Shown here in pieces: positions 1-64,000 of a stretch of DNA of 64,000 nt (the first letter of the stretch is position 1; every line of letters starts with the position of its first letter). This stretch comes from Paracoccaceae bacterium. Lineage in GTDB: Bacteria > Pseudomonadota > Alphaproteobacteria > Rhodobacterales > Rhodobacteraceae. A program made the translations under genes and the position numbers. The notes beneath the pieces are model-generated. The model searched no databases and had not been told where the DNA came from. It saw only the letters and a list, made by a program, of their open reading frames with translations. Location: contig JALSKC010000017.1 of the NCBI GenBank assembly GCA_026989055.1, forward strand, positions 1 through 64,000, read 5' to 3'.

Positions 1-58
1 CCGCGATACCGCGGCAGCTCCCGCGCGCAGGGCAGAGCCGGGCAGCCGGCCGAAGGCT

Positions 59-796
59 TCAGCCGCGCCCGACGAAGGGCATTTTCGTCGCCATGACCGT
101 CATGAACAGCACATTGGCCGAAAGCGGCAGCTCCGCCATGTGCATGACCGAGGCCACGGCATCTTCCACCGCCATCGTCTCGACCGGCGGCGCATCGGGC
201 GCGGCATGCTTCTGGCGGGCGATCAGATCGGCGATCATGTCGGTGCGGGCATTGCCGATGTCGATCTGCCCGCAGGCGATGTCGAACGCCCGCCCGTCCA
301 GGGCAAGCGATTTCGTCAGCCCGGTGACGGCATGCTTCGTCGTGGTGTAGCAGACCGAACCGGGGCGCGGCGCATGGGCCGACACGGACCCGTTGTTGAT
401 GATCCGCCCGCCCTGCGGGCTCTGCCTGCGCATCTGGGCGAACGCGAGCCGGGCCGCATGGAACATGCCCGAAAGGTTCAGGCCCAGAACCCTGTTCCAC
501 TCCTCCGGCGAAACCTCGTCGATCGTCGCCGTGGGGCCGAACATGCCGGCGTTGTTGAACAGCAGGTCCAGCCGGCCGGCCACCTGCACGAAACGGCTGA
601 AGGCCGCCTGCAGCGCCTGCGGATCGGTCACGTCGGCGGCAAGCGCCACGGCGCCGGGAAAGCGGGCGGCGATTTCGCCGAGCCGCCCGGCGCGCCGGGC
701 GATCAGGCCCACCGTCCATCCTTCGGACAGCATCCTTTCGGCCACCGCCCGACCGATTCCCGAACTGGCCCCGGTCACGATCGCGCATCGGCTCAT
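59..796 (-). CDS. SDR family NAD(P)-dependent oxidoreductase
   Basis: Predicted cytoplasmic short-chain dehydrogenase of 245 residues; the substrate cannot be told from sequence. The Rossmann glycine motif TGASSGIG is at residues 8-15, the NNAG motif at 81-84, and the catalytic Ser137, Tyr150 and Lys154 (YTTTK) are all present, so the enzyme should be active. I chose the ATG at 796 because it overlaps the stop of the upstream helicase gene as ATGA, which suggests translational coupling, and because the fold starts immediately after it. A longer upstream frame exists but lies inside the helicase gene and is discarded. Family assignment is secure; specific function is unknown. Confidence 0.85.
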   Translation of the reverse strand: MSRCAIVTGASSGIGRAVAERMLSEGWTVGLIARRAGRLGEIAARFPGAVALAADVTDPQALQAAFSRFVQVAGRLDLLFNNAGMFGPTATIDEVSPEEWNRVLGLNLSGMFHAARLAFAQMRRQSPQGGRIINNGSVSAHAPRPGSVCYTTTKHAVTGLTKSLALDGRAFDIACGQIDIGNARTDMIADLIARQKHAAPDAPPVETMAVEDAVASVMHMAELPLSANVLFMTVMATKMPFVGRG

Positions 797-2382
797 GGTG
801 CCGTCTCCCCCGTTCCCCCCGCCGCGCCGCCCGGCGCCCCAGCAGCCGGTTCCTCCGCGCCCGGCCCGCCCGTCAGCCGGAAATCGGCCGCCGACGCCTC
901 CAGATCCGCGACCGACAGCGACCGCGTCGGGCGGGCCAGCCGGTAGCGCGTCACCCAGCGCAGCCGTGTCTGCGCCCGGGTGATGGCCACATAGGCCAGC
1001 CGCTTCCACAGCGCAATGCCGGCCTCGACCCGCCCGCTGCGGCTGGCGGCGCGGATGTCGGGGGCAAAGACCTGAACTTCCGGCCACTGCGAGCCCTGCG
1101 CCTTGTGGATGGTTACCGCCGCACCATGCAGGAAGGCCGCCCCCATGCGGGCGGCGCAGGGGATGAAGGGCTCTTCGGCCTCCGGGGTCTCTATCTTTAT
1201 GATCGCGGCAACCGAAAGCTTCGGCTCCTCGGCCCCGAGCAGATGCAGGCGCGCGAATCCCGGCCTGTTTCCGGGCCCCAGATAGATGGCCTGCGCCCCC
1301 CTGATCAGGCCGCGTGCCTCCAGCTCGATGCGCCGGCGACGGTGCTTCAGCGGCAGTTCGAGCCCGTCGCAGATCAGCGGTTCCCCGGGCAGAAGCGCCT
1401 CGGCTGGCGCCCCGCAGGCATCGCGGAAGGCCCGGATCAGCCGCACCCGGGTCGCGTTGCGCCAGACCAGGACGGGCGAGCGCGCCATCAGGTCGCTTTC
1501 CACCCGGCCGGTCAGGACGACCCGCTCATCCCGGCGGGCGGCATCCGCGACCAGCGCCTCGAAACCCTCGAACTCCAGCGCCGGATCGCCGAGCGCATGC
1601 GCCAGATCCAGGATCGGGTTTCCCCGGGCCTGGCGATGGACCCGCCGCAGCGCCAGCACCTGCGGCGCCGGCAGGCTGTCGAAGACCATCGCGCCGGGCT
1701 GTTTCACCGGCGGCAGCTGAGCCGGGTCGCCGAACAGAACCAGCGTGGGGAAGATCGCCCCGAGATCGTCCAGCCGGCTTTCGTCAAGCATGGAGGCCTC
1801 ATCGACAAAGCCCACATCGAGCGGACTTTCCCGCCGTTTCCAGCCGGTGATGAAATCGGACCCGCGCAGCCCCGCCGCCGCCAGGGCGCCGGGCACCGAG
1901 CGATGCTCCCGATAGAAGGCATGGGCCCGCTCCAGCGCGCCCTCGTCCAGGCCCGCGACCACGGGGCGCGCGCCGCCGCCTGCCAGCCAGTCGGCCACCT
2001 TTTCATATTCGGGGTCATAGACCGGCGTATAGAGAACGCGATGGATGGTGGTTGCCGGCACGCCCCGGGCGCGCAGCACCGCCGCCGCCTTGTTCGTGGG
2101 GGCGAGCACCGCCAGCTGGCGCCCCGCCTTGCGGTTGCGGGGCTCGTGATCGCCTGAAACGATCTCGACCCCGGCTTCCCGCATCGCCGCGCAGAGCCGC
2201 GCCAGCAGCATGGTCTTGCCCGAGCCGGCCCGCCCGGTGATCGCCAGCATCCGGCCACGACCGGCGCCGGCCGGCCGGGTCGTGCCCGTTTCCAGGTCGA
2301 TCCCCGCCGCCCGCAGCAGCGCGCTCACCCGCTCGAAGGCCTCGGCCTGATCTTCTGAATACTGGAATGCCGCCTCCCCCAT
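793..2382 (-). CDS. RecD-like ATP-dependent DNA helicase (AAA / UvrD C-terminal)
   Basis: A 529-residue superfamily 1 helicase resembling the stand-alone RecD-like proteins. Walker A (GRAGSGKT) is at residues 50-57 and the DEAS Walker B box at 194-197. Near the C-terminus are the UvrD-like motifs VTIHKAQGSQWPEV and YVAITRAQTRL, typical of the second RecA fold. There is no RecB or RecC partner nearby, so a role in general DNA unwinding or repair is inferred from the family rather than from context. Its stop overlaps the start of the SDR gene by 4 bp. The start is the first ATG of the frame and the conserved region begins close to it. Confidence 0.85.
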   Translation of the reverse strand: MGEAAFQYSEDQAEAFERVSALLRAAGIDLETGTTRPAGAGRGRMLAITGRAGSGKTMLLARLCAAMREAGVEIVSGDHEPRNRKAGRQLAVLAPTNKAAAVLRARGVPATTIHRVLYTPVYDPEYEKVADWLAGGGARPVVAGLDEGALERAHAFYREHRSVPGALAAAGLRGSDFITGWKRRESPLDVGFVDEASMLDESRLDDLGAIFPTLVLFGDPAQLPPVKQPGAMVFDSLPAPQVLALRRVHRQARGNPILDLAHALGDPALEFEGFEALVADAARRDERVVLTGRVESDLMARSPVLVWRNATRVRLIRAFRDACGAPAEALLPGEPLICDGLELPLKHRRRRIELEARGLIRGAQAIYLGPGNRPGFARLHLLGAEEPKLSVAAIIKIETPEAEEPFIPCAARMGAAFLHGAAVTIHKAQGSQWPEVQVFAPDIRAASRSGRVEAGIALWKRLAYVAITRAQTRLRWVTRYRLARPTRSLSVADLEASAADFRLTGGPGAEEPAAGAPGGAAGGTGETAP

Positions 2383-2457
2383 GCGGCGAGACTAGCCGCC
2401 GCTCCCGGCGGTTTCCACCCCGGGCCGCCCCGCGCCCGGGAGCCGGCCGGAAACGGC

Positions 2458-3093
2458 TCAGGCGCAGGCCGCGCGCCGTGCCGCGGGAGCCCCGAAGGAG
2501 GCCGCGAACCAGGCCCGCGAGGTGGCCCGCCCGATCCCGACACGGGCCAGAACGCGCGGCCAGGCCTCGGGTTTCATTTCCCACAGCCCGACCCCGATCA
2601 TCCCGGCACCGCTCCCCTGCGTGCCGATCACGTCGGGCACGACACCGTGGATCCGGTAGATCCGCTCCATCCGGTGATCGAAGACCCCGACAAAATGCGA
2701 CAGGTGGAAGTTTTCCATGATCTCGCCCGCCCCCAGCACCAGCGCCGCCGCCACCCTTCGATCGCTTCCCGGCGCCAGGCAGAAACGCGTGCACTCCCAG
2801 ATCAGCGGGCTTTCGATCCGCACCCCTCCGCTCAGGTGGCCGAAATGATCGGCCACCATCGTCGGCCCCAGCGTGGGCAGGAAACGCATCGAACCGCCAT
2901 GGCTGCCGTCGGGGAGCTGCCAGATCACGTAGAGCGGGTTCAGCGCGTCATACGCATCGCGCTCGTACCCGCGCGAATCGACCGTCACATCCCACTTCAG
3001 GCGCCGGGCGAACTGTTCGGCGCGGTGGCGGAACATGCTGTCGAGCAGCCGGGGGTGGCGGACAAGATCCTTGCCATAGAGATAACGCAGCAT
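2458..3093 (-). CDS. luxI: Acyl-homoserine-lactone synthase (LuxI family)
   Basis: Makes an N-acyl-homoserine lactone signal from S-adenosylmethionine and acyl-ACP. At 211 residues it has the usual family length. The invariant residues line up: Arg24, Phe28 and Trp34 in the N-terminal helix, Asp46 and Asp49 in the acidic loop, Arg70 in GSMRF, and Glu100/Arg103 in the PLIWECTRF segment. A clear ribosome-binding site, CAGGAGCAGG, precedes the ATG. The luxR gene lies 85 bp upstream in the same orientation, a normal QS pairing. The acyl chain cannot be predicted. A weak inverted repeat CGGAA/TTCCG (3145-3149 and 3163-3167) in the upstream gap is a possible LuxR site. Confidence 0.93.
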   Translation of the reverse strand: MLRYLYGKDLVRHPRLLDSMFRHRAEQFARRLKWDVTVDSRGYERDAYDALNPLYVIWQLPDGSHGGSMRFLPTLGPTMVADHFGHLSGGVRIESPLIWECTRFCLAPGSDRRVAAALVLGAGEIMENFHLSHFVGVFDHRMERIYRIHGVVPDVIGTQGSGAGMIGVGLWEMKPEAWPRVLARVGIGRATSRAWFAASFGAPAARRAACA

Positions 3094-3178
3094 TCGCCTG
3101 CTCCTGGTTTTGCGACCGGCAGGAGGCTAGGAACGAATGGTTAGCGGAATCCTGACGGCCCGTTCCGCCCGGCCCGGT

Positions 3179-3889
3179 TCAGACGATGATCAGCCCCGCG
3201 CTCAGGGCACGGGCGACCGCATGGGTTGTATTGACCGCACCAAGCTTGTGCCGGGCGGCCTCGATGTAGACCCGCAGCGTGTGTTCGGAGATCTCCATTT
3301 CCTCGGCCGCCCTGGCCCGGCTGTATCCCTTGGCCAGATAGGTCATCGCGCTGAGCTCGCGCGGCGAGAGGGCGGGGGTCCGGAGCAGCGCGCTGGCGGA
3401 CTCGAATTCGAGCGCCTTCCTGTTGAACTCGTGCGCGATGATCATGAGGTCGCGCCCGTTGGCCGCGATGAAACGGGTCCAGGTATCATCGTTGCAGTCG
3501 TGATTGGCGGTGAACAGCGCGAACTGCCCGCTCGGCCCGCGCACCGGAATCGTGTAGCCCTGATTGCCGACTCCATACCCGATCGCCTCGCGGAAGAACT
3601 CCTGCGCCGCCCTGGAGGACCAGTCGAGCTGCTTCCAGTCAACGGGGCTGAACCTCTGGAAACAGCCGACAATCACGGGGTCGATGCGCAGGTAGCCCTT
3701 CTCCAGGTAGCGATCGACCCATTCGGAACTGTAGGTGCCAGCGCCGAAGCGCTCGCCCACGCTGTTGACCCAGTGATAGACGACATGGGAAATGCCGTAA
3801 TGATCGCGCAGCCTTTCGGTGGCCGTCTGCAGGTGCGCCAGTTCCTCAGCGCGTTGCAACTCCTCGATCAGGTATTCCAGCGTCTTCAA
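3179..3889 (-). CDS. luxR: LuxR family quorum-sensing transcriptional regulator
   Basis: Autoinducer-binding transcription factor, predicted partner of the adjacent LuxI. The N-terminal domain shows the aromatic YHW and later WSSRAAQEFFREA-type segments expected for an AHL pocket. The C-terminal region (LSPRELSAMTYLAKGYS through HTLRVYIEAARHKL) is a GerE-type helix-turn-helix. The start is uncertain: the homologous region begins near residue KTLEYL, where the only initiator-like codon is a TTG at 3889, giving 236 residues. The start of this gene overlaps the end of a small upstream gene by 44 bp, so translational coupling may explain the weak start. A longer ATG at 4012 would run deep through the small gene and is less likely. 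Confidence 0.87.
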   Translation of the reverse strand: MKTLEYLIEELQRAEELAHLQTATERLRDHYGISHVVYHWVNSVGERFGAGTYSSEWVDRYLEKGYLRIDPVIVGCFQRFSPVDWKQLDWSSRAAQEFFREAIGYGVGNQGYTIPVRGPSGQFALFTANHDCNDDTWTRFIAANGRDLMIIAHEFNRKALEFESASALLRTPALSPRELSAMTYLAKGYSRARAAEEMEISEHTLRVYIEAARHKLGAVNTTHAVARALSAGLIIV

Positions 3890-4058
3890 CGTCCCAACCC
3901 GCCAAGAGCCGGCCTTGCCCCTCCTCGCCCGAAGACGACATCTCCGTTGCCGCGACCAGAAGCGCCTGGTCGAGCTGGGCGGCAAGTTCGGAAAGCCCGT
4001 TCTGCCGTGCAAAAGACTTCAGATCCGCGAGCACGTGGAGTATCCAGTCATTTGCCAT
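3846..4058 (-). CDS. Small conserved-looking protein upstream of and overlapping luxR
   Basis: A 70-residue acidic cytoplasmic protein beginning MANDWILHVLADLKSFARQN. I recall similar short proteins directly upstream of LuxR-type genes in Rhodobacterales, but cannot verify this here. It has its own plausible ribosome site (AAAGAGA) and overlaps the luxR reading frame in another frame. The first 40 residues read as a regular amphipathic helix pattern, and the tail after residue 45 looks unstructured. A role in modulating LuxR or coupling its translation is only inference. The promoter region in front of it carries a direct repeat GGTTAAC at 4077-4083 and 4088-4094. Confidence 0.6.
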   Translation of the reverse strand: MANDWILHVLADLKSFARQNGLSELAAQLDQALLVAATEMSSSGEEGQGRLLAGWDVEDAGIPDRGVATR

Positions 4059-4140
4059 GTCAGTCTCTTTAAGCTTGGTTAACGAGTGGTTAACACAACC
4101 TTAGCATGTGCCGAAAAAATGGGAAACTCACGGATATAAA

Positions 4141-4158
4141 CTCCCCATTAATGGGGAG
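4141..4158 (-). terminator. Rho-independent terminator of ccr
   Basis: A perfect 18-bp palindrome, CTCCCC-ATTAAT-GGGGAG. Read on the minus strand it forms a hairpin followed by TTTATAT, placed about 90 bp after the ccr stop. It separates ccr from the quorum-sensing genes. Confidence 0.7.
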
Positions 4159-4249
4159 GCTGGCCGCTGCAACCCCGCAAATCTGCCCACTTTCTACACA
4201 GTGCAGACAAATTTGACAGATTGTCTTCGTTTGGTGAACAATCGGCGAA

Positions 4250-5560
4250 TCATCCGGCGCCGCCTGCCTCCAGAACGTCTTCCAGGGTGCGCAACCCGGC
4301 GCGCGGTGTTTGCACCAGAACCGCCATGTTGCCGGGCTTGTGCTCGTTCCTCATCATCTTCATGTGCGCGGCCGGAATCTCCTCCCAGGGGAAGACCTCG
4401 CTCATGCACGGGTCCAGCCGGCGCTCCACCATCAGCCGGTTGGCGGCAGCGGCCTGTTTCAGATGGGCGAAATGGCTGCCCTGGATGCGCTTCTGGTGCA
4501 TCCAGACGTAACGCGCATCCATCGTCAGGTTGTAGCCGGTGGTCCCGGCGCAGATCACCACCATGCCGCCCTTCTTCACCACGAAGGTGGAAACGGGAAA
4601 GGTGGCCTCGCCGGGGTGCTCGAACACCATGTCCACATTCACGCCCCTGCCGGTGATCTCCCAGATCGCCTTGCCGAAGCGGCGCACCTCGGCAAACCAG
4701 GTCTTCCAGGCGTCGGAATTGACCTTTGGCAGCTGGCCCCAGCAGTCGAAATCCCTGCGGTTGATGACCCCCCGGGCCCCCAGCCCCATCACGAAGTCGC
4801 GCTTGTCCTCGTCCGAGATCACCCCGATCGCATTGGCCCCGGCGGTGTTGATCAGCTGGATCGCGTAGGAGCCGAGCCCCCCCGAGGCCCCCCAGACCAG
4901 CACGTTCTGCCCCGGCTTGAGCTCATGCGGATGATGCCCGAACAGCATCCGGTAGGCGGTGGCCAGCGTCAGCGTGTAGCAGGCGCTTTCCTCCCAGGTC
5001 AGGTGGCGCGGGCGCTCCATCAGCTGCTGGGCCTGCACCCGGGTGAACTGGGCGAAGGAGCCATCGGGCGTTTCGTAGCCCCAGATGCGCTGGCTGGGCG
5101 AGAACATCGGGTCGCCGCCGTTGCATTCCTCATCATCGCCGTCGTCCTGGTTGCAGTGGATGACCACCTCGTCGCCCACCTTCCAGCGCGTCACCTTTTC
5201 GCCCACCGCCCAGACGATGCCCGCGGCATCGGAACCGGCGATGTGATAGGGCGCCTTGTGGACATCGAACGGGCTGATCGGCACCCCCAGACCCGCCCAG
5301 ACGCCGTTGTAGTTGACCCCGGCCGCCATCACCAGAACCAGCACCTCGTGGCTGTCGATGTCGGGAACATCGACTACCTCGAGCTGCATCGACCTGTCCG
5401 GCTCGCCGTGGCGTTCGCGCCGGATCACCCAGGCGTGCATCTTCTTCGGCACATGCCCCATCGGGGGGATTTCTCCGAGCGCATAAAGATCTTTTCTCGG
5501 CGCGTCATAGTCAGGAACCCTGTCCTCGGCAGCAGTCACGGCGTTCGTCTCCCAGCTCAT
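4250..5560 (-). CDS. ccr: Crotonyl-CoA carboxylase/reductase
   Basis: Key enzyme of the ethylmalonyl-CoA pathway: reductive carboxylation of crotonyl-CoA with CO2 and NADPH to ethylmalonyl-CoA. The 436-residue protein has the family's usual length and the zinc-less medium-chain dehydrogenase fold, with the nucleotide-binding GASGGLGSYA motif and the N-terminal extension (residues 1-40) characteristic of Ccr rather than simple quinone reductases. An AT-rich stretch at 5630-5660, unusual in this genome, lies upstream and probably holds its promoter. The ecm gene for the next but one step lies 2.3 kb away on the other strand. Start is the first ATG, and the N-terminus fits the family. Confidence 0.95.
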   Translation of the reverse strand: MSWETNAVTAAEDRVPDYDAPRKDLYALGEIPPMGHVPKKMHAWVIRRERHGEPDRSMQLEVVDVPDIDSHEVLVLVMAAGVNYNGVWAGLGVPISPFDVHKAPYHIAGSDAAGIVWAVGEKVTRWKVGDEVVIHCNQDDGDDEECNGGDPMFSPSQRIWGYETPDGSFAQFTRVQAQQLMERPRHLTWEESACYTLTLATAYRMLFGHHPHELKPGQNVLVWGASGGLGSYAIQLINTAGANAIGVISDEDKRDFVMGLGARGVINRRDFDCWGQLPKVNSDAWKTWFAEVRRFGKAIWEITGRGVNVDMVFEHPGEATFPVSTFVVKKGGMVVICAGTTGYNLTMDARYVWMHQKRIQGSHFAHLKQAAAANRLMVERRLDPCMSEVFPWEEIPAAHMKMMRNEHKPGNMAVLVQTPRAGLRTLEDVLEAGGAG

Positions 5561-5686
5561 GCCGCGCCGCAGAATCGCGGCGCAAGCCGTGACCTACAAC
5601 CCGAAGGGAAACTTTGCAACCGTTTCGATGTTGTTTTTGTAATTTTATAACTTTCCCACCCCTGCGCCGCGCCGCCGGGGGCGCAC

Positions 5687-7090
5687 TCACCGTGCATCCC
5701 CTCCGCAACAGGCGATCGAGGCGGCATAGTAACCGAGCAGCGGCCGCTCCTCCTCCACCACCCGCAACCCTTCCGGCCCCTCCCGGACAAGCCGCCGCAT
5801 CAGCAGGTGGCCGATCGCCACTTCCACCTCCCCGCGCGGAGGAGGAGCGCCGAAACACACCCCCTCGCCTTGCGGCGGCGGACATCTTCGCGCACGCACC
5901 CGCGCGATCACCTCGTCGCGGCGCAGCGGCCCCTCGGCCGCAAGCAGGCATTCGGCCACCAGCGGCACCGGCAGGACCGGCATCACCGCGCGGATGCGCG
6001 CCATCAGCTCCTGCCCGAGACGCCCGGCCGTCAGCGCGCCCCCGCCGCTCCCGGCGAACTCCGACAGCGACAGCGGCCTCCCGAAGTTCACCGCCGCATG
6101 CCCGTAGCGCAGGAAACGCCCGCGCAGCCGCAGCCAGAGATGTCTTGCAAGATAGCGCAGCGCGGAACGCCAGCGCGGGCGGAACCGGCGCTTCCCCCGG
6201 CGCCCGGCCGCCAGAAGCATCCGGTCTTCCAGCACCCGGTCGTAATTCAGCGCCACCGGCACGAAGACCACATCGCGCCCCCGCCCCTCCTCGAAGGCGG
6301 ACAGGATGTAGCTGATCACCCCGAGCTTCGGCGCCCCGACCCGGCCGTCCAGGCTCAGCCCGCCCTCGGGAAACACCGCCTGGGCGACACCGGCGGCGGT
6401 GGCCATCCGGACATAGCGCGCCAGGACCCGGCGATACAGCGCATCGTCCGAACGGCGGCGGATGAAATAGGCCCCCATCGCCCGGATCAGCCAGGACAGT
6501 GGCCAGACCCGCGCCCATTCCCCCACCGCATAGGACAGCGCCGCACGCTCGGCGATCAGGTAGGTCACCAGCACGTAATCCATGTTCGAGCGGTGGTTCA
6601 TGACGAAGACCACCGTCGCATCGGGGCTTATCCCTCTCAGCGCCGCCTCGTCCGCATGACCCAGCCGGACCCGGTAGAAGGCCCGGCTGAGAAGCCGGGC
6701 CATGCGGATCGCAACGCCGAAATAGAGCGTCGCCGAAAAGGAGGGGACGATCTCGCGGGCATAGCGCCTGGCCCGCTGGAAGACGACCTCCTCGGGGGTG
6801 CCAGTTGCGCGGGCGTGTTCGGCCACCGCCTCGATCACCCCGGGGTCGTAGATCAGCCTCTGGATCATGTCGTGCCGGCGCAGCAGCTTGAACGGTTCGA
6901 TCGGCCGTTCCAGGCGTTCGTTGAGCCTGGCCACGACCCGCTCCATCCGGCGGCGGAAGAACCAGCGCACCGAAGGGAACAGGAAATGCGAGGCGAATGT
7001 CACCGCCGCAAAGGCCAGAATCAGGATCAGGAGCCAAAGAGGCAGTTGCACGCTCTGCGTCATGGCCGCAGCCTGACAGCTATCGGCCAT
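5687..7090 (-). CDS. PlsB-like glycerol-3-phosphate 1-O-acyltransferase
   Basis: Predicted membrane-bound acyltransferase of the PlsB/PlsC superfamily that starts phospholipid synthesis by acylating glycerol-3-phosphate. A transmembrane helix occupies roughly residues 14-35. The catalytic HX4D motif is NHRSNMD (His166, Asp171) and the substrate-binding FPEG is at 240-243. At 467 residues it is shorter than the enterobacterial PlsB but similar to alphaproteobacterial forms. I chose the ATG at 7090 because TAAGGA lies 8 nt upstream; the next ATG at 7063 has no ribosome site, and the first ATG at 7228 has less support. It is a lone gene between ccr and ecm; a link to CoA metabolism is only positional. 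Confidence 0.8.
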   Translation of the reverse strand: MADSCQAAAMTQSVQLPLWLLILILAFAAVTFASHFLFPSVRWFFRRRMERVVARLNERLERPIEPFKLLRRHDMIQRLIYDPGVIEAVAEHARATGTPEEVVFQRARRYAREIVPSFSATLYFGVAIRMARLLSRAFYRVRLGHADEAALRGISPDATVVFVMNHRSNMDYVLVTYLIAERAALSYAVGEWARVWPLSWLIRAMGAYFIRRRSDDALYRRVLARYVRMATAAGVAQAVFPEGGLSLDGRVGAPKLGVISYILSAFEEGRGRDVVFVPVALNYDRVLEDRMLLAAGRRGKRRFRPRWRSALRYLARHLWLRLRGRFLRYGHAAVNFGRPLSLSEFAGSGGGALTAGRLGQELMARIRAVMPVLPVPLVAECLLAAEGPLRRDEVIARVRARRCPPPQGEGVCFGAPPPRGEVEVAIGHLLMRRLVREGPEGLRVVEEERPLLGYYAASIACCGGDAR

Positions 7091-7212
7091 TCGGTAAATC
7101 CTTAACTGAATGCCCGAATACCGCCGGAATCGCTGCCCATTGCCGCCATCCCGAAGGCTCAGGGAAACCGGTGGAAAGCGGAAACGGGCAGAAAGGGAAT
7201 GGCGGAAAGGGA

Positions 7213-7575
7213 ATGGGCGGAAAGACAAGGATGCGCCGCAACCGTACTGCCGCCCGCCTTGCGCTGGCGGCCTGCTCCGTGCTCCTGCTGGCCGCAGGCG
7301 TCCCGGCGGCCGGGGCCGGAGAAAGGGTCGTGCGGATCGTCAACCGGACCGGATATGCGATCGTGCAGTTCTACGGCTCGAACGTGGGCACGCGCTCCTG
7401 GCAGGAGGACATCCTGGCCTCCAGGATCATCATGCCGGGCAGCTCGGTCGCCATCGACTTCGACGACGGCACCCGGTATTGCGCCTTCGACTTCAAGGCG
7501 GTGTTCAGCGACGGCGACGTGCTGATCCGCGAGAACGTCGATGTCTGCCGGATCACCACCTTCACCTACGAATAG
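7213..7575 (+). CDS. Small exported protein of unknown function
   Basis: About 120 residues with a convincing Sec signal peptide (MRRNRTAARLALAACSVLL and a small-residue cleavage zone near PAAGA). The mature part is compact and polar, with a pattern RVVRIVNRTGYAIVQFYGSN, then DFDDGTRYCAFDFKAVF and a second cysteine near the C-terminus, so one disulfide is likely. It resembles Rhodobacterales periplasmic proteins without known function. Two in-frame starts are possible, 7213 and 7231; both have purine-rich sites. The start region itself lies in a decayed 14-15-bp repeat of the type GGCGGAAAGGGAAT (7184-7230), which may have altered the leader. Confidence 0.6.
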   Translation: MGGKTRMRRNRTAARLALAACSVLLLAAGVPAAGAGERVVRIVNRTGYAIVQFYGSNVGTRSWQEDILASRIIMPGSSVAIDFDDGTRYCAFDFKAVFSDGDVLIRENVDVCRITTFTYE

Positions 7576-7577
7576 TC

Positions 7578-7694
7578 CCCCCTGCCGGCCTCCCCTGCCG
7601 ACCTCCCCTGCCGGCCTCCCCTGCCGGCCTCCCCTGCCGGCCTCCCCTGCCGACCTCCCCTGCCGGCCTCCCCTGCCGGCCTCCCCTGTCGGCC
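7578..7694. repeat. 13-bp tandem repeat, nine copies
   Basis: Nine head-to-tail units of TCCCCTGCCGGCC; units 2 and 6 read TCCCCTGCCGACC, unit 9 has one T change and unit 1 differs at its first base. It begins two bases after the stop of the small exported protein and lies upstream of the ecm promoter. Each unit can fold as a small GC hairpin. One isolated copy of the unit occurs at 61880-61892. Confidence 0.95.
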
Positions 7695-7765
7695 CCCTCT
7701 GCGGGGCGGCAGGGCACCGGCTGTCGGAGCGCTGCACGAGCGGCGGGCATGACGCGCGGGCGCTC

Positions 7766-7795
7766 TTGCCGCGGCGCAGAAAAAGTGATTATAAC
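7766..7795 (+). promoter_or_regulatory. Candidate ecm promoter
   Basis: TTGCCG (7766-7771), 18-nt spacer, TATAAC (7790-7795), about 50 bp before the ecm start. A short dyad GTTG-CGT-CAAC at 7799-7809 would cover the start site, and TTGCGCAA lies at 7831-7838 overlapping the ribosome site. Inference from sequence only. Confidence 0.4.
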
Positions 7796-7847
7796 CTTGT
7801 TGCGTCAACCGATTCATCAATGAAACTATATTGCGCAAGGGAAAGCC

Positions 7848-9815
7848 ATGCCCGCCGCCACCAGAGATCGCCCCTGGCTGTTTCGCACCTATGCCGGCCA
7901 CTCCACGGCCCAGGCCTCCAACGCGCTTTACCGCGCCAACCTGGCCAAGGGGCAGACGGGGCTTTCGGTGGCCTTCGACCTGCCCACCCAGACCGGCCAT
8001 GACAGCGATCATCCGCTGGCACGCGGCGAGGTGGGCAAGGTCGGCGTGCCCGTCTGCCACCTCGGCGACATGCGCGCGCTGTTTCAGGGCATTCCGCTGG
8101 AGCGGATGAATACCTCGATGACGATCAACGCCACCGCCCCCTGGCTGCTGGCGCTCTATGTCGCCCTGGCCGAGGAACAGGGCGCCGACATCGCCGTGCT
8201 CCAGGGCACGGTGCAAAACGACATCATCAAGGAGTATCTCTCGCGCGGCACCTATATCTGCCCGCCCGAGCCGAGCTTGCGGATGATCACCGATGTTGCC
8301 GCCTGGACGCGGGCGCAGATGCCGAAATGGAACCCGATGAACGTCTGTTCCTACCACCTGCAGGAAGCCGGCGCGACGCCCGAGCAGGAACTGGCCTATG
8401 CGCTGGCCACGGCCACGGCGGTGCTCGACGACCTGCGCGCCAAGGTGCCGGCCGAGGATTTCCCGGCCATGGTCGGGCGGATCAGCTTTTTCGTGAACGC
8501 CGGCATCCGCTTCGTTACCGAGATGTGCAAGATGCGCGCCTTCACCGAACTCTGGGACGAAATCGCGCGCACCCGCTACGGGGTCGAGGATCCGAAATAC
8601 CGCCGCTTTCGCTACGGGGTGCAGGTCAACAGCCTCGGGCTGAGCGAACAGCAGCCGGAAAACAACGTCTATCGCATCCTGCTGGAAATGCTGGCGGTGA
8701 CGCTCAGCAAGAACGCCCGCGCCCGCGCCGTGCAGCTGCCCGCCTGGAACGAGGCGCTCGGCCTGCCGCGGCCCTGGGATCAGCAGTGGTCGCTGCGCAT
8801 GCAGCAGATCCTGGCCTACGAGACCGACCTGCTGGAATACGACGACCTGTTCGACGGCAACCCGGCGGTCGAGCGCAAGGTCGCGGCGCTCAAGGAAGCG
8901 GCGCGCGCCGAACTGGCCCGGATCGACGCCATGGGCGGGGCGGTGGGCGCGATCGAGCACATGAAATCGCGCCTGGTCGAATCCAACGCCGAGCGCATCG
9001 CCCGCATCGAATCGGGCGAAACCGTGGTCGTCGGGGTCAATCGCTGGCAGGAGGGCGAACCCTCGCCGCTCACGGCGGGGGAAGAAACGATCATGACCGC
9101 GGACCCCGGGGCCGAGGCCGACCAGATCGCCCGCCTTGTCGCCTGGCGCGAAAGCCGCGACGAGGCTGCCGTGGGCCGGGCGCTCGCCGCCCTGCGCGAG
9201 GCGGCGGCAAGCGGTGCCAACATCATGCCGCCCTCGATCGAAGCGGCACGCGCCGGCGCCACCACCGGCGAATGGGGCGAGGTGATCCGCAGCGTCTTCG
9301 GCCGCTACCGCGCCCCTACCGGGGTGGCCCGCGCGCCCTCCAACCGCACCGAGGGGCTGGAAGAGCTGCGCGCGGCGGTCGATGCGGCCTCCGACCGGCT
9401 GGGCCGGCGGCTGAGCTTCCTGGTGGGCAAGCCGGGGCTCGACGGCCATTCCAACGGCGCCGAGCAGATCGCGGCGCGCGCCCGCGACTGCGGGATGAAG
9501 ATCACCTACGAGGGCATTCGCCAGACACCGGAGGAAATCGTCGCCGCAGCCCGGCACGCGGGGGCGCATGTGATCGGGCTGTCCATCCTCTCGGGTTCGC
9601 ATCTGCCGCTGGTGCGCGAAACCCTGGAAGGGCTGCGCGGCGCGGGCTTGGCTCATGTGCCGGTGGTGGTGGGCGGAATCATCCCCGAAGGCGACGTCCG
9701 CAAGCTGCGCGCCATGGGCGTTGCCCGGGTCTATACCCCCTCCGATTTCAGGCTTGACAGGATCATGCAGGACATCGTTTCCCTTGCCGGCGGCAAGGTC
9801 CGGCAACCGGCCTGA
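7848..9815 (+). CDS. ecm: (2R)-Ethylmalonyl-CoA mutase, B12-dependent
   Basis: Converts (2R)-ethylmalonyl-CoA to methylsuccinyl-CoA with adenosylcobalamin, a diagnostic step of the ethylmalonyl-CoA pathway. The 655-residue protein has the methylmalonyl-CoA-mutase-type barrel (SVAFDLPTQTGHDSDHP near the N-terminus, then the RMNTSMTINATA segment) and a C-terminal B12 domain. The cobalamin ligand motif DGHSNG is at residues 532-537, with His534 the lower ligand. The N-terminus lacks the long dimer arm of methylmalonyl-CoA mutase. AAGGGAA precedes the ATG. Ccr, Mch and Mcl2 are all in this window, which supports ecm rather than a methylmalonyl- or isobutyryl-CoA mutase. Confidence 0.93.
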   Translation: MPAATRDRPWLFRTYAGHSTAQASNALYRANLAKGQTGLSVAFDLPTQTGHDSDHPLARGEVGKVGVPVCHLGDMRALFQGIPLERMNTSMTINATAPWLLALYVALAEEQGADIAVLQGTVQNDIIKEYLSRGTYICPPEPSLRMITDVAAWTRAQMPKWNPMNVCSYHLQEAGATPEQELAYALATATAVLDDLRAKVPAEDFPAMVGRISFFVNAGIRFVTEMCKMRAFTELWDEIARTRYGVEDPKYRRFRYGVQVNSLGLSEQQPENNVYRILLEMLAVTLSKNARARAVQLPAWNEALGLPRPWDQQWSLRMQQILAYETDLLEYDDLFDGNPAVERKVAALKEAARAELARIDAMGGAVGAIEHMKSRLVESNAERIARIESGETVVVGVNRWQEGEPSPLTAGEETIMTADPGAEADQIARLVAWRESRDEAAVGRALAALREAAASGANIMPPSIEAARAGATTGEWGEVIRSVFGRYRAPTGVARAPSNRTEGLEELRAAVDAASDRLGRRLSFLVGKPGLDGHSNGAEQIAARARDCGMKITYEGIRQTPEEIVAAARHAGAHVIGLSILSGSHLPLVRETLEGLRGAGLAHVPVVVGGIIPEGDVRKLRAMGVARVYTPSDFRLDRIMQDIVSLAGGKVRQPA

Positions 9816-9823
9816 GCCGCAAG

Positions 9824-9854
9824 CCTGCCCGCTTGCCTTTGCCCTGCGGGCAGG
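9824..9854 (+). promoter_or_regulatory. Hairpin in the ecm-regulator gap
   Basis: CCTGCCCGC and GCGGGCAGG form a perfect 9-bp stem around a 13-nt loop, inside the 52-nt gap between ecm and the following regulator gene. There is no T-tract, so it may stabilise the upstream message or attenuate rather than end transcription. Confidence 0.5.
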
Positions 9855-9867
9855 ACAGAAAGGGCCG

Positions 9868-10443
9868 ATGTCGGAACTGCCGGAAAGGACGGATGCAGAA
9901 GGCCGGGGAAAACTCCGTCGCCGGCTCTTTCTGCTGGCCGCATCCCTGCAGCTGGGGTGCGGGCTGATCTTCGTCAACGACCTGCGCTCGGAATGGGCTG
10001 CGCTCGACCCGCACATCCTGAGCGAGATCGCCGGCATCCTGGCCCTTGCCTTCGGCGCGGCCCTGTCGCTGCACGAATACCGGCGCCTGCTGCGGCGCAA
10101 CGCGCGGATCGAACGCGCGCTGGACACCGCCGTCGGCGGCTTCCAGCAGAGCATCGAACGCCATTTCGCGGAATGGGATCTCACCCGGGCCGAGCGCGAT
10201 GTGGCGCTGCTGACGATCAAGGGGCTGGGCATTCCCGAAATCGCCCGCCTGCGCAATACCGCGGTGGGCACGGTCAAGGCGCAGAACGCCGCGATCTACC
10301 GCAAGGCCGGGGTCAGCGGCAGGGCCGAGCTGATCAGCGCCCTGATCGAGGAGCTGATCGCCGGAATCGACATTTCCGGCCAGACGCCCGAGGTGGTTCG
10401 AGGCGACGATTCGCCCTTGCGCGCCGGCGCGAAGCGGGGTTGA
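9868..10443 (+). CDS. Membrane-anchored LuxR-type HTH regulator
   Basis: A 191-residue protein with an unusual layout: two hydrophobic segments near residues 18-38 and 50-68 ([17 protein letters not shown] and [19 protein letters not shown]), a charged linker, then a GerE-type helix-turn-helix ([17 protein letters not shown] through [13 protein letters not shown]). It has no autoinducer or receiver domain. I infer a transcription factor tethered to the inner membrane whose signal is unknown. It follows ecm by 52 nt on the same strand with a hairpin between, so it may be co-transcribed with ecm or made at a lower level. The start ATG follows AAAGGGCCG. Confidence 0.72.
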
Positions 10444-10472
10444 TTCCGGCATCCGGCAAGACAGGAGGCCCC

Positions 10473-11177
10473 ATGACCTTTCACATCGGTGCAGAAAAGG
10501 GCGAGATCGCCGAAACCGTGCTGCTGCCCGGAGATCCGTACCGGGCGAAATGGGCGGCAGAGAACTTCCTGCAGGGTGCACGGCTCGTGAACGAGGTGCG
10601 TGGAATGCTCGGCTTCACCGGCAGCTGGAAGGGAAACCGGGTCACGATCCAGGGCTCGGGCATGGGGATGCCGAGCCTGTCGATCTACGTAAACGAGCTG
10701 ATCAGGGATTACGGTGCCCGCACGCTGGTGCGGATCGGAAGCTGCGGAGCGATGCAGGAAAGCGTGGCGCTGCGCGACGTCATCGTGGCGATGAGCGCCA
10801 GCTCGGTCTCGACACCCTCGAGCACGATCTTCCGCGAGCTGAACTTCGCCCCCACCGCGGACTACGGCCTGCTGAGCGCGGCGGTGGCAGCGGCAGAGCG
10901 GCGCGAGGTGGGCGTGCATGTGGGCGGAATCTATTCCTCCGATACCTTCTATGACGAGCGGCCCGACCTGAACGAGCAGATGACACGGCACGGGATTCTC
11001 GCCGTCGAGATGGAGGCGGCCGAGCTCTACACCCTGGCCGCGCGCCACGGGCGGCGCGCGCTGGCGGTGCTGACGGTTTCTGACCACCTGATCAGCGGCG
11101 AGGCGCTGCCGGCAGAACAGCGCGAGCGCTCCTTCGGCGACATGATCGAGATCGCGCTGGAAGCCGCCTTTTCCTGA
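10473..11177 (+). CDS. deoD: Purine-nucleoside phosphorylase, DeoD type
   Basis: Cleaves purine (deoxy)nucleosides with phosphate to base and (deoxy)ribose-1-phosphate for salvage. At 234 residues it matches the hexameric low-molecular-weight family. Landmarks are ILLPGDP-like [11 protein letters not shown] near residue 12, [16 protein letters not shown], and the VEMEAAELY segment followed by LTVSDH. A strong AGGAGG lies just before the ATG. It sits 29 bp after the membrane regulator and may share its transcript. A terminator follows the gene. Confidence 0.93.
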
Positions 11178-11183
11178 GCCGGG

Positions 11184-11204
11184 CCGGGGGCTGTCTGCCC
11201 CCGG
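11184..11204 (+). terminator. Terminator after deoD with conserved-looking tail
   Basis: Stem CCGGGGGC / GCCCCCGG (8 bp) with loop TGTCT. It is followed by ACCCCCGAGAGTATTT and CGGCAAGATGAAG rather than a T-run. I recall near-identical tails dispersed in Rhodobacterales genomes, but cannot verify that here. It separates deoD from the convergent gene. Confidence 0.6.
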
Positions 11205-11234
11205 ACCCCCGAGAGTATTTCCGGCAAGATGAAG

Positions 11235-12080
11235 TCAGGCCCCGTGGCTGCGGTCATAGGCGTTGACGGGAGGCGTCCGCCAGCCGGCGGGCCGGGCGGC
11301 GGGGGCGAATATCTCGACCAGCAGCGGGTGGCAGGTTGCCGCGTCGCTCGAGTGCTCGCTTGCGCAGTCACCTCCCGGGCAGGCGGACAGGGCGCCGAGC
11401 AGGTCGATCTCGGCGAAGAACTCGATATGGTCGCCGGCGCGCGCCGGGCTGGCCTTCATGATGTAGCGGCCCTCGGGGCTGAAGCCGGTGCACATGAAAA
11501 CGTTGAGCACATCGTGGATGTGGCGTTCGGCCTCGGGCAGCGGCAGCCCGGTTTCGGCCGCCAGCGCGCGGGTCAGGTTGGAGTGGCAGCAGCGGTGGTA
11601 GTCGGCCCCGGCGAGCAGGCGGTTGGTGTAGGGGTCGCAGCGGGTGCCGATCACGTCATGCACCCGGCAGCCATGCGCGTCGGTGCCGTACCAGGCGAGC
11701 GTGTCCTCGGTAATGGTGGCCAGCGGCCGCAGATGCGGAAAGGCCGACCACAGCCGCGCCCCGGTGCTCAGGTGGGTGCCGTGCAGGGCGCGGGTCTTGC
11801 CGGAATGGAAATGCTCGGACAGGTCGGCGCCGTTCCACAGGTCGAGATCGCCCACCTGAGTGCCCTCGGGGCAGGAGATGCGGAAGAAATGGCCGGCCGG
11901 AACCCGGAAACAGCGCCCCTCGCGCGGGGGCACAAGGATCCGGCCCGCCTTTCGGGCGATGCGCCGTGCGGCGCGCAGCGCGGCCATGTCCACCGCCGGC
12001 AGCCCCTCCGGCGGATAGCAGACGACCGGCCTGATGGCGCGGCGGGCACCTGCGTCATCGGGTGCTCCGGGTCCGGGCAT
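11235..12080 (-). CDS. DUF1989 / urea carboxylase-associated family protein
   Basis: A 281-residue cytoplasmic protein of the DUF1989 (UAAP) family. Typical signs are the PAGHFFRISCPEGTQVGDL segment, the ARLWSAFP stretch, the YHRCCHSNLTRAL cysteine/histidine cluster and a GDCASEHSS motif near the C-terminus. Members sit beside urea carboxylase or aminomethyltransferase genes and may bind a metal or an amine, but the function is unknown. No urea genes are nearby. The frame ends 57 bp from the deoD stop (convergent). Confidence is high for family and low for role. Confidence 0.8.
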   Translation of the reverse strand: MPGPGAPDDAGARRAIRPVVCYPPEGLPAVDMAALRAARRIARKAGRILVPPREGRCFRVPAGHFFRISCPEGTQVGDLDLWNGADLSEHFHSGKTRALHGTHLSTGARLWSAFPHLRPLATITEDTLAWYGTDAHGCRVHDVIGTRCDPYTNRLLAGADYHRCCHSNLTRALAAETGLPLPEAERHIHDVLNVFMCTGFSPEGRYIMKASPARAGDHIEFFAEIDLLGALSACPGGDCASEHSSDAATCHPLLVEIFAPAARPAGWRTPPVNAYDRSHGA

Positions 12081-12087
12081 TCGTGCC

Positions 12088-12279
12088 TCACATGTTTCTC
12101 AGGCAAGTATCGGGCGTCCGGCCGTCCCGCGCAACGGTTCGCGCGCCGCAGAACGCGCATTCATGCGCGCCGCCCTCCCCGAGCCTGCGCCAGCGGCAGT
12201 TGCGCGTCAGCCCCGAGTTGCGCCAGCGCCAGTACATCAGCGCCAGCGCGACGATGGCGATGACAAGAACCAGCGGCAC
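12088..12279 (-). CDS. Small membrane protein with zinc-ribbon-like tail
   Basis: A 63-residue protein: one N-terminal transmembrane helix (MPLVLVIAIVALALMYWRW), then a basic stretch with NCRWRR and a C-x2-C pair (ECAFCG) plus a last cysteine near the end, so four cysteines that could hold a zinc or form a rubredoxin-like knuckle. It begins 4 bp after sdhB and is probably the last gene of the sdhCDAB operon. I recall the same arrangement in related genomes. A role in succinate dehydrogenase assembly or iron handling is only suggested by position. Confidence 0.65.
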   Translation of the reverse strand: MPLVLVIAIVALALMYWRWRNSGLTRNCRWRRLGEGGAHECAFCGARTVARDGRTPDTCLRNM

Positions 12280-12283
12280 CGGC

Positions 12284-13063
12284 TCAGACCATCCGCTCGA
12301 TCATCATCTTCTTGATCTCGGCAATCGCTTTCGCCGGGTTCAGCCCCTTGGGGCAGGTCTTGGTGCAGTTCATGATGGTGTGGCAGCGAAAGAGCTTGAA
12401 CGGGTCTTCCAGCTGATCCAGCCGCTCGCCCGTGGCCTCGTCCCGGCTGTCGACGATCCAGCGATAGGCGTGCAGCAGCGCCGCCGGGCCAAGATACTTG
12501 TCGCCGTTCCACCAGTAGCTGGGGCAGGAGGTCGAGCAGGAGGCGCACATCACGCATTCATACAGCCCGTCGAGCTTCCTGCGGTCCTCGATCGACTGGC
12601 GCCATTCCCTTTCGGGGCGGTTGGTCCTGGTTTCCAGCCAGGGCATGATCGAGGCATGCTGGGCATAGAAATGGGTCAGGTCCGGGATCAGGTCCTTCAC
12701 CACCTCGGTATGCGGCAGCGGGTAGATCTTCACATCGCCCCTGATCTCGTCCAGCCCGCGAATGCAGGCCAGCGTGTTCACCCCGTCGATGTTCATCGCG
12801 CAGGAGCCGCAGATGCCCTCGCGGCAGGAGCGGCGGAAAGACAGCGTCGGGTCGATCTCGTTCTTGATCTTGATCAGCGCGTCCAGGACCATCGGTCCGC
12901 AGCTGTCCATGTCGACGAAATAGGTATCGACACGGGGGTTCTCGCCATCGTCCGGGTTCCAGCGATAGATCCGGAACCTGCGGATGTTCTTCGCGCCCTC
13001 GGGTTTCGGCCAGGTCTTGCCGACCCGCACCCGGCTGTTCTTCGGGAGTGTCAGTTGAACCAT
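12284..13063 (-). CDS. sdhB: Succinate dehydrogenase iron-sulfur subunit
   Basis: Carries the [2Fe-2S], [4Fe-4S] and [3Fe-4S] clusters that pass electrons from FAD to ubiquinone. The 259-residue protein has the plant-type ferredoxin motif [12 protein letters not shown], then [16 protein letters not shown] and [17 protein letters not shown] in the C-terminal domain, all cysteines intact. I chose the ATG at 13063, preceded by GAGGAGACGAGG, over the longer frame at 13099. It follows sdhA by 10 bp and completes the sdhC-D-A-B order. Confidence 0.96.
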
Positions 13064-13073
13064 CCTCGTCTCC

Positions 13074-14882
13074 TCAGTAAACCCGCTTCCTGGGCGCAAT
13101 CTTCTCCGGGTCGATGCCCCCCTGCTCCGCCGGCGTCAGCGGCTCGGTGTGCACGTCGCGATAGCTGAGGCTGACCGCGCCGTTCCCGTCCAGCCGCGCG
13201 ATGGTGTGCTTGCGCCAGTTCTCGTCGTCACGCTCGGGGTAGTCCTCGCGGGCATGCGAACCGCGGCTTTCCGTGCGCGCCTCGGCCGAATAGACGGTGG
13301 TGATGGCATTGGCCATCAGGTTGTGCAGCTCCAGCGTTTCCATCAGGTCTGAGTTCCAGATCAAGGAACGGTCGGTAACCCTGATGTCCTGCATCTCCTT
13401 CCAGATGGCGCTGATCGCGGCGCAACCCTCCTGCAGGGTTTCGGCGGTGCGGAAGACGGCGGCATCCTTCTGCATCGCCTTCTGCATCTTCAGCCGCACC
13501 TCGGCCGTGGGATTGGCGCCATCGGCGTGGCGGATGGAATCGAAGCGGTCGAGGATCTTTTCCACCTCGGCCCCCGGCCCCGCGGGAACCGCCCCCTGCC
13601 GATCGACGATCTGCCCCGCCCGGATCGCCGCCGCCCGCCCCAGAACGACGAGATCTATCAACGAGTTGGAGCCCAGCCGGTTGGCCCCGTGCAGCGAGGC
13701 GCAGGCCGCCTCGCCCACCGCCATCAGCCCCGGCACCACCGCATCGTGATCATCGGCGGTGGGGTTGAGCACCTCTCCCCAGTAGTTGGTGGGAATGCCG
13801 CCCATGTTGTAATGGACGGTGGGCAGAACCGGGATCGGATCCTTCGTCACATCGACGCCGGCAAAGATGCGCGCGCTTTCGGCGATGCCGGGCAGACGCT
13901 CCTCGATCACCTCGCGCGGCAGGTGGTTGAGGTTGAGGTAGATATGGTCCTTTTCCGGCCCCACCCCGCGGCCTTCGCGGATTTCCAGCGTCATGCAGCG
14001 CGAAACCACGTCGCGGCTGGCCAGATCCTTGTAGGTGGGGGCGTAGCGCTCCATGAAGCGCTCGCCTTCCGAATTGGTCAGATAGCCGCCCTCTCCGCGC
14101 ACCCCTTCGGTGATCAGCACCCCGGCGCCATAGATCCCGGTGGGATGGAACTGCACGAATTCCTGATCCTGCAGCGGCAGGCCGGCACGGGTGACCATGC
14201 CGCCGCCATCTCCGGTGCAGGTGTGCGCCGAGGTGGCGCTGAAATAGGTGCGCCCGGCCCCGCCGGTGGCCAGCACCACCAGCTTGGCGTTGAAACGGTG
14301 CAGCGTGCCGTCATCGAGCTTCCAGGCCATGATCCCGGTGCAGGCGCCATCCTCCGACATGATGAGATCGAGCGCGAAATGCTCGATGTAGAATTCCGCG
14401 TTCTGCTTCAGCGACTGCCCGTAGAGCGTATGCAGCATGGCATGCCCGGTGCGGTCGGCGGCGGCACAGGTGCGCTGCACGGGGGGGCCCTCGCCGAACT
14501 CGGTCGTGTGGCCACCGAAGGGGCGCTGATAGATCTTGCCCTCTTCGGTGCGCGAAAACGGCACCCCGTAATGTTCCAGCTCGTAGACGGCGCGCGGCGC
14601 CTCGCGGGTGACGTATTCGATGGTGTCGATGTCGCCCAGCCAGTCGCTGCCCTTCACCGTGTCATACATGTGCCACTGCCAGTTGTCGGGCCCCATGTTG
14701 CCCAGGGATGCGGCAATCCCGCCCTGGGCGGCCACGGTATGGCTGCGGGTGGGGAACACCTTGGTCACGCAGGCGGTGCGCAGCCCCTGCTCGGCCATGC
14801 CCAGCGTGGCGCGCAGGCCCGCGCCCCCGGCGCCGACCACCACCACATCGTAGTTGTGCGTCTCGTATTCGTAAGCGGCCAT
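13074..14882 (-). CDS. sdhA: Succinate dehydrogenase flavoprotein subunit
   Basis: Catalytic subunit of complex II; oxidises succinate to fumarate with covalent FAD. The 602-residue length is normal. The dinucleotide fold [13 protein letters not shown] is near residues 14-26, the FAD-attaching histidine is in the [10 protein letters not shown] segment, and the active-site region HPTGIYG and the substrate-binding [11 protein letters not shown] are intact. It is the third gene of the sdhCDAB operon; the operon's leader carries twin palindromic boxes (15787-15817). Confidence 0.97.
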
Positions 14883-14897
14883 TGGTTCGGATATCCC

Positions 14898-15269
14898 TCA
14901 GAGCGCAAGCCTGGCGATGGCGAAAATTCCGGTGGCGGCAGCCGCATAGGAAAGCCAGGCCATGACGATGATCGCCACCTCGCGCGCCAGACCCTGCACG
15001 TAATCCTCTATCAGCACCCGGACCCCGTTCCTGAAATGCAGGAAGCCGACAAGGAGCGTCAGCACCGCCACGATCGCCGGGAAGGGGCGGGCGTAATATG
15101 CCACCACCTCCTCGTGGGGGCGCCCCAACATCGGCCCGAAGGTGAAGACGAACAGCGGCACCAGAACCAGCAGGCCGGCGCTGCTCACGGTCTGCGCCCA
15201 GTGCCGGTCTGCCCCGCGCCGGGCCGATCCGGCCCCGGCCGCGCGCTTGTATGCTGTCAGGAACGACAT
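14898..15269 (-). CDS. sdhD: Succinate dehydrogenase membrane anchor subunit
   Basis: A 123-residue integral membrane protein with three hydrophobic helices (near residues 32-50, 63-80 and 98-118), forming with SdhC the heme b and ubiquinone site. The HFRNGVRVLIEDYV segment matches the conserved region around the heme histidine and the quinone pocket. It lies 9 bp after sdhC and 15 bp before sdhA in the same operon. Confidence 0.92.
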   Translation of the reverse strand: MSFLTAYKRAAGAGSARRGADRHWAQTVSSAGLLVLVPLFVFTFGPMLGRPHEEVVAYYARPFPAIVAVLTLLVGFLHFRNGVRVLIEDYVQGLAREVAIIVMAWLSYAAAATGIFAIARLAL

Positions 15270-15278
15270 TGCCCCCCC

Positions 15279-15662
15279 TCAGATGATCGCAAGCGTCAGG
15301 ATGGTCAGCAGGACCGAGCCGATGATCACGCCCCAGCCCAGCCGCTCCGCCGTCTCGAGCTCCAACCCGAAGCCGGCATCCCAGATCAGATGCCGCAGCC
15401 CGGCCAGCGCGTGATACCACAGCGCCCAGAGCGAAAGCAGCATCACCAGATCGCCCGCCCAGCCGGTCATCAGCCCGTCCACCGCGCCAAAGGCCGCCGG
15501 GGAAACCGAGGCCGCCAGGAACCAGGCCACGACCAGCAGCGCGCCGACCAGCAGCGCATTGCCGGTGATCCGGGTCAGGATCGAGGTGACCGAGGTCAGC
15601 TGCGGCCGGTAGATCGTGAGATGGGGTGAGAGCGGGCGCTTGCCCGGAGTGCTGTCCGCCAT
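15279..15662 (-). CDS. sdhC: Succinate dehydrogenase cytochrome b556 subunit
   Basis: First gene of the sdhCDAB operon; 127-residue cytochrome b anchor with three membrane helices. The family signature RPLSPHLTIYRPQLTS is at the N-terminus and the heme-ligand region WYHALAGLRHLIWDAG is in the second half. Two ATGs are close together: the one at 15668 touches the ribosome site, whereas the one at 15662 has AAGGGG at proper spacing and is preferred. The operon leader contains a pair of TGTGATCACG-type operators about 125-155 bp before the start. Confidence 0.93.
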   Translation of the reverse strand: MADSTPGKRPLSPHLTIYRPQLTSVTSILTRITGNALLVGALLVVAWFLAASVSPAAFGAVDGLMTGWAGDLVMLLSLWALWYHALAGLRHLIWDAGFGLELETAERLGWGVIIGSVLLTILTLAII

Positions 15663-15786
15663 ATGCATCCCCTTCGGAAGAGTCGGGTTATCTGCGACAA
15701 TCTGTTACTCCGATTTCGCCCCGGGCAACAGGCCCCGCCACGACAAGCCCCGGGTTTCCCCCGCGGAAGACCAGAATTACGGCATA

Positions 15787-15817
15787 TGTGATCACGTTAT
15801 GGAAATTCGTGATCACA
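15787..15817. promoter_or_regulatory. Twin palindromic operator upstream of sdhCDAB
   Basis: TGTGATCACG (15787-15796) and CGTGATCACA (15808-15817), start to start 21 bp, which is two helical turns. The same arrangement with the same spacing lies upstream of sucC (21441-21471). The 11-nt spacers share no sequence, so the boxes themselves are constrained. It is the most prominent element of the 412-bp gap between sdhC and mch; nothing coding is supported in that gap. The core GTGATCAC has the GT-N-AC form bound by FCD-type GntR regulators. Confidence 0.75.
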
Positions 15818-16047
15818 TCAACTGTTCCGCTGATACCGCTGCACCGGAGACCCGGCAGGTTCGCTACACATGGCGATACACACGGCAATCGCACCCTCGC
15901 GGATCGAGAAAGGCATCGGCCGCGCCTCTCCGCCCGCACCTCGGCGGCGCATCCGCCCGAACAGCCCATCGAGCACCTGCGCCCCCGAGACCCCGCGCAA
16001 CCTCTCCCCGGCTTGCGCATCGGCAACCGCCAGGACCGCCGGAACGG

Positions 16048-16057
16048 TGTGATCACG
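16048..16057. promoter_or_regulatory. Additional single TGTGATCACG box
   Basis: A third exact copy of the 10-mer, 17 bp after the end of mch and about 230 bp from the twin boxes. It could be an auxiliary operator for looping, or a relic. Confidence 0.45.
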
Positions 16058-16074
16058 CACTCCGGACACGGAGG

Positions 16075-17103
16075 TCAGCACGGCGCCAGCGCCCAGAAGT
16101 CCAGATCGAGCAGCACTTCGGGCAGGTATCTGCCGTCGGGTCCGCGCAGGGCGAAGGGCGCACCGGTGGTCGCCACAAGGCGCAAGCGCAGCGCCCCGAT
16201 GCCCGGCACCGGGGTTTCCGCCTTGTCGAGCACCTCGGACCAGGCGCGCAACGTGTCCCCGGCGAAACAGGGGTTGGCGTGGCTGCCAGCATTCAGGGCA
16301 ACCAGCGGCTGCGCATTGGCAAGCCCGTTGAAACTGAGCGCCCGCGCCATCGAGATCACATGCCCGCCATAGATCAGCCGCCGCCCGTCGTCGGGCCGCT
16401 GCGTCACGTCGAAATGCACCCGGGCGGTGTTCTGCCACAGCCGGGTGGCCATCATGTGTTCGGCCTCGCTGAGAGTCACCCCGTCAACATGGTCGATCCT
16501 TTCCCCGACCTTGTAATCTCCCCAGCGGTGGCGCTCCCCGGCCCCGGCAAAATCATAGGAGGAGAAATCCAGCCCCGCCGGCACCACGAGATCCCCGGGA
16601 GCCACCGCCGGGGCGAGTTCGGGCACTGCGGTTTCCGGCGCCGCCGCCTGCGGGTCGCGCTTGCGCACCATTACCCAGCGCACATAGCTGAGCACCGCCG
16701 CGCCGTGCTGGTTGAAGCCGGTGGTGCGCAACCAGACGATCCCCGACCTGCCGCCGGAGTTCTGCTTGAGTCCGATGATCTCGCTTTCGGCGCGCAGCGT
16801 GTCGCCGGGCCAGACCGGCGCCAGCCAGCGCCCCTCGGCATAGCCGAGGTTGGCCACCGCGTTCAGCGATATGTCGGGCACCGACTTGCCCAGCACCATG
16901 TGGAAGACGATCAGATCATCCAGCGGCGCGCCGGGCAGGCCGCAGCGGCGGGCGAACTCGTCCGACGAATACAGCACATGCCGCGCCGGATACAGCGCAT
17001 GATACAGCGCCCGTTCGCCCGGTCCCACCGTGCGCGGCACCGCATGGACGATCACCTCGCCCAGGCGGAAATCCTCGAAAAAACGCCCCGTCGTCGCCTT
17101 CAT
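16075..17103 (-). CDS. mch: Mesaconyl-CoA (2-methylfumaryl-CoA) hydratase
   Basis: Hydrates mesaconyl-CoA to beta-methylmalyl-CoA in the ethylmalonyl-CoA pathway. The 342-residue protein is built of two MaoC-type hotdog halves, the first around FEDFRLGEVIVHAVPRTV and the second around YKVGERIDHVDGVTLSEAEH, and the length agrees with characterised Rhodobacter Mch. The ATG at 17103 is chosen; the longer frame would run through the DUF1737 gene. It starts 2 bp after the DUF1737 stop, with GTGAGG before the ATG. Mcl2 upstream on the same strand supports a small ethylmalonyl-CoA operon. Confidence 0.93.
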   Translation of the reverse strand: MKATTGRFFEDFRLGEVIVHAVPRTVGPGERALYHALYPARHVLYSSDEFARRCGLPGAPLDDLIVFHMVLGKSVPDISLNAVANLGYAEGRWLAPVWPGDTLRAESEIIGLKQNSGGRSGIVWLRTTGFNQHGAAVLSYVRWVMVRKRDPQAAAPETAVPELAPAVAPGDLVVPAGLDFSSYDFAGAGERHRWGDYKVGERIDHVDGVTLSEAEHMMATRLWQNTARVHFDVTQRPDDGRRLIYGGHVISMARALSFNGLANAQPLVALNAGSHANPCFAGDTLRAWSEVLDKAETPVPGIGALRLRLVATTGAPFALRGPDGRYLPEVLLDLDFWALAPC

Positions 17104-17105
17104 CC

Positions 17106-17308
17106 TCACAGTTTCCCCAGCTCTGTTTCCGGCGAACGGCCCCCCTCGACCTCTTTCACCACCGCCTGTGCACAACGCATCTTCCCGGTGGCGGCGTCGA
17201 ACCCGCAGGCCGGGCTGCCGCAAGGCGCCCACCCCCGGCCGGGACTTCGCTCACCTTGTGGCAGAAGACCGAAGTGTCGTCTTCGGTCGGCAAGCGACAG
17301 GCTTTCAT
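17106..17308 (-). pseudogene. DUF1737 protein gene with a one-base frameshift
   Basis: The N-terminal half (MKACRLPTEDDTSVFCHKVS) reads from the ATG at 17308, preceded by GGAG; the C-terminal half (GWAPCGSPACGFDAATGKMR onwards, ending ETELGKL) reads in another frame to a stop at 17106. Together they give a complete DUF1737-type protein of about 67 residues. Restoring one base around 17240-17255, in the GC-rich run after VSE, rejoins them. Either a true mutation or a sequencing error in this run. The gene lies 2 bp before mch, where I recall intact DUF1737 genes in relatives. Function unknown. Confidence 0.65.
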
Positions 17309-17326
17309 CTTTCAGACTCCGAATCG

Positions 17327-17875
17327 TCAGGCGCCGAACGGGTTCACGCCCAGCCAGATGTGCAGCGCCGAGATGGCGCCATAGAGCACGATCGTGATCA
17401 CGGCGAGGCGGATGTCGCCCGCGCGCGTGCCCCCGGAAAAGCGCTCGGGCGCGGCTTCGGCCCGGTTGATGAGCGCCATCGAGATCAGCGCCCACAGCCC
17501 CAGCCCGCCGAACAGCACCAGCGAACGCAGGTCGCCGTTGGCGATCAGATGCGCCAGAGCCCAGAGCACCGCGCCCCACAGCATCGGATGGCGCAGCGCG
17601 CCGCGCAGCCGGCTCTTCGAATGCGCCGCCCCCACCAGCGCCAGCGCCGGGATCATCAGCAGGTTGTTCACCCCCTTGCCGGCCGCGCCCAGATCCCACA
17701 GCACGGTGGGGTCGGCCTGCCCGTAGCCCCGCACCATCAGCCAGATCGCCAGCAGCGACAGCAGCGCCACCACCCCCTTGCCGGCCCGGCCCATCCCGGC
17801 CCGCAAGCCGGGCGCCAGCCGCCCGAACCAGTGCGCGACAGCCCAGAGGCCGAGACCCGATATCAGCGTTCCCAT
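17327..17875 (-). CDS. nnrU: NnrU family membrane protein
   Basis: A 182-residue protein with five or six hydrophobic helices, matching the NnrU family first seen near nitric-oxide reductase genes (also related to zeta-carotene isomerase proteins). Landmarks are the N-terminal ISGLGLWAVAHWFGRLAPG and the SRLRGALRHPMLWG segment with its conserved HPM. No denitrification gene is in the window, so a direct role in NO metabolism is not supported. It overlaps the end of the mcl2 gene by 13 bp and probably belongs to the mcl2-mch transcript. Confidence 0.82.
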   Translation of the reverse strand: MGTLISGLGLWAVAHWFGRLAPGLRAGMGRAGKGVVALLSLLAIWLMVRGYGQADPTVLWDLGAAGKGVNNLLMIPALALVGAAHSKSRLRGALRHPMLWGAVLWALAHLIANGDLRSLVLFGGLGLWALISMALINRAEAAPERFSGGTRAGDIRLAVITIVLYGAISALHIWLGVNPFGA

Positions 17876-18735
17876 TCCGATTCCCTTTGCGTTATTGCTT
17901 CCGCCTTCGCCAGCGTGGCCCGGGCATCCGCCACATGCAGGTTTTCCACGATCCGCCCATCGACAACCGCCACCCCCCGGCCGGCGGCCTCGGCCTCCTC
18001 GAAGGCGGCGATCTGACGGCGGGCCAGCGCCACCTCCTCTTCCGACGGCGCGAACAGCTCGTTGGCCGCGGCCAGCTGCGCCGGGTGGATCAGCGTCTTG
18101 CCGTCAAAGCCGAAATCGCGCCCCTGGACGCATTCGGCCCGCAGGCCGGCCTCGTCGCGAAAGGCGTTGTATACCCCGTCGATGCAGATGATCCCGGCCG
18201 CCCGGGCCGCCAGCAGGGCATGCTGCAGAGCCGTCTGCAGCGGCACCCGCCCGGCACCCGCCCGGCAGCCCAGCTCGCGCGCCAGATCGTTCGTGCCGAG
18301 AACGAACCCGGCCAGCTCCGTATGCCCGGCGATCTCCGCGGCCGCCAGCACGCCGCGGGCGGTCTCCACCATCGCCCAGAGCGGGTGCCTGTCGCACAGT
18401 TCCAGCACCGCATCCAGATCGGCCGGCCCGTTGACCTTGGGGATCAGCAACCCGTCGATCCTGGCTTCGCGAAAGGCACGCGCATCATCCGCGCCCCAGG
18501 GCGTGTCAAGCCCGTTGATCCGCACCAGGCAGGCCCTGTCGCCGAAGCCGCCCCGCTCCAGAGCACCGCGCAGCGTTTCGCGCGCCCCCGCCTTGGCTTC
18601 GGGGGCCACCGCATCTTCCAGATCGAAGATGAAACCGTCCGCCGGCAGGGTGCGGGCCTTGTCCAGCGCGCGCCGGCTCGAGGCCGGAACATACAGCAGG
18701 CTGCGCCAGGGCCGGTGAAGCTGTTCCGTCTGCAT
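17863..18735 (-). CDS. mcl2: CitE-like malyl-CoA lyase / (3S)-malyl-CoA thioesterase
   Basis: A 290-residue member of the CitE/HpcH lyase superfamily. FIFDLEDAVAPEAK gives the acidic Mg2+ ligand region; VRINGLDTPWG and the VETARGVLAA motif with its glutamate line the CoA and metal site. The second metal-binding motif FVLGTNDLARELG is present. Rhodobacter has two paralogues: Mcl1, the lyase, and Mcl2, a (3S)-malyl-CoA thioesterase that lies with mch. The short N-terminus and the mch-mdh context favour Mcl2. The ATG at 18735 is preceded by GAAGAG; the longer frame has no supporting homology. The exact activity needs assay. Confidence 0.72.
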   Translation of the reverse strand: MQTEQLHRPWRSLLYVPASSRRALDKARTLPADGFIFDLEDAVAPEAKAGARETLRGALERGGFGDRACLVRINGLDTPWGADDARAFREARIDGLLIPKVNGPADLDAVLELCDRHPLWAMVETARGVLAAAEIAGHTELAGFVLGTNDLARELGCRAGAGRVPLQTALQHALLAARAAGIICIDGVYNAFRDEAGLRAECVQGRDFGFDGKTLIHPAQLAAANELFAPSEEEVALARRQIAAFEEAEAAGRGVAVVDGRIVENLHVADARATLAKAEAITQRESEWER

Positions 18736-20076
<1,341 letters not shown>

Positions 20077-20116
20077 CAGTCGCAGAGGCAGGGAAAACCC
20101 GACTTGCCCCCCGGAA

Positions 20117-20136
20117 GCCCCCGGATCTCCGGGGGC
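20117..20136 (+). terminator. Rho-independent terminator after mdh
   Basis: GCCCCCGG-ATCT-CCGGGGGC, an 8-bp perfect stem, followed by CTTCGTCTTTTT. Placed 40 bp after the mdh stop. Confidence 0.9.
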
Positions 20137-20164
20137 CTTCGTCTTTTTCATGCAGTTGCCTCAC

Positions 20165-20200
20165 GCAGTCAGCGGAGTATCCGCAGTCACCGGAGTATCC
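20165..20200 (+). repeat. 18-bp direct duplication carrying the ribosome site
   Basis: GCAGTCAGCGGAGTATCC followed at once by GCAGTCACCGGAGTATCC, one mismatch. The second copy ends one base before the ATG flank at 20202, so GGAGTAT of copy two is the ribosome-binding site and copy one supplies a spare. Confidence 0.9.
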
Positions 20201-20201
20201 A

Positions 20202-21419
20202 ATGCGTATTCTTTCCGTTCTTGCCGTTGCTCTTGCGCCCACGCTGGCCCTTGCAGGTGCGCAGAACGTTTCAACCGCCATCGCCGAAAAGGGGCTGGCC
20301 GCCACAGAAAGGGATCTGGCAAGCATTGCAGAGCCGTCGCCCGATGATCTGTTCGCACTTGGTGGCGTACGCTTCCTGCGCGGTATCGAGAAAACCATGC
20401 AGATCCGATGGCAGCACAATGCAACGCTCGACGAAGCCGGCAGATTTCCGAACCTGCCCGTGCTGCGTCTGCCGGTGGCCCCGAATCCGGCAGCCAGGCC
20501 GTTTCGCGCAGATCTGATAACCGAAATGTTCGCCACCCTCGGCGCCGACATGGAGCAGAGCCGCGCGGCGCTGGCCGCCATTCCCGAAGGCAGTGATCCG
20601 GCACTGGAAATCAATCTGCGTGATCTGTGGTTTGACGTGAACATGAATGCCAGGCGCGACGAAGGCGAAGACCTGATGATGATCGCCGCAACCTCGGTCC
20701 TGCCCCGCCGGGGCGGTGGCGCCGGGGCAGACATGCAGCCCGATCCCGTGGTGCGTTTCGACACCGCCGATGTCGCCTGGCTTTCGGCCTATACGCATCT
20801 GCTCTCGGGGCTGTCCGAACTGGTGATCGCCTTCGAACCCGCAACGGCCATCCAGGCCGTCATGGACAGCAATGCAAGACTGGCCGACCTGCGCGGCAAC
20901 ATCCCCCCCGGCAATGCCATGGAAATGCAGATGGGGCGGTTCGTGGATCAGTTCGCAATGGTCTATGGCGCGCTGAACCGCAGGCCCGATGCGGCCCACA
21001 CCCGGGCGGCACGCGAGCATTTCCTGGCAATGATCGCCGACAACCTGGTGTTCTGGACGAAACTGGCCGAGGAAACCGACAACGACCGCGAATGGATTCC
21101 CAATGACGATCAGCAGGCAGCACTTGGTTTCGAGGTGCCGCAGGGTGCCGGCGAGGCCTGGCTGGCGGTTCTGAAAGACGGAGAAGACATCCTGAACGGC
21201 AAGCTGCTTGTCCCGTACTGGCGGATTGCGCCGGCGGGCGGCGTGAATGTAAGGAAGATGTTCGATGATCCGCCGGCGGTGGATGTCGTTACCTGGGTTC
21301 AGGGCTCGGGGCTTCTGCCCTATCTCGAGCGCGGCCCGGTTGCCTCGTCCGAAAGCGTGCGGTCATTCGAACGGCTGGTATCGGGCGAAACGGCCCTGTT
21401 CGCCGTGCTTTTCAACTGA
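20202..21419 (+). CDS. Periplasmic protein of unknown function between mdh and sucC
   Basis: A 405-residue exported protein: signal peptide MRILSVLAVALAPTLALAG, cleavage near ALA-GA. The mature part is mainly helical and acidic, without membrane segments or a recognised catalytic motif; it contains repeated EA-rich helices and a DNDREWIPNDDQQ stretch near residue 305. I recall similar proteins beside sucC in Rhodobacterales, but no function is known to me. The ribosome site lies inside an 18-bp tandem duplication. It is separated from sucC by the twin operator, so it may end before the suc promoter. Confidence 0.75.
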   Translation: MRILSVLAVALAPTLALAGAQNVSTAIAEKGLAATERDLASIAEPSPDDLFALGGVRFLRGIEKTMQIRWQHNATLDEAGRFPNLPVLRLPVAPNPAARPFRADLITEMFATLGADMEQSRAALAAIPEGSDPALEINLRDLWFDVNMNARRDEGEDLMMIAATSVLPRRGGGAGADMQPDPVVRFDTADVAWLSAYTHLLSGLSELVIAFEPATAIQAVMDSNARLADLRGNIPPGNAMEMQMGRFVDQFAMVYGALNRRPDAAHTRAAREHFLAMIADNLVFWTKLAEETDNDREWIPNDDQQAALGFEVPQGAGEAWLAVLKDGEDILNGKLLVPYWRIAPAGGVNVRKMFDDPPAVDVVTWVQGSGLLPYLERGPVASSESVRSFERLVSGETALFAVLFN

Positions 21420-21440
21420 TCCGACGAATCCCGCGATGCA

Positions 21441-21471
21441 TGTGATCACGCACCCGCAAGGCGTGATCACA
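21441..21471. promoter_or_regulatory. Twin palindromic operator upstream of sucC
   Basis: TGTGATCACG (21441-21450) and CGTGATCACA (21462-21471), 21 bp start to start, 107-137 bp before the sucC start. Pair, order and spacing are identical to the sdh leader. Three bases after the second box are also shared (TAY in both). Confidence 0.75.
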
Positions 21472-21577
21472 TACATGAGCAACATCGGTCGTTTTCCGGC
21501 GTTTCGGCGAAAATTCATTTGTCTTCCACCTTTTCTCGGGCTTACTGCGCCAGACTGAATCAATACGGGACAGGCTC

Positions 21578-22771
21578 GTGAACATACATGAATATCAGGC
21601 CAAGGCCCTGTTGCGCGAATGCGGCGCGCCGGTTTCCGACGGGCGGGTCGTCATGCGCGCGGAAGACGCCAAGGCGGCGGCCGGCCAGCTCGATGGTCCG
21701 GTCTGGGTGGTCAAGGCGCAGATCCACGCCGGCGGCCGCGGCAAGGGGCACTTCCGGGAAGCCGACGCCGGCGAAAAGGGCGGCGTGCGGGTGTGCCGTT
21801 CGGTCGAGGAAGCCGCCGAAGAAGCCGCCCGGATGCTGGGGCGCACCCTCGTCACCCGGCAGACCGGCCCCGCCGGCAAGCAGGTCAACCGCGTCTATAT
21901 CGAGGAAGGCGCCGACATTTCCCGCGAATTCTACCTCGCCCTGCTGGTGGACCGGCAGAGTGGCCGCGTCTCCTTCGTCTGCTCCACCGAGGGCGGGATG
22001 GACATAGAGGAGGTCGCGGCCGAGACGCCGGACAGGATCCTGTCGTTCAGCGTCGATCCGGCCACCGGCTACCAGGGATTTCACGGCCGGCGCATCGCCT
22101 TCGCCCTCGGGCTCCGGGGGCGGCAGGTCAAGCAATGCGTGTCGCTGATGGGCAGGCTCTACGGGCTGTTCGTCGAAAGGGACTGCGAAATGCTGGAAAT
22201 CAACCCTCTGGTGCTGACCGCCGAGGGCGATCTGCTCTGCCTGGACGCCAAGATGGGCTTTGACGACAACGCGCTCTGGCGCCACCCCGACATCGCCTCC
22301 CTGCGCGACGAAAGCGAGGAAGACCCGAAGGAGCTGGCCGCCTCCAAGTTCGACCTGAACTACATTTCGCTCGATGGCGAGATCGGCTGCATGGTCAACG
22401 GCGCCGGGCTGGCGATGGCGACGATGGACATCATCAAGCTCTACGGCTCGTCCCCTGCCAACTTCCTCGACGTGGGCGGCGGCGCCACCCGCGAAAAGGT
22501 GACCGAGGCGTTCAAGATCATCACCTCCGACCCGAACGTGAAGGGCATCCTGGTCAACATCTTCGGCGGCATCATGCGCTGCGACGTGATCGCCGAAGGG
22601 GTGGTCGCCGCGGTGAAGGAGGTCGGGCTGAAAGTGCCGCTGGTGGTGCGGCTCGAAGGCACCAACGTGGAAAAGGGCAAGGAAATCATCCGCGACTCGG
22701 GCCTCAACGTGATTGCGGCCGATGACCTGGCGGACGCCGCCGAGAAGATCGTCAAGGCGGTGAAGGGGTAG
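21578..22771 (+). CDS. sucC: Succinate-CoA ligase beta subunit
   Basis: ADP-forming succinyl-CoA synthetase beta chain; with SucD it converts succinyl-CoA to succinate with ATP formation. The 397-residue protein has the ATP-grasp N-terminus ([26 protein letters not shown]) and the C-terminal CoA-ligase domain ([16 protein letters not shown]). The start is a GTG at 21578; homology begins exactly there and the nearby ATG at 21588 is out of frame. First gene of the suc-lpd cluster, with the twin TGTGATCACG boxes in its leader. Confidence 0.96.
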
Positions 22772-22775
22772 GAAC

Positions 22776-23657
22776 ATGGCCATTCTCATCGACGAAAGCA
22801 CCCGCGTCATCTGCCAGGGCTTCACCGGCAGCCAGGGCACCTTCCATTCCGAACAGGCCATCGCCTACGGCACGAAGATGGTCGGCGGCGTGACCCCGGG
22901 CAAGGGCGGGCAGGAGCACCTGGGCCTGCCGGTGTTCGACTCGGTGCACGAAGCGGTGGAAAGGACCGGCGCCGATGCCAGCGTGATCTACGTGCCGCCG
23001 CCCTTCGCCGCCGATTCGATCCTGGAAGCGATCGATGCGGAAATTCCGCTGGTGGTGGCGATCACCGAAGGCATCCCGGTGCTCGACATGATGCGGGTCA
23101 GGCGGGCGCTGGAAGGTTCGCGAACCCGGCTGATCGGCCCGAACTGCCCCGGCGTGATCACACCCGATGCCTGCAAGATCGGCATCATGCCGGGCCACAT
23201 CCACAAGCGTGGCAGCGTCGGGGTGGTCAGCCGCTCGGGCACGCTGACCTACGAGGCGGTCAAGCAGACCACCGACGTCGGGCTGGGCCAGTCCACCTGC
23301 GTCGGCATCGGCGGCGATCCGATCAAGGGCACCGAGTTCATCGACGTGCTGGAGCTGTTCCTCGCCGATGCCGAGACCCAAAGCATCATCATGATCGGCG
23401 AGATCGGCGGCAGCGCCGAGGAAGACGCGGCGCAGTTCCTGCGCGACGAGGCGAAACGGGGCCGCAGGAAGCCGGTTGCCGGTTTCATCGCCGGGCTGAC
23501 GGCGCCGCCGGGGCGGCGGATGGGCCATGCGGGAGCCATCGTCGCCGGAGGCAGGGGGGATGCCGGCAGCAAGATCGAGGCGATGAAGTCGGCGGGCATC
23601 GTCGTCGCCGAAAGCCCGGCGGGGCTGGGACAGGCCGTGCTGAAGGCGATCGGATAG
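22776..23657 (+). CDS. sucD: Succinate-CoA ligase alpha subunit
   Basis: CoA-binding catalytic partner of SucC; 293 residues, normal length. [16 protein letters not shown] near the N-terminus is the CoA-binding Rossmann segment. The active-site histidine that is phosphorylated lies in the [11 protein letters not shown] motif near residue 250. It starts 4 bp after sucC. A CGTGATCACA 10-mer occurs inside the gene at 23153-23162 but is explained by the conserved GVITP coding sequence. Confidence 0.96.
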
Positions 23658-23668
23658 CGGGGGATAAG

Positions 23669-24442
23669 GTGCCGCTCTTCCGGCATAACGGTGCGCTGTA
23701 TCATTTCGCCCACGTCCCCAAGGCTGGCGGGCAGTCGGTCACCCGATATCTCCAGCAGCGATTTGGCCCGCTGGCATTTCTCGACAACGAGCACGGTCTG
23801 CAGCCGCCTGCGACGAGATGGACGCGCGCCTCGCCGCAGCATGTGCCCTGGAAGAACCTGCGCCGCCTGGTTCCCGCCTCCTGGATCGCCGGCAGCTTCG
23901 CCGTGGTCCGTCACCCGGTGGCGCGTTTCGCCAGCGCCTACAACTTCCTGTCGGTCCGGGCCCGGGCGCTCCCCGCCGGGCTGAGCCCCGAAGCCTGGTT
24001 CGAGGAATACATCGCTCTTCGCAGGCGCCTGCCCTTCTTCAACGACGGGCACCTGCTCGCCCAGTGCGAGATCGTCCCGCCGGAGGCCGCGGTTTTCCGC
24101 TTCGAAGACGGGCTGCAGGCGCTCGTGCCCTTTCTCGACCGTCTGGCCGGCGATCGCGCCGGCCCGCGCGAGATCCCGCATGTCAATGCCGCGCTCCGGC
24201 CGGAAAGCGCCGGTTTCGAGGCCCGTCCGCTCGGAGCGGCCTTCGTCCGCAAGCTCGAAATCCACTACAGCGAAGACTTCGCGCGCTTCGGCTATACCCC
24301 GCTGCCGGCAGATTCCTGCCGCGTCTGCATCCCGCGCGAACGTCCCCGGGCGCATGAGCTCCGCCCGCTTGTCCAGCGCTCGCTGCTGGCCCGGCGTGCC
24401 TTTCGTTCCATCGTCGTCAGGACAGGGTGGAGCAAGACATGA
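23669..24442 (+). CDS. Sulfotransferase family 2 protein inside the suc operon
   Basis: A 257-residue protein with the cytosolic/Golgi-type sulfotransferase features: the PAPS 5'-phosphosulfate loop HVPKAGGQSVTRYL near residue 15 and the 3'-phosphate loop FAVVRHPVARFASAYNFL near 77. The acceptor is unknown (a lipid, a polysaccharide or a nodulation-factor-like molecule are possible in the family). It begins with GTG 11 bp after sucD, and its stop overlaps a small frame before sucA, so it is transcribed with central TCA genes. There is no metabolic reason I know for that position. Confidence 0.78.
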   Translation: MPLFRHNGALYHFAHVPKAGGQSVTRYLQQRFGPLAFLDNEHGLQPPATRWTRASPQHVPWKNLRRLVPASWIAGSFAVVRHPVARFASAYNFLSVRARALPAGLSPEAWFEEYIALRRRLPFFNDGHLLAQCEIVPPEAAVFRFEDGLQALVPFLDRLAGDRAGPREIPHVNAALRPESAGFEARPLGAAFVRKLEIHYSEDFARFGYTPLPADSCRVCIPRERPRAHELRPLVQRSLLARRAFRSIVVRTGWSKT

Positions 24443-24507
24443 ACGCCCCCGGAAACATCGCCCCGAACTTCACCCCGCCCCAACCCAGGAGCAGGCAGGA
24501 CGCCTGA
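24439..24507 (+). CDS. Possible 22-codon leader ORF before sucA
   Basis: ATG overlaps the sulfotransferase stop as ATGA and the frame runs 22 codons (MNAPGNIAPNFTPPQPRSRQ and two more) to a TGA 7 bp before sucA. Its end overlaps the sucA ribosome site GAAGGAAGC. It could be a translation-coupling leader; there is no other evidence that it is a gene. Confidence 0.25.
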   Translation: MNAPGNIAPNFTPPQPRSRQDA

Positions 24508-24514
24508 AGGAAGC

Positions 24515-27481
24515 ATGACCGAACCCGCCCCGAACACCCGCCCTGGCGCCTCATCCGCCCTTCAGGGGCACAACGCTGCCTATATCGAACAGCTCCACGC
24601 CCGTTACGCCACCGATCCGAACGCGGTTGACGAAAGCTGGCGCGAATTCTTCCGCCAGCTGGGCGACAGCCCGGTGGATGCGCGGCGCGAGGCCGCCGGC
24701 CCCTCCTGGGCCCGTGCCGACTGGCCTCCGCAGCCTTCCGACGAGCTGACCGCCGCGCTCGATGGCCAGTGGCCCCCGGAGGCGTCGGAAAGGGAGGCCC
24801 GCGCCGCCGGGGAGAAGATCCGCGCCAGGGCCGCACGGTCGGGCGTCGAACTGTCCGATCAGGCGGTGCGCCGGGCGGTTCTGGACAGCATCCGCGCCCT
24901 GATGCTGATCCGCGCCTACCGGATCCGCGGCCATCTGGCCGCCGATCTCGACCCGCTGGGCCTGCGCCCGCACAGCGACCACCCCGAGCTGAACCCGGCC
25001 TCCTACGGCTTCACCGAAGCCGACATGGACCGCCCGATCTTCATCGACAACGTGCTCGGGCTGGAAATCGCCACCATGCGCCAGATCGTCGATATCGTGC
25101 AGCGCACCTATTGTGGCACCTTCGCGCTGCAATACATGCACATCTCGGATCCGGAGCAGTCGTCCTGGCTCAAGGAGCGGATCGAGGGCTACGGCAAGGA
25201 AATCCAGTTCACCCGCGAGGGCCGCAAGGCGATCCTGAACAAGCTGGTCGAGGCCGAGGGCTTCGAGAAGTTCCTGCATGTCAAGTACATGGGCACCAAA
25301 CGGTTCGGCCTGGACGGGGCCGAAAGCCTGATCCCGGCGATGGAGCAGATCATCAAGCGCGGCGGCGCGCTCGGGGTCAGGGAAATCGTGATCGGCATGC
25401 CCCACCGGGGCCGGCTGAACATCCTGGCCAACGTGATGGGCAAGCCCTACCGTGCCATATTCAACGAGTTCCAGGGCGGCAGTTTCAAACCCGATGACGT
25501 GGACGGCTCGGGAGATGTGAAATACCACCTGGGCGCCAGCTCCGACCGCGAATTCGACGGCAACAGGGTGCATCTTTCGCTCACCGCCAACCCCTCGCAC
25601 CTCGAAGCGGTCAACCCGGTCGTCCTGGGCAAGGCCCGCGCCAAGCAGGCGCAGCTGGGCGATGCCGAGCGCAGCCAGGTTCTGCCGCTGCTGCTGCATG
25701 GCGATGCCGCCTTCGCCGGCCAGGGGGTGGTGGCCGAGTGCTTCGGGCTTTCCGGGCTGGTGGGCCACCGAACCGGCGGCACCATGCATATCGTGATCAA
25801 CAACCAGATCGGCTTTACCACCGCGCCGCATTTCAGCCGATCCTCGCCCTATCCCACCGATATCGCGCTGATGGTCGAGGCGCCGATCTTCCACGTCAAC
25901 GGCGACGATCCGGAAGCGGTGGTGCACGCCGCAAAGGTGGCCACCGAGTTCCGCCAGAAGTTCCACAAGGACGTGGTGATCGACATCTTCTGCTACCGCC
26001 GCTTCGGCCATAACGAGGGCGACGAGCCGATGTTCACCAATCCGCTGATGTACAAGCGGATCAAGAAGCACAAGACGACGCTGCAGCTCTATACCGAGCG
26101 GCTGGTGCAGGACGGGCTGATCCCCGAGGGCGAGATCGAGGACATGAAGGCTGCCTTCCAGGCGCATCTGAACGACGAATTCGAGATCAGCAAGGACTAC
26201 CGCCCCAACAAGGCCGACTGGCTGGATGGCCGCTGGTCGCACCTGGACCGGCACGGCGAGGAATACCAGCGGGGCCAGACGGCGATTCCGCCCGAAACCA
26301 TGGCCGAGATCGGCCGCGCGCTCACCACCCTGCCCGAGGGCTTCCCCGTGCACCGGACGGTCGCCCGGCTGCTCGAGACCAGGAAGAAGATGTTCGACAG
26401 CGGTCGCGGTTTCGACTGGGCCACCGCCGAGGCGCTGGCCTTCGGCTCGCTGCTGCTGGAGAACTACCCGGTGCGCCTGGCCGGGCAGGACAGCACGCGC
26501 GGCACCTTCAGCCAGCGTCATTCGGGCATCATCGACCAGGAAAACGAGGAACGCTACTATCCGCTGAACCACATCCGCGACGGGCAGGCCCGCTTCGAGG
26601 TGATCGATTCGATGCTCTCGGAATACGCGGTTCTGGGCTTCGAATACGGCTACAGCCTGGCCGAACCCAACGCGCTGGTTCTGTGGGAGGCCCAGTTCGG
26701 CGATTTCGCCAACGGGGCGCAGATAATGTTCGACCAATTCATCAGTTCCGGCGAACGCAAGTGGCTGCGGATGTCGGGCCTCGTGGTGCTGCTGCCGCAT
26801 GGCTACGAGGGCCAGGGGCCGGAGCATTCCTCGGCCCGGCTCGAGCGCTTCCTCCAGATGAGCGCCGAGGACAACTGGATCGTCGCCAACTGCACCACGC
26901 CGGCCAACTACTTCCACATCCTGCGCCGGCAGCTGCACCGCACCTTCCGCAAGCCGCTGATCCTGATGACCCCGAAATCTCTCCTGCGCCACAGGATGGC
27001 GGTATCGGCGGCCGAGGATTTCACCACCGGATCCAGCTTTCACCGGGTTCTGTGGGACGACGCCCAGAAGGGCAACTCCGACACCCGGCTGGTCCCGGAC
27101 AACAAGATCAGACGGGTGGTGATGTGCTCGGGCAAGGTTTACTACGACCTGCTGGCCGAACGCGACGCCCGCGGCATCGACGATATCTACCTGCTGCGCA
27201 TCGAACAGTTCTACCCCTTCCCGGCGCTGTCGATGGTCAAGGAACTGTCGCGCTTCAAGCAGGCCGAAATGGTCTGGTGCCAGGAAGAACCCAAGAACCA
27301 GGGCGCCTGGAGCTTCATCGAGCCGAACATCGAATGGGTGCTGACAAGGATCGAGGCCGAGCGTACCCGCCCCGCCTATGTCGGCCGTCCGGCCGCCGCC
27401 TCGCCGGCGACCGGGCTCGGCAGCCAGCACAAGGAACAACAGGAAGCGCTGCTCAACGCCGCGCTGAGCATCGAGGGATAA
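24515..27481 (+). CDS. sucA: 2-Oxoglutarate dehydrogenase E1 component
   Basis: Thiamine-diphosphate-dependent decarboxylase of the 2-oxoglutarate dehydrogenase complex. At 988 residues it is slightly longer than the enterobacterial enzyme but normal for this order. Seen: the N-terminal E2-binding segment (HNAAYIEQLHARYATDP), the GMPHRGRLNIL region, the ThDP motif beginning GDAAFAGQG and ending INNQIGFTT, and the transketolase-like C-terminal part (GYEGQGPEHSSARLERFLQ). The ATG follows GAAGGAAGC. Followed at 6 bp by sucB. Confidence 0.97.
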   Translation: MTEPAPNTRPGASSALQGHNAAYIEQLHARYATDPNAVDESWREFFRQLGDSPVDARREAAGPSWARADWPPQPSDELTAALDGQWPPEASEREARAAGEKIRARAARSGVELSDQAVRRAVLDSIRALMLIRAYRIRGHLAADLDPLGLRPHSDHPELNPASYGFTEADMDRPIFIDNVLGLEIATMRQIVDIVQRTYCGTFALQYMHISDPEQSSWLKERIEGYGKEIQFTREGRKAILNKLVEAEGFEKFLHVKYMGTKRFGLDGAESLIPAMEQIIKRGGALGVREIVIGMPHRGRLNILANVMGKPYRAIFNEFQGGSFKPDDVDGSGDVKYHLGASSDREFDGNRVHLSLTANPSHLEAVNPVVLGKARAKQAQLGDAERSQVLPLLLHGDAAFAGQGVVAECFGLSGLVGHRTGGTMHIVINNQIGFTTAPHFSRSSPYPTDIALMVEAPIFHVNGDDPEAVVHAAKVATEFRQKFHKDVVIDIFCYRRFGHNEGDEPMFTNPLMYKRIKKHKTTLQLYTERLVQDGLIPEGEIEDMKAAFQAHLNDEFEISKDYRPNKADWLDGRWSHLDRHGEEYQRGQTAIPPETMAEIGRALTTLPEGFPVHRTVARLLETRKKMFDSGRGFDWATAEALAFGSLLLENYPVRLAGQDSTRGTFSQRHSGIIDQENEERYYPLNHIRDGQARFEVIDSMLSEYAVLGFEYGYSLAEPNALVLWEAQFGDFANGAQIMFDQFISSGERKWLRMSGLVVLLPHGYEGQGPEHSSARLERFLQMSAEDNWIVANCTTPANYFHILRRQLHRTFRKPLILMTPKSLLRHRMAVSAAEDFTTGSSFHRVLWDDAQKGNSDTRLVPDNKIRRVVMCSGKVYYDLLAERDARGIDDIYLLRIEQFYPFPALSMVKELSRFKQAEMVWCQEEPKNQGAWSFIEPNIEWVLTRIEAERTRPAYVGRPAAASPATGLGSQHKEQQEALLNAALSIEG

Positions 27482-27487
27482 CGGATC

Positions 27488-28711
27488 ATGTCCACGGAAG
27501 TTCGCGTGCCCACCCTGGGAGAAAGCGTCACCGAAGCTACCGTCGCCACCTGGTTCAAGCAACCGGGAGATACGGTAGCGGTCGATGAAATGCTGTGCGA
27601 GTTGGAAACCGACAAGGTGACGGTCGAAGTGCCGGCGCCGGTTGCCGGCGTGCTCGGCCGGATTGCCGCCCCCGAAGGCGAGACGGTCGCCGTCGATGCC
27701 CTTCTGGCGGTGATCGAGGAGGGCGCCACCGCCCCTGCCGCCGAGGCCGCCACCCCGGCGCCCGGGCCGGCCGCATCCCCCGCCTCCCCGCCGGGAGGGG
27801 ACATCGAGCATGCCCCTGCTGCGCGCAAGGCGATGGCCGAGGCCGGGTTGAGCCCGGAGCAGGTGCAGGGCACGGGCCGCGACGGCCGGATCATGAAGGA
27901 AGACGTGGCCCGGGCCGTGGCCGCCGGAGCACCGGCCGCAGCGCCGGCCGCCGAAACCGCGCCACCTCCCCCCGCCGCGGCGCCGCGCCCCCCGGTTGCC
28001 GCTGAAGACGAGGCCCGCGAGGAGCGGGTCAGGATGACCCGCCTGCGCCAGACCATCGCGCGGCGCCTGAAGGAGGCTCAGAACACCGCGGCGATCCTGA
28101 CCACCTACAACGAGGTGGACATGTCGGCGGTGATGGAGCTGCGCGACAGCTACAAGGAGCTGTTCCTGAAGAAGCACGGGGTGAAGCTCGGTTTCATGTC
28201 CTTCTTCACCAGGGCCTGCGTGCACGCGCTCAAGGAAGTGCCCGAAGTCAACGCCGAGATCGACGGAGACGAGATCGTCTACAAGCACTATGTCCACATG
28301 GGAATCGCGGTGGGCACGCCCTCGGGGCTGGTGGTTCCGGTGATCCGCAACGCCGACCGGATGTCCTTTGCCGAGATCGAGAAGGCGATTGCCGAAAAGG
28401 GCGCCCGCGCCCGCGACGGCAAGCTGTCGATGGAGGAAATGACCGGCGGAACCTTCACCATCTCCAACGGCGGGGTTTACGGCTCGCTCATGTCCTCGCC
28501 GATCCTGAACCCGCCGCAGTCGGGGATCCTCGGCATGCACAAGATCCAGGATCGCCCGGTCGCCATCGGCGGTGAAGTGGTGATCCGGCCGATGATGTAT
28601 CTTGCGCTGAGCTACGACCACCGTATCGTGGACGGCAAGGGCGCGGTGACCTTTCTGGTGCGGGTGAAGGAGGCGCTCGAAGATCCGCGCCGCCTGCTGA
28701 TGGATCTCTAG
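27488..28711 (+). CDS. sucB: Dihydrolipoyl succinyltransferase E2 component
   Basis: Core of the 2-oxoglutarate dehydrogenase complex. The 407-residue protein has one lipoyl domain (lipoylated Lys43 in ETDKVTVEV), a Pro/Ala-rich linker, a peripheral-subunit-binding domain around residues 112-147 ([19 protein letters not shown]), another Ala/Pro linker, and the acetyltransferase-type catalytic domain ending with [13 protein letters not shown] (catalytic His378 and Asp382). A single lipoyl domain and order sucA-sucB favour the succinyl- over the acetyltransferase. Confidence 0.96.
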
Positions 28712-28731
28712 GCGCGGCGAAAGGGCAGACC

Positions 28732-29121
28732 ATGTTCGACAACGAGCTTGCCATTCTGGGCCTCTACGGGCTGCTGGTGGCACTGACCATCCTGCTGCAG
28801 GCCTCCGGGGCCTTTGCCCAGCTGGGCATGGGCTACCTGCTGTCGGCCCGCGACGAACGGCGCAGCCTGAGCGGCATCACGGGGCGGATCGAGCGGGCAG
28901 TGAACAATTCGGCCATCGCCATGGCCCTGTTCGCGCCGGCGGTGCTGATCCTGGCCGCAAAGGATTCCTTCAGCGCATCCAGTCTGCAGGCGGCGCAGCT
29001 GTTCCTGATCGCCCGGCTCGTCTACCTGCCGGCCTATGCCTTCGGCATCACCGGCCTGCGCACGCTGGCCTGGCTGGCCGGCTTCGGCGCGACCGTCGTC
29101 CTCTACCTTCTCGGCCTGTGA
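28732..29121 (+). CDS. MAPEG family membrane protein
   Basis: A 129-residue protein with four hydrophobic helices, belonging to the membrane-associated eicosanoid/glutathione metabolism (MAPEG) family. The signature region is RIERAVNNSAIAMALFAPAV, with the conserved R-N-E/S-like loop, and LVYLPAYAFGI near helix 3-4. Bacterial members may have glutathione transferase or peroxidase activity, but most are untested. It sits between sucB (20 bp) and lpd (83 bp) and is probably in the same transcript. Confidence 0.8.
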   Translation: MFDNELAILGLYGLLVALTILLQASGAFAQLGMGYLLSARDERRSLSGITGRIERAVNNSAIAMALFAPAVLILAAKDSFSASSLQAAQLFLIARLVYLPAYAFGITGLRTLAWLAGFGATVVLYLLGL

Positions 29122-29204
29122 CAGGCCACAACGCAACGGGCGGGCAGCGGGCGGCATGATGCATCGGGCACTCCATTCCGCCCGCTCCGCCGCAGGAGAT
29201 ATCA

Positions 29205-30593
29205 ATGGCCAATTATGACGTGATCATCATCGGCGCCGGCCCCGGCGGCTATGTCTGCGCCATCCGCTGCGCCCAGCTGGGTCTGAAAACCGCGGTGGTC
29301 GAGGGGCGAGACACGCTCGGCGGTACCTGCCTGAACGTGGGCTGCATCCCCTCCAAGGCGCTTCTGCACGCCACCCACAGCCTGCACGAGGCCGAGCACA
29401 ACTTCGCCAGGATGGGGCTGAAGGGCAAATCCCCCTCGGTGGACTGGCCGCAGATGCAGGCCTACAAGGAGGAAGTCGTCGCCCAGAACACCAGGGGCAT
29501 CGAGTTCCTGTTCAAGAAGAACGGGATCGACTGGCTGAAGGGCTGGGGCTCGATCCCGGCGCCGGGCCAGGTGCAGGTGGGCGAGGAGGTGCACGAAGCC
29601 AGGAACATCGTCATCGCCACAGGTTCCGAACCGGCCACGATCCCCGGCGTCGAGATCGACGAAAAGCGGGTGGTCTCCTCTACCGGCGCGCTGTCGCTGG
29701 CGAAACCGCCGCGCAGGATGGTGGTGATCGGCGCCGGCGTGATCGGGCTGGAACTGGGCTCGGTCTATGCGCGCCTCGGGGCCGAGGTGACGGTGGTCGA
29801 ATATCTCGACGCGATCGCTCCGGGCATGGACAGGGACGTGCAGAAGACCCTGCAGAGGATCCTGAAAAAACAGGGGCTCCAGTTCATCCTCGGCGCCGAG
29901 GTCCAGGGCGTGAGCAGCACCAGGACCAAGGCCAGGGTCACCTGCCGGCTGAAAAGGGACGGCTCGGAAACGGTGCTGGATGCGGATGTCGTGCTGGTCG
30001 CCACCGGGCGCAGGCCGTTTACCGACGGGCTCGGGCTCGATGCGCTGGGCGTCGCCATGAGCGAGCGCGGCCGGATCGCCACCGACGCGCACTGGGCCAC
30101 CAACATCCCCGGCATCTACGCCATCGGCGACGCGATCGAAGGCCCGATGCTGGCCCACAAGGCCGAGGACGAAGGCATGGCGGTGGCCGAGGTGCTGGCC
30201 GGCAAGGCGGGCCACGTGAACTACGCGGTGATCCCCGGCGTGATCTACACCACCCCCGAGGTCGCCAGCGTCGGCGCAACCGAACAGGCGCTGAAGGACG
30301 CGGGCCGCGCCTGCAAGGTAGGCAAGTTTTCCTACATGGGCAATGCGCGCGCCAAGGCCGTGTTCCAGGCCGAGGGCTTCGTGAAGATCCTCGCAGACGC
30401 CGAGACCGACCGCATCCTGGGCGCCCATGTCATCGGCCCGGCGGCGGGCGAGATCATCCACGAGATCTGCGTGGCGATGGAATTCGGCGCCTCGGCCGAG
30501 GATCTGGCACTGACCTGCCACGCCCACCCCACCTGGTCGGAAGCGGTGCGCGAAGCAGCGCTCGCCTGCGGCGACGGGCCGATCCACGCCTGA
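29205..30593 (+). CDS. lpd: Dihydrolipoamide dehydrogenase E3 component
   Basis: Flavoprotein that reoxidises the lipoyl groups of SucB and passes electrons to NAD. The 462-residue protein begins with the FAD motif [20 protein letters not shown]; the redox disulfide is Cys42-Cys47 (TCLNVGC). The NAD motif [19 protein letters not shown] is in the middle, and the C-terminal HAHPTWSEA holds the catalytic His/Glu pair. AGGAG precedes the ATG. Being last in sucCD-sucAB-lpd, it probably serves this complex. Convergent with the GntR gene; no clear terminator is seen in the 116-bp gap. Confidence 0.96.
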
Positions 30594-30709
30594 TCTCAGC
30601 CCCCGATCGCCGCCCCGATCCGCCGCCCCGGACGCTCGGCACCGGCGCGCACCCTCCGGGGGGCCGCCGGCCAGAGGCGGGCGGGCGGCGCCGAGAGCCT
30701 CCGCTCCGC

Positions 30710-31360
30710 TCAGGCTACCAGCATCCGCAGCCCCTGCGTCACATCCGTGCGCACGGCCAGCCGCAGCCCCGGTTCGTCGCCGGCCCGCAGGGCGGCCACG
30801 ATGGTGCGGTGATGCCTCGGCACCGCAGTGCGCTGCAACCGACCGTAGAGATGCCGCATGGTCGGCCCCAGCTGCAGCCAGACGGTTTCCACCATCGCCA
30901 GCATCGCCGGCGCCTGGGCGCGCAGGTAGAGCGTGCGGTGGAATTCCAGATTGGTCCGGATATAGCCGATCGCATCGCCCTTGGCGATAACCTCGGCCAG
31001 GGTCCGGTTGATCGCCTGCAGCCGGTCGTTCAGGGCCATGTGCGCCCGGGGCAGGGCACGCCCGGCCAGCTCCGGCTCCAGCAGGGCCCGGATCGCCGCC
31101 AGCTCCTCGATGCGCTCGTTGCTCAGTTCCGGGGTCGCGACCCGGCCGGAGACGCTCATCGTCAGCGCCCCCTCTGCCACCAGGCGGCGCACCGCCTCGC
31201 GCGCCGGCGTCATCGAGACACCGTATTGCCCCGCCAATCCGCGCAATGTCAGGGAATGACCGGGAGGCAGCTCGCCATGCATCACCCGCTGCCGCAGGCT
31301 GCGGTAGATCCGGTCATGAGCGAGGCTTGCGGTTTCCGGCGGACGCGGCGTGGCGAGCAT
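30710..31360 (-). CDS. GntR family regulator with FCD domain
   Basis: A 216-residue transcription factor. The N-terminal winged helix (residues about 14-75) has the expected SLRQRVMHGELPPG and YGVSMTPAREAVRRLVAEG segments; the C-terminal FCD domain (about 90-210) has the metal-binding histidines in LEFHRTLYLRA, TMRHLY and PRHHRTIV. FCD ligands are typically small organic acids. A TGTGATCACG box lies 8 bp upstream of the ATG, and the same box in pairs precedes sdhC and sucC; the gene is beside lpd. I infer that it controls TCA genes in response to an acid such as 2-oxoglutarate. A TCA regulator called AkgR is reported from R. sphaeroides; whether it is the same protein I cannot tell. Confidence 0.85.
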   Translation of the reverse strand: MLATPRPPETASLAHDRIYRSLRQRVMHGELPPGHSLTLRGLAGQYGVSMTPAREAVRRLVAEGALTMSVSGRVATPELSNERIEELAAIRALLEPELAGRALPRAHMALNDRLQAINRTLAEVIAKGDAIGYIRTNLEFHRTLYLRAQAPAMLAMVETVWLQLGPTMRHLYGRLQRTAVPRHHRTIVAALRAGDEPGLRLAVRTDVTQGLRMLVA

Positions 31361-31367
31361 GGCCCAA

Positions 31368-31377
31368 TGTGATCACG
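31368..31377. promoter_or_regulatory. TGTGATCACG box at the GntR gene start
   Basis: Exact 10-mer, overlapping the stop codon of the upstream YgjP-like gene and ending 8 bp before the GntR ATG. Binding here could block translation-start access or transcription reading in from upstream, consistent with autoregulation. A single box, unlike the pairs at sdh and suc. Confidence 0.5.
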
Positions 31378-32104
31378 GCCGGGCCGGGCTGTCAACCGCC
31401 CGCCCCTGCTCCCGGTCCTCGAACCGATAGGCATGCAGCAGTGCCGCGTTGTCGCGCAGCCAGCGGCGCGACGCCCGGAAGCCGGGGCTGATCCGCTCCA
31501 CCAGGGCCCAGAAGGCCGGAGAATGGTTCATCTCGCACAGATGCGCCATTTCATGGGCGGCCACATAGTCCAGCACCTCGGGCGGCGCCATGATCAGGCG
31601 CCAGGAGAACATCAGCCGCCCCCGGTCCGAGCAGGAGCCCCAGCGCGAGCGGGGATCGCGCAGGCTGATCTGCGCCGCCCGGCGCCCGAGCAGGGGGGCG
31701 TATCCGTCACATGCCGCCACCAGCCGACGGCGCGCCAGATCCCGGAACAGGGCCGCCACCCGCATCCCCGCCCGCCCGGAGCGCTCGGGCACCAGCACCG
31801 CCCCCTCCCGGATGCAGGCCGCCTCCACATCGACTGCCAGAACCGGCAGCATCCTGCCTTCGAAGGGGATCTCGGCTCCGATTCCCACCCGGATCGGTGG
31901 CGGACAGCGGGCAATCTGGCGCCTGATCCAGCCCTCCCGTTCGCGGGCGAATTCCAGAGCCGCACGACGCGGAGCCCAGCGCGGCATCGACAATGTAACC
32001 GTGCCGTCCAGCCTCGACACCCGCAGCGACAGCCGCCGCGCCGAAGCGCTCCGGCGCAGCCGCACCTCGAGCGGCGGATTGCCCTCCAGTATCAGCGGCT
32101 GCAT
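31373..32104 (-). CDS. YgjP-like (DUF45) zinc metallopeptidase
   Basis: A 243-residue protein of the YgjP/DUF45 family. The zinc motif HEMAH is at residues 184-188 with a further histidine at 194 (MNHSPAFW), and the family motif RWGSCS is at 154-159. Members are called SprT-like or M48-type metal-dependent hydrolases; the substrate is unknown. No signal peptide, so cytoplasmic. It is transcribed towards the GntR gene with a 12-bp gap, so the two may be one operon starting in the divergent region before 32326. Confidence 0.85.
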   Translation of the reverse strand: MQPLILEGNPPLEVRLRRSASARRLSLRVSRLDGTVTLSMPRWAPRRAALEFAREREGWIRRQIARCPPPIRVGIGAEIPFEGRMLPVLAVDVEAACIREGAVLVPERSGRAGMRVAALFRDLARRRLVAACDGYAPLLGRRAAQISLRDPRSRWGSCSDRGRLMFSWRLIMAPPEVLDYVAAHEMAHLCEMNHSPAFWALVERISPGFRASRRWLRDNAALLHAYRFEDREQGRAVDSPARP

Positions 32105-32226
32105 TCCCTATACCGTCTCTTTCCCTCTTTCCCCGCCCGCTGCGCCGGCCCCCGGGCGGAGCGGCCGCACCCCATGCGCCCTGCGCGCCGGCGTGTTGCC
32201 GCATGACATTGGCCGCCCCCTCCCGC

Positions 32227-32263
32227 GCTGTCAAACCGGATCGGAGCGAAAGGCTTTGACAGC
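32227..32263. promoter_or_regulatory. Inverted repeat in the divergent YgjP-FYDLN promoter region
   Basis: GCTGTCAAA (32227-32235) and TTTGACAGC (32255-32263) form a perfect 9-bp inverted repeat with 19 nt between. Each arm contains TTGACA facing outward, so they may be back-to-back -35 elements or one operator. A perfect GTCACGTGAC palindrome follows at 32291-32300. Confidence 0.5.
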
Positions 32264-32325
32264 CGCCTTCCGGTATGGCAGAGGCAGCCGGTCACGTGAC
32301 AGACGACTGGCAAAAGAGGTTTCAC

Positions 32326-32646
32326 ATGCCCAAGGAAGAATGGGGCGTCAAGCGGGTCTGCCCGACCACCGGCAAGCGCTTCTACGACCTCAACCGGACC
32401 CCGATCATCAGCCCCTATACCGGCGAAACCGTCGAGCTGGACGCCAATACCGGCACCCGGGTGGCGATCGCCGAGAAGGTGGAGGACAAGCTCGTCGAAC
32501 CCGATGCCGTGGAAGCCGATGTCCTGCTGGAAGAGGATGAGGTGGTCGATCCCGACATCGCCGACGACATCCTCGAGGAGGACGACGACGACACCGTGCC
32601 GCTGGAGGAAATCGCCGACGTGGCCAAGGACGACGAGGAAGGCTGA
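32326..32646 (+). CDS. FYDLN acid family protein (TIGR02300)
   Basis: A 106-residue, very acidic protein. The family signature FYDLNRTPIISPYTGE is at residues about 20-35 after an N-terminal MPKEEWGVKRVCPTTGKR segment; the C-terminal half is a run of Asp/Glu (for example LEEDDDDTVPLEE). Found in most alphaproteobacteria, function unknown; the CP-T-G part resembles a half zinc ribbon. I chose the ATG at 32326 with AGAGGT upstream; an earlier in-frame ATG at 32275 adds a non-conserved leader. Confidence 0.88.
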   Translation: MPKEEWGVKRVCPTTGKRFYDLNRTPIISPYTGETVELDANTGTRVAIAEKVEDKLVEPDAVEADVLLEEDEVVDPDIADDILEEDDDDTVPLEEIADVAKDDEEG

Positions 32647-32723
32647 GCGCGCGTTTTTCGCTTGATCTGCCTTTTCCCTTTCCCTAGATACACCGGGCGT
32701 GCGGCGCTCGCGCCGCGCCGAAA

Positions 32724-32799
<76 letters not shown>

Positions 32800-32806
32800 T
32801 CCCGCC

Positions 32807-32896
32807 GCCCGGAAGACCACCGCCCGAAAGACCACCGCCCGGAAGACCACGGCACGGCACCCCACCGCCCGGAAGGCCACCGCACGGCACCCCACC
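32807..32896. repeat. 15-bp tandem repeat, six copies, after tRNA-Ala
   Basis: Six contiguous 15-bp units beginning 8 bp after the tRNA. Units 1, 2, 3 and 5 are of type GCCCGGAAGACCACC; units 4 and 6 are identical to each other (GCACGGCACCCCACC), so the last two pairs look like a duplicated 30-bp block. Confidence 0.85.
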
Positions 32897-33106
32897 GCGC
32901 CGGATCAGCGTTTTGCGCGGAAAGCGCCATGTGCCCCCTGCCCCCACCCGATGCGGCGCCGCCCTCTCGGGCACAGCCCGCCGGAGAGCGCCCCGAACAT
33001 CCGGCCTGCGCTTTTTCTTGAATTTCCGGCCATGTTTTCCCAACATGCCGGAGTGGGCAGCGACCGGGCGAAGCGGCGATGCCCGGAAGCGAGACGGGAA
33101 AGACGG

Positions 33107-33727
33107 ATGATCGAACGCCGCAAGGTTCTGGCAGGCGGGCTTGCCGCCGCAGCGGGGGCGGCCCTGCCGGTCGGCGCGCATGAGCGCGGGGAAGGATACG
33201 AACTGCCGGAAGAGTTCATGCCGCGCCTGGTCAGGCTGAAAACCCGCCTCGAACCGGGCGAGCTGCATGTGGAACCGAACATCTTTGCCCTGTACTGGAC
33301 CCTTCCCGGAAACCGGGCCGTCCGCTACGCAGTGGGGATCGGCCGGAAGAATCTCTATCATCCCGGCACCTATTTCGTCGGAGACCGGAAGGAATGGCCC
33401 CCCTGGCGCCCGACGCCGGCGATGCTGGAGCGCGACCCGCAGGCCTATGCGGATTTTCTCGAAGGCGGAAAATACGAAGACGGCTGGATGCCCGGAGGAA
33501 TCGACAACCCCCTGGGCGCGCGGGCGCTCTACCTGCATCAGCCGGGACGCGGAGACACCTTCCTGCGCATCCACGGCACCAGTGATCCGCGCACGATCGG
33601 GGTTGCCGTTTCCAACGGATGCGCACGCCTGATCAACGAGCATGTGATCGACCTCTACGAAAGGGTCCCCCTCGGCACCAGGGTGGTCCTGCACCCGAAG
33701 GCCGGCGCCGGCCCGGCGCATTCCTAG
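33107..33727 (+). CDS. L,D-transpeptidase (YkuD family), probably Tat-exported
   Basis: Predicted periplasmic enzyme that makes 3-3 peptidoglycan cross-links or attaches proteins to the wall. The 206-residue protein begins MIERRKVLAGGLAAAAGAA, with twin arginines followed by a hydrophobic stretch, suggesting Tat rather than Sec export. The catalytic signature HGTSDPRTIGVAVSNGCAR is at residues 156-174, with His156, Cys172 and Arg174 intact. The ATG at 33107 follows GACGG; the longer frame upstream runs back into the tRNA and is rejected. Confidence 0.88.
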   Translation: MIERRKVLAGGLAAAAGAALPVGAHERGEGYELPEEFMPRLVRLKTRLEPGELHVEPNIFALYWTLPGNRAVRYAVGIGRKNLYHPGTYFVGDRKEWPPWRPTPAMLERDPQAYADFLEGGKYEDGWMPGGIDNPLGARALYLHQPGRGDTFLRIHGTSDPRTIGVAVSNGCARLINEHVIDLYERVPLGTRVVLHPKAGAGPAHS

Positions 33728-33764
33728 CACCTGCCGGATCCATCCGCATTCGGGCGAAACGCCC

Positions 33765-33917
33765 GGGCCGCCTGTTTTCGGGCCGCCTGTTTTCGGCATG
33801 TCCGAAAAGCCAGGGCCGGTTCCCGCTCCCAGGCGGCATGTCCAGGGGCGCGTTCCCGGGCACACCGCGTTCGGCGGGATCCCCCGTCCCCGGAACGCGC
33901 ACACCGGAACGCGCATA
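33765..33917. repeat. Two short tandem duplications downstream of the L,D-transpeptidase
   Basis: GGGCCGCCTGTTTTC twice at 33765-33794 (15 bp x 2) and CCGGAACGCGCACA/CCGGAACGCGCATA at 33890-33917 (14 bp x 2). Both lie in an 867-bp gap without an intact gene. Confidence 0.8.
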
Positions 33918-34002
33918 CCGAAACCCCGGATGCGGCGCCCTGCCGGAAGGGCGTGGCCGCGGCTTTCGGCAGGCGGCGACGGCACGGCGCGCCGATCATG
34001 CC

Positions 34003-34291
34003 CCCGGGCGACAGCGCCAGCCCCTCCCGCGCCGGGGCACCGAAATTCTCCCTCGGCACCGCCCCGACCCGGCGGAACACGCCGCCTTGCGAAGCTACGG
34101 TGACGGCTGCCCGCACGCCACCGGGGTATCGGGCGGGGTAGCGGGGTAGCGGGGTAGCGGGGTAGCGGGCCACGAGACCCCCGCTCGGGGCAAGGCGCGA
34201 ATCCTGCCTGCGGAACCGGAAAGCGCAGCGCGGTGATGATCTGCCCTTCTTCCAGCGCGGCCTCGACCGGCCCGGGGAAGAAACCATCGGC
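34003..34291 (-). pseudogene. Decayed CoxM-like FAD subunit of a molybdenum hydroxylase
   Basis: Within an 867-bp gap (33728-34594) two coding fragments can still be read. At 34208-34291 a frame gives FFPGPVEAALEEG then ITALRFPVP, very like the end of the FAD domain in CO-dehydrogenase/xanthine-dehydrogenase medium subunits. At 34003-34116, in another frame, AAVTVASQGGVFRRV resembles the start of the CoxM C-terminal domain. Between them lies an 8-bp tandem repeat, and the frames do not join. No large or small molybdenum subunit is nearby. I read this as a remnant of a lost operon. The match is from memory of the family, so moderate confidence. Confidence 0.45.
34133..34164. repeat. 8-bp tandem repeat, four copies
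   Basis: GCGGGGTA x 4 (34133-34164), followed by a partial GCGGG. It lies between the two fragments of the decayed CoxM-like gene and may have contributed to its frame loss. Confidence 0.9.
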
Positions 34292-34594
34292 AGCATGCTC
34301 ACGCCGGTCGCGGCGCGGTTGCGCGCCCCCGGGGCGCCGCTCTCGCCCCCGGCGCCGCACGATCCACCTCGCCCGAGGCCTCGGCGGCGCGGATGCGATC
34401 ACCTGTGCCGGAAAGTTCCACGCGCAAACGGCACCGGAGACATCCAGCCCCCCGCGGCACTGCGACCGGATCAGCCGCCGGCCCGGTTCTCCGGCCAGCG
34501 CCCCGGCGGTCTCGGTCCTGCCGGACCGCAGCGCCAGGCACACCACCGTCGCCAGCCCCGCCCGGTTACCGGCGCGACCCGCCCGGCAGCGCAC

Positions 34595-35458
34595 TCATGC
34601 GCCCGCCCCGGCCCAGCTCCAGTAGAGTGCGCGGGCCTCGCGGGTCACCGGGCCGATCGGGTATTCGCGCTGCTCGAAGCGGGTGACAGGGGTCACCTTG
34701 GACAGGTTGCCGGTCATGAACAGCTCATCGGCAGCCTCGAAATCGGCGAAGCTCAGCGTCTCCTCGCGCAGCTCGTGGCCGGCTTCGCGCAGCAGACGGA
34801 TGATCCGCTGCCGGGTGATCCCGTTCAGGAAGGTGCCGTTGGGCACCGGCGTGCGCACGATCCCGTCCTTCACCATGAAGATGTTGGCGGTGGCGGTCTC
34901 GGCGACATTGCCCAGCGCATCGGCCACCAGCGCATTGTCGAAGCCGCGCGCGCGCACCTCGCGCAGCATCCGCCCGTTGTGCGGGTAGAGACAGGCCGCC
35001 TTGGCATCCACCGGCGCCATCGACAGGATCGGCCGCACGAAGCGGGTGCGCCCCAGGCTCTGGGCGGCATCGGCCGGCGGCATCGGGATCTGCTCCAGAC
35101 AGAGGCAGAACACGGTGGACTCCGGATCCGGAATCACCACCCCCGCCCCGCCCTCGGCAGACCAGCACATGGGTCGGATATAGACCGCGGCCCCCGCGTC
35201 GAAACGGGAAACGCCCTCTTCCACCAACGCCCGCATCTCGGCCACGGAAAGAACCGGCTTCAGCCCCATCGTCTCCGCCGAACGGTTGAAGCGCTCCAGA
35301 TGCGGAACGAGATCGGGCATCACCCCGTCGAAGGCCCGCGCGCCGTCGAATACCAGAGACCCCAGCCAGGTGCCGTGATCGGCCGCCTTCATCACCGGCA
35401 GGTCACCCCGGTGCCAGCTGCCCTCGAACCAGGTCCATACAAGCTCGCCTGCTGCCAT
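34595..35458 (-). CDS. Class IV aminotransferase (branched-chain type)
   Basis: A 287-residue PLP enzyme of fold type IV, most similar in layout to branched-chain amino-acid aminotransferases (IlvE) and related D-amino-acid or aminodeoxychorismate enzymes. Lys153 in PVDAKAACLY is the predicted PLP lysine; VADALGNVAETATANIF gives the cofactor glutamate and phosphate-binding region, and TPVPNGTFLNGITRQ is the expected substrate loop. The ATG at 35458 has a fine ribosome site, AAGGAAGAG; the longer frame from 35551 is low-complexity. Substrate not certain. Confidence 0.82.
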   Translation of the reverse strand: MAAGELVWTWFEGSWHRGDLPVMKAADHGTWLGSLVFDGARAFDGVMPDLVPHLERFNRSAETMGLKPVLSVAEMRALVEEGVSRFDAGAAVYIRPMCWSAEGGAGVVIPDPESTVFCLCLEQIPMPPADAAQSLGRTRFVRPILSMAPVDAKAACLYPHNGRMLREVRARGFDNALVADALGNVAETATANIFMVKDGIVRTPVPNGTFLNGITRQRIIRLLREAGHELREETLSFADFEAADELFMTGNLSKVTPVTRFEQREYPIGPVTREARALYWSWAGAGA

Positions 35459-35863
35459 GTCTCTTCCTTTTTTCGTTCTTCGCCCTTTCCGCCACCACCC
35501 CCGCCCTCGCGGAGGCGCAAAGGCGGCCCCCTGCGCGCGTCTGCGCTTCACGATAGCGCCGATCGCGCCGGAGCTTCAACGCCGGAATGGCGCCGGGATC
35601 CGGCGGCTGAACGGCCGGCGAGTGCCCGGCGGGCACCGGCAGGCGCGAAGGGCGCGAAGGGCGGGCATCGCGAAGGGGCGGGAAAGGAAGCGGCGAGAAA
35701 GCCACCGGCAGGCCGGCGGCCGGTTCCGAAGGAGACGCCCGCAGGAAGGGGAGCGGCGAATGTCGAAGGCCGGGCGGCGTGAAAGGGGTGGTGAAAAGGG
35801 GCGGTGAAAAGGGGCTGAGGGGTTCCGGCCCGTGCACGCGGCCCACCGGGCGGCGCGCCGGAG
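35459..35863. other. Intergenic region with purine-rich short repeats
   Basis: 405 bp between the aminotransferase start and tRNA-Met. No supportable gene. It holds the aminotransferase promoter and two repeat patches: GCGCGAAGG-type 9-mers near 35642-35665 and a 13-bp repeat at 35777-35815. Confidence 0.6.
35777..35815. repeat. 13-bp tandem repeat, three copies
   Basis: Two exact units GGTGAAAAGGGGC (35790-35802, 35803-35815) preceded by a diverged unit GCGTGAAAGGGGT. Confidence 0.85.
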
Positions 35864-35940
35864 TGGTAGCGGAGGAGGGACTCGAACCCCCGACACGCGG
35901 ATTATGATTCCGCTGCTCTAACCAGCTGAGCTACTCCGCC
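35864..35940 (-). tRNA. tRNA-Met (anticodon CAT, elongator type)
   Basis: 77 nt on the minus strand: GGCGGAG acceptor arm, AGCTCAGCTGGTTAGAGC D-arm, anticodon stem-loop GCGGA-ATCATAA-TCCGC, T-arm GGGGGTTCGAGTCCC, encoded CCA. The loop around CAT and the A-rich flank fit the alphaproteobacterial elongator Met tRNA; a lysidine-modified Ile2 tRNA is less likely. Confidence 0.9.
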
Positions 35941-36031
35941 AGAAGCGCCTGCGTCCTAGGCCAGCCCATCGCCCCGGTCAAGGGGTAAAATGCCCCTGGC
36001 CGGCACGCACCCGAGCCGCCTTCGGGCCGCG

Positions 36032-38566
36032 CTACTCCCGCGCCCGCAAAATCGCGGCCGGTCGCGCATTCAGCGCGGGCCGCAGGAAGAGCCCGCCGGC
36101 AAGAACGTTCAGCAGGGCTCCCCCGCCGACGATCAGCAGCGCCGGGCCGGGCGCGAGGCGGAAATCGCCATCCATGACCAGCGTGACAACCGCCCACGCC
36201 GCCCCGCTCCCGACCAGAAGCGCAACGACGGCAGCAGCCGCCCCCGGCAGGGCCGCGCGCAGCAGGAAGGCGGCCAGAATCTGCCCCCGGGTAGCCCCCA
36301 GCGCCCGGAGCACCGACGCTTCGTGGACGCGGGCCCGCACCCCGGCCGCCGCCACCCCGATCAGCACCAGCGCGCCGATGGCCAGCGTCGCCAGCGCGCC
36401 CAGGGTCAGCGCGGCGGCAATCGCGCCCAGGATTTCCGACAGCTTCCCGACCGCGTCGCGCACGCTGATCGCCGTGACATTTGGAAAGGCCCGCCCCAGG
36501 GCGCGCAGCAGCCGCGCCTCTGCCTCGGGGGCGGCCCGGATCGTCGAGATGTACCCATGCGGCGCGCCGGCAAGCGCATCGGGGCTCAGCACCAGCACGA
36601 ACCCCATCGCCGCACCGGAAAAATCGACATCGCGAAAGCTCGTGATCGTCGCCGTTATGTCGCGCCCCATCACGTTCACGGTCAGCCTGTCGCCCAGCTT
36701 CAGCCCCATCTCGGCGGCCTCCTCGGCGGAAAAGCTCGCCTCGGGCGGGCCGGCGTGGTCGGCCGGCCACCAGCGCCCTGCGGTGATCCGGCTGCCATCG
36801 GGCGGAGTCACGGCATAGGTGACGCCGCGATCGCCGCGCAGCACCCAGTGATCGCCGGCAACCTCGCGCGCCGGACGCCCGTTGAGCCGGGTGATGATCC
36901 CGCGCAGCATCGGCGCCACGCGCACCCCCTCGACGGCAGGATCGTTCCGCAGCAGCGCCTCGTAGCGGGCAAGCTGATCGGGCTGGATGTCGAGCACGAA
37001 GAACAGCGGCGCGACCGAGGGCAGATCGCGGGCGATGGCATCGCGCAGGTTCCGGTCGATCTGGCCGATCGCCGCCAGCACCGCCAGCCCCAGCCCGAGA
37101 GAGAGAACCGCCACCCGGACCTCCTGCCCCGGCCCGGCAGCCGCGCGCAGCGCCAGCCGCAGCGCCGCCGGCCAGCGCCCGGAACCCCGACGGGCAAGCG
37201 CGCCGGCGAAGACGCGCACGAGCCGTGCCGCCAGAACCAGCACGAGCGCGGCCAGCGCCAGCCCGCCCGTCACCCAGAGGGTCAGCCGCGCATCGCCGGA
37301 CAGGCTGGCAGCCGCGGCCACCAGCAGGGCCAGCAGCAATCCGCTCGCCGCCATGTAGCGCAGGCGCGGCCAGCCGCCGGAGCCCAGAGCCGCATCGCGG
37401 AACAGGGCCGCCGGGCGGATGGATTCGGTCCGGGCAAGAGGCCAGAGCGTGAACACCCCGGCGGTGAGGGCCCCGTAAAGGGCGGCCGCGGCAAGCGGCG
37501 CCGGATGAAACCCGAAGTCTGCCGGCACCGGCAACCGGACCCGCAGCGGCGCGGCCAGCAGCAGCGGCAGGAGCGCACCGAGCGCCAGCCCCGCGGCGAT
37601 CCCCGCCGCCGCCATGGCACCCACCTGCAGGGAATAGATCAGGAAGATCGTGCCCCGTTCCGCCCCCAGCGCCTTGAGCGTGGCGATGGTGGTCAGCCTT
37701 TCTTCCAGATAGCTGCGCACCGCGGCCGATATGCCCACCCCGCCGATGATCAGCCCGGCGAGGCCGACAAGGGTCAGGAAACTCCCCAGGTGCCGGATAA
37801 AATCGCGCACTCCCGGGGCGCCGTCGCGCCGGTCGCGCCAGCGGAAGGCTCCGCCCTCGATCGCCCCGACGGCCTCGGTGCGCAATACCTCCAGATCTGT
37901 GCCCGGGGGCAGCGCCAGGCGGTATTTCGTCTCGAACAGGCTGCCCGGCTCCAGCAGCCCCGCGCGTTCCAGGTCGGCGGTGCGGACGATCATGCGCGGC
38001 CCCAGAGCGAACCCGGCGGCCGCGTCATCCGGCGCGCTCAGCAGGATCGCCCCGAGGCGGAAACCCTGCCCCCCGAGGCTGAAGCGCCCGCCGACATCCA
38101 GCCCGAGCCGTTCGGCCAGCGCGCGCTCCATCACCGCCCCGGGAAGTCCGCCGTCTCCGGCAAGCGCCTCGGACAGCGGCATCGGCGGCGACAGGGAGAC
38201 GCTGCCGAACAGCGGGTAGGCCGGATCGACCCCCCTGACCTGCGTCAGGGCGCGCTCGCTGTCGCCGCCGCGCCCTGTCCCGGCCATGGAGCGCAGCGCC
38301 ACCACCTCGGATACCCGCTCGGCGCGGCTTTCCATCCAGGCGCGCTCGTCCGCCGTGGCGAAGCGATAGGGCAGTTCGATCTCGGCATCGCCGCCGAGAA
38401 TCGTCCGGCCTTCCCTGGCCAGCCCGGATTCGAGCGCGGCGCGGGTGCTCCCGACCGCGGCGATGGCGGCCACCGCAAGAGCCAGGCACGCCAGGAAGAC
38501 GCGGAACCCGGCAATGCTCCCGCGCAGCTCGCGCCGGGCGAATCGGAAGGCAAGGCGCAGTCTCAT
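36032..38566 (-). CDS. ABC transporter permease (YbbP/FtsX-like)
   Basis: An 844-residue inner-membrane protein with about ten helices and two FtsX-type repeats, matching the YbbP family. The first FtsX unit is around residues 255-375 ([21 protein letters not shown]), the last near 720-840 ([19 protein letters not shown]). Long periplasmic regions follow helix 1 and lie between the repeats. With the neighbouring ATPase and esterase it forms the common ybbA-ybbP-tesA cluster. Role unknown; lipid or lipoprotein handling is suggested by the family. Its start overlaps the ATPase stop by 4 bp. Confidence 0.88.
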
Positions 38567-39261
38567 CCCGCGCGCTCCCCGGCTCCGGCAACGGGAGCAA
38601 CCCGGCCGCCCTTCATCCGGATCACCCGGTCGCAGCGCCGGGCCAGCTCCGGGGAATGCGTCACCAGGATCAGCGTCGTTGCATGGCGCGCGCGCAGCTC
38701 GAACAGAAGATCCATGATGCGCCGGCCCGTGGCCTCGTCCAGGTTGCCCGTCGGCTCGTCGGCAAGCAGGATGTCCGGGCGGCTCACCCCGGCGCGGGCG
38801 ATGGCCACGCGCTGCTGCTCGCCCCCCGACAGCTGCGACGGGTAATGCCGCGCCCGCCCTGCCAGCCCGACATCTTCCAGCGCCTGCAGCGCGCGCGCCG
38901 CCGCGTCTCCCTCACCAGCAAGTTCGAGCGGCGTTGCGACGTTTTCCAGCGCCGTCATGGCCGGAATCAGATGGAACGACTGGAACACCACCCCGAGATG
39001 CCGCCGGCGGAAGCGCGCCAGCGCATCCTCGTCCAGCGCGCCCAGGTCGCGCCCCAGCACCCGGACCTGCCCCGCGCACGGCCGCTCCAGCCCGCCCATG
39101 ATCATCAGCAGCGACGACTTCCCCGAACCGGACGGGCCGACCACCCCGAGCGAACGGCCGCGCTCGACATCCAGCGTCACATCGCGCAGGATCTCCACCG
39201 GCCCGGCATTGCCCGCCAGGGTCAGCGATACGTTCCGCAACGAGATGATGTTCACTGCCAT
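38563..39261 (-). CDS. ABC transporter ATP-binding protein (YbbA/LolD-like)
   Basis: A 232-residue ATPase that drives the YbbP-like permease. Walker [10 protein letters not shown] is at residues 42-50, the signature [18 protein letters not shown] about 140-157, and the Walker B/D-loop [11 protein letters not shown] follows; the switch histidine is in VTHSPELA. I chose the ATG at 39261, which has TAGGAGG immediately upstream. The gene is divergent from the esterase gene with a 91-bp shared promoter region. Confidence 0.93.
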
Positions 39262-39352
39262 GCCTCCTAAACCGTGCCCCGAGGCGAACACAGCACAGGA
39301 TCGGCACCATGTCATCACCGGGCTCGTCAGCAAGCTGCCCCCCGCCGCTCAC

Positions 39353-40060
39353 ATGTCGGCGAGACCGCGGCGCGGCCTGCTTGCCGCCCTGCTCGCGGTC
39401 CTTCTCCTGACGGGCATCGCCACCGCGCCGCCGGCGCAGGCCGACACGGCCACGATCGTCGCCCTCGGCGACAGCCTCGTGCACGGCTACGGCCTGGCGC
39501 CGGAGGAAGGGCTGGTGCCCCAGCTGCAACGCTGGCTCGATGCGACCGGGCTGGCGGTGACGCTCGTCAACGCCGGCGTGTCGGGCGACACCTCGGCCGG
39601 CGGGCGGGCCCGCGCCGGATGGGTTCTCGACGGTGGGGCGGACGGGCTGATCCTTGCCCTCGGCGGCAACGACGCGCTGCGCGGGATCGACCCGGAGGTG
39701 ACCCGGCAGAACCTCGACGCGATCCTCGCGGAAGCGGGCCGGCGCGGGACAGAAGTGCTCCTCGTCGGCATCCGCGCCCCCGGGAATTTCGGGCCGGAAT
39801 ATGCCGAAGCCTTCAACCGTATCTTCCCCGAGCTGGCCGCGCGCCACGGGGTGACACTGCACCCGGACCTGCTGGCCCCGCTGACAGGCCGGGCTGACCG
39901 GGCCGAAACGCTGCGGCGCCATTTCCAGCCCGACGCGCTGCATCCCAATGCCGCCGGCGTGGCGCTGATCGTCGAGGACATCGGCCCGGCGGTGGCCGAA
40001 ATGGCCCGACGCATCCTGGCCCGCCACGCCGCGGACGCAGAAGCCGCGGACGAAAGATAG
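39353..40060 (+). CDS. SGNH-hydrolase arylesterase / lysophospholipase (TesA-like)
   Basis: A 235-residue exported esterase. Signal peptide residues about 1-30 (MSARPRRGLLAALLAVLLL), mature part from ADTAT. The SGNH blocks are intact: GDS with Ser41 in VALGDSLVHGYGL, VNAGVSGDTSAGG, ALGGNDALRG, and DALHPNAAG with the catalytic Asp and His. Expected activity is hydrolysis of thioesters or lysophospholipids in the periplasm. It lies divergently from the ABC ATPase, the usual partner. A longer reading frame to the left is antisense to the ATPase and is discarded. Confidence 0.9.
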   Translation: MSARPRRGLLAALLAVLLLTGIATAPPAQADTATIVALGDSLVHGYGLAPEEGLVPQLQRWLDATGLAVTLVNAGVSGDTSAGGRARAGWVLDGGADGLILALGGNDALRGIDPEVTRQNLDAILAEAGRRGTEVLLVGIRAPGNFGPEYAEAFNRIFPELAARHGVTLHPDLLAPLTGRADRAETLRRHFQPDALHPNAAGVALIVEDIGPAVAEMARRILARHAADAEAADER

Positions 40061-40292
40061 GCGAAAGACGGGACGGGGCGACGGCCTCCAGGACATCCCG
40101 CATTCGGCCGGCCCCGCTTCACCCGGGGCGCGCCGACGGCCGGGCGTGCGCCGCCCCCGGAGCGGATGCCTCCGCAGCCGGCCTGCTCCGCGCCTGCCTT
40201 CCGTCGGCACGTGCCATTTCCATCGTGTCCGCCCCGACGCGGCAGACACGGAACCGGAGCGCCGGGGGGCTGCCGCCCGCCCGTCGGCGGCG

Positions 40293-40460
40293 CTATTCCC
40301 TCGGCGCCTTCGGCCGCTCGTCGTAATCGCGGGTCAGGATCCGCCGAGCATCGCCCTCCGGATCTTCGAACTGCCGGTTGCGCAGCGCCCAGAAGAAGGC
40401 CGCAAGCCCGCCCGCCCCGAGCAGCAGGGAAACCGGGATCAGGATCACCAGGACATTCAT
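40293..40460 (-). CDS. ccoS: cbb3 oxidase assembly protein CcoS
   Basis: A 55-residue protein below the length usually listed: one N-terminal membrane helix (MNVLVILIPVSLLLGAGGLA) then the family's FFWALRNRQFEDPEGDARRI and a short acidic-basic tail. CcoS is required for incorporation of heme b and CuB into cytochrome cbb3. Its ATG overlaps the ccoI stop as ATGA, so it is the last gene of ccoG-H-I-S. The combination of helix and QFEDPEG motif is diagnostic. Confidence 0.93.
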   Translation of the reverse strand: MNVLVILIPVSLLLGAGGLAAFFWALRNRQFEDPEGDARRILTRDYDERPKAPRE

Positions 40461-42631
40461 CGCCGCACCAGCCTCAGCGCATTGAGCGAAACCATGATCG
40501 AGGAGCCCGACATCGCCAGCGCCGCCGCCAGGGGGGTGGCCAGCCCGGCCAGGGCGACCGGCACCGCGATCATGTTGTAGAGCGCGGCTATGGTGAAGTT
40601 CTCCTTGATCCGCCGGGTCGCCGCGCGGGCCGTCGCCAGCGCCTCTTCCACCGGCTCCAGCGAGGCCCCCAGCAGCACGATGTCCGACACCACGCGCGCC
40701 GCCTCCAGCGCGCTGGCCGGCGAGATCGAGACATGCGCCGACGCCAGCGCCGCCGTATCGTTCAGCCCGTCGCCGACCATCAGGACCCGGCGCCCGGATT
40801 TCGCCAGCATCGCGATTCGCGCCGCCTTGTCGGCCGGCAGCATCTCTGCCTCCCAGGCCTCGATTCCGGTCCGCACCGCCACATCGGCAACCGCAGCCGG
40901 CGCATCCCCCGACAGCAGGATCACATCCAGGCCACGCCGCTTCAACCCCTGCACGAGCGCGGCTGCGCCCGGGCGCAGCCGATCGGAAAAGGCGAAGATC
41001 ACCGGCGCCTGCCCGTCGATCGCGAGATATGCCGCCGTTCCGCCCGCCGGCGCGGCCCCGACCCAGTCGGCTCGCCCGAGACGGACCCGCCGCCCCTGCC
41101 AGACGGCCTCGACTCCGTGGCCGGGCACCTCGCGGATCTCATCGAGCGCGGCCGGCGCGATCCCTGCCGCGCGGATGGCCCCGCACAGGGCCTGCGACAG
41201 AGGATGCCCCGAGCCCTCTGCCAGCGCCCTGGCCACCGCCAGATCCGTGCGCCGGTGCTCCTCGATCCCCACCGGCTCGGGCTGGCCGAGGGTCAGCGTC
41301 CCGGTCTTGTCGAACACCACCGTGTCCGCCTCGGCCAGGCGCTCCAGCGCGGTCGGGCTCTTGATCAGCATCCCGGCGCGGAACAGCCGCCCCGAGGCGG
41401 CCGTCGTCACCGCCGGAACCGCCAGCCCCAGCGCGCAGGGGCAGGTGATGATCAGCACCGCCACCGCGATATTGACCGAAAGGCGGATGTCGCCGGTGGC
41501 CGCATACCATCCGGCAAAGGCGAAAAGCGCCAGCAGATGCACCAGCGGCGCATAGACGGCAGCCGCCCTGTCGGCCAGCGAGGTGTAACGGTTGCGCGAG
41601 GTCTCGGCCAGCGCGACGAGCTCGGCCATCCGGCGCAGCGAACTGTCCTCTCCCGCGGCCTGCACGCGCAGCACCAGCGGGCCGGTCAGGTTCATCTCGC
41701 CGGCATTCAGCCGCTGCCCCGGCCCGACGGCCACCGGCAGGCTCTCGCCGGTCAGCAGCGAGCGGTCGAGCTCGCTTTCGCCCTCTTCCACCTCGCCATC
41801 CACCGGCACCCGGGTGCCGGGCAGCACCCGCACCCTGTCGCCCGGGCGCAGATCGGCCACCGCGACACTCTCGCCACTCTCCAGAAGCGCGCGGGGCACC
41901 TCCAGCGCCGCCAGCTCCTCGGCGGCCGAACGCGCCACAGAGCGCGTCCGGTAGTCCAGGTAGCGCCCGGCCAGCAGGAAGAAGGTCAGCGAAAGCGCCG
42001 CATCGAAATAGGCGTGCTTCCCGCCCAGCGATGTCTCGTACAGCGACATGACCGTGGCCAGGATGATCGCCAGAGAAATCGGCACATCCATGTTCAGCCG
42101 GCGCACCCGCAGCGCGCTCCAGGCATTGTCGAAGAAGGGGCGCGCCGCAAAGATCACCGCCGGCACGGCAACGAAGGCGGATACCCAGTGGAACAGGTCC
42201 CGGGTCGTGTCCGAAGCGCCCGACCAGACCGCGACCGACAGCATCATCACGTTCATCATCGCGAAGCCGGCCACCGCCAGCCGCATCAGAAGGTCGCGCC
42301 CGCGCCGGTCGGTTTCGGTGGCCGCCAGGGTGGTGGAATCGAGCTCATGCGCCTCGTAGCCGATGCCGGCAAGCACATTCACCAGATGGGCCGGGCTCAG
42401 CGTTTCCTCGGCATCGATCGTGACCCGCCTGAGGGTCAGGTTGACCCGGGCCGCGCGCACCCCCGGCTCCTGCTCGAGGCGGCGTTCCACCGCCGAGATG
42501 CAGGCCGCGCAATGGGCCGTGGGCAACGACAGGATGATGTTGCCCCCGATCTCCCCTGCTCCGGCCCTGTCCCGTGCGGCCGGAGCGGCCACGCAGGCCG
42601 GACAGGCGGAAGGTGCGGCCGGTCCGCTCAT
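40457..42631 (-). CDS. ccoI: Cu-translocating P1B-type ATPase CcoI
   Basis: Copper exporter that supplies CuB to the cbb3 oxidase. The 724-residue protein begins with CPAC (residues 10-13) and a heavy-metal-associated domain with AHCAACI (about 40-46). The membrane part has the copper-selective CPC motif in ITCPCALGLAVP, the phosphorylation site DKTGTLT, the SGHPLS-type motif and GDGLNDTAALA. Gene order and overlap with ccoS distinguish it from a general CopA. Confidence 0.94.
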   Translation of the reverse strand: MSGPAAPSACPACVAAPAARDRAGAGEIGGNIILSLPTAHCAACISAVERRLEQEPGVRAARVNLTLRRVTIDAEETLSPAHLVNVLAGIGYEAHELDSTTLAATETDRRGRDLLMRLAVAGFAMMNVMMLSVAVWSGASDTTRDLFHWVSAFVAVPAVIFAARPFFDNAWSALRVRRLNMDVPISLAIILATVMSLYETSLGGKHAYFDAALSLTFFLLAGRYLDYRTRSVARSAAEELAALEVPRALLESGESVAVADLRPGDRVRVLPGTRVPVDGEVEEGESELDRSLLTGESLPVAVGPGQRLNAGEMNLTGPLVLRVQAAGEDSSLRRMAELVALAETSRNRYTSLADRAAAVYAPLVHLLALFAFAGWYAATGDIRLSVNIAVAVLIITCPCALGLAVPAVTTAASGRLFRAGMLIKSPTALERLAEADTVVFDKTGTLTLGQPEPVGIEEHRRTDLAVARALAEGSGHPLSQALCGAIRAAGIAPAALDEIREVPGHGVEAVWQGRRVRLGRADWVGAAPAGGTAAYLAIDGQAPVIFAFSDRLRPGAAALVQGLKRRGLDVILLSGDAPAAVADVAVRTGIEAWEAEMLPADKAARIAMLAKSGRRVLMVGDGLNDTAALASAHVSISPASALEAARVVSDIVLLGASLEPVEEALATARAATRRIKENFTIAALYNMIAVPVALAGLATPLAAALAMSGSSIMVSLNALRLVRR

Positions 42632-42635
42632 CGCG

Positions 42636-43091
42636 CTACTCCACGTAAAGCCGTATCCGCTGCCGGAAGGCGGTGCCGTCGGGCGCCACCGCCTTCAGAC
42701 GCAGGTGCCAGTAGCCCGACGCCAGATCGACCGGCGCCACATAGGCGCTGCCGTCGAAGGAGAAGGCCAGGATGCGATCGTCCCTGACGCTGGTGGCCCG
42801 CCCCAGCGTGCCGCCGATCTCGCGCACCCGGACCGGCGCAGCATCGGGGCCGAGGATGCTCAGCACCAGCCGTTCGCCCTCGATCGCGGCCGAAACCTCC
42901 CAGCCCAGCGCCTGCTGGGCGGCACGCTCGCGGTCGAAGCTCTGCGAGGCGACATAGGAATTTCGCACCTCAAGCCCCGGAAAGGTGCTTACCGCCTGCC
43001 AGGCCAGAACGAGGTTGACCGCGATGATCACCGCAAAGGCCGAAACCGTCAGGACCAGCATCTTGCGTCCCGTGAATTCCTTTCCCATCAT
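42636..43091 (-). CDS. ccoH: FixH/CcoH family cbb3 assembly protein
   Basis: A 151-residue inner-membrane protein: one helix near residues 12-31 (LVLTVSAFAVIIAVNLVLAW), then a periplasmic beta-rich FixH domain (NSYVASQSFDRERAAQQ, then GYWHLRLKA). CcoH binds the assembling oxidase and may stay attached. It overlaps ccoG by 4 bp and is 4 bp from ccoI, so translation is coupled through the operon. Confidence 0.92.
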   Translation of the reverse strand: MMGKEFTGRKMLVLTVSAFAVIIAVNLVLAWQAVSTFPGLEVRNSYVASQSFDRERAAQQALGWEVSAAIEGERLVLSILGPDAAPVRVREIGGTLGRATSVRDDRILAFSFDGSAYVAPVDLASGYWHLRLKAVAPDGTAFRQRIRLYVE

Positions 43092-44515
43092 CTGACCCTT
43101 CCGTTGAACACGCTGTCATTGTAAGCCTTTTCGCCGGTCTCCAGATCTTCCGCCACAAGCCGGAATCCGACCCGGTCGGCCCGGTCCGCACCGCTGCCCT
43201 CGGGCGCGATCACATAGACCCGCTGCAAGTAGGTCGTATCGGCCGGAACCCGCACCACCAGATCGTCCTCTCCCTCCAGGGCAAGCCGCAGCGGCGCGTC
43301 GGCCTCCAGCGACAGGCGAAAATCGTGATCCGCGCCATGCTTGTTGAGCAGCCGCACGTCGTAGGTATTGCGTACCGAACCGTCGGACAGAACCACATAT
43401 GTCGGGTTGCGCACCGGCGCCACCGACATCCCGATCCCGGAGCGCAGGAACAGCGCGGCAAGCAGCGCAAGCCCGACCCCGGCCCACAGCACCGTATACA
43501 GGATCGTGCGCGGGCGGAACACATGCTTCCAGACGGGCAGCGGCGCCTTGCCGGAGCGTTCCCTGGCCTCGTCTGTCAGCGCCATGTAATCGATCAGCCC
43601 GCGCGGCTTGCCGATCCTGTCCATCACCTCGTCGCAGGCGTCGATGCACAGCGCGCAGGTGATGCATTCCAGCTGCTGGCCGTCGCGGATGTCGATCCCC
43701 ATCGGGCAGACGTTGACGCAGGCCATGCAGTCGATGCAGTCGCCCAGCCTGTCGGCGCCCTCCTTCTTGCGGTGCCGGCCCCGCGGCTCGCCGCGCCAGG
43801 AGCGGTAGCCGACCACCAGCGTGTCCTCGTCCATCATCGCCGCCTGGATGCGCGGCCAGGGGCACATGTAGATACAGACCTGCTCGCGGGCGAAGCCGCC
43901 GAACAGCACGGTCAGCACGGTCAGCAGCCCCATGGTGGTATAGGCGATCGGGTGGGCCTGCCCGGTCACCAGATCGCGCAGCAGGGTCGGCGCATCGGTG
44001 AAATAGAACACCCAGGCTCCGCCGGTGGCCAGCCCGATCAGCGCCCAGAGGAACCACTTCGTCAGCCGCAGCCGCCACTTGCGCAGATCCCATTTCGCCT
44101 TCCACAGCCGCACCCGGGCGTTGCGGTCGCCCTCGACCCAGCGTTCAACCAGGATGAACAGGTCGGTCCAGACCGTCTGCGGGCAGGCATAGCCGCACCA
44201 GACCCGCCCCAGCGCCGAGGTGAACAGGAACAGCCCCAGCCCGGCCATGATCAGCAGCCCGGCAATGAAGTAGAATTCATGCGGCCAGATCTCGATGAAG
44301 AAGAAGTAGAACCGCCGGTTCGCCAGATCGACCAGCACCGCCTGATCCGGAAGATTGGGGCCGCGGTCCCAGCGGAGCCAGGGCGTGATGTAGTAGATCC
44401 CCAGCGTGAGCGCCATGATCCACCACTTGAGCCTGCGGAACCGACCGGACACCCGACGCGGAAAGACCGGCTCCCGGGCGGCATAAAGGGGCGGCGCATC
44501 TTCGGAAGAGGACAT
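43088..44515 (-). CDS. ccoG: Cytochrome c oxidase accessory protein CcoG
   Basis: Membrane ferredoxin-like cupric reductase that helps copper delivery to cbb3 oxidase. The 475-residue protein has about five membrane helices, a conserved N-terminal YAAREPVFPRRVSGRFR, and two 4Fe-4S clusters in CIDCMACVNVCPMG and CITCALCIDACDEV. The start is uncertain: the ATG at 44515 matches the family N-terminus, whereas an in-frame GTG at 44539 has a better ribosome site (TAAGG). An FNR box lies 61-74 bp before the ATG. If bound at -41.5 it would place the transcript start near 44541, which suits the ATG. Confidence 0.93.
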   Translation of the reverse strand: MSSSEDAPPLYAAREPVFPRRVSGRFRRLKWWIMALTLGIYYITPWLRWDRGPNLPDQAVLVDLANRRFYFFFIEIWPHEFYFIAGLLIMAGLGLFLFTSALGRVWCGYACPQTVWTDLFILVERWVEGDRNARVRLWKAKWDLRKWRLRLTKWFLWALIGLATGGAWVFYFTDAPTLLRDLVTGQAHPIAYTTMGLLTVLTVLFGGFAREQVCIYMCPWPRIQAAMMDEDTLVVGYRSWRGEPRGRHRKKEGADRLGDCIDCMACVNVCPMGIDIRDGQQLECITCALCIDACDEVMDRIGKPRGLIDYMALTDEARERSGKAPLPVWKHVFRPRTILYTVLWAGVGLALLAALFLRSGIGMSVAPVRNPTYVVLSDGSVRNTYDVRLLNKHGADHDFRLSLEADAPLRLALEGEDDLVVRVPADTTYLQRVYVIAPEGSGADRADRVGFRLVAEDLETGEKAYNDSVFNGRVR

Positions 44516-44575
44516 ATCGGAGGTCTTCGGTCTGTTCACGTTGCGGCCTTATGGATCCCGCCTGCCCGGGCGGCA

Positions 44576-44589
44576 TTGACCTAGGTCAA
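44576..44589. promoter_or_regulatory. FNR-type box before ccoGHIS
   Basis: TTGAC-CTAG-GTCAA, a perfect palindrome matching the FnrL consensus. Centre is about 67 bp before the preferred ccoG start. Confidence 0.85.
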
Positions 44590-44666
44590 GATTCACCCCC
44601 GCCGAAGGAACCGCGTCAAAACGCCGCCACCGGGCTGCGCAACGCCCGACCCGGCGCCGCGCCGCC

Positions 44667-45773
44667 TCATCCGGCCGGCGCCCGCCCCTTTTCCGTCCGG
44701 GCGGGGCCGGCGGCGCGCCTTCTCCCGAGCAGCCGCGCCGAAAGGCACCAGAACACCACGGCCAGAAGGGCCCCGGCATAGCCGTCAACCGCATAATGCC
44801 AGCCCAGCTGGACCGAGCCGACCATGATCGCCAGTGCGAACAGCCCCGATGCCGCCCCCCACCACCGCCCGCGCCGGGCACCGTAAAGCGCGATCAGGGT
44901 CGCGCTGGCGACATGCATGCTGGGCATGGCCGAAATCCCGCTGAGCGGGCCGCCGGCCACGTGGCCCCGCCAGAGGGCCTCCTGCACCTCCAGCGCCCAG
45001 ACCGGGCTGATCCGGTCGAAGGCGGCCAGCATCTCCATCAGCGGCACGAATTCTTCCCCGAAACCGAGCCGCGCGTAATAGACCGGCCCGGCCGAGGAAA
45101 ACAGCACCGCCAGGAGATTGCCGCCGACGGCGAAAGTCAGCACGAAGGCCAGCAGGAACACCGGCCCGACCGTATCTTCCCGGGGAGAGAAACAGGCGAG
45201 CACCACGACGAAATAGATGAGGAAGAACCAGAAGTGATAGGCCGCGTTGAGCAGCGTGGTTGCCAGCGGCCTCGCCAGCACCGTCATCTGCAGCCATTCG
45301 TGGGGCGCGCGCCCGAAATGCAGCTTGCGGTCCCAGGCGGCAAAGACCGCATCCCAGGAAAAGGGGTTGAGATGGGGCACGAGCGACTTGAGATGGGAAA
45401 AACCGCCGATGAACAGCACGATCAGCAGCAGCGCCAGCATCCCCCGCCCGATCCGTTCCGTATCACCGGCAAGCGCCTTCAGGTCGTCCAGAAAGCGGGC
45501 GAGCGGCCGGGCGGGGCGCAGCACGAAGGCAAGATACAGGAAATGCCGGACCACCAGCACGAAGCCGAACAGGGGCAGCAGGATCGTGAACAGCATGCCC
45601 AGCGTCCGGCTCATCGCCGGGTCGAAGGGAACCCCGCTCGCCATGCTGATCGAGACCACCGCCAGAAGATGCAGCCCGACCAGGGCGGCCAGCGGCCACA
45701 GCCTGCGCAAGAGCCCGCTCAGACCGCGGCACGGAAAGCGCAGCACCCGGGATATTCCCTCCATCACGAACAT
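44667..45773 (-). CDS. PAP2 superfamily membrane phosphatase / transferase
   Basis: A 368-residue protein with eight or more hydrophobic helices and a C-terminal PAP2 (type 2 phosphatidic-acid phosphatase) region: MPSMHVASATLIALYG holds the first active-site histidine and GWHYAVDGYAGALLAV the second with its aspartate. The upstream half resembles inositol-phosphotransferase (Aur1-like) proteins. Substrate unknown, probably a lipid phosphate. It stands alone between the two cco operons, a position not usual for this cluster. ATG at 45773 is preferred; an ATG three codons later is possible. Confidence 0.78.
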   Translation of the reverse strand: MFVMEGISRVLRFPCRGLSGLLRRLWPLAALVGLHLLAVVSISMASGVPFDPAMSRTLGMLFTILLPLFGFVLVVRHFLYLAFVLRPARPLARFLDDLKALAGDTERIGRGMLALLLIVLFIGGFSHLKSLVPHLNPFSWDAVFAAWDRKLHFGRAPHEWLQMTVLARPLATTLLNAAYHFWFFLIYFVVVLACFSPREDTVGPVFLLAFVLTFAVGGNLLAVLFSSAGPVYYARLGFGEEFVPLMEMLAAFDRISPVWALEVQEALWRGHVAGGPLSGISAMPSMHVASATLIALYGARRGRWWGAASGLFALAIMVGSVQLGWHYAVDGYAGALLAVVFWCLSARLLGRRRAAGPARTEKGRAPAG

Positions 45774-45796
45774 GCCGCCCCGGCTAGCAGCGCAAT

Positions 45797-45814
45797 GTGC
45801 CCTCAATTGGGCAC
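45797..45814. promoter_or_regulatory. Inverted repeat upstream of the PAP2 gene
   Basis: GTGCCC-TCAATT-GGGCAC, a perfect 6-bp stem about 24 bp before the PAP2 start. It could be an operator or a weak hairpin in the leader. Confidence 0.4.
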
Positions 45815-45837
45815 TTCCGCGGAAGCGGAAGAAAAAC

Positions 45838-45884
45838 GGCACCGGCCCCGAAGAAACGCGCGAACAGGATCAGGGGCCGGTGCC
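45838..45884 (-). terminator. Rho-independent terminator of ccoNOQP
   Basis: 12-bp arms GGCACCGGCCCC (minus-strand first arm, complement at 45873-45884) and GGGGCCGGTGCC (complement at 45838-45849), loop 23 nt, followed on the minus strand by GTTTTTC. About 45 bp after the ccoP stop. Confidence 0.88.
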
Positions 45885-45928
45885 TATCCGGGAGCCGGCG
45901 GCCCCCGGAACTCCGTGTGTCGCTCAGC

Positions 45929-46786
45929 TCATTCGCCGCCTCCAAGCTGATGCACATAGGCCGCAACCGCATTGATCTGGGCATCGCTCAGGCGCCCGCC
46001 CCAGTCGGGCATCTCGACGTTGCGGGCGTATCGGACCGAATAGGTGATGTCTTCGGGGCTGTCGCCGAACAGCCAGATCGCATCGGTCAGGTTCGGAGCG
46101 CCCTGATCGCGATCGCCGCTGCCGTCCGCTCCATGGCAGGAGGCGCAGTTGTCGGCATAGACGATCTGCCCCGGCCCGGCCAGCGCGGGGTCGTGGTCGA
46201 GCCCGGCCAGAGACTGCACATAGGCCACCACCTGGGCGATCTCCTCATCCGACAGGAATTCGCCGAAGGCGGGCATTTCCGAATAGCGGGTCTCGTCGCT
46301 GCGCGAGCGGATGCCGTGGCGCACGGTGTAGGCGATGCTCTCGATGTCGCCCCCCCAGAGCCAGTCGTCATCCAGCAGGTTGGGGTAGCCCTTCGCCCCC
46401 GCGCCCCCCGACCCGTGGCACTGCGAACAGTAGGTGCGGAAGACCGCGGCGCCGGAATTGACGGCATACCCGTAAAGCTCCGGATCGTCGCGAAGCGCGG
46501 TCAGGTCGGCCGCGGCCAGCCTGGCCTCGACCTCGGCGTTCATCTCCTTGAACGCCTGGATCTCGCGCGCAACCTCCTGACGGGTGGAATAGCCCAGAAG
46601 CCCCGGAGTCGCCCGCTCCAGCAGCGGCCACGCCGGGTAGAGGATCGTATAGCCGATCCCCCAGATGATGGTGGCATAGAAGGTCCACAGCCACCAGCGC
46701 GGCAGCGGGTTGTTGTATTCCTCGATCCCGTCCCAGCTGTGGCCGGTGGTCTCGACTTCCTGCGGTTGTTCTGGCTTCTCCGCCAT
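45929..46786 (-). CDS. ccoP: cbb3 oxidase diheme subunit III
   Basis: Membrane-anchored diheme cytochrome c that feeds electrons to CcoO/CcoN. The 285-residue protein has an N-terminal helix ([19 protein letters not shown]) and two periplasmic c-type hemes at CSQCH and CASCH, each with a downstream methionine ligand region (YSEMPAFG and NVEMPDWGG). The ATG at 46786 is preceded by GAGGAGG, and the start shares one base with the ccoQ stop. A longer frame is antisense noise. Confidence 0.96.
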
Positions 46787-46998
46787 TACTTGGCCTCCTC
46801 TGCCGGAGTGCTCCGCTCCGTGGCCGGCTCCGCGGCCGGCCCGTCCTCGTGGCGGAACGGGATCTGCAGGGTGTCCTCGTAGATCCGGGTGCTGCCGGGA
46901 CGAAACGCCCAGATCACCGAAGCGATGAAGAAGGCAAAGATGGCCAGCATCGCCCAGCTGTCGGCAAACTGGCGCAGAACCGTGTAGGTGTCCGTCAT
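46786..46998 (-). CDS. ccoQ: cbb3 oxidase subunit CcoQ
   Basis: A 70-residue single-helix protein ([20 protein letters not shown]) that stabilises the oxidase and, in Rhodobacter, is involved in redox signalling from cbb3. The RPGSTR boundary and the acidic, Ala/Pro-rich C-terminal tail are typical. Stop TAA overlaps the ccoP ATG by one base. Confidence 0.93.
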
Positions 46999-47009
46999 GC
47001 TTCCCTCCC

Positions 47010-47735
47010 TCAGCGGCTTTCGTCCGGCGTGAAGGTCGAGAAATCGACCATCGTGCCCAGGATCTGGAGATAGGCCACCAGCGCATCCATCTCGGAAATT
47101 CCGGGCCGGCGGTCGAAATTGCGCGTCTGCGCTCCCGGGTAGCGCTCGAGCAACCCTTCGTGGTCGGCATCCGGGTCCGCCTGGGCCAGGAAATCGGCGC
47201 GCGCCAGCTCGATCATCTCGTCCGTGTAGGGCACGCCCACCAGGCGATGGGTGGCCAGAAGCTCGTCGATGTATTCGCCATCCATCATCCGGTCGAGCAG
47301 GAAATCATAGCTGGGCATGACCGATTCCGGCACCACCGACTGCGGATCGACCAGGTGATCCACGTGCCAGTCATCCGAATAGCGCCCGCCGACGCGGGCC
47401 AGGTCCGGGCCGGTCCGCTTGGAACCCCACTGGAACGGGTGATCGTACATCGACTCTGCCGCCAGCGAGTAGTGGCCGTAGCGCTCCACCTCGTCACGCA
47501 TCGGGCGGATCATCTGGCTGTGGCAGACATAGCAGCCCTCGCGGATGTAGATGTCGCGCCCGGCCAGCTCCAGCGGCGAATAGGGCCGCACGCCTTCCAC
47601 CTCCTCGATGGTGTTTTCCAGGTAGAACAGCGGCACTATCTCCACCAGACCGCCCACCGTCACCGCCAGGAAGCTGAAGATCAGCAGCAACGTCGGGCTC
47701 TTTTCCAGCGCCTTGTGCTTGTCGAGAATTGCCAT
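47010..47735 (-). CDS. ccoO: cbb3 oxidase monoheme subunit II
   Basis: A 241-residue membrane-anchored cytochrome c. An N-terminal helix (residues about 13-35) is followed by the [13 protein letters not shown] heme site; the axial methionine is expected in [11 protein letters not shown]. Conserved [13 protein letters not shown]-like sequence [17 protein letters not shown] is present. It lies 12 bp after ccoN and 11 bp before ccoQ. Confidence 0.96.
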
Positions 47736-47747
47736 TCTTCCGCCCCC

Positions 47748-49352
47748 TTACTCGGCAGGCGCCACGGCGGCGGCCGCGGCCTTCGCCGGCACCCTGCGCA
47801 CGGTCATCCAGAGGTTGTAGGCCATGATCGAGGCCCCGGTGAGATAGAGCAGCCCGCCAGTGGCACGCACCACATACATCGGGTACTTGGCGGCCACGGT
47901 GTCGGCGAAGGAGTTCACCAGGAAGCCGTTGGCATCCACCTCGCGCCACATCAGCCCTTCCATGATGCCGGTGACCCACATCGAGGCCGCGTAGAGGATG
48001 ATGCCGATGGTCGCGAGCCAGAAGTGCCAGTTGACCAGCGCCAGGCTGTAGAGCCGCTCGCGCTTCCACAGCTTCGGAACCATGAAGTAGAGCGCCCCGA
48101 AGGTGATCATGCCGTTCCAGCCGAGCGCGCCGGAATGGACGTGGCCGATGGTCCAGTCGGTGTAGTGCGACAGCGAGTTGACCGCCCGGATCGACATCAT
48201 CGGCCCTTCGAAGGTGGACATGCCGTAAAAGCCGATCGAGATCACCATCATCCGGATCACCGGGTCGGTGCGCAGCTTGTCCCAGGCGCCCGAGAGCGTC
48301 ATCAGACCGTTGATCATCCCGCCCCAGGAGGGCATCCAGAGCACCACCGACATCACCATCCCCAGCGTGCTCGCCCAGTCGGGCAGCGCCGTGTAGTGCA
48401 GGTGGTGCGGGCCGGCCCAGATATACAGGAAGATCAGCGCCCAGAAGTGGATGATCGACAGCTTGTAGCTGTAGACGGGGCGCTCGGCCTGCTTGGGCAC
48501 GAAGTAGTACATCATCCCGAGGAAACCCGCGGTCAGGAAGAAGCCCACGGCGTTGTGGCCGTACCACCACTGCACCATCGCGTCCTGGACCCCGGCGAAG
48601 ACCTGCACCGACTTGGAGCCGAAAACCGAAACCGGAATCGACAGGTTGTTGATGATGTGCAGCATCGCGATGGTCACGATGAAGGACAGGTAGAACCAGT
48701 TGGCCACGTAGATGTGCTTTTCGCGGCGCTTGAAGATCGTGCCGAGAAACACCGCCAGATAGGCGACCCAGACGATCGTCAGCCAGATGTCCACATGCCA
48801 TTCCGGCTCGGCATATTCCTTGGACTGGGTGGCGCCCAGCAGATAGCCGGTGGCCGCCAGCACGATGAACAGCTGATAGCCCCAGAACACGAACCACGCC
48901 AGATTGCCGCCCCACAACCGGGCCGCGCTGGTGCGCTGGACGACATAGAACGAGGTGGCCAGAAGGGCGTTGCCGCCGAAGGCGAAGATCACCGCAGAAG
49001 TATGCAGAGGCCGCAGCCGACCGAAGTTGGTGTATCCCTCGAAGGCGTCTATGTTCAGCACCGGCCAGGCCAGCTGGCTGGCGATATAGACTCCCACGAA
49101 GAAACCGACCAGCCCCCAGAACACGGTGGCGATCACCCCGGCACGGATGACCCCGTCCATGTATTCATGCTCAAGCTCCGCGGGCCGGGCCGGTTCGTCG
49201 GTGTGGCGAAGCGTCCACAGGAACAGACCGCCCGTGACCAGCATCACGATGATAGCCTGCACCTGATAGGCAAGATCACGCGCGTAGTTGGCGGCGATGG
49301 CGGCTGCCAGGGTCAGCAGACCGTATACCACCAGTTTCACGTAGTTCCCCAT
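47748..49352 (-). CDS. ccoN: cbb3 cytochrome c oxidase catalytic subunit I
   Basis: High-affinity oxygen-reducing subunit with hemes b and b3 and CuB. The 534-residue protein has 12 membrane helices. Conserved histidines are in [47 protein letters not shown] and [19 protein letters not shown], which are the CuB and heme ligands. First gene of ccoN-O-Q-P; an FNR box lies 88-101 bp upstream of the start and is shared with the divergent usp gene. Confidence 0.97.
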
Positions 49353-49439
49353 ATCGCGTCCCTCTGCTCATTGCCGGCCACGGGAAATGCCGCCGCCGGT
49401 TCGCCTAGGCTCTCTTGACGGGCCGGAGGCGACAAAACC

Positions 49440-49453
49440 TTGATCCATGTCAA
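49440..49453. promoter_or_regulatory. FNR-type box between ccoN and usp
   Basis: TTGAT-CCAT-GTCAA, matching the FnrL consensus, in the 200-bp divergent region. Placed to control ccoNOQP and possibly usp. Confidence 0.8.
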
Positions 49454-49552
49454 AACGGCGCCCCGCCCGACATGCGATTTCCCGGGCCGAGCAAGGTCAA
49501 TACGTCGCACCCGCCCGCGCTGCACGGTGGGCGCACCGGCAGGAGTCATGAA

Positions 49553-50392
49553 ATGGGTTACAAGAACGTCACCTCGGTCATCACCGACATGGAGACCGAC
49601 CGCTTCGCCCTTGCGGCAGCGATCGATCTGGCCCGCCGCGAACACGGCCACCTCGACGTGATCTGCCTGGGCGTGGACCGCACCCTGCCCGGGTTCTACT
49701 ACGGCGGGGCAAATGCCGTCGCCCTCCGGGAAGGGCTGGCCGAGGCGCAGGAGCGTGCCCTGGAACTCGAACGCGGGGCGCGCGCGACCCTGGAAGGGCG
49801 CGACCTGACCTGGACCCTGCACGCCGTGGCCGCTCCGATGTCGGGGCTGGCTCAGATGCTGGCGCATCTGACGCGCCTGTCCGACATCATCGTGCTGCCG
49901 CGCCCCTATGGCGAAGGGCGCCGCCATGAACACGAGGCAATCGTCGAATCGGAGCTGTTCGATGCCTCGGTGCCGGTGCTCGTGATCCCCGACGGGGCCG
50001 GACTGCCGGACCCGATCGGCAGGATCGTGATCGCCTGGAACGAAAGCCACGAGGCACTGGTCGCGGTGCGCGCGGCGCTCCCGTTCCTGAAACAGGCCGG
50101 GGACGTCAACATCGCCATCGTGAACCCGCCGCCCCATGCCCCCGACCGCTCCGACCCGGGCGGCGCGCTGTCGCAGATGCTGTCGCGCCACGGGGTCAAG
50201 GCCGATGTCTCGATCCTGGCCAAGACCCTGCCGCGGGTGTCAGAGGTGATCGCCCGCCATCTGACCGACCAGGGCGCCGACCTTCTGGTGATGGGTGCCT
50301 ACGGCCATTCGCGAATCCGCGAATCCGTTCTGGGCGGAGCAACCCGGCACATGCTGCAGACGGCCCACATCCCGATCCTCATGGCACATTGA
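49553..50392 (+). CDS. Universal stress protein, tandem-domain type
   Basis: A 279-residue cytoplasmic protein of two UspA-like halves; the second has the nucleotide-binding type motif LLVMGAYGHSRIRESVLGGATR. It corresponds in position and size to the orf277 described beside ccoN in Rhodobacter sphaeroides. The ATG follows AGGAGT. Its last 153 bp overlap the antisense end of the Hint-domain gene. Role unknown, likely linked to microaerobic growth because it faces the same FNR box as ccoN. Confidence 0.9.
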   Translation: MGYKNVTSVITDMETDRFALAAAIDLARREHGHLDVICLGVDRTLPGFYYGGANAVALREGLAEAQERALELERGARATLEGRDLTWTLHAVAAPMSGLAQMLAHLTRLSDIIVLPRPYGEGRRHEHEAIVESELFDASVPVLVIPDGAGLPDPIGRIVIAWNESHEALVAVRAALPFLKQAGDVNIAIVNPPPHAPDRSDPGGALSQMLSRHGVKADVSILAKTLPRVSEVIARHLTDQGADLLVMGAYGHSRIRESVLGGATRHMLQTAHIPILMAH

Positions 50393-51400
50393 ATGGCGCA
50401 CCGAGCCGAGCCGCAACGGCTGCAGCAGCGCCTTGCCGTTGGCGGCGTGGCGGTGCACCAGCGCCTTCTGGCGGCGCCCCGGCGGCAGGAGGGCGGCCGG
50501 CGGCATCGGCGAGAAATCCGCATCCGCCCCCAGAAAGGGAAACAGCTCCCCGACCTCGGCCCTGGCCCGAGGCGGCAGGGATGCAAGCGAACGCGGCGTC
50601 AGCAGGAAGCTCTCGGAGGGCGCGCCCTCGGCAAGGATCAGCGCATGGCGCGCCAGCAGCAGGTGATGATAGCGGATCGCCCCCCGCGGCCGGACGACAT
50701 CGATCCCAGGCATGGCGCACAGATGGGCCGCCGCCACCAGCACCTCGGCGCAGCCGAACATCCGTTCCGCGATCCGCGACCGCACCAGCATCCGGTGCTG
50801 GCGCGACAGCAGAAGATCGCGCCGCGGCAGCCCCTGGCCGAGCGCGCCGGCGGCGATGCGCACCGGAGCCAGCTGCGGGCAGGCGCACATCTCCTGCGGG
50901 GAGACCTCGCGCCAGAGCACCCGCTCGAGGCGGCGACTGCCCCCGCCGGCAAGCAGGATCCGGTCTCCGGCGCGCAGCTCCTCCACCGCGATCTCGCCGC
51001 GGGAGGTCGCGATCAGCGTGCCCCCGACAAGACAGGGCGGCGCCATGTGATCCTCGTATTCCCAGCCGATCTCGTGGCTCCGGTAGCTGCCCAGCCTGGC
51101 CCCTTCGGTGAAGGCGGATTCCGGACCCGGGAGGAAATACCACTCACCCCCGGCATTGAAGAAATCGAAGGTCTCCACATGTTCCTCGCCGTCGGTATCG
51201 GTGAAGGAGACCTTGATCGCATAAGGCGAGCCCCAGGTGGACATCTGCGGCCCGCCGTCGATGCTCACCCGCTCGTCCGAATCGCCCCAGCCCTCGTATT
51301 CGTCATCGTCATCGGTGAAGGTCACCACATGGGACGTGTCATAGACATTGTTGTAGTAGTTGCCGCTCCACTTGAAGGCGATGAAACTGTGCGAGGCCAA
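50240..51400 (-). CDS. Hint-domain protein (Hint_2 type) overlapping usp
   Basis: A 386-residue protein. Residues 1-120 are an acidic, Gly/Tyr/Trp-rich region unique to me (for example FTDDDDEYEGWGDSDERVS). From Cys123 (PPCLVGGTLIATSRGE) it has a Hedgehog/intein-type Hint fold: VEELRAGDRILL, then LLLSRQHRMLVRS with the block-B-like histidine, then VVRPRGAIRYHHLLLARH. It may self-cleave, but the downstream part normally transferred is missing. Residues 337-386 are encoded antisense to usp, an extension that looks like loss of an earlier stop. It interrupts the usp-fnrL order. Confidence 0.75.
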   Translation of the reverse strand: MASHSFIAFKWSGNYYNNVYDTSHVVTFTDDDDEYEGWGDSDERVSIDGGPQMSTWGSPYAIKVSFTDTDGEEHVETFDFFNAGGEWYFLPGPESAFTEGARLGSYRSHEIGWEYEDHMAPPCLVGGTLIATSRGEIAVEELRAGDRILLAGGGSRRLERVLWREVSPQEMCACPQLAPVRIAAGALGQGLPRRDLLLSRQHRMLVRSRIAERMFGCAEVLVAAAHLCAMPGIDVVRPRGAIRYHHLLLARHALILAEGAPSESFLLTPRSLASLPPRARAEVGELFPFLGADADFSPMPPAALLPPGRRQKALVHRHAANGKALLQPLRLGSVRHSMCHEDRDVGRLQHVPGCSAQNGFADSRMAVGTHHQKVGALVGQMAGDHL

Positions 51401-51583
51401 GGCCCGACCCTCCGTTGCCGACAGTCGTTCAGCGGGCGCCGCGCCCGGCCATCTCCGCGCCGGCCCGAGGGCAGCTCACATCGCAGGCGGACGCCGCGCA
51501 CGGCACGAAACGCCGCACCGTGCATCCTGCGACGGAGTCGTTGACAAAACGCAAATGGCGGCAGGGCGGCGGCCGCGGCCCCG

Positions 51584-52333
51584 TCAGGCCGCCACCCCCC
51601 CGTCCGAATCGTCCCCGGTCTCGGCGGTCAGCCGGGCGTAATCGGGCACCCGCACCCGGCGGTTGCCCTCGAGCCGTATGATGCCGTCCCGCCTGAGTGC
51701 CGACATCTGCCGGCTGACCGTCTCCAGCGTCAGCCCGAGATAGTCCGCCATGGCTTCGCGCGTCAGCGGCAGCAGGAACTCGAACCCGTCGGGGGAGGAC
51801 AGCTGCTGCAGGCTCGATTCCCGCCGGGCGATGATCGCCAGCAAGGAAGCGATCTTCTCGCGCGCCCGCTTGCGCCCGAGCACCAGCATCCATTCGCGTG
51901 CCGCGTCCAGCTCGTCCAGCGTCTTTTCCAGCAGGCGCTGGCCGATATGCGGGGTCGTGCGCAGGAGCTCCTCGAACGGCTTGCGCCGGAAACAGCACAG
52001 GGTCAGGTCGGTAACGGCATTCACGTCGTAGCGCACCGTCTCGCGACCCGGACGCCCCAGGAAGTCCGACGGCAGCAGCAGCCCGATCATCTGGGTGCGC
52101 CCGTCTTCCATCGTCTGGGTCAGCGAGGCCACCCCGACCACCACGGTGGCCACGAAATCCATCGGATCGCCGGCCCAGACGACCGGCTGGCCGGCCTCGT
52201 AGCTGCGGTAGTATTTTATCGAGTCGAGATAGGCGAGCTCGTCCGGTTCGCAGCGCGAGCAGATCGCCTGATGCCGGATCGGGCAGCTCCCGCAATCGCG
52301 GTTCTTGAAGACGGGAGCGTTCATGGTGGCCAT
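51584..52333 (-). CDS. fnrL: Oxygen-sensing regulator FnrL
   Basis: CRP/FNR-family activator that turns on microaerobic genes. Cysteines for the oxygen-labile [4Fe-4S] cluster are in CGSCPIRHQAICSRC, with a further cysteine near residue 113; the C-terminal helix-turn-helix ends in the recognition helix LTLETVSRQMSALRRDG, with E..SR as in FNR. Three starts are in frame (52348, 52333, 52324). The first lies inside an FNR box and is unlikely. I give 52333 (249 residues); 52324 is equally possible. Divergent from hemN, as in R. sphaeroides (fnrL-hemZ). Confidence 0.94.
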   Translation of the reverse strand: MATMNAPVFKNRDCGSCPIRHQAICSRCEPDELAYLDSIKYYRSYEAGQPVVWAGDPMDFVATVVVGVASLTQTMEDGRTQMIGLLLPSDFLGRPGRETVRYDVNAVTDLTLCCFRRKPFEELLRTTPHIGQRLLEKTLDELDAAREWMLVLGRKRAREKIASLLAIIARRESSLQQLSSPDGFEFLLPLTREAMADYLGLTLETVSRQMSALRRDGIIRLEGNRRVRVPDYARLTAETGDDSDGGVAA

Positions 52334-52341
52334 TTCCGCGA

Positions 52342-52355
52342 TTGACATGGATCAA
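52342..52355. promoter_or_regulatory. FNR-type box between fnrL and hemN
   Basis: TTGAC-ATGG-ATCAA. Centre is 42.5 bp before the hemN ATG and 15 bp before the preferred fnrL start, so it can activate hemN from the -41.5 position and repress or tune fnrL. Confidence 0.82.
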
Positions 52356-52390
52356 GGCGTCGAGTCTCGCCCTGCACCAAGGCTAGCGCC

Positions 52391-53746
52391 ATGACGATCC
52401 GTGCGCAACTCGGCCGGCTGGGCCTGTTCGATGCTCGTGTGCCCCGCTACACCAGCTACCCCACGGCCGCCCGCTTCACCGATGCCGTCGGCCCCGCCGA
52501 CAGCAGCGCCTGGCTGGAGGAGATCCCGCCCGGGGCGCGAATCTCGCTCTATCTGCATGTGCCGTTCTGCCGCAGGCTGTGCTGGTTCTGCGCCTGCCGC
52601 ACCCAGGGCACGCACAGGCTCGGCCCCGTTGCCGCCTATGTCGAAACCCTGAAGCGCGAACTCGATCTGGTGGCGGCGTGCCTCCCCGCCGGGGTCAGCA
52701 TCGGGCAGTTGCACTGGGGCGGCGGCACCCCCACCCTGCTGCCAGCGGACCTGATCGCTTCGCTCGCCGCAAGGATCAGGCAACATCTTCCGCTGGCGCC
52801 GGGAGCACGGTTTTCGGTCGAGATCGACCCGAACGAGATCGACCGGGCGCGGCTGGAAGCGCTGCGCGAAGCGGGCATGAACCGGGCCTCGATCGGGGTT
52901 CAGGACTTCGACCCGGAGATCCAGAAGGTCATCGGCCGTACCCAGAACCATGAAACCACCGCCGGCGTCGTCCGGGCGCTGCGGGAAAGCGGCATCGCCA
53001 GCCTGAACATCGACATCCTTTACGGCCTGCCGCATCAGACGGAGGAAAGGATCGCCCGCAGCGTCGGCCAGGTGGTCGCCCTGGAACCGGACCGGGTGGC
53101 GCTTTACGGTTATGCGCATGTCCCCTGGATGGCCCGCCGCCAGAATCTGATTCCGGCCGAGGCGCTGCCCCCCCCGGAAGCGCGCCTGGAACTGTTCGAG
53201 GCGGCCCGGCGGATCTTTCTGGATGCCGGCTATGTGGAAATCGGGATCGATCATTTCGCCCGCCCCGACGACGAGCTGGCCCGGGCGCTGGCAGAGGGCA
53301 GGCTGCGGCGGAACTTCCAAGGCTATACCGATGATGACTGCGAAACGCTCGTCGGAATCGGCGCCTCGGCGATCTCGCGCCTGCCCTCGGGATACACGCA
53401 GAACGCGCCGGCCACTTCGGAATATCGGCGCGCCATCGAGTCCGGTCGGCTGGCGACCGCCCGCGGCCATCGGTTCCGGGGCGATGACAGGGTCCGGGCA
53501 CGGATGATCGAGGCGCTCCTGTGCGACTTCCGGCTCGACTTCGCCCGCCTCGGGCGGGAAACGGGCATCGCGCCGGACAGGTTGAAAGCGCTCACCGAAG
53601 GGCTGGGCGAAGCCTTCCCCGGAATGCTCGACATCGGGGCGGAGCAGCTCGCCATCCTGCCCCATGCCCGCCCGCTGGCCCGCATGATCGCCCGCCACCT
53701 GGACGCCTACGAGGCGCCGGCAGAGCGCCACAGCCACGCCATCTGA
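52391..53746 (+). CDS. hemN: Oxygen-independent coproporphyrinogen III oxidase
   Basis: Radical-SAM enzyme (HemN, called HemZ in Rhodobacter) converting coproporphyrinogen III to protoporphyrinogen IX without oxygen. The 451-residue length is normal. The cluster motif is Cys60-x3-Cys64-x2-Cys67 in VPFCRRLCWFCACRT with the extra Cys69 typical of true HemN; the N-terminal ARVPRYTSYPTA and the later QNHETTAGVV/LNIDILYGLPHQT are also conserved. FnrL box upstream. Works as the low-oxygen counterpart of HemF in this window. Confidence 0.95.
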   Translation: MTIRAQLGRLGLFDARVPRYTSYPTAARFTDAVGPADSSAWLEEIPPGARISLYLHVPFCRRLCWFCACRTQGTHRLGPVAAYVETLKRELDLVAACLPAGVSIGQLHWGGGTPTLLPADLIASLAARIRQHLPLAPGARFSVEIDPNEIDRARLEALREAGMNRASIGVQDFDPEIQKVIGRTQNHETTAGVVRALRESGIASLNIDILYGLPHQTEERIARSVGQVVALEPDRVALYGYAHVPWMARRQNLIPAEALPPPEARLELFEAARRIFLDAGYVEIGIDHFARPDDELARALAEGRLRRNFQGYTDDDCETLVGIGASAISRLPSGYTQNAPATSEYRRAIESGRLATARGHRFRGDDRVRARMIEALLCDFRLDFARLGRETGIAPDRLKALTEGLGEAFPGMLDIGAEQLAILPHARPLARMIARHLDAYEAPAERHSHAI

Positions 53747-53986
53747 GCGCGCCGCCCGCGCCCCCCCGACACAGGCATCGCACGCACCGCGCTCGGGCCG
53801 GTGCGCGGCGTGACACCCGCCGGGCGATCGGCGATACTGCATCCGCCCCCGGCCGCCGGCCGCCAACCGGCCCCTGACAGGCCGGACGGAAAACCGGACA
53901 GGAAGGCGCCGGTGCGGTCGTCGTGCGGCCGCCTGCGGGTGTCCGGCGGGAGGAAAGGAGGAAGGACGGGAGGGAAGGAAACCGCC

Positions 53987-55399
53987 ATGGAAATACTGGA
54001 GCGGCTGGCCGGAATCGTCGGCAGCGCCCATGTCCTGACCGGAGCCGATGCCCTGCCCTACGGCACGGACTGGACAAGGAGCTACGCCGCGCCCCCCCGC
54101 GCGGTGGTGCGCCCGGCCGATACCGGCGAGGTTTCCCGCGTCCTGCGGCTGGCGCATGACTGCGCGCTGCCCGTGGTGCCGGTGGCCGGCAACACCGGGC
54201 TGGTGGGCGGCACCCACGCACCGGATGCGCTGATGCTGTCGCTGGAGCGGCTGAACCGGATCCGCGCCATCCGCCCCGAATCCCGGGTGGCGGTGGTCGA
54301 GGCCGGGGTGGTTCTGGTCCGGCTGCACGAAGCGGCCGAGGCGGAAGGGCTGATGTTCCCGCTGCATTTCGGCGCCCGCGGTTCGGCCATGATCGGCGGC
54401 GCGCTGTCAACCAATGCCGGAGGCTCGAACGTGCTGCGCTACGGAAATGCCCGCGCGCTGTGCCTCGGGCTGGAGGTGGTCCTCGCCGACGGGCGGGTGC
54501 TCGACCTGATGAGCGAACTGCACAAGGACAATTCCGGCTACGACCTGAAGGATCTGTTCATCGGGGCGGAGGGAACGCTGGGCGTGATCACCGCCGCGGT
54601 CCTGCGGCTCGTGCCGCGGCCCAGGGCCCATGCCACCGCGATGGTGGCTGCCGCCTCGCTGCCGGCCGCACTTTCCCTGCTGAACCGCCTGCAGGAGGCC
54701 ACCGGCGGCATGGTCGAGGCCTTCGAATACATGCCGCGCCGCTACATGTCCCGGCTGCGGACCGTGCGCCCCGATCTGGTTCCCCCGCTCGGCCATGCAC
54801 GCGAGACCACCATCCTGGTGGAGCTGGCCGCCACCGCCCCGCGCGATGCCGCCCCGCGCGAGGATGGCACGGTGCCGCTGAGCGAACTCCTGGAACGGAG
54901 CCTGGCCGAAACCATCGAAGCCGGGCTGGCCGAGGATGCGGTGATCGCCCGTTCTCTGTCCGAACGCCGGCGGATGTGGGCGATACGCGAGGCAGCGGCG
55001 GAAATCACCTTCGGCCGCGAACCGCATGTGGACTTCGACGTGGCCCTGCCGCTGGACAGGGTAGCCGAATTCCTCGACCGGGCGCAGGCGTTCCTGCAAC
55101 GGGCCGACCCCGGAGCCGAAACCAACGCTGTGGCGCATCTGGGCGACGGGAACGTGCATTTCACGGTCTGGCCGGGGCGTGACGAACCGGCGCTGATCGG
55201 ACGGATCCGCACCGGCATTGACGACCTGACGCTGGCGCTCGGCGGCTCGTTCTCCGCCGAACACGGGATCGGGCTGTCGAAGCTGGAGCCGATGCGGCGC
55301 GGCAAGGATCCGGTGGCGCTCGAGGTGATGCGCGCGCTCCGGGCGACGCTCGACCCGAAGGGGATTCTGAACCCCGGCAAGCTCCTGCCGCCGGCCTGA
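53987..55399 (+). CDS. FAD-binding 2-hydroxyacid oxidase/dehydrogenase (GlcD-like)
   Basis: A 470-residue flavoprotein with the PCMH-type FAD domain (PVVPVAGNTGLVGGTHA, then GGALSTNAGGSNVLRYG, then GAEGTLGVITAAVLRL) and the C-terminal FAD-oxidase domain ending AVAHLGDGNVHF and EHGIGLSKL. The HLGDGN-H motif supports a D-2-hydroxyacid such as D-lactate, D-2-hydroxyglutarate or glycolate as substrate. The start ATG at 53987 follows AAGGAA; the region before it (53747-53986) is purine-rich without other features. It is not in an operon with hemN as far as spacing shows. Confidence 0.85.
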   Translation: MEILERLAGIVGSAHVLTGADALPYGTDWTRSYAAPPRAVVRPADTGEVSRVLRLAHDCALPVVPVAGNTGLVGGTHAPDALMLSLERLNRIRAIRPESRVAVVEAGVVLVRLHEAAEAEGLMFPLHFGARGSAMIGGALSTNAGGSNVLRYGNARALCLGLEVVLADGRVLDLMSELHKDNSGYDLKDLFIGAEGTLGVITAAVLRLVPRPRAHATAMVAAASLPAALSLLNRLQEATGGMVEAFEYMPRRYMSRLRTVRPDLVPPLGHARETTILVELAATAPRDAAPREDGTVPLSELLERSLAETIEAGLAEDAVIARSLSERRRMWAIREAAAEITFGREPHVDFDVALPLDRVAEFLDRAQAFLQRADPGAETNAVAHLGDGNVHFTVWPGRDEPALIGRIRTGIDDLTLALGGSFSAEHGIGLSKLEPMRRGKDPVALEVMRALRATLDPKGILNPGKLLPPA

Positions 55400-55515
55400 G
55401 AGCGACGCTGCTGCCGCCATGGGCAGGACGAAGGGCGGCGGGGAGCGGGCCTCCCCCGGCGCTGCCCGGCGCGCCGGTCCGGCAAGGCCCGGCAAGGCAG
55501 CCCCGGCCCTGCCCG

Positions 55516-56460
55516 TCAGCGCCAGTCGAAGAACCCCGCCCCGGCACGCGCCAGCAGCCTGTCCGCCATGGCGCAGCCGAGCTCGGGGCCGTCCTCCGGC
55601 GGGCAGCTACCATCATCCGAATGCGCATCGGAACCGTCGGTGCGCAGGATCTCGCCGCGCAGCCGGAGCCTGCCGTCCTCCAGCTCGGCCAGCCCCGCGA
55701 TCGGCGTCCGGCAGGAACCGTCCAGCCGCGCCAGGAAGGCCCGCTCGGCCGCCAGCCGCAGCGCGGTCGGCGCATGGTGGATCGCCTCCAGCAGGGCCGC
55801 GACCCGGCTGTCGCCCTGCCGGCGCTCGACGCCGATCGCGCCTTGCGCCACCGCCGGCAGCATGTCTTCCGGAGCGACCGGCGCAGCCGGGACATCCTCC
55901 AGCTTCAGCCGGGCGAGCCCGGCCATCGCCAGAAAGGTAGCCCCTGCCACCCCTTCCCGCAGCTTGCGCAACCGGGTCTGGACGTTGCCGCGAAACTCGA
56001 CCACGCGCAGGTCGGGGCGGCGGTGCAGCAGCTGTGCCCGGCGGCGCAGGCTGGAAGTGCCGACGGTGGCCCCCTCGGGCAGTTCCCCCAGAGCACCGTG
56101 GCGCGCCGACACGAAGGCATCGCGCACATCGGCGCGCGGCAGGAAACAGTCGAGCACGAGCCCGGCCGGCTGCTCCACCGGCATGTCCTTCATCGAATGC
56201 ACGGCGATGTCGATGCTCCCCCCCAGCAGGGCCTGCTCGATCTCGCGGGTAAACAGCCCCTTGCCGCCGAGTTCCTTCAGCGGGCGATCCTGCACCCGAT
56301 CACCGGTGGTCGAGATAACAACAATTTCAAAAGCTTGCGCGGGGAGGGAGAAGGCCTCCGCCAGCCTTTCCCTGGTCTCGTGCGCCTGCGCCAGCGCCAG
56401 CGGCGAGCCTCGGGTGCCGATCCGCAACGGCATGTCGGGAGAGGGAAGGCGGCTGCTCAT
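55516..56460 (-). CDS. hemC: Hydroxymethylbilane synthase (porphobilinogen deaminase)
   Basis: Joins four porphobilinogen molecules into hydroxymethylbilane for heme synthesis. The 314-residue protein has LRIGTRGSPLALAQAHE at the start, DRVQDRPLKELGGKGLFTRE, the VHSMKDMP motif with its catalytic aspartate nearby, and the LDGSCRTPI motif whose cysteine carries the dipyrromethane cofactor. I chose the ATG at 56460; an internal ATG nine codons on is possible. Divergent from hemE with a 133-bp promoter region. Confidence 0.96.
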   Translation of the reverse strand: MSSRLPSPDMPLRIGTRGSPLALAQAHETRERLAEAFSLPAQAFEIVVISTTGDRVQDRPLKELGGKGLFTREIEQALLGGSIDIAVHSMKDMPVEQPAGLVLDCFLPRADVRDAFVSARHGALGELPEGATVGTSSLRRRAQLLHRRPDLRVVEFRGNVQTRLRKLREGVAGATFLAMAGLARLKLEDVPAAPVAPEDMLPAVAQGAIGVERRQGDSRVAALLEAIHHAPTALRLAAERAFLARLDGSCRTPIAGLAELEDGRLRLRGEILRTDGSDAHSDDGSCPPEDGPELGCAMADRLLARAGAGFFDWR

Positions 56461-56593
56461 GCCGCCCTGATACCCGGGGCGCTCCGGGCTGGCAACCGCC
56501 TGCAGCCTTGACAAACCGGCGCAGGCACAGGACCACCGGCAGGCGCGGGGCACGCCGGCCGGGATGAGGGCGAGGGAAGAAAGGACGAGAACC

Positions 56594-57637
56594 ATGAAAC
56601 GGGGCGAACAGGGCAAGAGGCTGCTGCGGGCGCTGGCCGGAGAACCCCTGCAGCCGCCCCCCGTCTGGATGATGCGCCAGGCCGGGCGCTACCTGCCGGA
56701 ATACCGCGCAACCCGGGCCGAGGCCGGCGACTTCCTGTCGCTCTGCTACACGCCGGAACTGGCCGCCGAGGTCACGCTGCAGCCGATCCGCCGCTACGGC
56801 TTCGATGCCGCGATCCTGTTTGCCGACATCCTGCTCCTGCCACATGCCCTGGGAACGGATCTGTGGTTCGAAACCGGAGAAGGCCCCCGGCTGTCCACCA
56901 CCACCACCCCGGAAGGGCTGGCCCGCCTGAAGGGGGCGGACGACATCCACGAGCAGCTTGCCCCGGTTTACGAAACGCTGCGGATACTCGCCCGCGCGCT
57001 GCCGCGCGAAACGGCGCTGATCGGCTTTGCCGGCGCGCCCTGGACGGTGGCGACATACATGATCGCCGGGCGCGGCACCCCGGACCAGGGGCCGGCGTTC
57101 CGGCTGATGTCCGAAGACCGGGCGACATTCGACGCCCTGATCGACGCCGTCACCGAAGCCACCATCGCCTATCTTTCCCGACAGATCGAGGCCGGGGCCG
57201 AGGCAGTCAAGCTGTTCGACAGCTGGGCCGGCGCGCTCGAAGGCGCCGATTTCGACACCTACGCCCTGAAGCCGGCCCGGAAGATCATCGCGGCGCTGAA
57301 GCGGCGCCACCCGGAGGTGCCGGTGATCGCCTTTCCGCGCGGGGCGGGGCCGCGCTATGCCGGCTTCGCCCGGGCCACCGGGGCCGACTGCGTGGCGGTG
57401 GACAATTCCGTTTCGGCCCGCTGGGTTGCCGAAAAGGTGCAGGTTGACGGCTGCATCCAGGGCAACCTGGACCCGCGGCACATGGTCAGCGGCGGGCAGG
57501 CGCTGGTAGAGGAAACCCGGCGCATCGTCGAGACCTTCCGCAACGGGGCGCATGTCTTCAATCTCGGTCACGGAATCACCCCCGATGCCGATCCGGACAA
57601 CGTGGCGCTGATGGTCGAGACCATCCGCAACGGCTGA
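56594..57637 (+). CDS. hemE: Uroporphyrinogen decarboxylase
   Basis: Converts uroporphyrinogen III to coproporphyrinogen III. The 347-residue protein has [18 protein letters not shown] with the conserved arginines, [16 protein letters not shown] with the catalytic aspartate, [14 protein letters not shown] and the C-terminal [17 protein letters not shown]. The ATG follows AGGACGAGAACC. With hemC, hemF and hemN the window covers several late steps of heme synthesis. Confidence 0.96.
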
Positions 57638-57681
57638 ACGGGCGGGCCGGGCAGAGCCAGGCCGCCCCCGCCGGTGGCGGA

Positions 57682-57723
57682 AACGCCGACGGGGGAACGC
57701 CGACGGGGGAACGCCGACGGGGG
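57682..57723. repeat. 14-bp tandem repeat, three copies
   Basis: AACGCCGACGGGGG x 3, exact, in the 208-bp convergent gap between hemE and hemF. No terminator is obvious there. Confidence 0.92.
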
Positions 57724-57845
57724 AAAGCTCGAGAGGAGCGCAGGAAACGGCCGCCGGGCAAGGCCGGGCCGGCGACCGGACCGCGCGGGGGCACGATGGC
57801 CACCGGCGGCTCGGGCCCGCGCTTCGCCCCACCCGAAAGGGCCGG

Positions 57846-58736
57846 CTATACCCACTTCGCCAGCGGCGGCAGGCTCATCAGCACGGCATCGGCGTCATGG
57901 CCGGTTTCCAGCCCGAATTTCGTGCCCCGGTCATAGACCAGGTTGTATTCGGCATAGAGCCCGCGGTGGATCAGCTGGACGTCCCTGTCGGCCTCGCTCC
58001 AGGGGGAGGCGCAGCGCCGTTCGGCCAGCGGCAGGAAGGCCGGCAGGAAGGCCGCGCCCACATCGCGGACAAAGGCGAAATCGGCCTCCCAGTCGCCGCT
58101 GTTCAGATCGTCGAAGAAGATCCCCCCCACCCCGCGGGCCCGCCCTCGGTGGGGAATGAAGAAATACTCGTCTGCCCAGGCCCTGAAACGTTCGTAATAC
58201 CCCGGATCATGTGCAGCGCAGGCGGCCTTCAGCCGGGCATGGAAATGTGCCGTGTCCTCGCCGTATTCGATGCAGGGGTTCAGGTCGGCCCCTCCCCCGA
58301 ACCACCAGGCGCGCGGTGTCCAGAACATGCGCGTGTTCATGTGCACCGCAGGAGCGTGCGGATTCTGCATGTGCGCCACCAGAGAAATGCCCGAGGCCCA
58401 GAAGCGCGGATCGTCCTCCATGCCGGGCACGCCGCGCGCGGCCATCGCCGCCTGCGCCCGCTCGCCCAGCCTGCCATACACGGTGGAGACATTCACCCCG
58501 ACCTTTTCGAACACGCGACCGCCGCGCATCACGCTCATCAGACCGCCGCCGGCATCGGTGCCGTCACCGGCGGCGCGCCGGGTCTCGCGCAGCTCGAACC
58601 GGCCTGCCGCCCGGTCGGCGAAGGGGCCGCTCTGCCGGCTGTCCTCCAGCGCCTCGAAGGCGGCAACGATCCGGTCGCGCAATTCGCGGAACCAGGCGGC
58701 GGCGCGGGCCTTGCGCTCGTCGAATGTCTCGGCCAT
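57846..58736 (-). CDS. hemF: Oxygen-dependent coproporphyrinogen III oxidase
   Basis: Aerobic counterpart of HemN. The 296-residue protein has the family motifs GVNVSTVYG, SLVAHMQNPHAPAVHMNTR, FGGGADLNP, HRGRARGVGGIFFDD and the C-terminal YAEYNLVYDRGTKFGLETG, close to the PROSITE pattern. The ATG at 58736 follows GAGGATCCC. A perfect palindrome (58767-58781) lies just upstream. Confidence 0.96.
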   Translation of the reverse strand: MAETFDERKARAAAWFRELRDRIVAAFEALEDSRQSGPFADRAAGRFELRETRRAAGDGTDAGGGLMSVMRGGRVFEKVGVNVSTVYGRLGERAQAAMAARGVPGMEDDPRFWASGISLVAHMQNPHAPAVHMNTRMFWTPRAWWFGGGADLNPCIEYGEDTAHFHARLKAACAAHDPGYYERFRAWADEYFFIPHRGRARGVGGIFFDDLNSGDWEADFAFVRDVGAAFLPAFLPLAERRCASPWSEADRDVQLIHRGLYAEYNLVYDRGTKFGLETGHDADAVLMSLPPLAKWV

Positions 58737-58766
58737 GGGATCCTCGTGGCTGCCGGGTTGCGGGGC

Positions 58767-58781
58767 TGTTATCCGATAACA
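58767..58781. promoter_or_regulatory. 15-bp perfect palindrome upstream of hemF
   Basis: TGTTATC-C-GATAACA, 31-45 bp before the hemF ATG in the 118-bp divergent region with the lipoprotein gene. It resembles an operator for a LacI-type or similar dimeric regulator, but does not match FNR. Confidence 0.6.
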
Positions 58782-58854
58782 CGCCGATTTGCTTCCCTTT
58801 AAGGGGGATGCGACGTATTTTAGCAATCACGCAATTGCTTGAGGTGTCCGATCC

Positions 58855-59229
58855 ATGCGAAAGACCCTTCTCGCCCTGCCGCTGCTGCTGGCCGCCTGCG
58901 CCACCCCGTTCGAGCTTTGCGTGGCCGATGCCAGCAAGGACATGCGGGTGCTCGACAAGCTGATCGCACAGACCCGCGAAAACATCGCGCGCGGCTACGC
59001 CATCGGGACCGAGACATATTTCGAAACCGAAGAACAGGTCTGCGGCACGCTGAACGACCAGCCTGTCTATTGCGAGGTGCCGGTGGCCAGGACCCGCGAG
59101 GTGCCGGTGGCGATCGACCTGGCGGCGGAACAGGCCAAGCTGCAGTCGCTGCTCGACCGGCGGGCCAGAGATTCGGCCAACATGGCAGCGATCATCGACC
59201 AGTGCCGGGCCCGCTACCCGGACGCCTGA
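58855..59229 (+). CDS. Small lipoprotein of unknown function
   Basis: A 124-residue protein with a lipoprotein signal (MRKTLLALPLLLAACATPFE, lipobox LLAAC, Cys16). The mature part is helical, charged, with a conserved-looking ETYFETEEQVCGTLNDQPVY segment containing two further cysteines and a C-terminal coiled region (LAAEQAKLQSLLDRRARDS). Divergent from hemF. No homologue with a known function comes to mind. Seen directly: lipobox and ribosome-like TTGAGGTG upstream. Confidence 0.7.
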   Translation: MRKTLLALPLLLAACATPFELCVADASKDMRVLDKLIAQTRENIARGYAIGTETYFETEEQVCGTLNDQPVYCEVPVARTREVPVAIDLAAEQAKLQSLLDRRARDSANMAAIIDQCRARYPDA

Positions 59230-59358
59230 CACTTCTGCTTCTGTCCCGAAACGCTCCTGTGTCCTGAAACGCTCCTGCCGGAGGCCTCCGAGCGGCTCTC
59301 GAAAAAGAGCCACGCGACAAAAGCGTTCCGCCGCAAGGCGCACCCTTCGAGCCATCGC

Positions 59359-60174
59359 TCAGTGGGCAGCGGTATCCACCGCATCCAGCAACGTGCGCCC
59401 GCCATCGACGATCAGCACCTGTCCGGTAATGAACCCCGAGGCCTCGGAGGCCAGGAACTGCACCGGCCAGGCCAGCTCGCCCGCCGCCGCGATCCGCCCG
59501 AGCGGGGTGTGGCCGATGATGTCGGCACGCGCCGCCTCTCCCTCGGCCAGGGCATCGCGCAGGCTGGCGCTCATCACCGAGCCGAAGGCCACCGCGTTGA
59601 CCCGGATCCGCTGCGGCGCCAACGCCACCGCCAGCGCCCGGGTCATCTGTTCGAGCGCCGCCGTCGAGACCGAATAGGCCAGCAGCTCCGGATGCACCCG
59701 GTGCGCGGCGATCGACGAGATGTTGATGATGCTGCCGACCGGCTCGTCATCCGGGCCGCCGCCTTCCCCGGCCTGCCGGATCATGCGGCGCGCCACCGCC
59801 TGGCTGAGCCGGAAGCCGGTGGAAAGGTTCTGCTCCAGCAGCGCCTCGAAGGAGCGGTCATCGAGCGCCAGCGGATCGCTGCGCAGAACCTGGCGGGCCG
59901 CGTTCACCAGGATGTCGATCCGCTCGAAGGCATCGACCGTGGCCGAGATCAGGTTCGCCTGGGTCAGCTTCCGGCGCAGGTCTCCGGCGAAATAGCGCAT
60001 CGCGCCTGCCCCCTGCTCCCCGTTGTCGCCCACCTCGTCGGCCAGCCGTTCCTCGTCCTTGTCGGCGAGCATCACATTGGCCCCCTGGGCGGCGAAATGG
60101 CGCGCGATCGCAAGCCCGATGCCATTGGCGGCGCCGGTCACGATCGCGGTTCGGCCAGAGATGGAAAACGACAT
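59359..60174 (-). CDS. SDR-fold protein with Tyr-x3-Thr in place of Tyr-x3-Lys
   Basis: A 271-residue short-chain dehydrogenase-like protein. The nucleotide motif VTGAANGIGLAIARHF is normal and NISSIAAHRV gives the catalytic serine region, but the catalytic segment reads AYSVSTAAL, so the lysine of YxxxK is a threonine. The C-terminal GFITGQVLIVDGGRTL is typical of FabG-like SDRs. I recall the same AYSVSTAAL in Rhodobacterales orthologues, so this seems a conserved variant rather than a fresh mutation. It may bind NAD(P) without redox activity or use another proton donor. Confidence 0.8.
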   Translation of the reverse strand: MSFSISGRTAIVTGAANGIGLAIARHFAAQGANVMLADKDEERLADEVGDNGEQGAGAMRYFAGDLRRKLTQANLISATVDAFERIDILVNAARQVLRSDPLALDDRSFEALLEQNLSTGFRLSQAVARRMIRQAGEGGGPDDEPVGSIINISSIAAHRVHPELLAYSVSTAALEQMTRALAVALAPQRIRVNAVAFGSVMSASLRDALAEGEAARADIIGHTPLGRIAAAGELAWPVQFLASEASGFITGQVLIVDGGRTLLDAVDTAAH

Positions 60175-60264
60175 GTCTGCCCCTGTCTTTCCTGCTTTTC
60201 TTTCCCGCTTTCCTGCACCCGCTCCCCGGGCCTGCCCACCCGCCTGCCCATCCGGCGGGCCTCT

Positions 60265-61260
60265 TCACCGCTGTACCGGGCGCGGCGCACGGGCCCGGAA
60301 AAGCTTGAACGAGGCGCTTCCCGCAAGCTGCGAAACCTCGCGGAACGCGGCATCCAGTTCCCTTTCATACGGCAGATGCCGGTTCGCGACCAGCCAGAGC
60401 ACCCCGCGGCGCTTCAACAGGCGGGCTGCCGCTCGGATGAAGCCGCGGCCGATACCCGGGTCGGCCACCCGCCCGAGGTGAAAGGGCGGATTCGTCACCA
60501 CGTGATCGAAACCGCCCGCTTCCCGCGCGGCAAAGCTCTCGGCATCGATCCAGTGGAAACGGGCGCGCCAGTCGGTGATGTTGCGCCGCGCGCATTCCAG
60601 CGCCGCGTGGTCGATCTCCACCAGATGGCATTCGTCGGGCTGCTCCGAGCCCAGAATCCGGTGCGCAAGCCAGCCCCAGCCGGCACCCAGATCGCACAGC
60701 CGCCCCGACAGCGGCGGCAGCGCCTCTGCCAGCAGCGCCGAACCAGGATCGACCCCATCGGCCGAAAAGACACCCGGCGCGGTGACGAATTCGCCCTCGA
60801 TTCGGGTTTCTTCCGGGCCGGACCAGGCGGAAAACTCCCCGCCGGAAATCGCGAATGTCCTGCCGTGGGCCCTGGAGACGACTCCCTCTACCGTCGCCCC
60901 GGCCCGGCGGCAGGCCTTCAGGAGGGAATCGACCCCATCGGTCTTCTGCCCGTCGATGATCACCGGCCCGCCCCCCGTCGCGGCAGCGGCGCGGGCCACC
61001 AGCGCGCGCGCCAGTGCTCCGGCGCGCGGCAGAAAGACCACGGCGGCGGCATAGCGTCCCTGCTCGCGCACCACGGTATCATATCCGCGCCCGGCCCAGG
61101 CCCGGTGCTCGGGAAAGATCCCGTGGATGATCTGCACCCTCTCGCACGGCAGGGCCGAGATGTCCTGCCCGGCAGGAGGATGGAACACCGCCACCCGGCC
61201 GTTTCCGGGAAGGGGGGGCAGCGCGCCTGCGAGGGCGGTGGTCAGACGGGAGGCTCGCAT
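60265..61260 (-). CDS. RsmC-like rRNA guanine-N2 methyltransferase
   Basis: A 331-residue SAM-dependent methyltransferase. The C-terminal half has the SAM motif CDLGAGWGWLAHRIL, an acidic residue in HLVEIDHAALE and the NPPF motif (HVVTNPPFHLGR) typical of exocyclic-amine methyltransferases of the RsmC/RlmG type. The N-terminal half is a degenerate copy of the same fold. Likely target is a guanine in 16S rRNA, inferred from family. It precedes the SDR gene with a 90-bp gap and lies 39 bp after clpS. Confidence 0.85.
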   Translation of the reverse strand: MRASRLTTALAGALPPLPGNGRVAVFHPPAGQDISALPCERVQIIHGIFPEHRAWAGRGYDTVVREQGRYAAAVVFLPRAGALARALVARAAAATGGGPVIIDGQKTDGVDSLLKACRRAGATVEGVVSRAHGRTFAISGGEFSAWSGPEETRIEGEFVTAPGVFSADGVDPGSALLAEALPPLSGRLCDLGAGWGWLAHRILGSEQPDECHLVEIDHAALECARRNITDWRARFHWIDAESFAAREAGGFDHVVTNPPFHLGRVADPGIGRGFIRAAARLLKRRGVLWLVANRHLPYERELDAAFREVSQLAGSASFKLFRARAPRPVQR

Positions 61261-61299
61261 CGGGCTGACATCGGGCCGGCACGGTGAAAGGCCGGCGCG

Positions 61300-61620
61300 C
61301 TATTCCCTTTCCATGGTGCACTGCAGAGGGTGCTGGTGGCGACGGGCGAATTCCATCACCTGGTTCACCTTGGTTTCGGCCACCTCGTAGGAAAACACCC
61401 CGACCATGGCCACGCCCTTCCTGTGAACCGTCAGCATCACCTCGACCGCCCGGGCATTCGACATGCCGAAGAACCGTTCCAGGACATGAACGACGAATTC
61501 CATCGGCGTGAAATCGTCGTTCAGAAGCAGCACCTTGTAAAGCGGCGGGCGCCTGGTGTGGGGGCGTGTCCTGGTCACCACCCCCAGGTCCGTCCCGGGG
61601 GAGGCGTCATCGCCCGACAT
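61300..61620 (-). CDS. clpS: ATP-dependent Clp protease adaptor ClpS
   Basis: Delivers N-end-rule substrates to ClpAP. The 106-residue protein has [20 protein letters not shown], the hydrophobic-pocket residues around the NDD motif, and ends with the near-invariant [20 protein letters not shown]. Two starts are possible, 61635 and 61620; both have AGGA at reasonable spacing. I use the second, giving the usual disordered acidic N-tail. ClpA is not in the window. Confidence 0.95.
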
Positions 61621-61748
61621 GACTGTCCTGGTCATGGCCTAGTCCTGGTGCTCCGGATCTGTCCCGCGGGTTTTCCGCCCGGAATATATAGGCTGAGCCC
61701 CAGCCCTGAAAAGGGGGCTGCGGGCATTTGACCGATTCGCCGCCCCCA

Positions 61749-61787
61749 CATGACGAAAGCGCATGACGAAAGCGCATGACGGAAGCG
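61749..61787. repeat. 13-bp tandem repeat, three copies
   Basis: CATGACGAAAGCG twice exactly, then CATGACGGAAGCG. In the 402-bp clpS-carboxypeptidase divergent gap (61621-62022), which otherwise holds the two promoters and an isolated TCCCCTGCCGGCC unit at 61880-61892. Confidence 0.92.
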
Positions 61788-62022
61788 AAGGGCGCCGGAG
61801 GCTGCCCCGCCCGCAAGCGGGCAGGCGACGGGGCGGAGGAAGGCCGGCGGCCGGCGATGCGCACGCCCGTCGGCCGGCCTCCCCTGCCGGCCGCGCATCT
61901 GGTGGGCGGAATGCAGAGCACCGCAACATCTGGTGGCACCCCCCCGCAAAGCCCGGAAATTCTCTTGAAAATAAGGTGTTTTCCGATTCATCCCCCTGTG
62001 CTAACGTCGCACGGAGAACGAG

Positions 62023-63453
62023 ATGCCCGGGGCGCGAAAGATCCCGGCGGTCGAGGCAGTACAGGTGAGCGACGTGGAAAAACGTCTGGGGCAGATCGCC
62101 CGTTTCGGGCTGTTTCTTCTTGCTGTGACCGTTCTGGCGCTGCTGCCGCCCCTGCAAGCCAATTCGGCGCCCTATGCGGCAATGGTGATCGATGCACGCA
62201 CCGGCGAGGTGCTGCATTCGCGCAATGCCGACACGCGGCTGCACCCGGCATCCCTGACCAAGATGATGACACTCTACATCGCCTTCGAGGCGGTCGAGAA
62301 CGGCGAGATCTCGCTGGACAGCATGGTGACGATCTCGCGCAAGGCGGCAAACGAACCCCCGTCCAAGCTCGGCCTGCGGGCCGGCCAGAAGATCAAGCTG
62401 CGCTACCTGATCCGGGCAGCGGCGGTGAAATCGGCCAATGACGCGGCCACCGCCATCGGCGAGGCGATCTCCGGCTCGGAAGCGGCCTTCGCCCGGCGCA
62501 TGAACCGCACCGCCCGGGCGCTGGGAATGACGCGGACCACCTTCCGGAACGCAACCGGGCTGACCGAGCGCGGGCATCTTTCCACCGCCCGCGACATGAC
62601 GATCCTGGGCCGGCACCTGTTCTACGACTATCCGCAGTATTACAACCTGTTCTCGCGGTTGACGACCGATGCCGGAATCCGCCGGGTGGCGAACACCAAC
62701 CGCCGCTTCCTGAACAGCTACCGCGGCGCCGACGGGATCAAGACCGGCTACACCAGCGCCGCCGGCTTCAACCTTGTGGCGTCCGCCCGGCGCGGCTCCA
62801 AGCGGATCATCGCGACCGTGTTCGGCGGCGTTTCGAGCGCCTCGCGCAACGCGAAGGTGGCCGAGCTGCTCGATCTCGGCTTCCGCCGGGCCCCGGCGCG
62901 TGCGCCGGTCAACCGGCCCGCCCCGCCGGTCTATGCCGGAAACGAAGGCCGCACGGTCAACCTGGCGCGGGCGCTCTCCCGCTCGCCCCGGCCGCTGCCC
63001 CGGCCGGAACTGCCCGTTCCCCAGCCATCCGATCAGCTGCTGACGACCATGAGCCGGGAAATCCGGAACGCGCTGGCCGAGGTCGCACCGGCGCCGGGCA
63101 CCCCTGCGCCCCCGCCCCCGCGCCCCGGCACGGCGGCCCTGGCCGCGGCACTCCCCGACAGCATGCCGCAGGAGCTTGCCGCCCCCGAGGTGGTGACCCG
63201 GATCTCCACCTCCGGCGGCCGCCTCTGGGCGATCAACGTCGGCCATTTCAACAGCCGGTTCGAAGCCGAACGGATTCTGCTGAAGACCGCACTCCACGAA
63301 CTGGGCACCCTGGACGAGGCCCTGCGCAAGGTGGTGAAAAGCCGGCGCGGCTACGAGGCCAATTTCGTCGGGTTGAGCAAGGATCTGGCGGAGCTTGCCT
63401 GCCGCCGCCTGCAGGCCCGCTCCCTGCCCTGCACCCCGATCGGCCCGGGCTGA
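62023..63453 (+). CDS. D-alanyl-D-alanine carboxypeptidase (S11 family)
   Basis: Penicillin-binding protein that trims peptidoglycan pentapeptides in the periplasm. The 476-residue protein has an N-terminal hydrophobic export signal (about residues 27-47) and the three serine-peptidase motifs: SLTK (Ser77, Lys80), SAN (137-139) and KTG (240-242). After the catalytic domain comes a Pro/Ala-rich linker (around residues 335-375) and a C-terminal SPOR-like region ([19 protein letters not shown]), which could bind denuded glycan at the septum. GGAG is 6-8 nt before the ATG. Confidence 0.92.
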
Positions 63454-63511
63454 TCCCCGCCCGCTCGCTCCGCCCGCGCGGCCGCGCACCGGGGGCAGCC
63501 GCGCACCGGGG

Positions 63512-64000
63512 TCAGCGGATGAAGGCCGCCCGCATCAGGCTGCGGGTATAGTCCGAGCGCGGGTTGGAGAATATCTCGTCGACGCTGCCCTCCTCCACGA
63601 TGTCGCCATCCTTCATCACCATGACCCGGTGGCTGAGAGCGCGCACCATCTTCAGGTCGTGGCTGATGAACAGATAGGCCAGCCGGTGGCGGGCCTGGAG
63701 CGCGCGCAGCAGCTCCACGATCTGCACCTGCACCGTCATGTCGAGCGCCGAGGTCGGCTCGTCCAGGACCACCAGCCGCGGGCGCAGGATCATCGCGCGG
63801 GCAATCGCGATGCGCTGGCGCTGGCCGCCGGAGAACTCGTGCGGATAGCGGTGCATCGTGGCCGGGTCGAGCCCGACCTCTTCCATGATCTCGGCGACCA
63901 TTGCGCGCCGGTCGCGCCCGGGGTCGATGGCGTGCACCCCCAGCCCCTCGGCGATCACCTCCTCGGCCGTCATGCGTGGCGAGAGCGAACCGTAGGGGTC
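63512..64000 (-). CDS. ABC transporter ATP-binding protein, YejF/OppF-like (partial)
   Basis: C-terminal 162 residues of an ATPase that continues past the right edge of the window. The visible part begins [20 protein letters not shown], then has the ABC signature [16 protein letters not shown], Walker [13 protein letters not shown], the switch histidine in [12 protein letters not shown], and the oligopeptide-type tail [18 protein letters not shown]. The [19 protein letters not shown] form is most like YejF, the fused peptide/microcin C importer ATPase, but the other half is not visible. The listed internal ATG at 63973 is not the true start. Confidence 0.85.

Follow-up and report, generated by a model that had tools for sequence, protein, structure and literature searches.

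The window (the whole stretch of DNA analysed, 64,000 nucleotides of contig JALSKC010000017.1 from a Paracoccaceae bacterium) carries the sdhCDAB operon on its minus strand, the sucCDAB-lpd operon on its plus strand and the gene of an FCD-type GntR regulator. The features considered are the following.

12284..13099, minus strand: sdhB (Pfam)
13074..14882, minus strand: sdhA (Pfam)
14898..15269, minus strand: sdhD (Pfam Sdh_cyt)
15279..15668, minus strand: sdhC (Pfam Sdh_cyt), with a second in-frame ATG at 15662
15702..15707, minus strand: TAACAG, putative sdhC minus-10 element
15723..15728, minus strand: TTGCCC, putative sdhC minus-35 element by position; the proximal octamer is 59 bp away, against a family mode of 58-59
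15788-15795 and 15809-15816: twin palindrome of two GTGATCAC octamers, centres 21 bp apart, candidate AkgR activation site of sdhCDAB
17394..17401, unstranded: single octamer, possible third target, lying 161 bp ahead of a mesaconyl-CoA hydratase gene on the minus strand (16075-17232)
21442-21449 and 21463-21470: twin palindrome of two GTGATCAC octamers, centres 21 bp apart, candidate AkgR activation site of sucC
21578..22771, plus strand: sucC (Pfam)
22776..23657, plus strand: sucD (Pfam)
24515..27481, plus strand: sucA, 2-oxoglutarate dehydrogenase E1 (Pfam)
27488..28711, plus strand: sucB, E2 (Pfam)
29205..30593, plus strand: lpd, E3 (Pfam)
30710..31360, minus strand: FCD-type GntR regulator (Pfam GntR and FCD above cut-off), putative orthologue of RSP_0981 (AkgR)
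31369-31376 (site 31368..31377, TGTGATCACG): single octamer in the akgR promoter, putative autorepression operator
31390..31395, minus strand: TTGACA, putative akgR minus-35 element, 13 bp from the octamer (14 from TTGAC)

The 405-aa ORF at 20202-21419, between mdh and sucC, had no Pfam match.

The leaders of both operons contain the same 31-bp element, TGTGATCACG-N11-CGTGATCACA, at 15787-15817 before sdhCDAB and at 21441-21471 before sucCDAB-lpd. As the original prediction had described them, the two palindrome pairs are identical, exact, intergenic and in the same order. The left box is bounded by sdhC and by the mesaconyl-CoA hydratase gene, whose 3' end faces it; the right box lies between the gene at 20202-21419, for which no family was assigned, and sucC. 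The distance to the start codon is 107 bp for sucC and, for sdhC, 119 bp from the first ATG or 125 bp from the second; the 125 bp given originally fits the second, a reasonable choice because many relatives' alignments begin there. Across the whole host genome (2.77 Mb, 83 contigs) we found no third 31-bp box with up to three mismatches, nor any other pair of GTGATCAC octamers with 5-30 bp between them. Exact twins are expected from base composition at about 0.0002 per genome, and none of 100 shuffles contained the box. The reversed pattern had no matches in the genome, a weak control because the reversed octamer includes CTAG, a rare word in bacteria. Shuffles, the genome-wide pair search and the ORF positions ruled out chance and a coding-sequence origin.

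Across the family, we found the twin octamer in 175 of the 198 genomes sampled, mostly two per genome, in a search that permitted 9-14 bp between octamers. Of 90 distinct family boxes with octamers separated by 12 or 13 bp, 52 stand before sucC, 36 before sdhC and one each before sucA and fumC, so that the proposed check for the pattern before sdh and suc in relatives came out positive in 88 of 90 boxes. Since so many genomes carry the twin octamer, and in these positions, the twin boxes are not chance. Where a named orthologue locus extended 180 bp or more ahead of sucC, an exact twin was always present (12 of 12). Family boxes lie 96-154 bp (median 109) before sucC and 101-185 bp (median 126) before sdhC. 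Their outer flanks are symmetric, with T before the first octamer and A after the second in 51/52 and 52/52 sucC boxes and in 30/36 and 29/36 sdhC boxes, and the spacer middle is A+T-rich (0.77 for sucC, 0.68 for sdhC); the window's own boxes fit this flank and spacer pattern more poorly.

A class-wide sample of 289 genomes had the twin in five family members and in five genomes outside the family, and no strong AkgR match was found in the latter five. Three of these non-family twins resemble chance matches in ORFs, and the twins of L128 and L129, from one non-family genus, adjoin TonB-receptor genes. At L129 (positions 992-1020; G324, another family) the twin octamer has a TonB-receptor gene on one side and the gene of another FCD-GntR protein on the other; it precedes the latter, and this type of site appears to serve other regulators too.

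The original prediction placed the two palindromes on one DNA face, and this 21-bp register is kept in the family. Octamer centres are 21 bp apart (N13) in 79 of the 88 sdhC and sucC boxes and 20 bp apart (N12) in 9. In two genera (L218 and L219, from G135 and G191) sucC is preceded by three GTGATCAC octamers, at 1501, 1522 and 1543, which follow one another at exactly 21 bp, with the extra octamer on the upstream side.

In most relatives, the sdhC leader shows GTGACW and, after it, a minus-10-like hexamer rich in T and A. Among the leaders fetched, GTGACW was present in 27 of 36 for sdhC vs 1 of 52 for sucC, and in two of the 36 GTGAC was found two turns further off; the window's sdhC leader lacks GTGACW. 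We searched 394 genomes for a twin with GTGACW 46-76 bp downstream, obtaining 261 matches with 150 listed. Two rows were dropped (G146, with its box before sucC in L033, and a second G518 row on the opposite strand), which included the odd gaps 66 and 55; the sdhC context of the 148 sites kept was judged from the GTGACW rates in the fetched leaders. Among the matches listed, the gap from box to GTGACW was 55-61 bp in 131 of 148 sites, 47-50 bp in 7 and 69-71 bp in 10, with none elsewhere, and all 148 were at most 2.4 bp off whole turns of 10.5 bp. Because the 131 sites define the reference, the test of phasing is carried by the other 17. In 20,000 uniform placements none equalled the observed phase (18 off-reference gaps, among the matches listed), the genomes being nearly all from different genera, though not independent. 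The gap was 0.7 bp longer on average for 20-bp boxes (15 vs 133 sites among the matches listed, p 0.0016). Phasing before sucC, measured to GTGCMA, was noisy: 53 of 77 gaps were 64-68 bp and 5 were 56 bp, the remainder being mixed with wrong-strand or wrong-gene matches. At sdhC the distance from the box to the putative minus-35 is, among the matches listed, kept at whole turns, which argues for activation.

The FCD-GntR gene beside lpd had been named as the obvious candidate for the binding protein, and its distribution agrees with that of the box. The gene was scored as present where it matched at E <= 1e-40, as it did in 178 of 198 family genomes. By this measure its presence or absence goes with that of the box in 189 genomes (both in 172, neither in 17; Fisher p 7e-17, uncorrected for kinship). 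Three genomes have the box only (G019, G096, G114) and six the gene only (G040, G054, G122, G147, G155, G166). These nine include three drafts 71-77% complete and two more at 76-91%, and G040 has a twin with one mismatch (15/16) before sucC. In the 17 genomes with neither, the start of the SucC orthologue could be read in 15, and 13 of the leaders score as random DNA; the leaders of L193 and L197, where box and gene are both absent, score 13 and 12 of 16 and are possibly decayed boxes. On the SucC tree, which has few well-supported branches, the state of box and gene would need eight changes, and their joint loss may have been one single event.

The same gene was predicted to have a box of its own, and TGTGATCACG is indeed found at 31368-31377, the octamer ending 8 bp ahead of the akgR start codon. 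In 68 of 80 named orthologue loci the regulator's promoter carries the octamer, vs 1.1% of random 120-bp windows; the exact octamer is missing in 12 loci, 7 of which are no better than 5/8. Of the 68 loci that carry it, 66 have TTGAC no more than 45 bp ahead of the octamer, 65 at 12-17 bp and 43 at 13 bp. In some loci the stop codon of the upstream gene may explain part of this conservation; in L054, L055, L058, L060 and L062 TTGAC is kept despite other upstream sequence. As the octamer sits between the minus-35 and the start codon, binding there should block akgR transcription, and a single octamer in this promoter therefore argues for autorepression.

The AlphaFold model of the regulator is poor (pLDDT 65, pTM 0.39), with an all-helical C-terminal half. 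The positions that we presume to form its metal site, N137, H141, H184 and D206, are invariant in 30 of 30 orthologues; the assignment is our own and made on this poor model. The ligands of the FCD metal-binding subgroup are an Asp and three His, so that N, H, H and D would be unusual if the assignment is right. The best match among solved structures, at E 6e-24 for the orthologue profile, was McbR (4p9f), which has GntR/FCD architecture and comes from a different organism; its targets differ from those of the host regulator.

AkgR is reportedly RSP_0981, described in a 2015 mBio study as a direct activator of TCA genes. The octamer GTGATCAC is the reported motif of Rhodobacter sphaeroides AkgR, a transcriptional activator (PMC6365646). 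The excerpted text of PMC4344238 has the GntR-family RSP_0981 predicted to control the genes of succinyl-CoA synthetase, succinate dehydrogenase and 2-oxoglutarate dehydrogenase. Because this motif and these predicted targets coincide with those seen here, the twin palindromes are very probably binding sites of AkgR, and motif, targets and family-wide conservation together suggest that the GntR/FCD protein encoded at 30710-31360 is its orthologue. The regulator, its motif and its main targets are thus already described, and the genome studied here adds a further instance of a known system: the type of regulator (FCD/GntR), the motif, the sdh, suc and akgdh targets and the alphaproteobacterial family are all shared with the R. 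sphaeroides regulon. The host's twin boxes, found before sdhCDAB and sucCDAB-lpd only, match the regulon's targets, and in the host genome the akgR gene adjoins lpd. The same octamer is used by PS417_07240-type FCD-GntR proteins of Pseudomonas deoxyribonate clusters, 32% identical to AkgR, for which a site was proposed that consists of a single octamer near their own gene and belongs to a different pathway; the motif is common to more than one FCD-GntR protein (PMC6365646). We found no report of the 21-bp register, the triple arrays, the helical phasing or the lone own-promoter octamer in the literature searched, which did not cover the original 2015 mBio account, and no match for the motif together with Rhodobacter as literal text.

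Beside the computed results on boxes, positions, conservation, co-occurrence and phasing, we infer binding by the host protein, activation through polymerase contact, cooperativity and autorepression. The reading that we favour, to which we give a probability of roughly 0.85 on sequence evidence, is that the FCD-GntR protein encoded at 30710-31360 binds the twin boxes, activates sdh and suc and represses its own gene. One AkgR dimer would occupy each GTGATCAC octamer, so that two dimers, presumably binding cooperatively, would sit on the same side of the helix, 21 bp (two helical turns) apart, ahead of the promoters of sdhCDAB and sucCDAB-lpd. Such paired dimers, about 100 bp upstream of the probable start and in phase with the promoter, would activate by contacting polymerase, and activation of sdh and suc would switch three consecutive TCA steps (2-oxoglutarate to fumarate) together. 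Autorepression of akgR would act through the lone octamer, which lies downstream of the minus-35 and ahead of the start codon.

The number and position of octamers may set the mode of action. We consider it an even bet that one octamer works in two ways, with 21-bp arrays acting as a class-I-like activation platform and a lone octamer as the site of an autorepressor. The chances are equally balanced that the upstream arrays of two, sometimes three, dimers need the right helical face, and the displacements of the sdh site by 10-11 bp in different genera may or may not, with similar odds, be natural replicas, made by evolution, of a helix-phasing experiment. On the favoured reading, control of three consecutive TCA steps would be nearly universal in the family and tied to one regulator gene. 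What most merits pursuit is the geometry. It offers ready tests for transcription activation by an FCD-GntR protein; an earlier blind observation is now tied to a described regulator of central carbon metabolism.

Most studied FCD-GntR proteins are repressors, and the original prediction spoke of an operator; its site, regulator and targets are supported, but the position of the sdh box and its helical phase point to activation. Repression of sdh and suc through the twin boxes is accordingly improbable: the sdh minus-35 follows the end of the box by 55-61 bp at 131 of 148 sites among the matches listed, boxes that have moved stay in phase, and PMC6365646 presents AkgR as an activator of transcription. 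That the true binder is another FCD-GntR protein, the 40% identical paralogue at G000:C21:47008-47601, would be compatible with its membership of the same family, with a second query match in part of the family genomes and with the use of the GTGATCAC motif by more than one such protein (PMC6365646; the L129 FCD gene with its own twin box). This paralogue has no octamer nearby, however, those on C21 being only at 43269 and 56820 among the matches listed; many box-bearing genomes have a single match, the orthologue, and 68 of 80 loci carry the octamer in the promoter of the orthologue itself, which makes the paralogue a very unlikely binder.

The arms of the 31-bp element are exact reverse complements and each window box lies downstream of a co-directional gene, so that a hairpin formed by the nucleic acid, with a 10-bp stem and an 11-base loop, might be considered, for instance as a terminator or processing site. 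We regard it as highly implausible, since each octamer is itself palindromic, a property that a hairpin could do without, the boxes are not followed by a T run, the akgR site is a single octamer, triple arrays hold the 21-bp register, the distance to the sdh minus-35 shifts only by whole turns (among the matches listed) and the element co-occurs with a regulator gene. A CRP/FNR-type protein binding the TGTGA and TCACA half sites is more far-fetched still: these resemble the consensus TGTGA-N6-TCACA, but across the whole family they abut without a spacer, so that the N6 spacing is not present, and R. sphaeroides is discussed as having no CRP counterparts in the excerpted text of PMC4344238.

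The plain octamer GTGATCAC occurs 116 times in the host genome, so that single-octamer targets of AkgR may exist elsewhere in it. Its extended form TGTGATCACR has 18 distinct sites (20 rows), 7 on the window's contig; a mechanical ORF list places 10 of the 11 elsewhere within ORFs and the remaining one at an ORF junction. Since these sites lie in ORFs or at an ORF junction and there is no third twin, icd, gltA and acn, which had been suggested as further targets, found no support in the host genome. The octamer before the mesaconyl-CoA hydratase gene has counterparts 124-161 bp before the gene in 3 of 5 relatives with at least 247 bp of usable upstream sequence, rows with a start projected outside the locus having been discarded. 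Another intergenic octamer (16049-16056) is found just beyond the end of the mesaconyl-CoA hydratase ORF, at a distance of 232 bp from the twin box of sdhCDAB. Elsewhere in the family, the fumC box (L023 1501-1529, G042) follows sspB and lies 124 bp before fumC, which it marks as an additional TCA target in this one genome. Finally, sucC leaders have a conserved GAAAACCGTTT-like block 38-50 bp past the box, ahead of the putative promoter; as a lead, this block may be a LacI-type site, conceivably of CceR.
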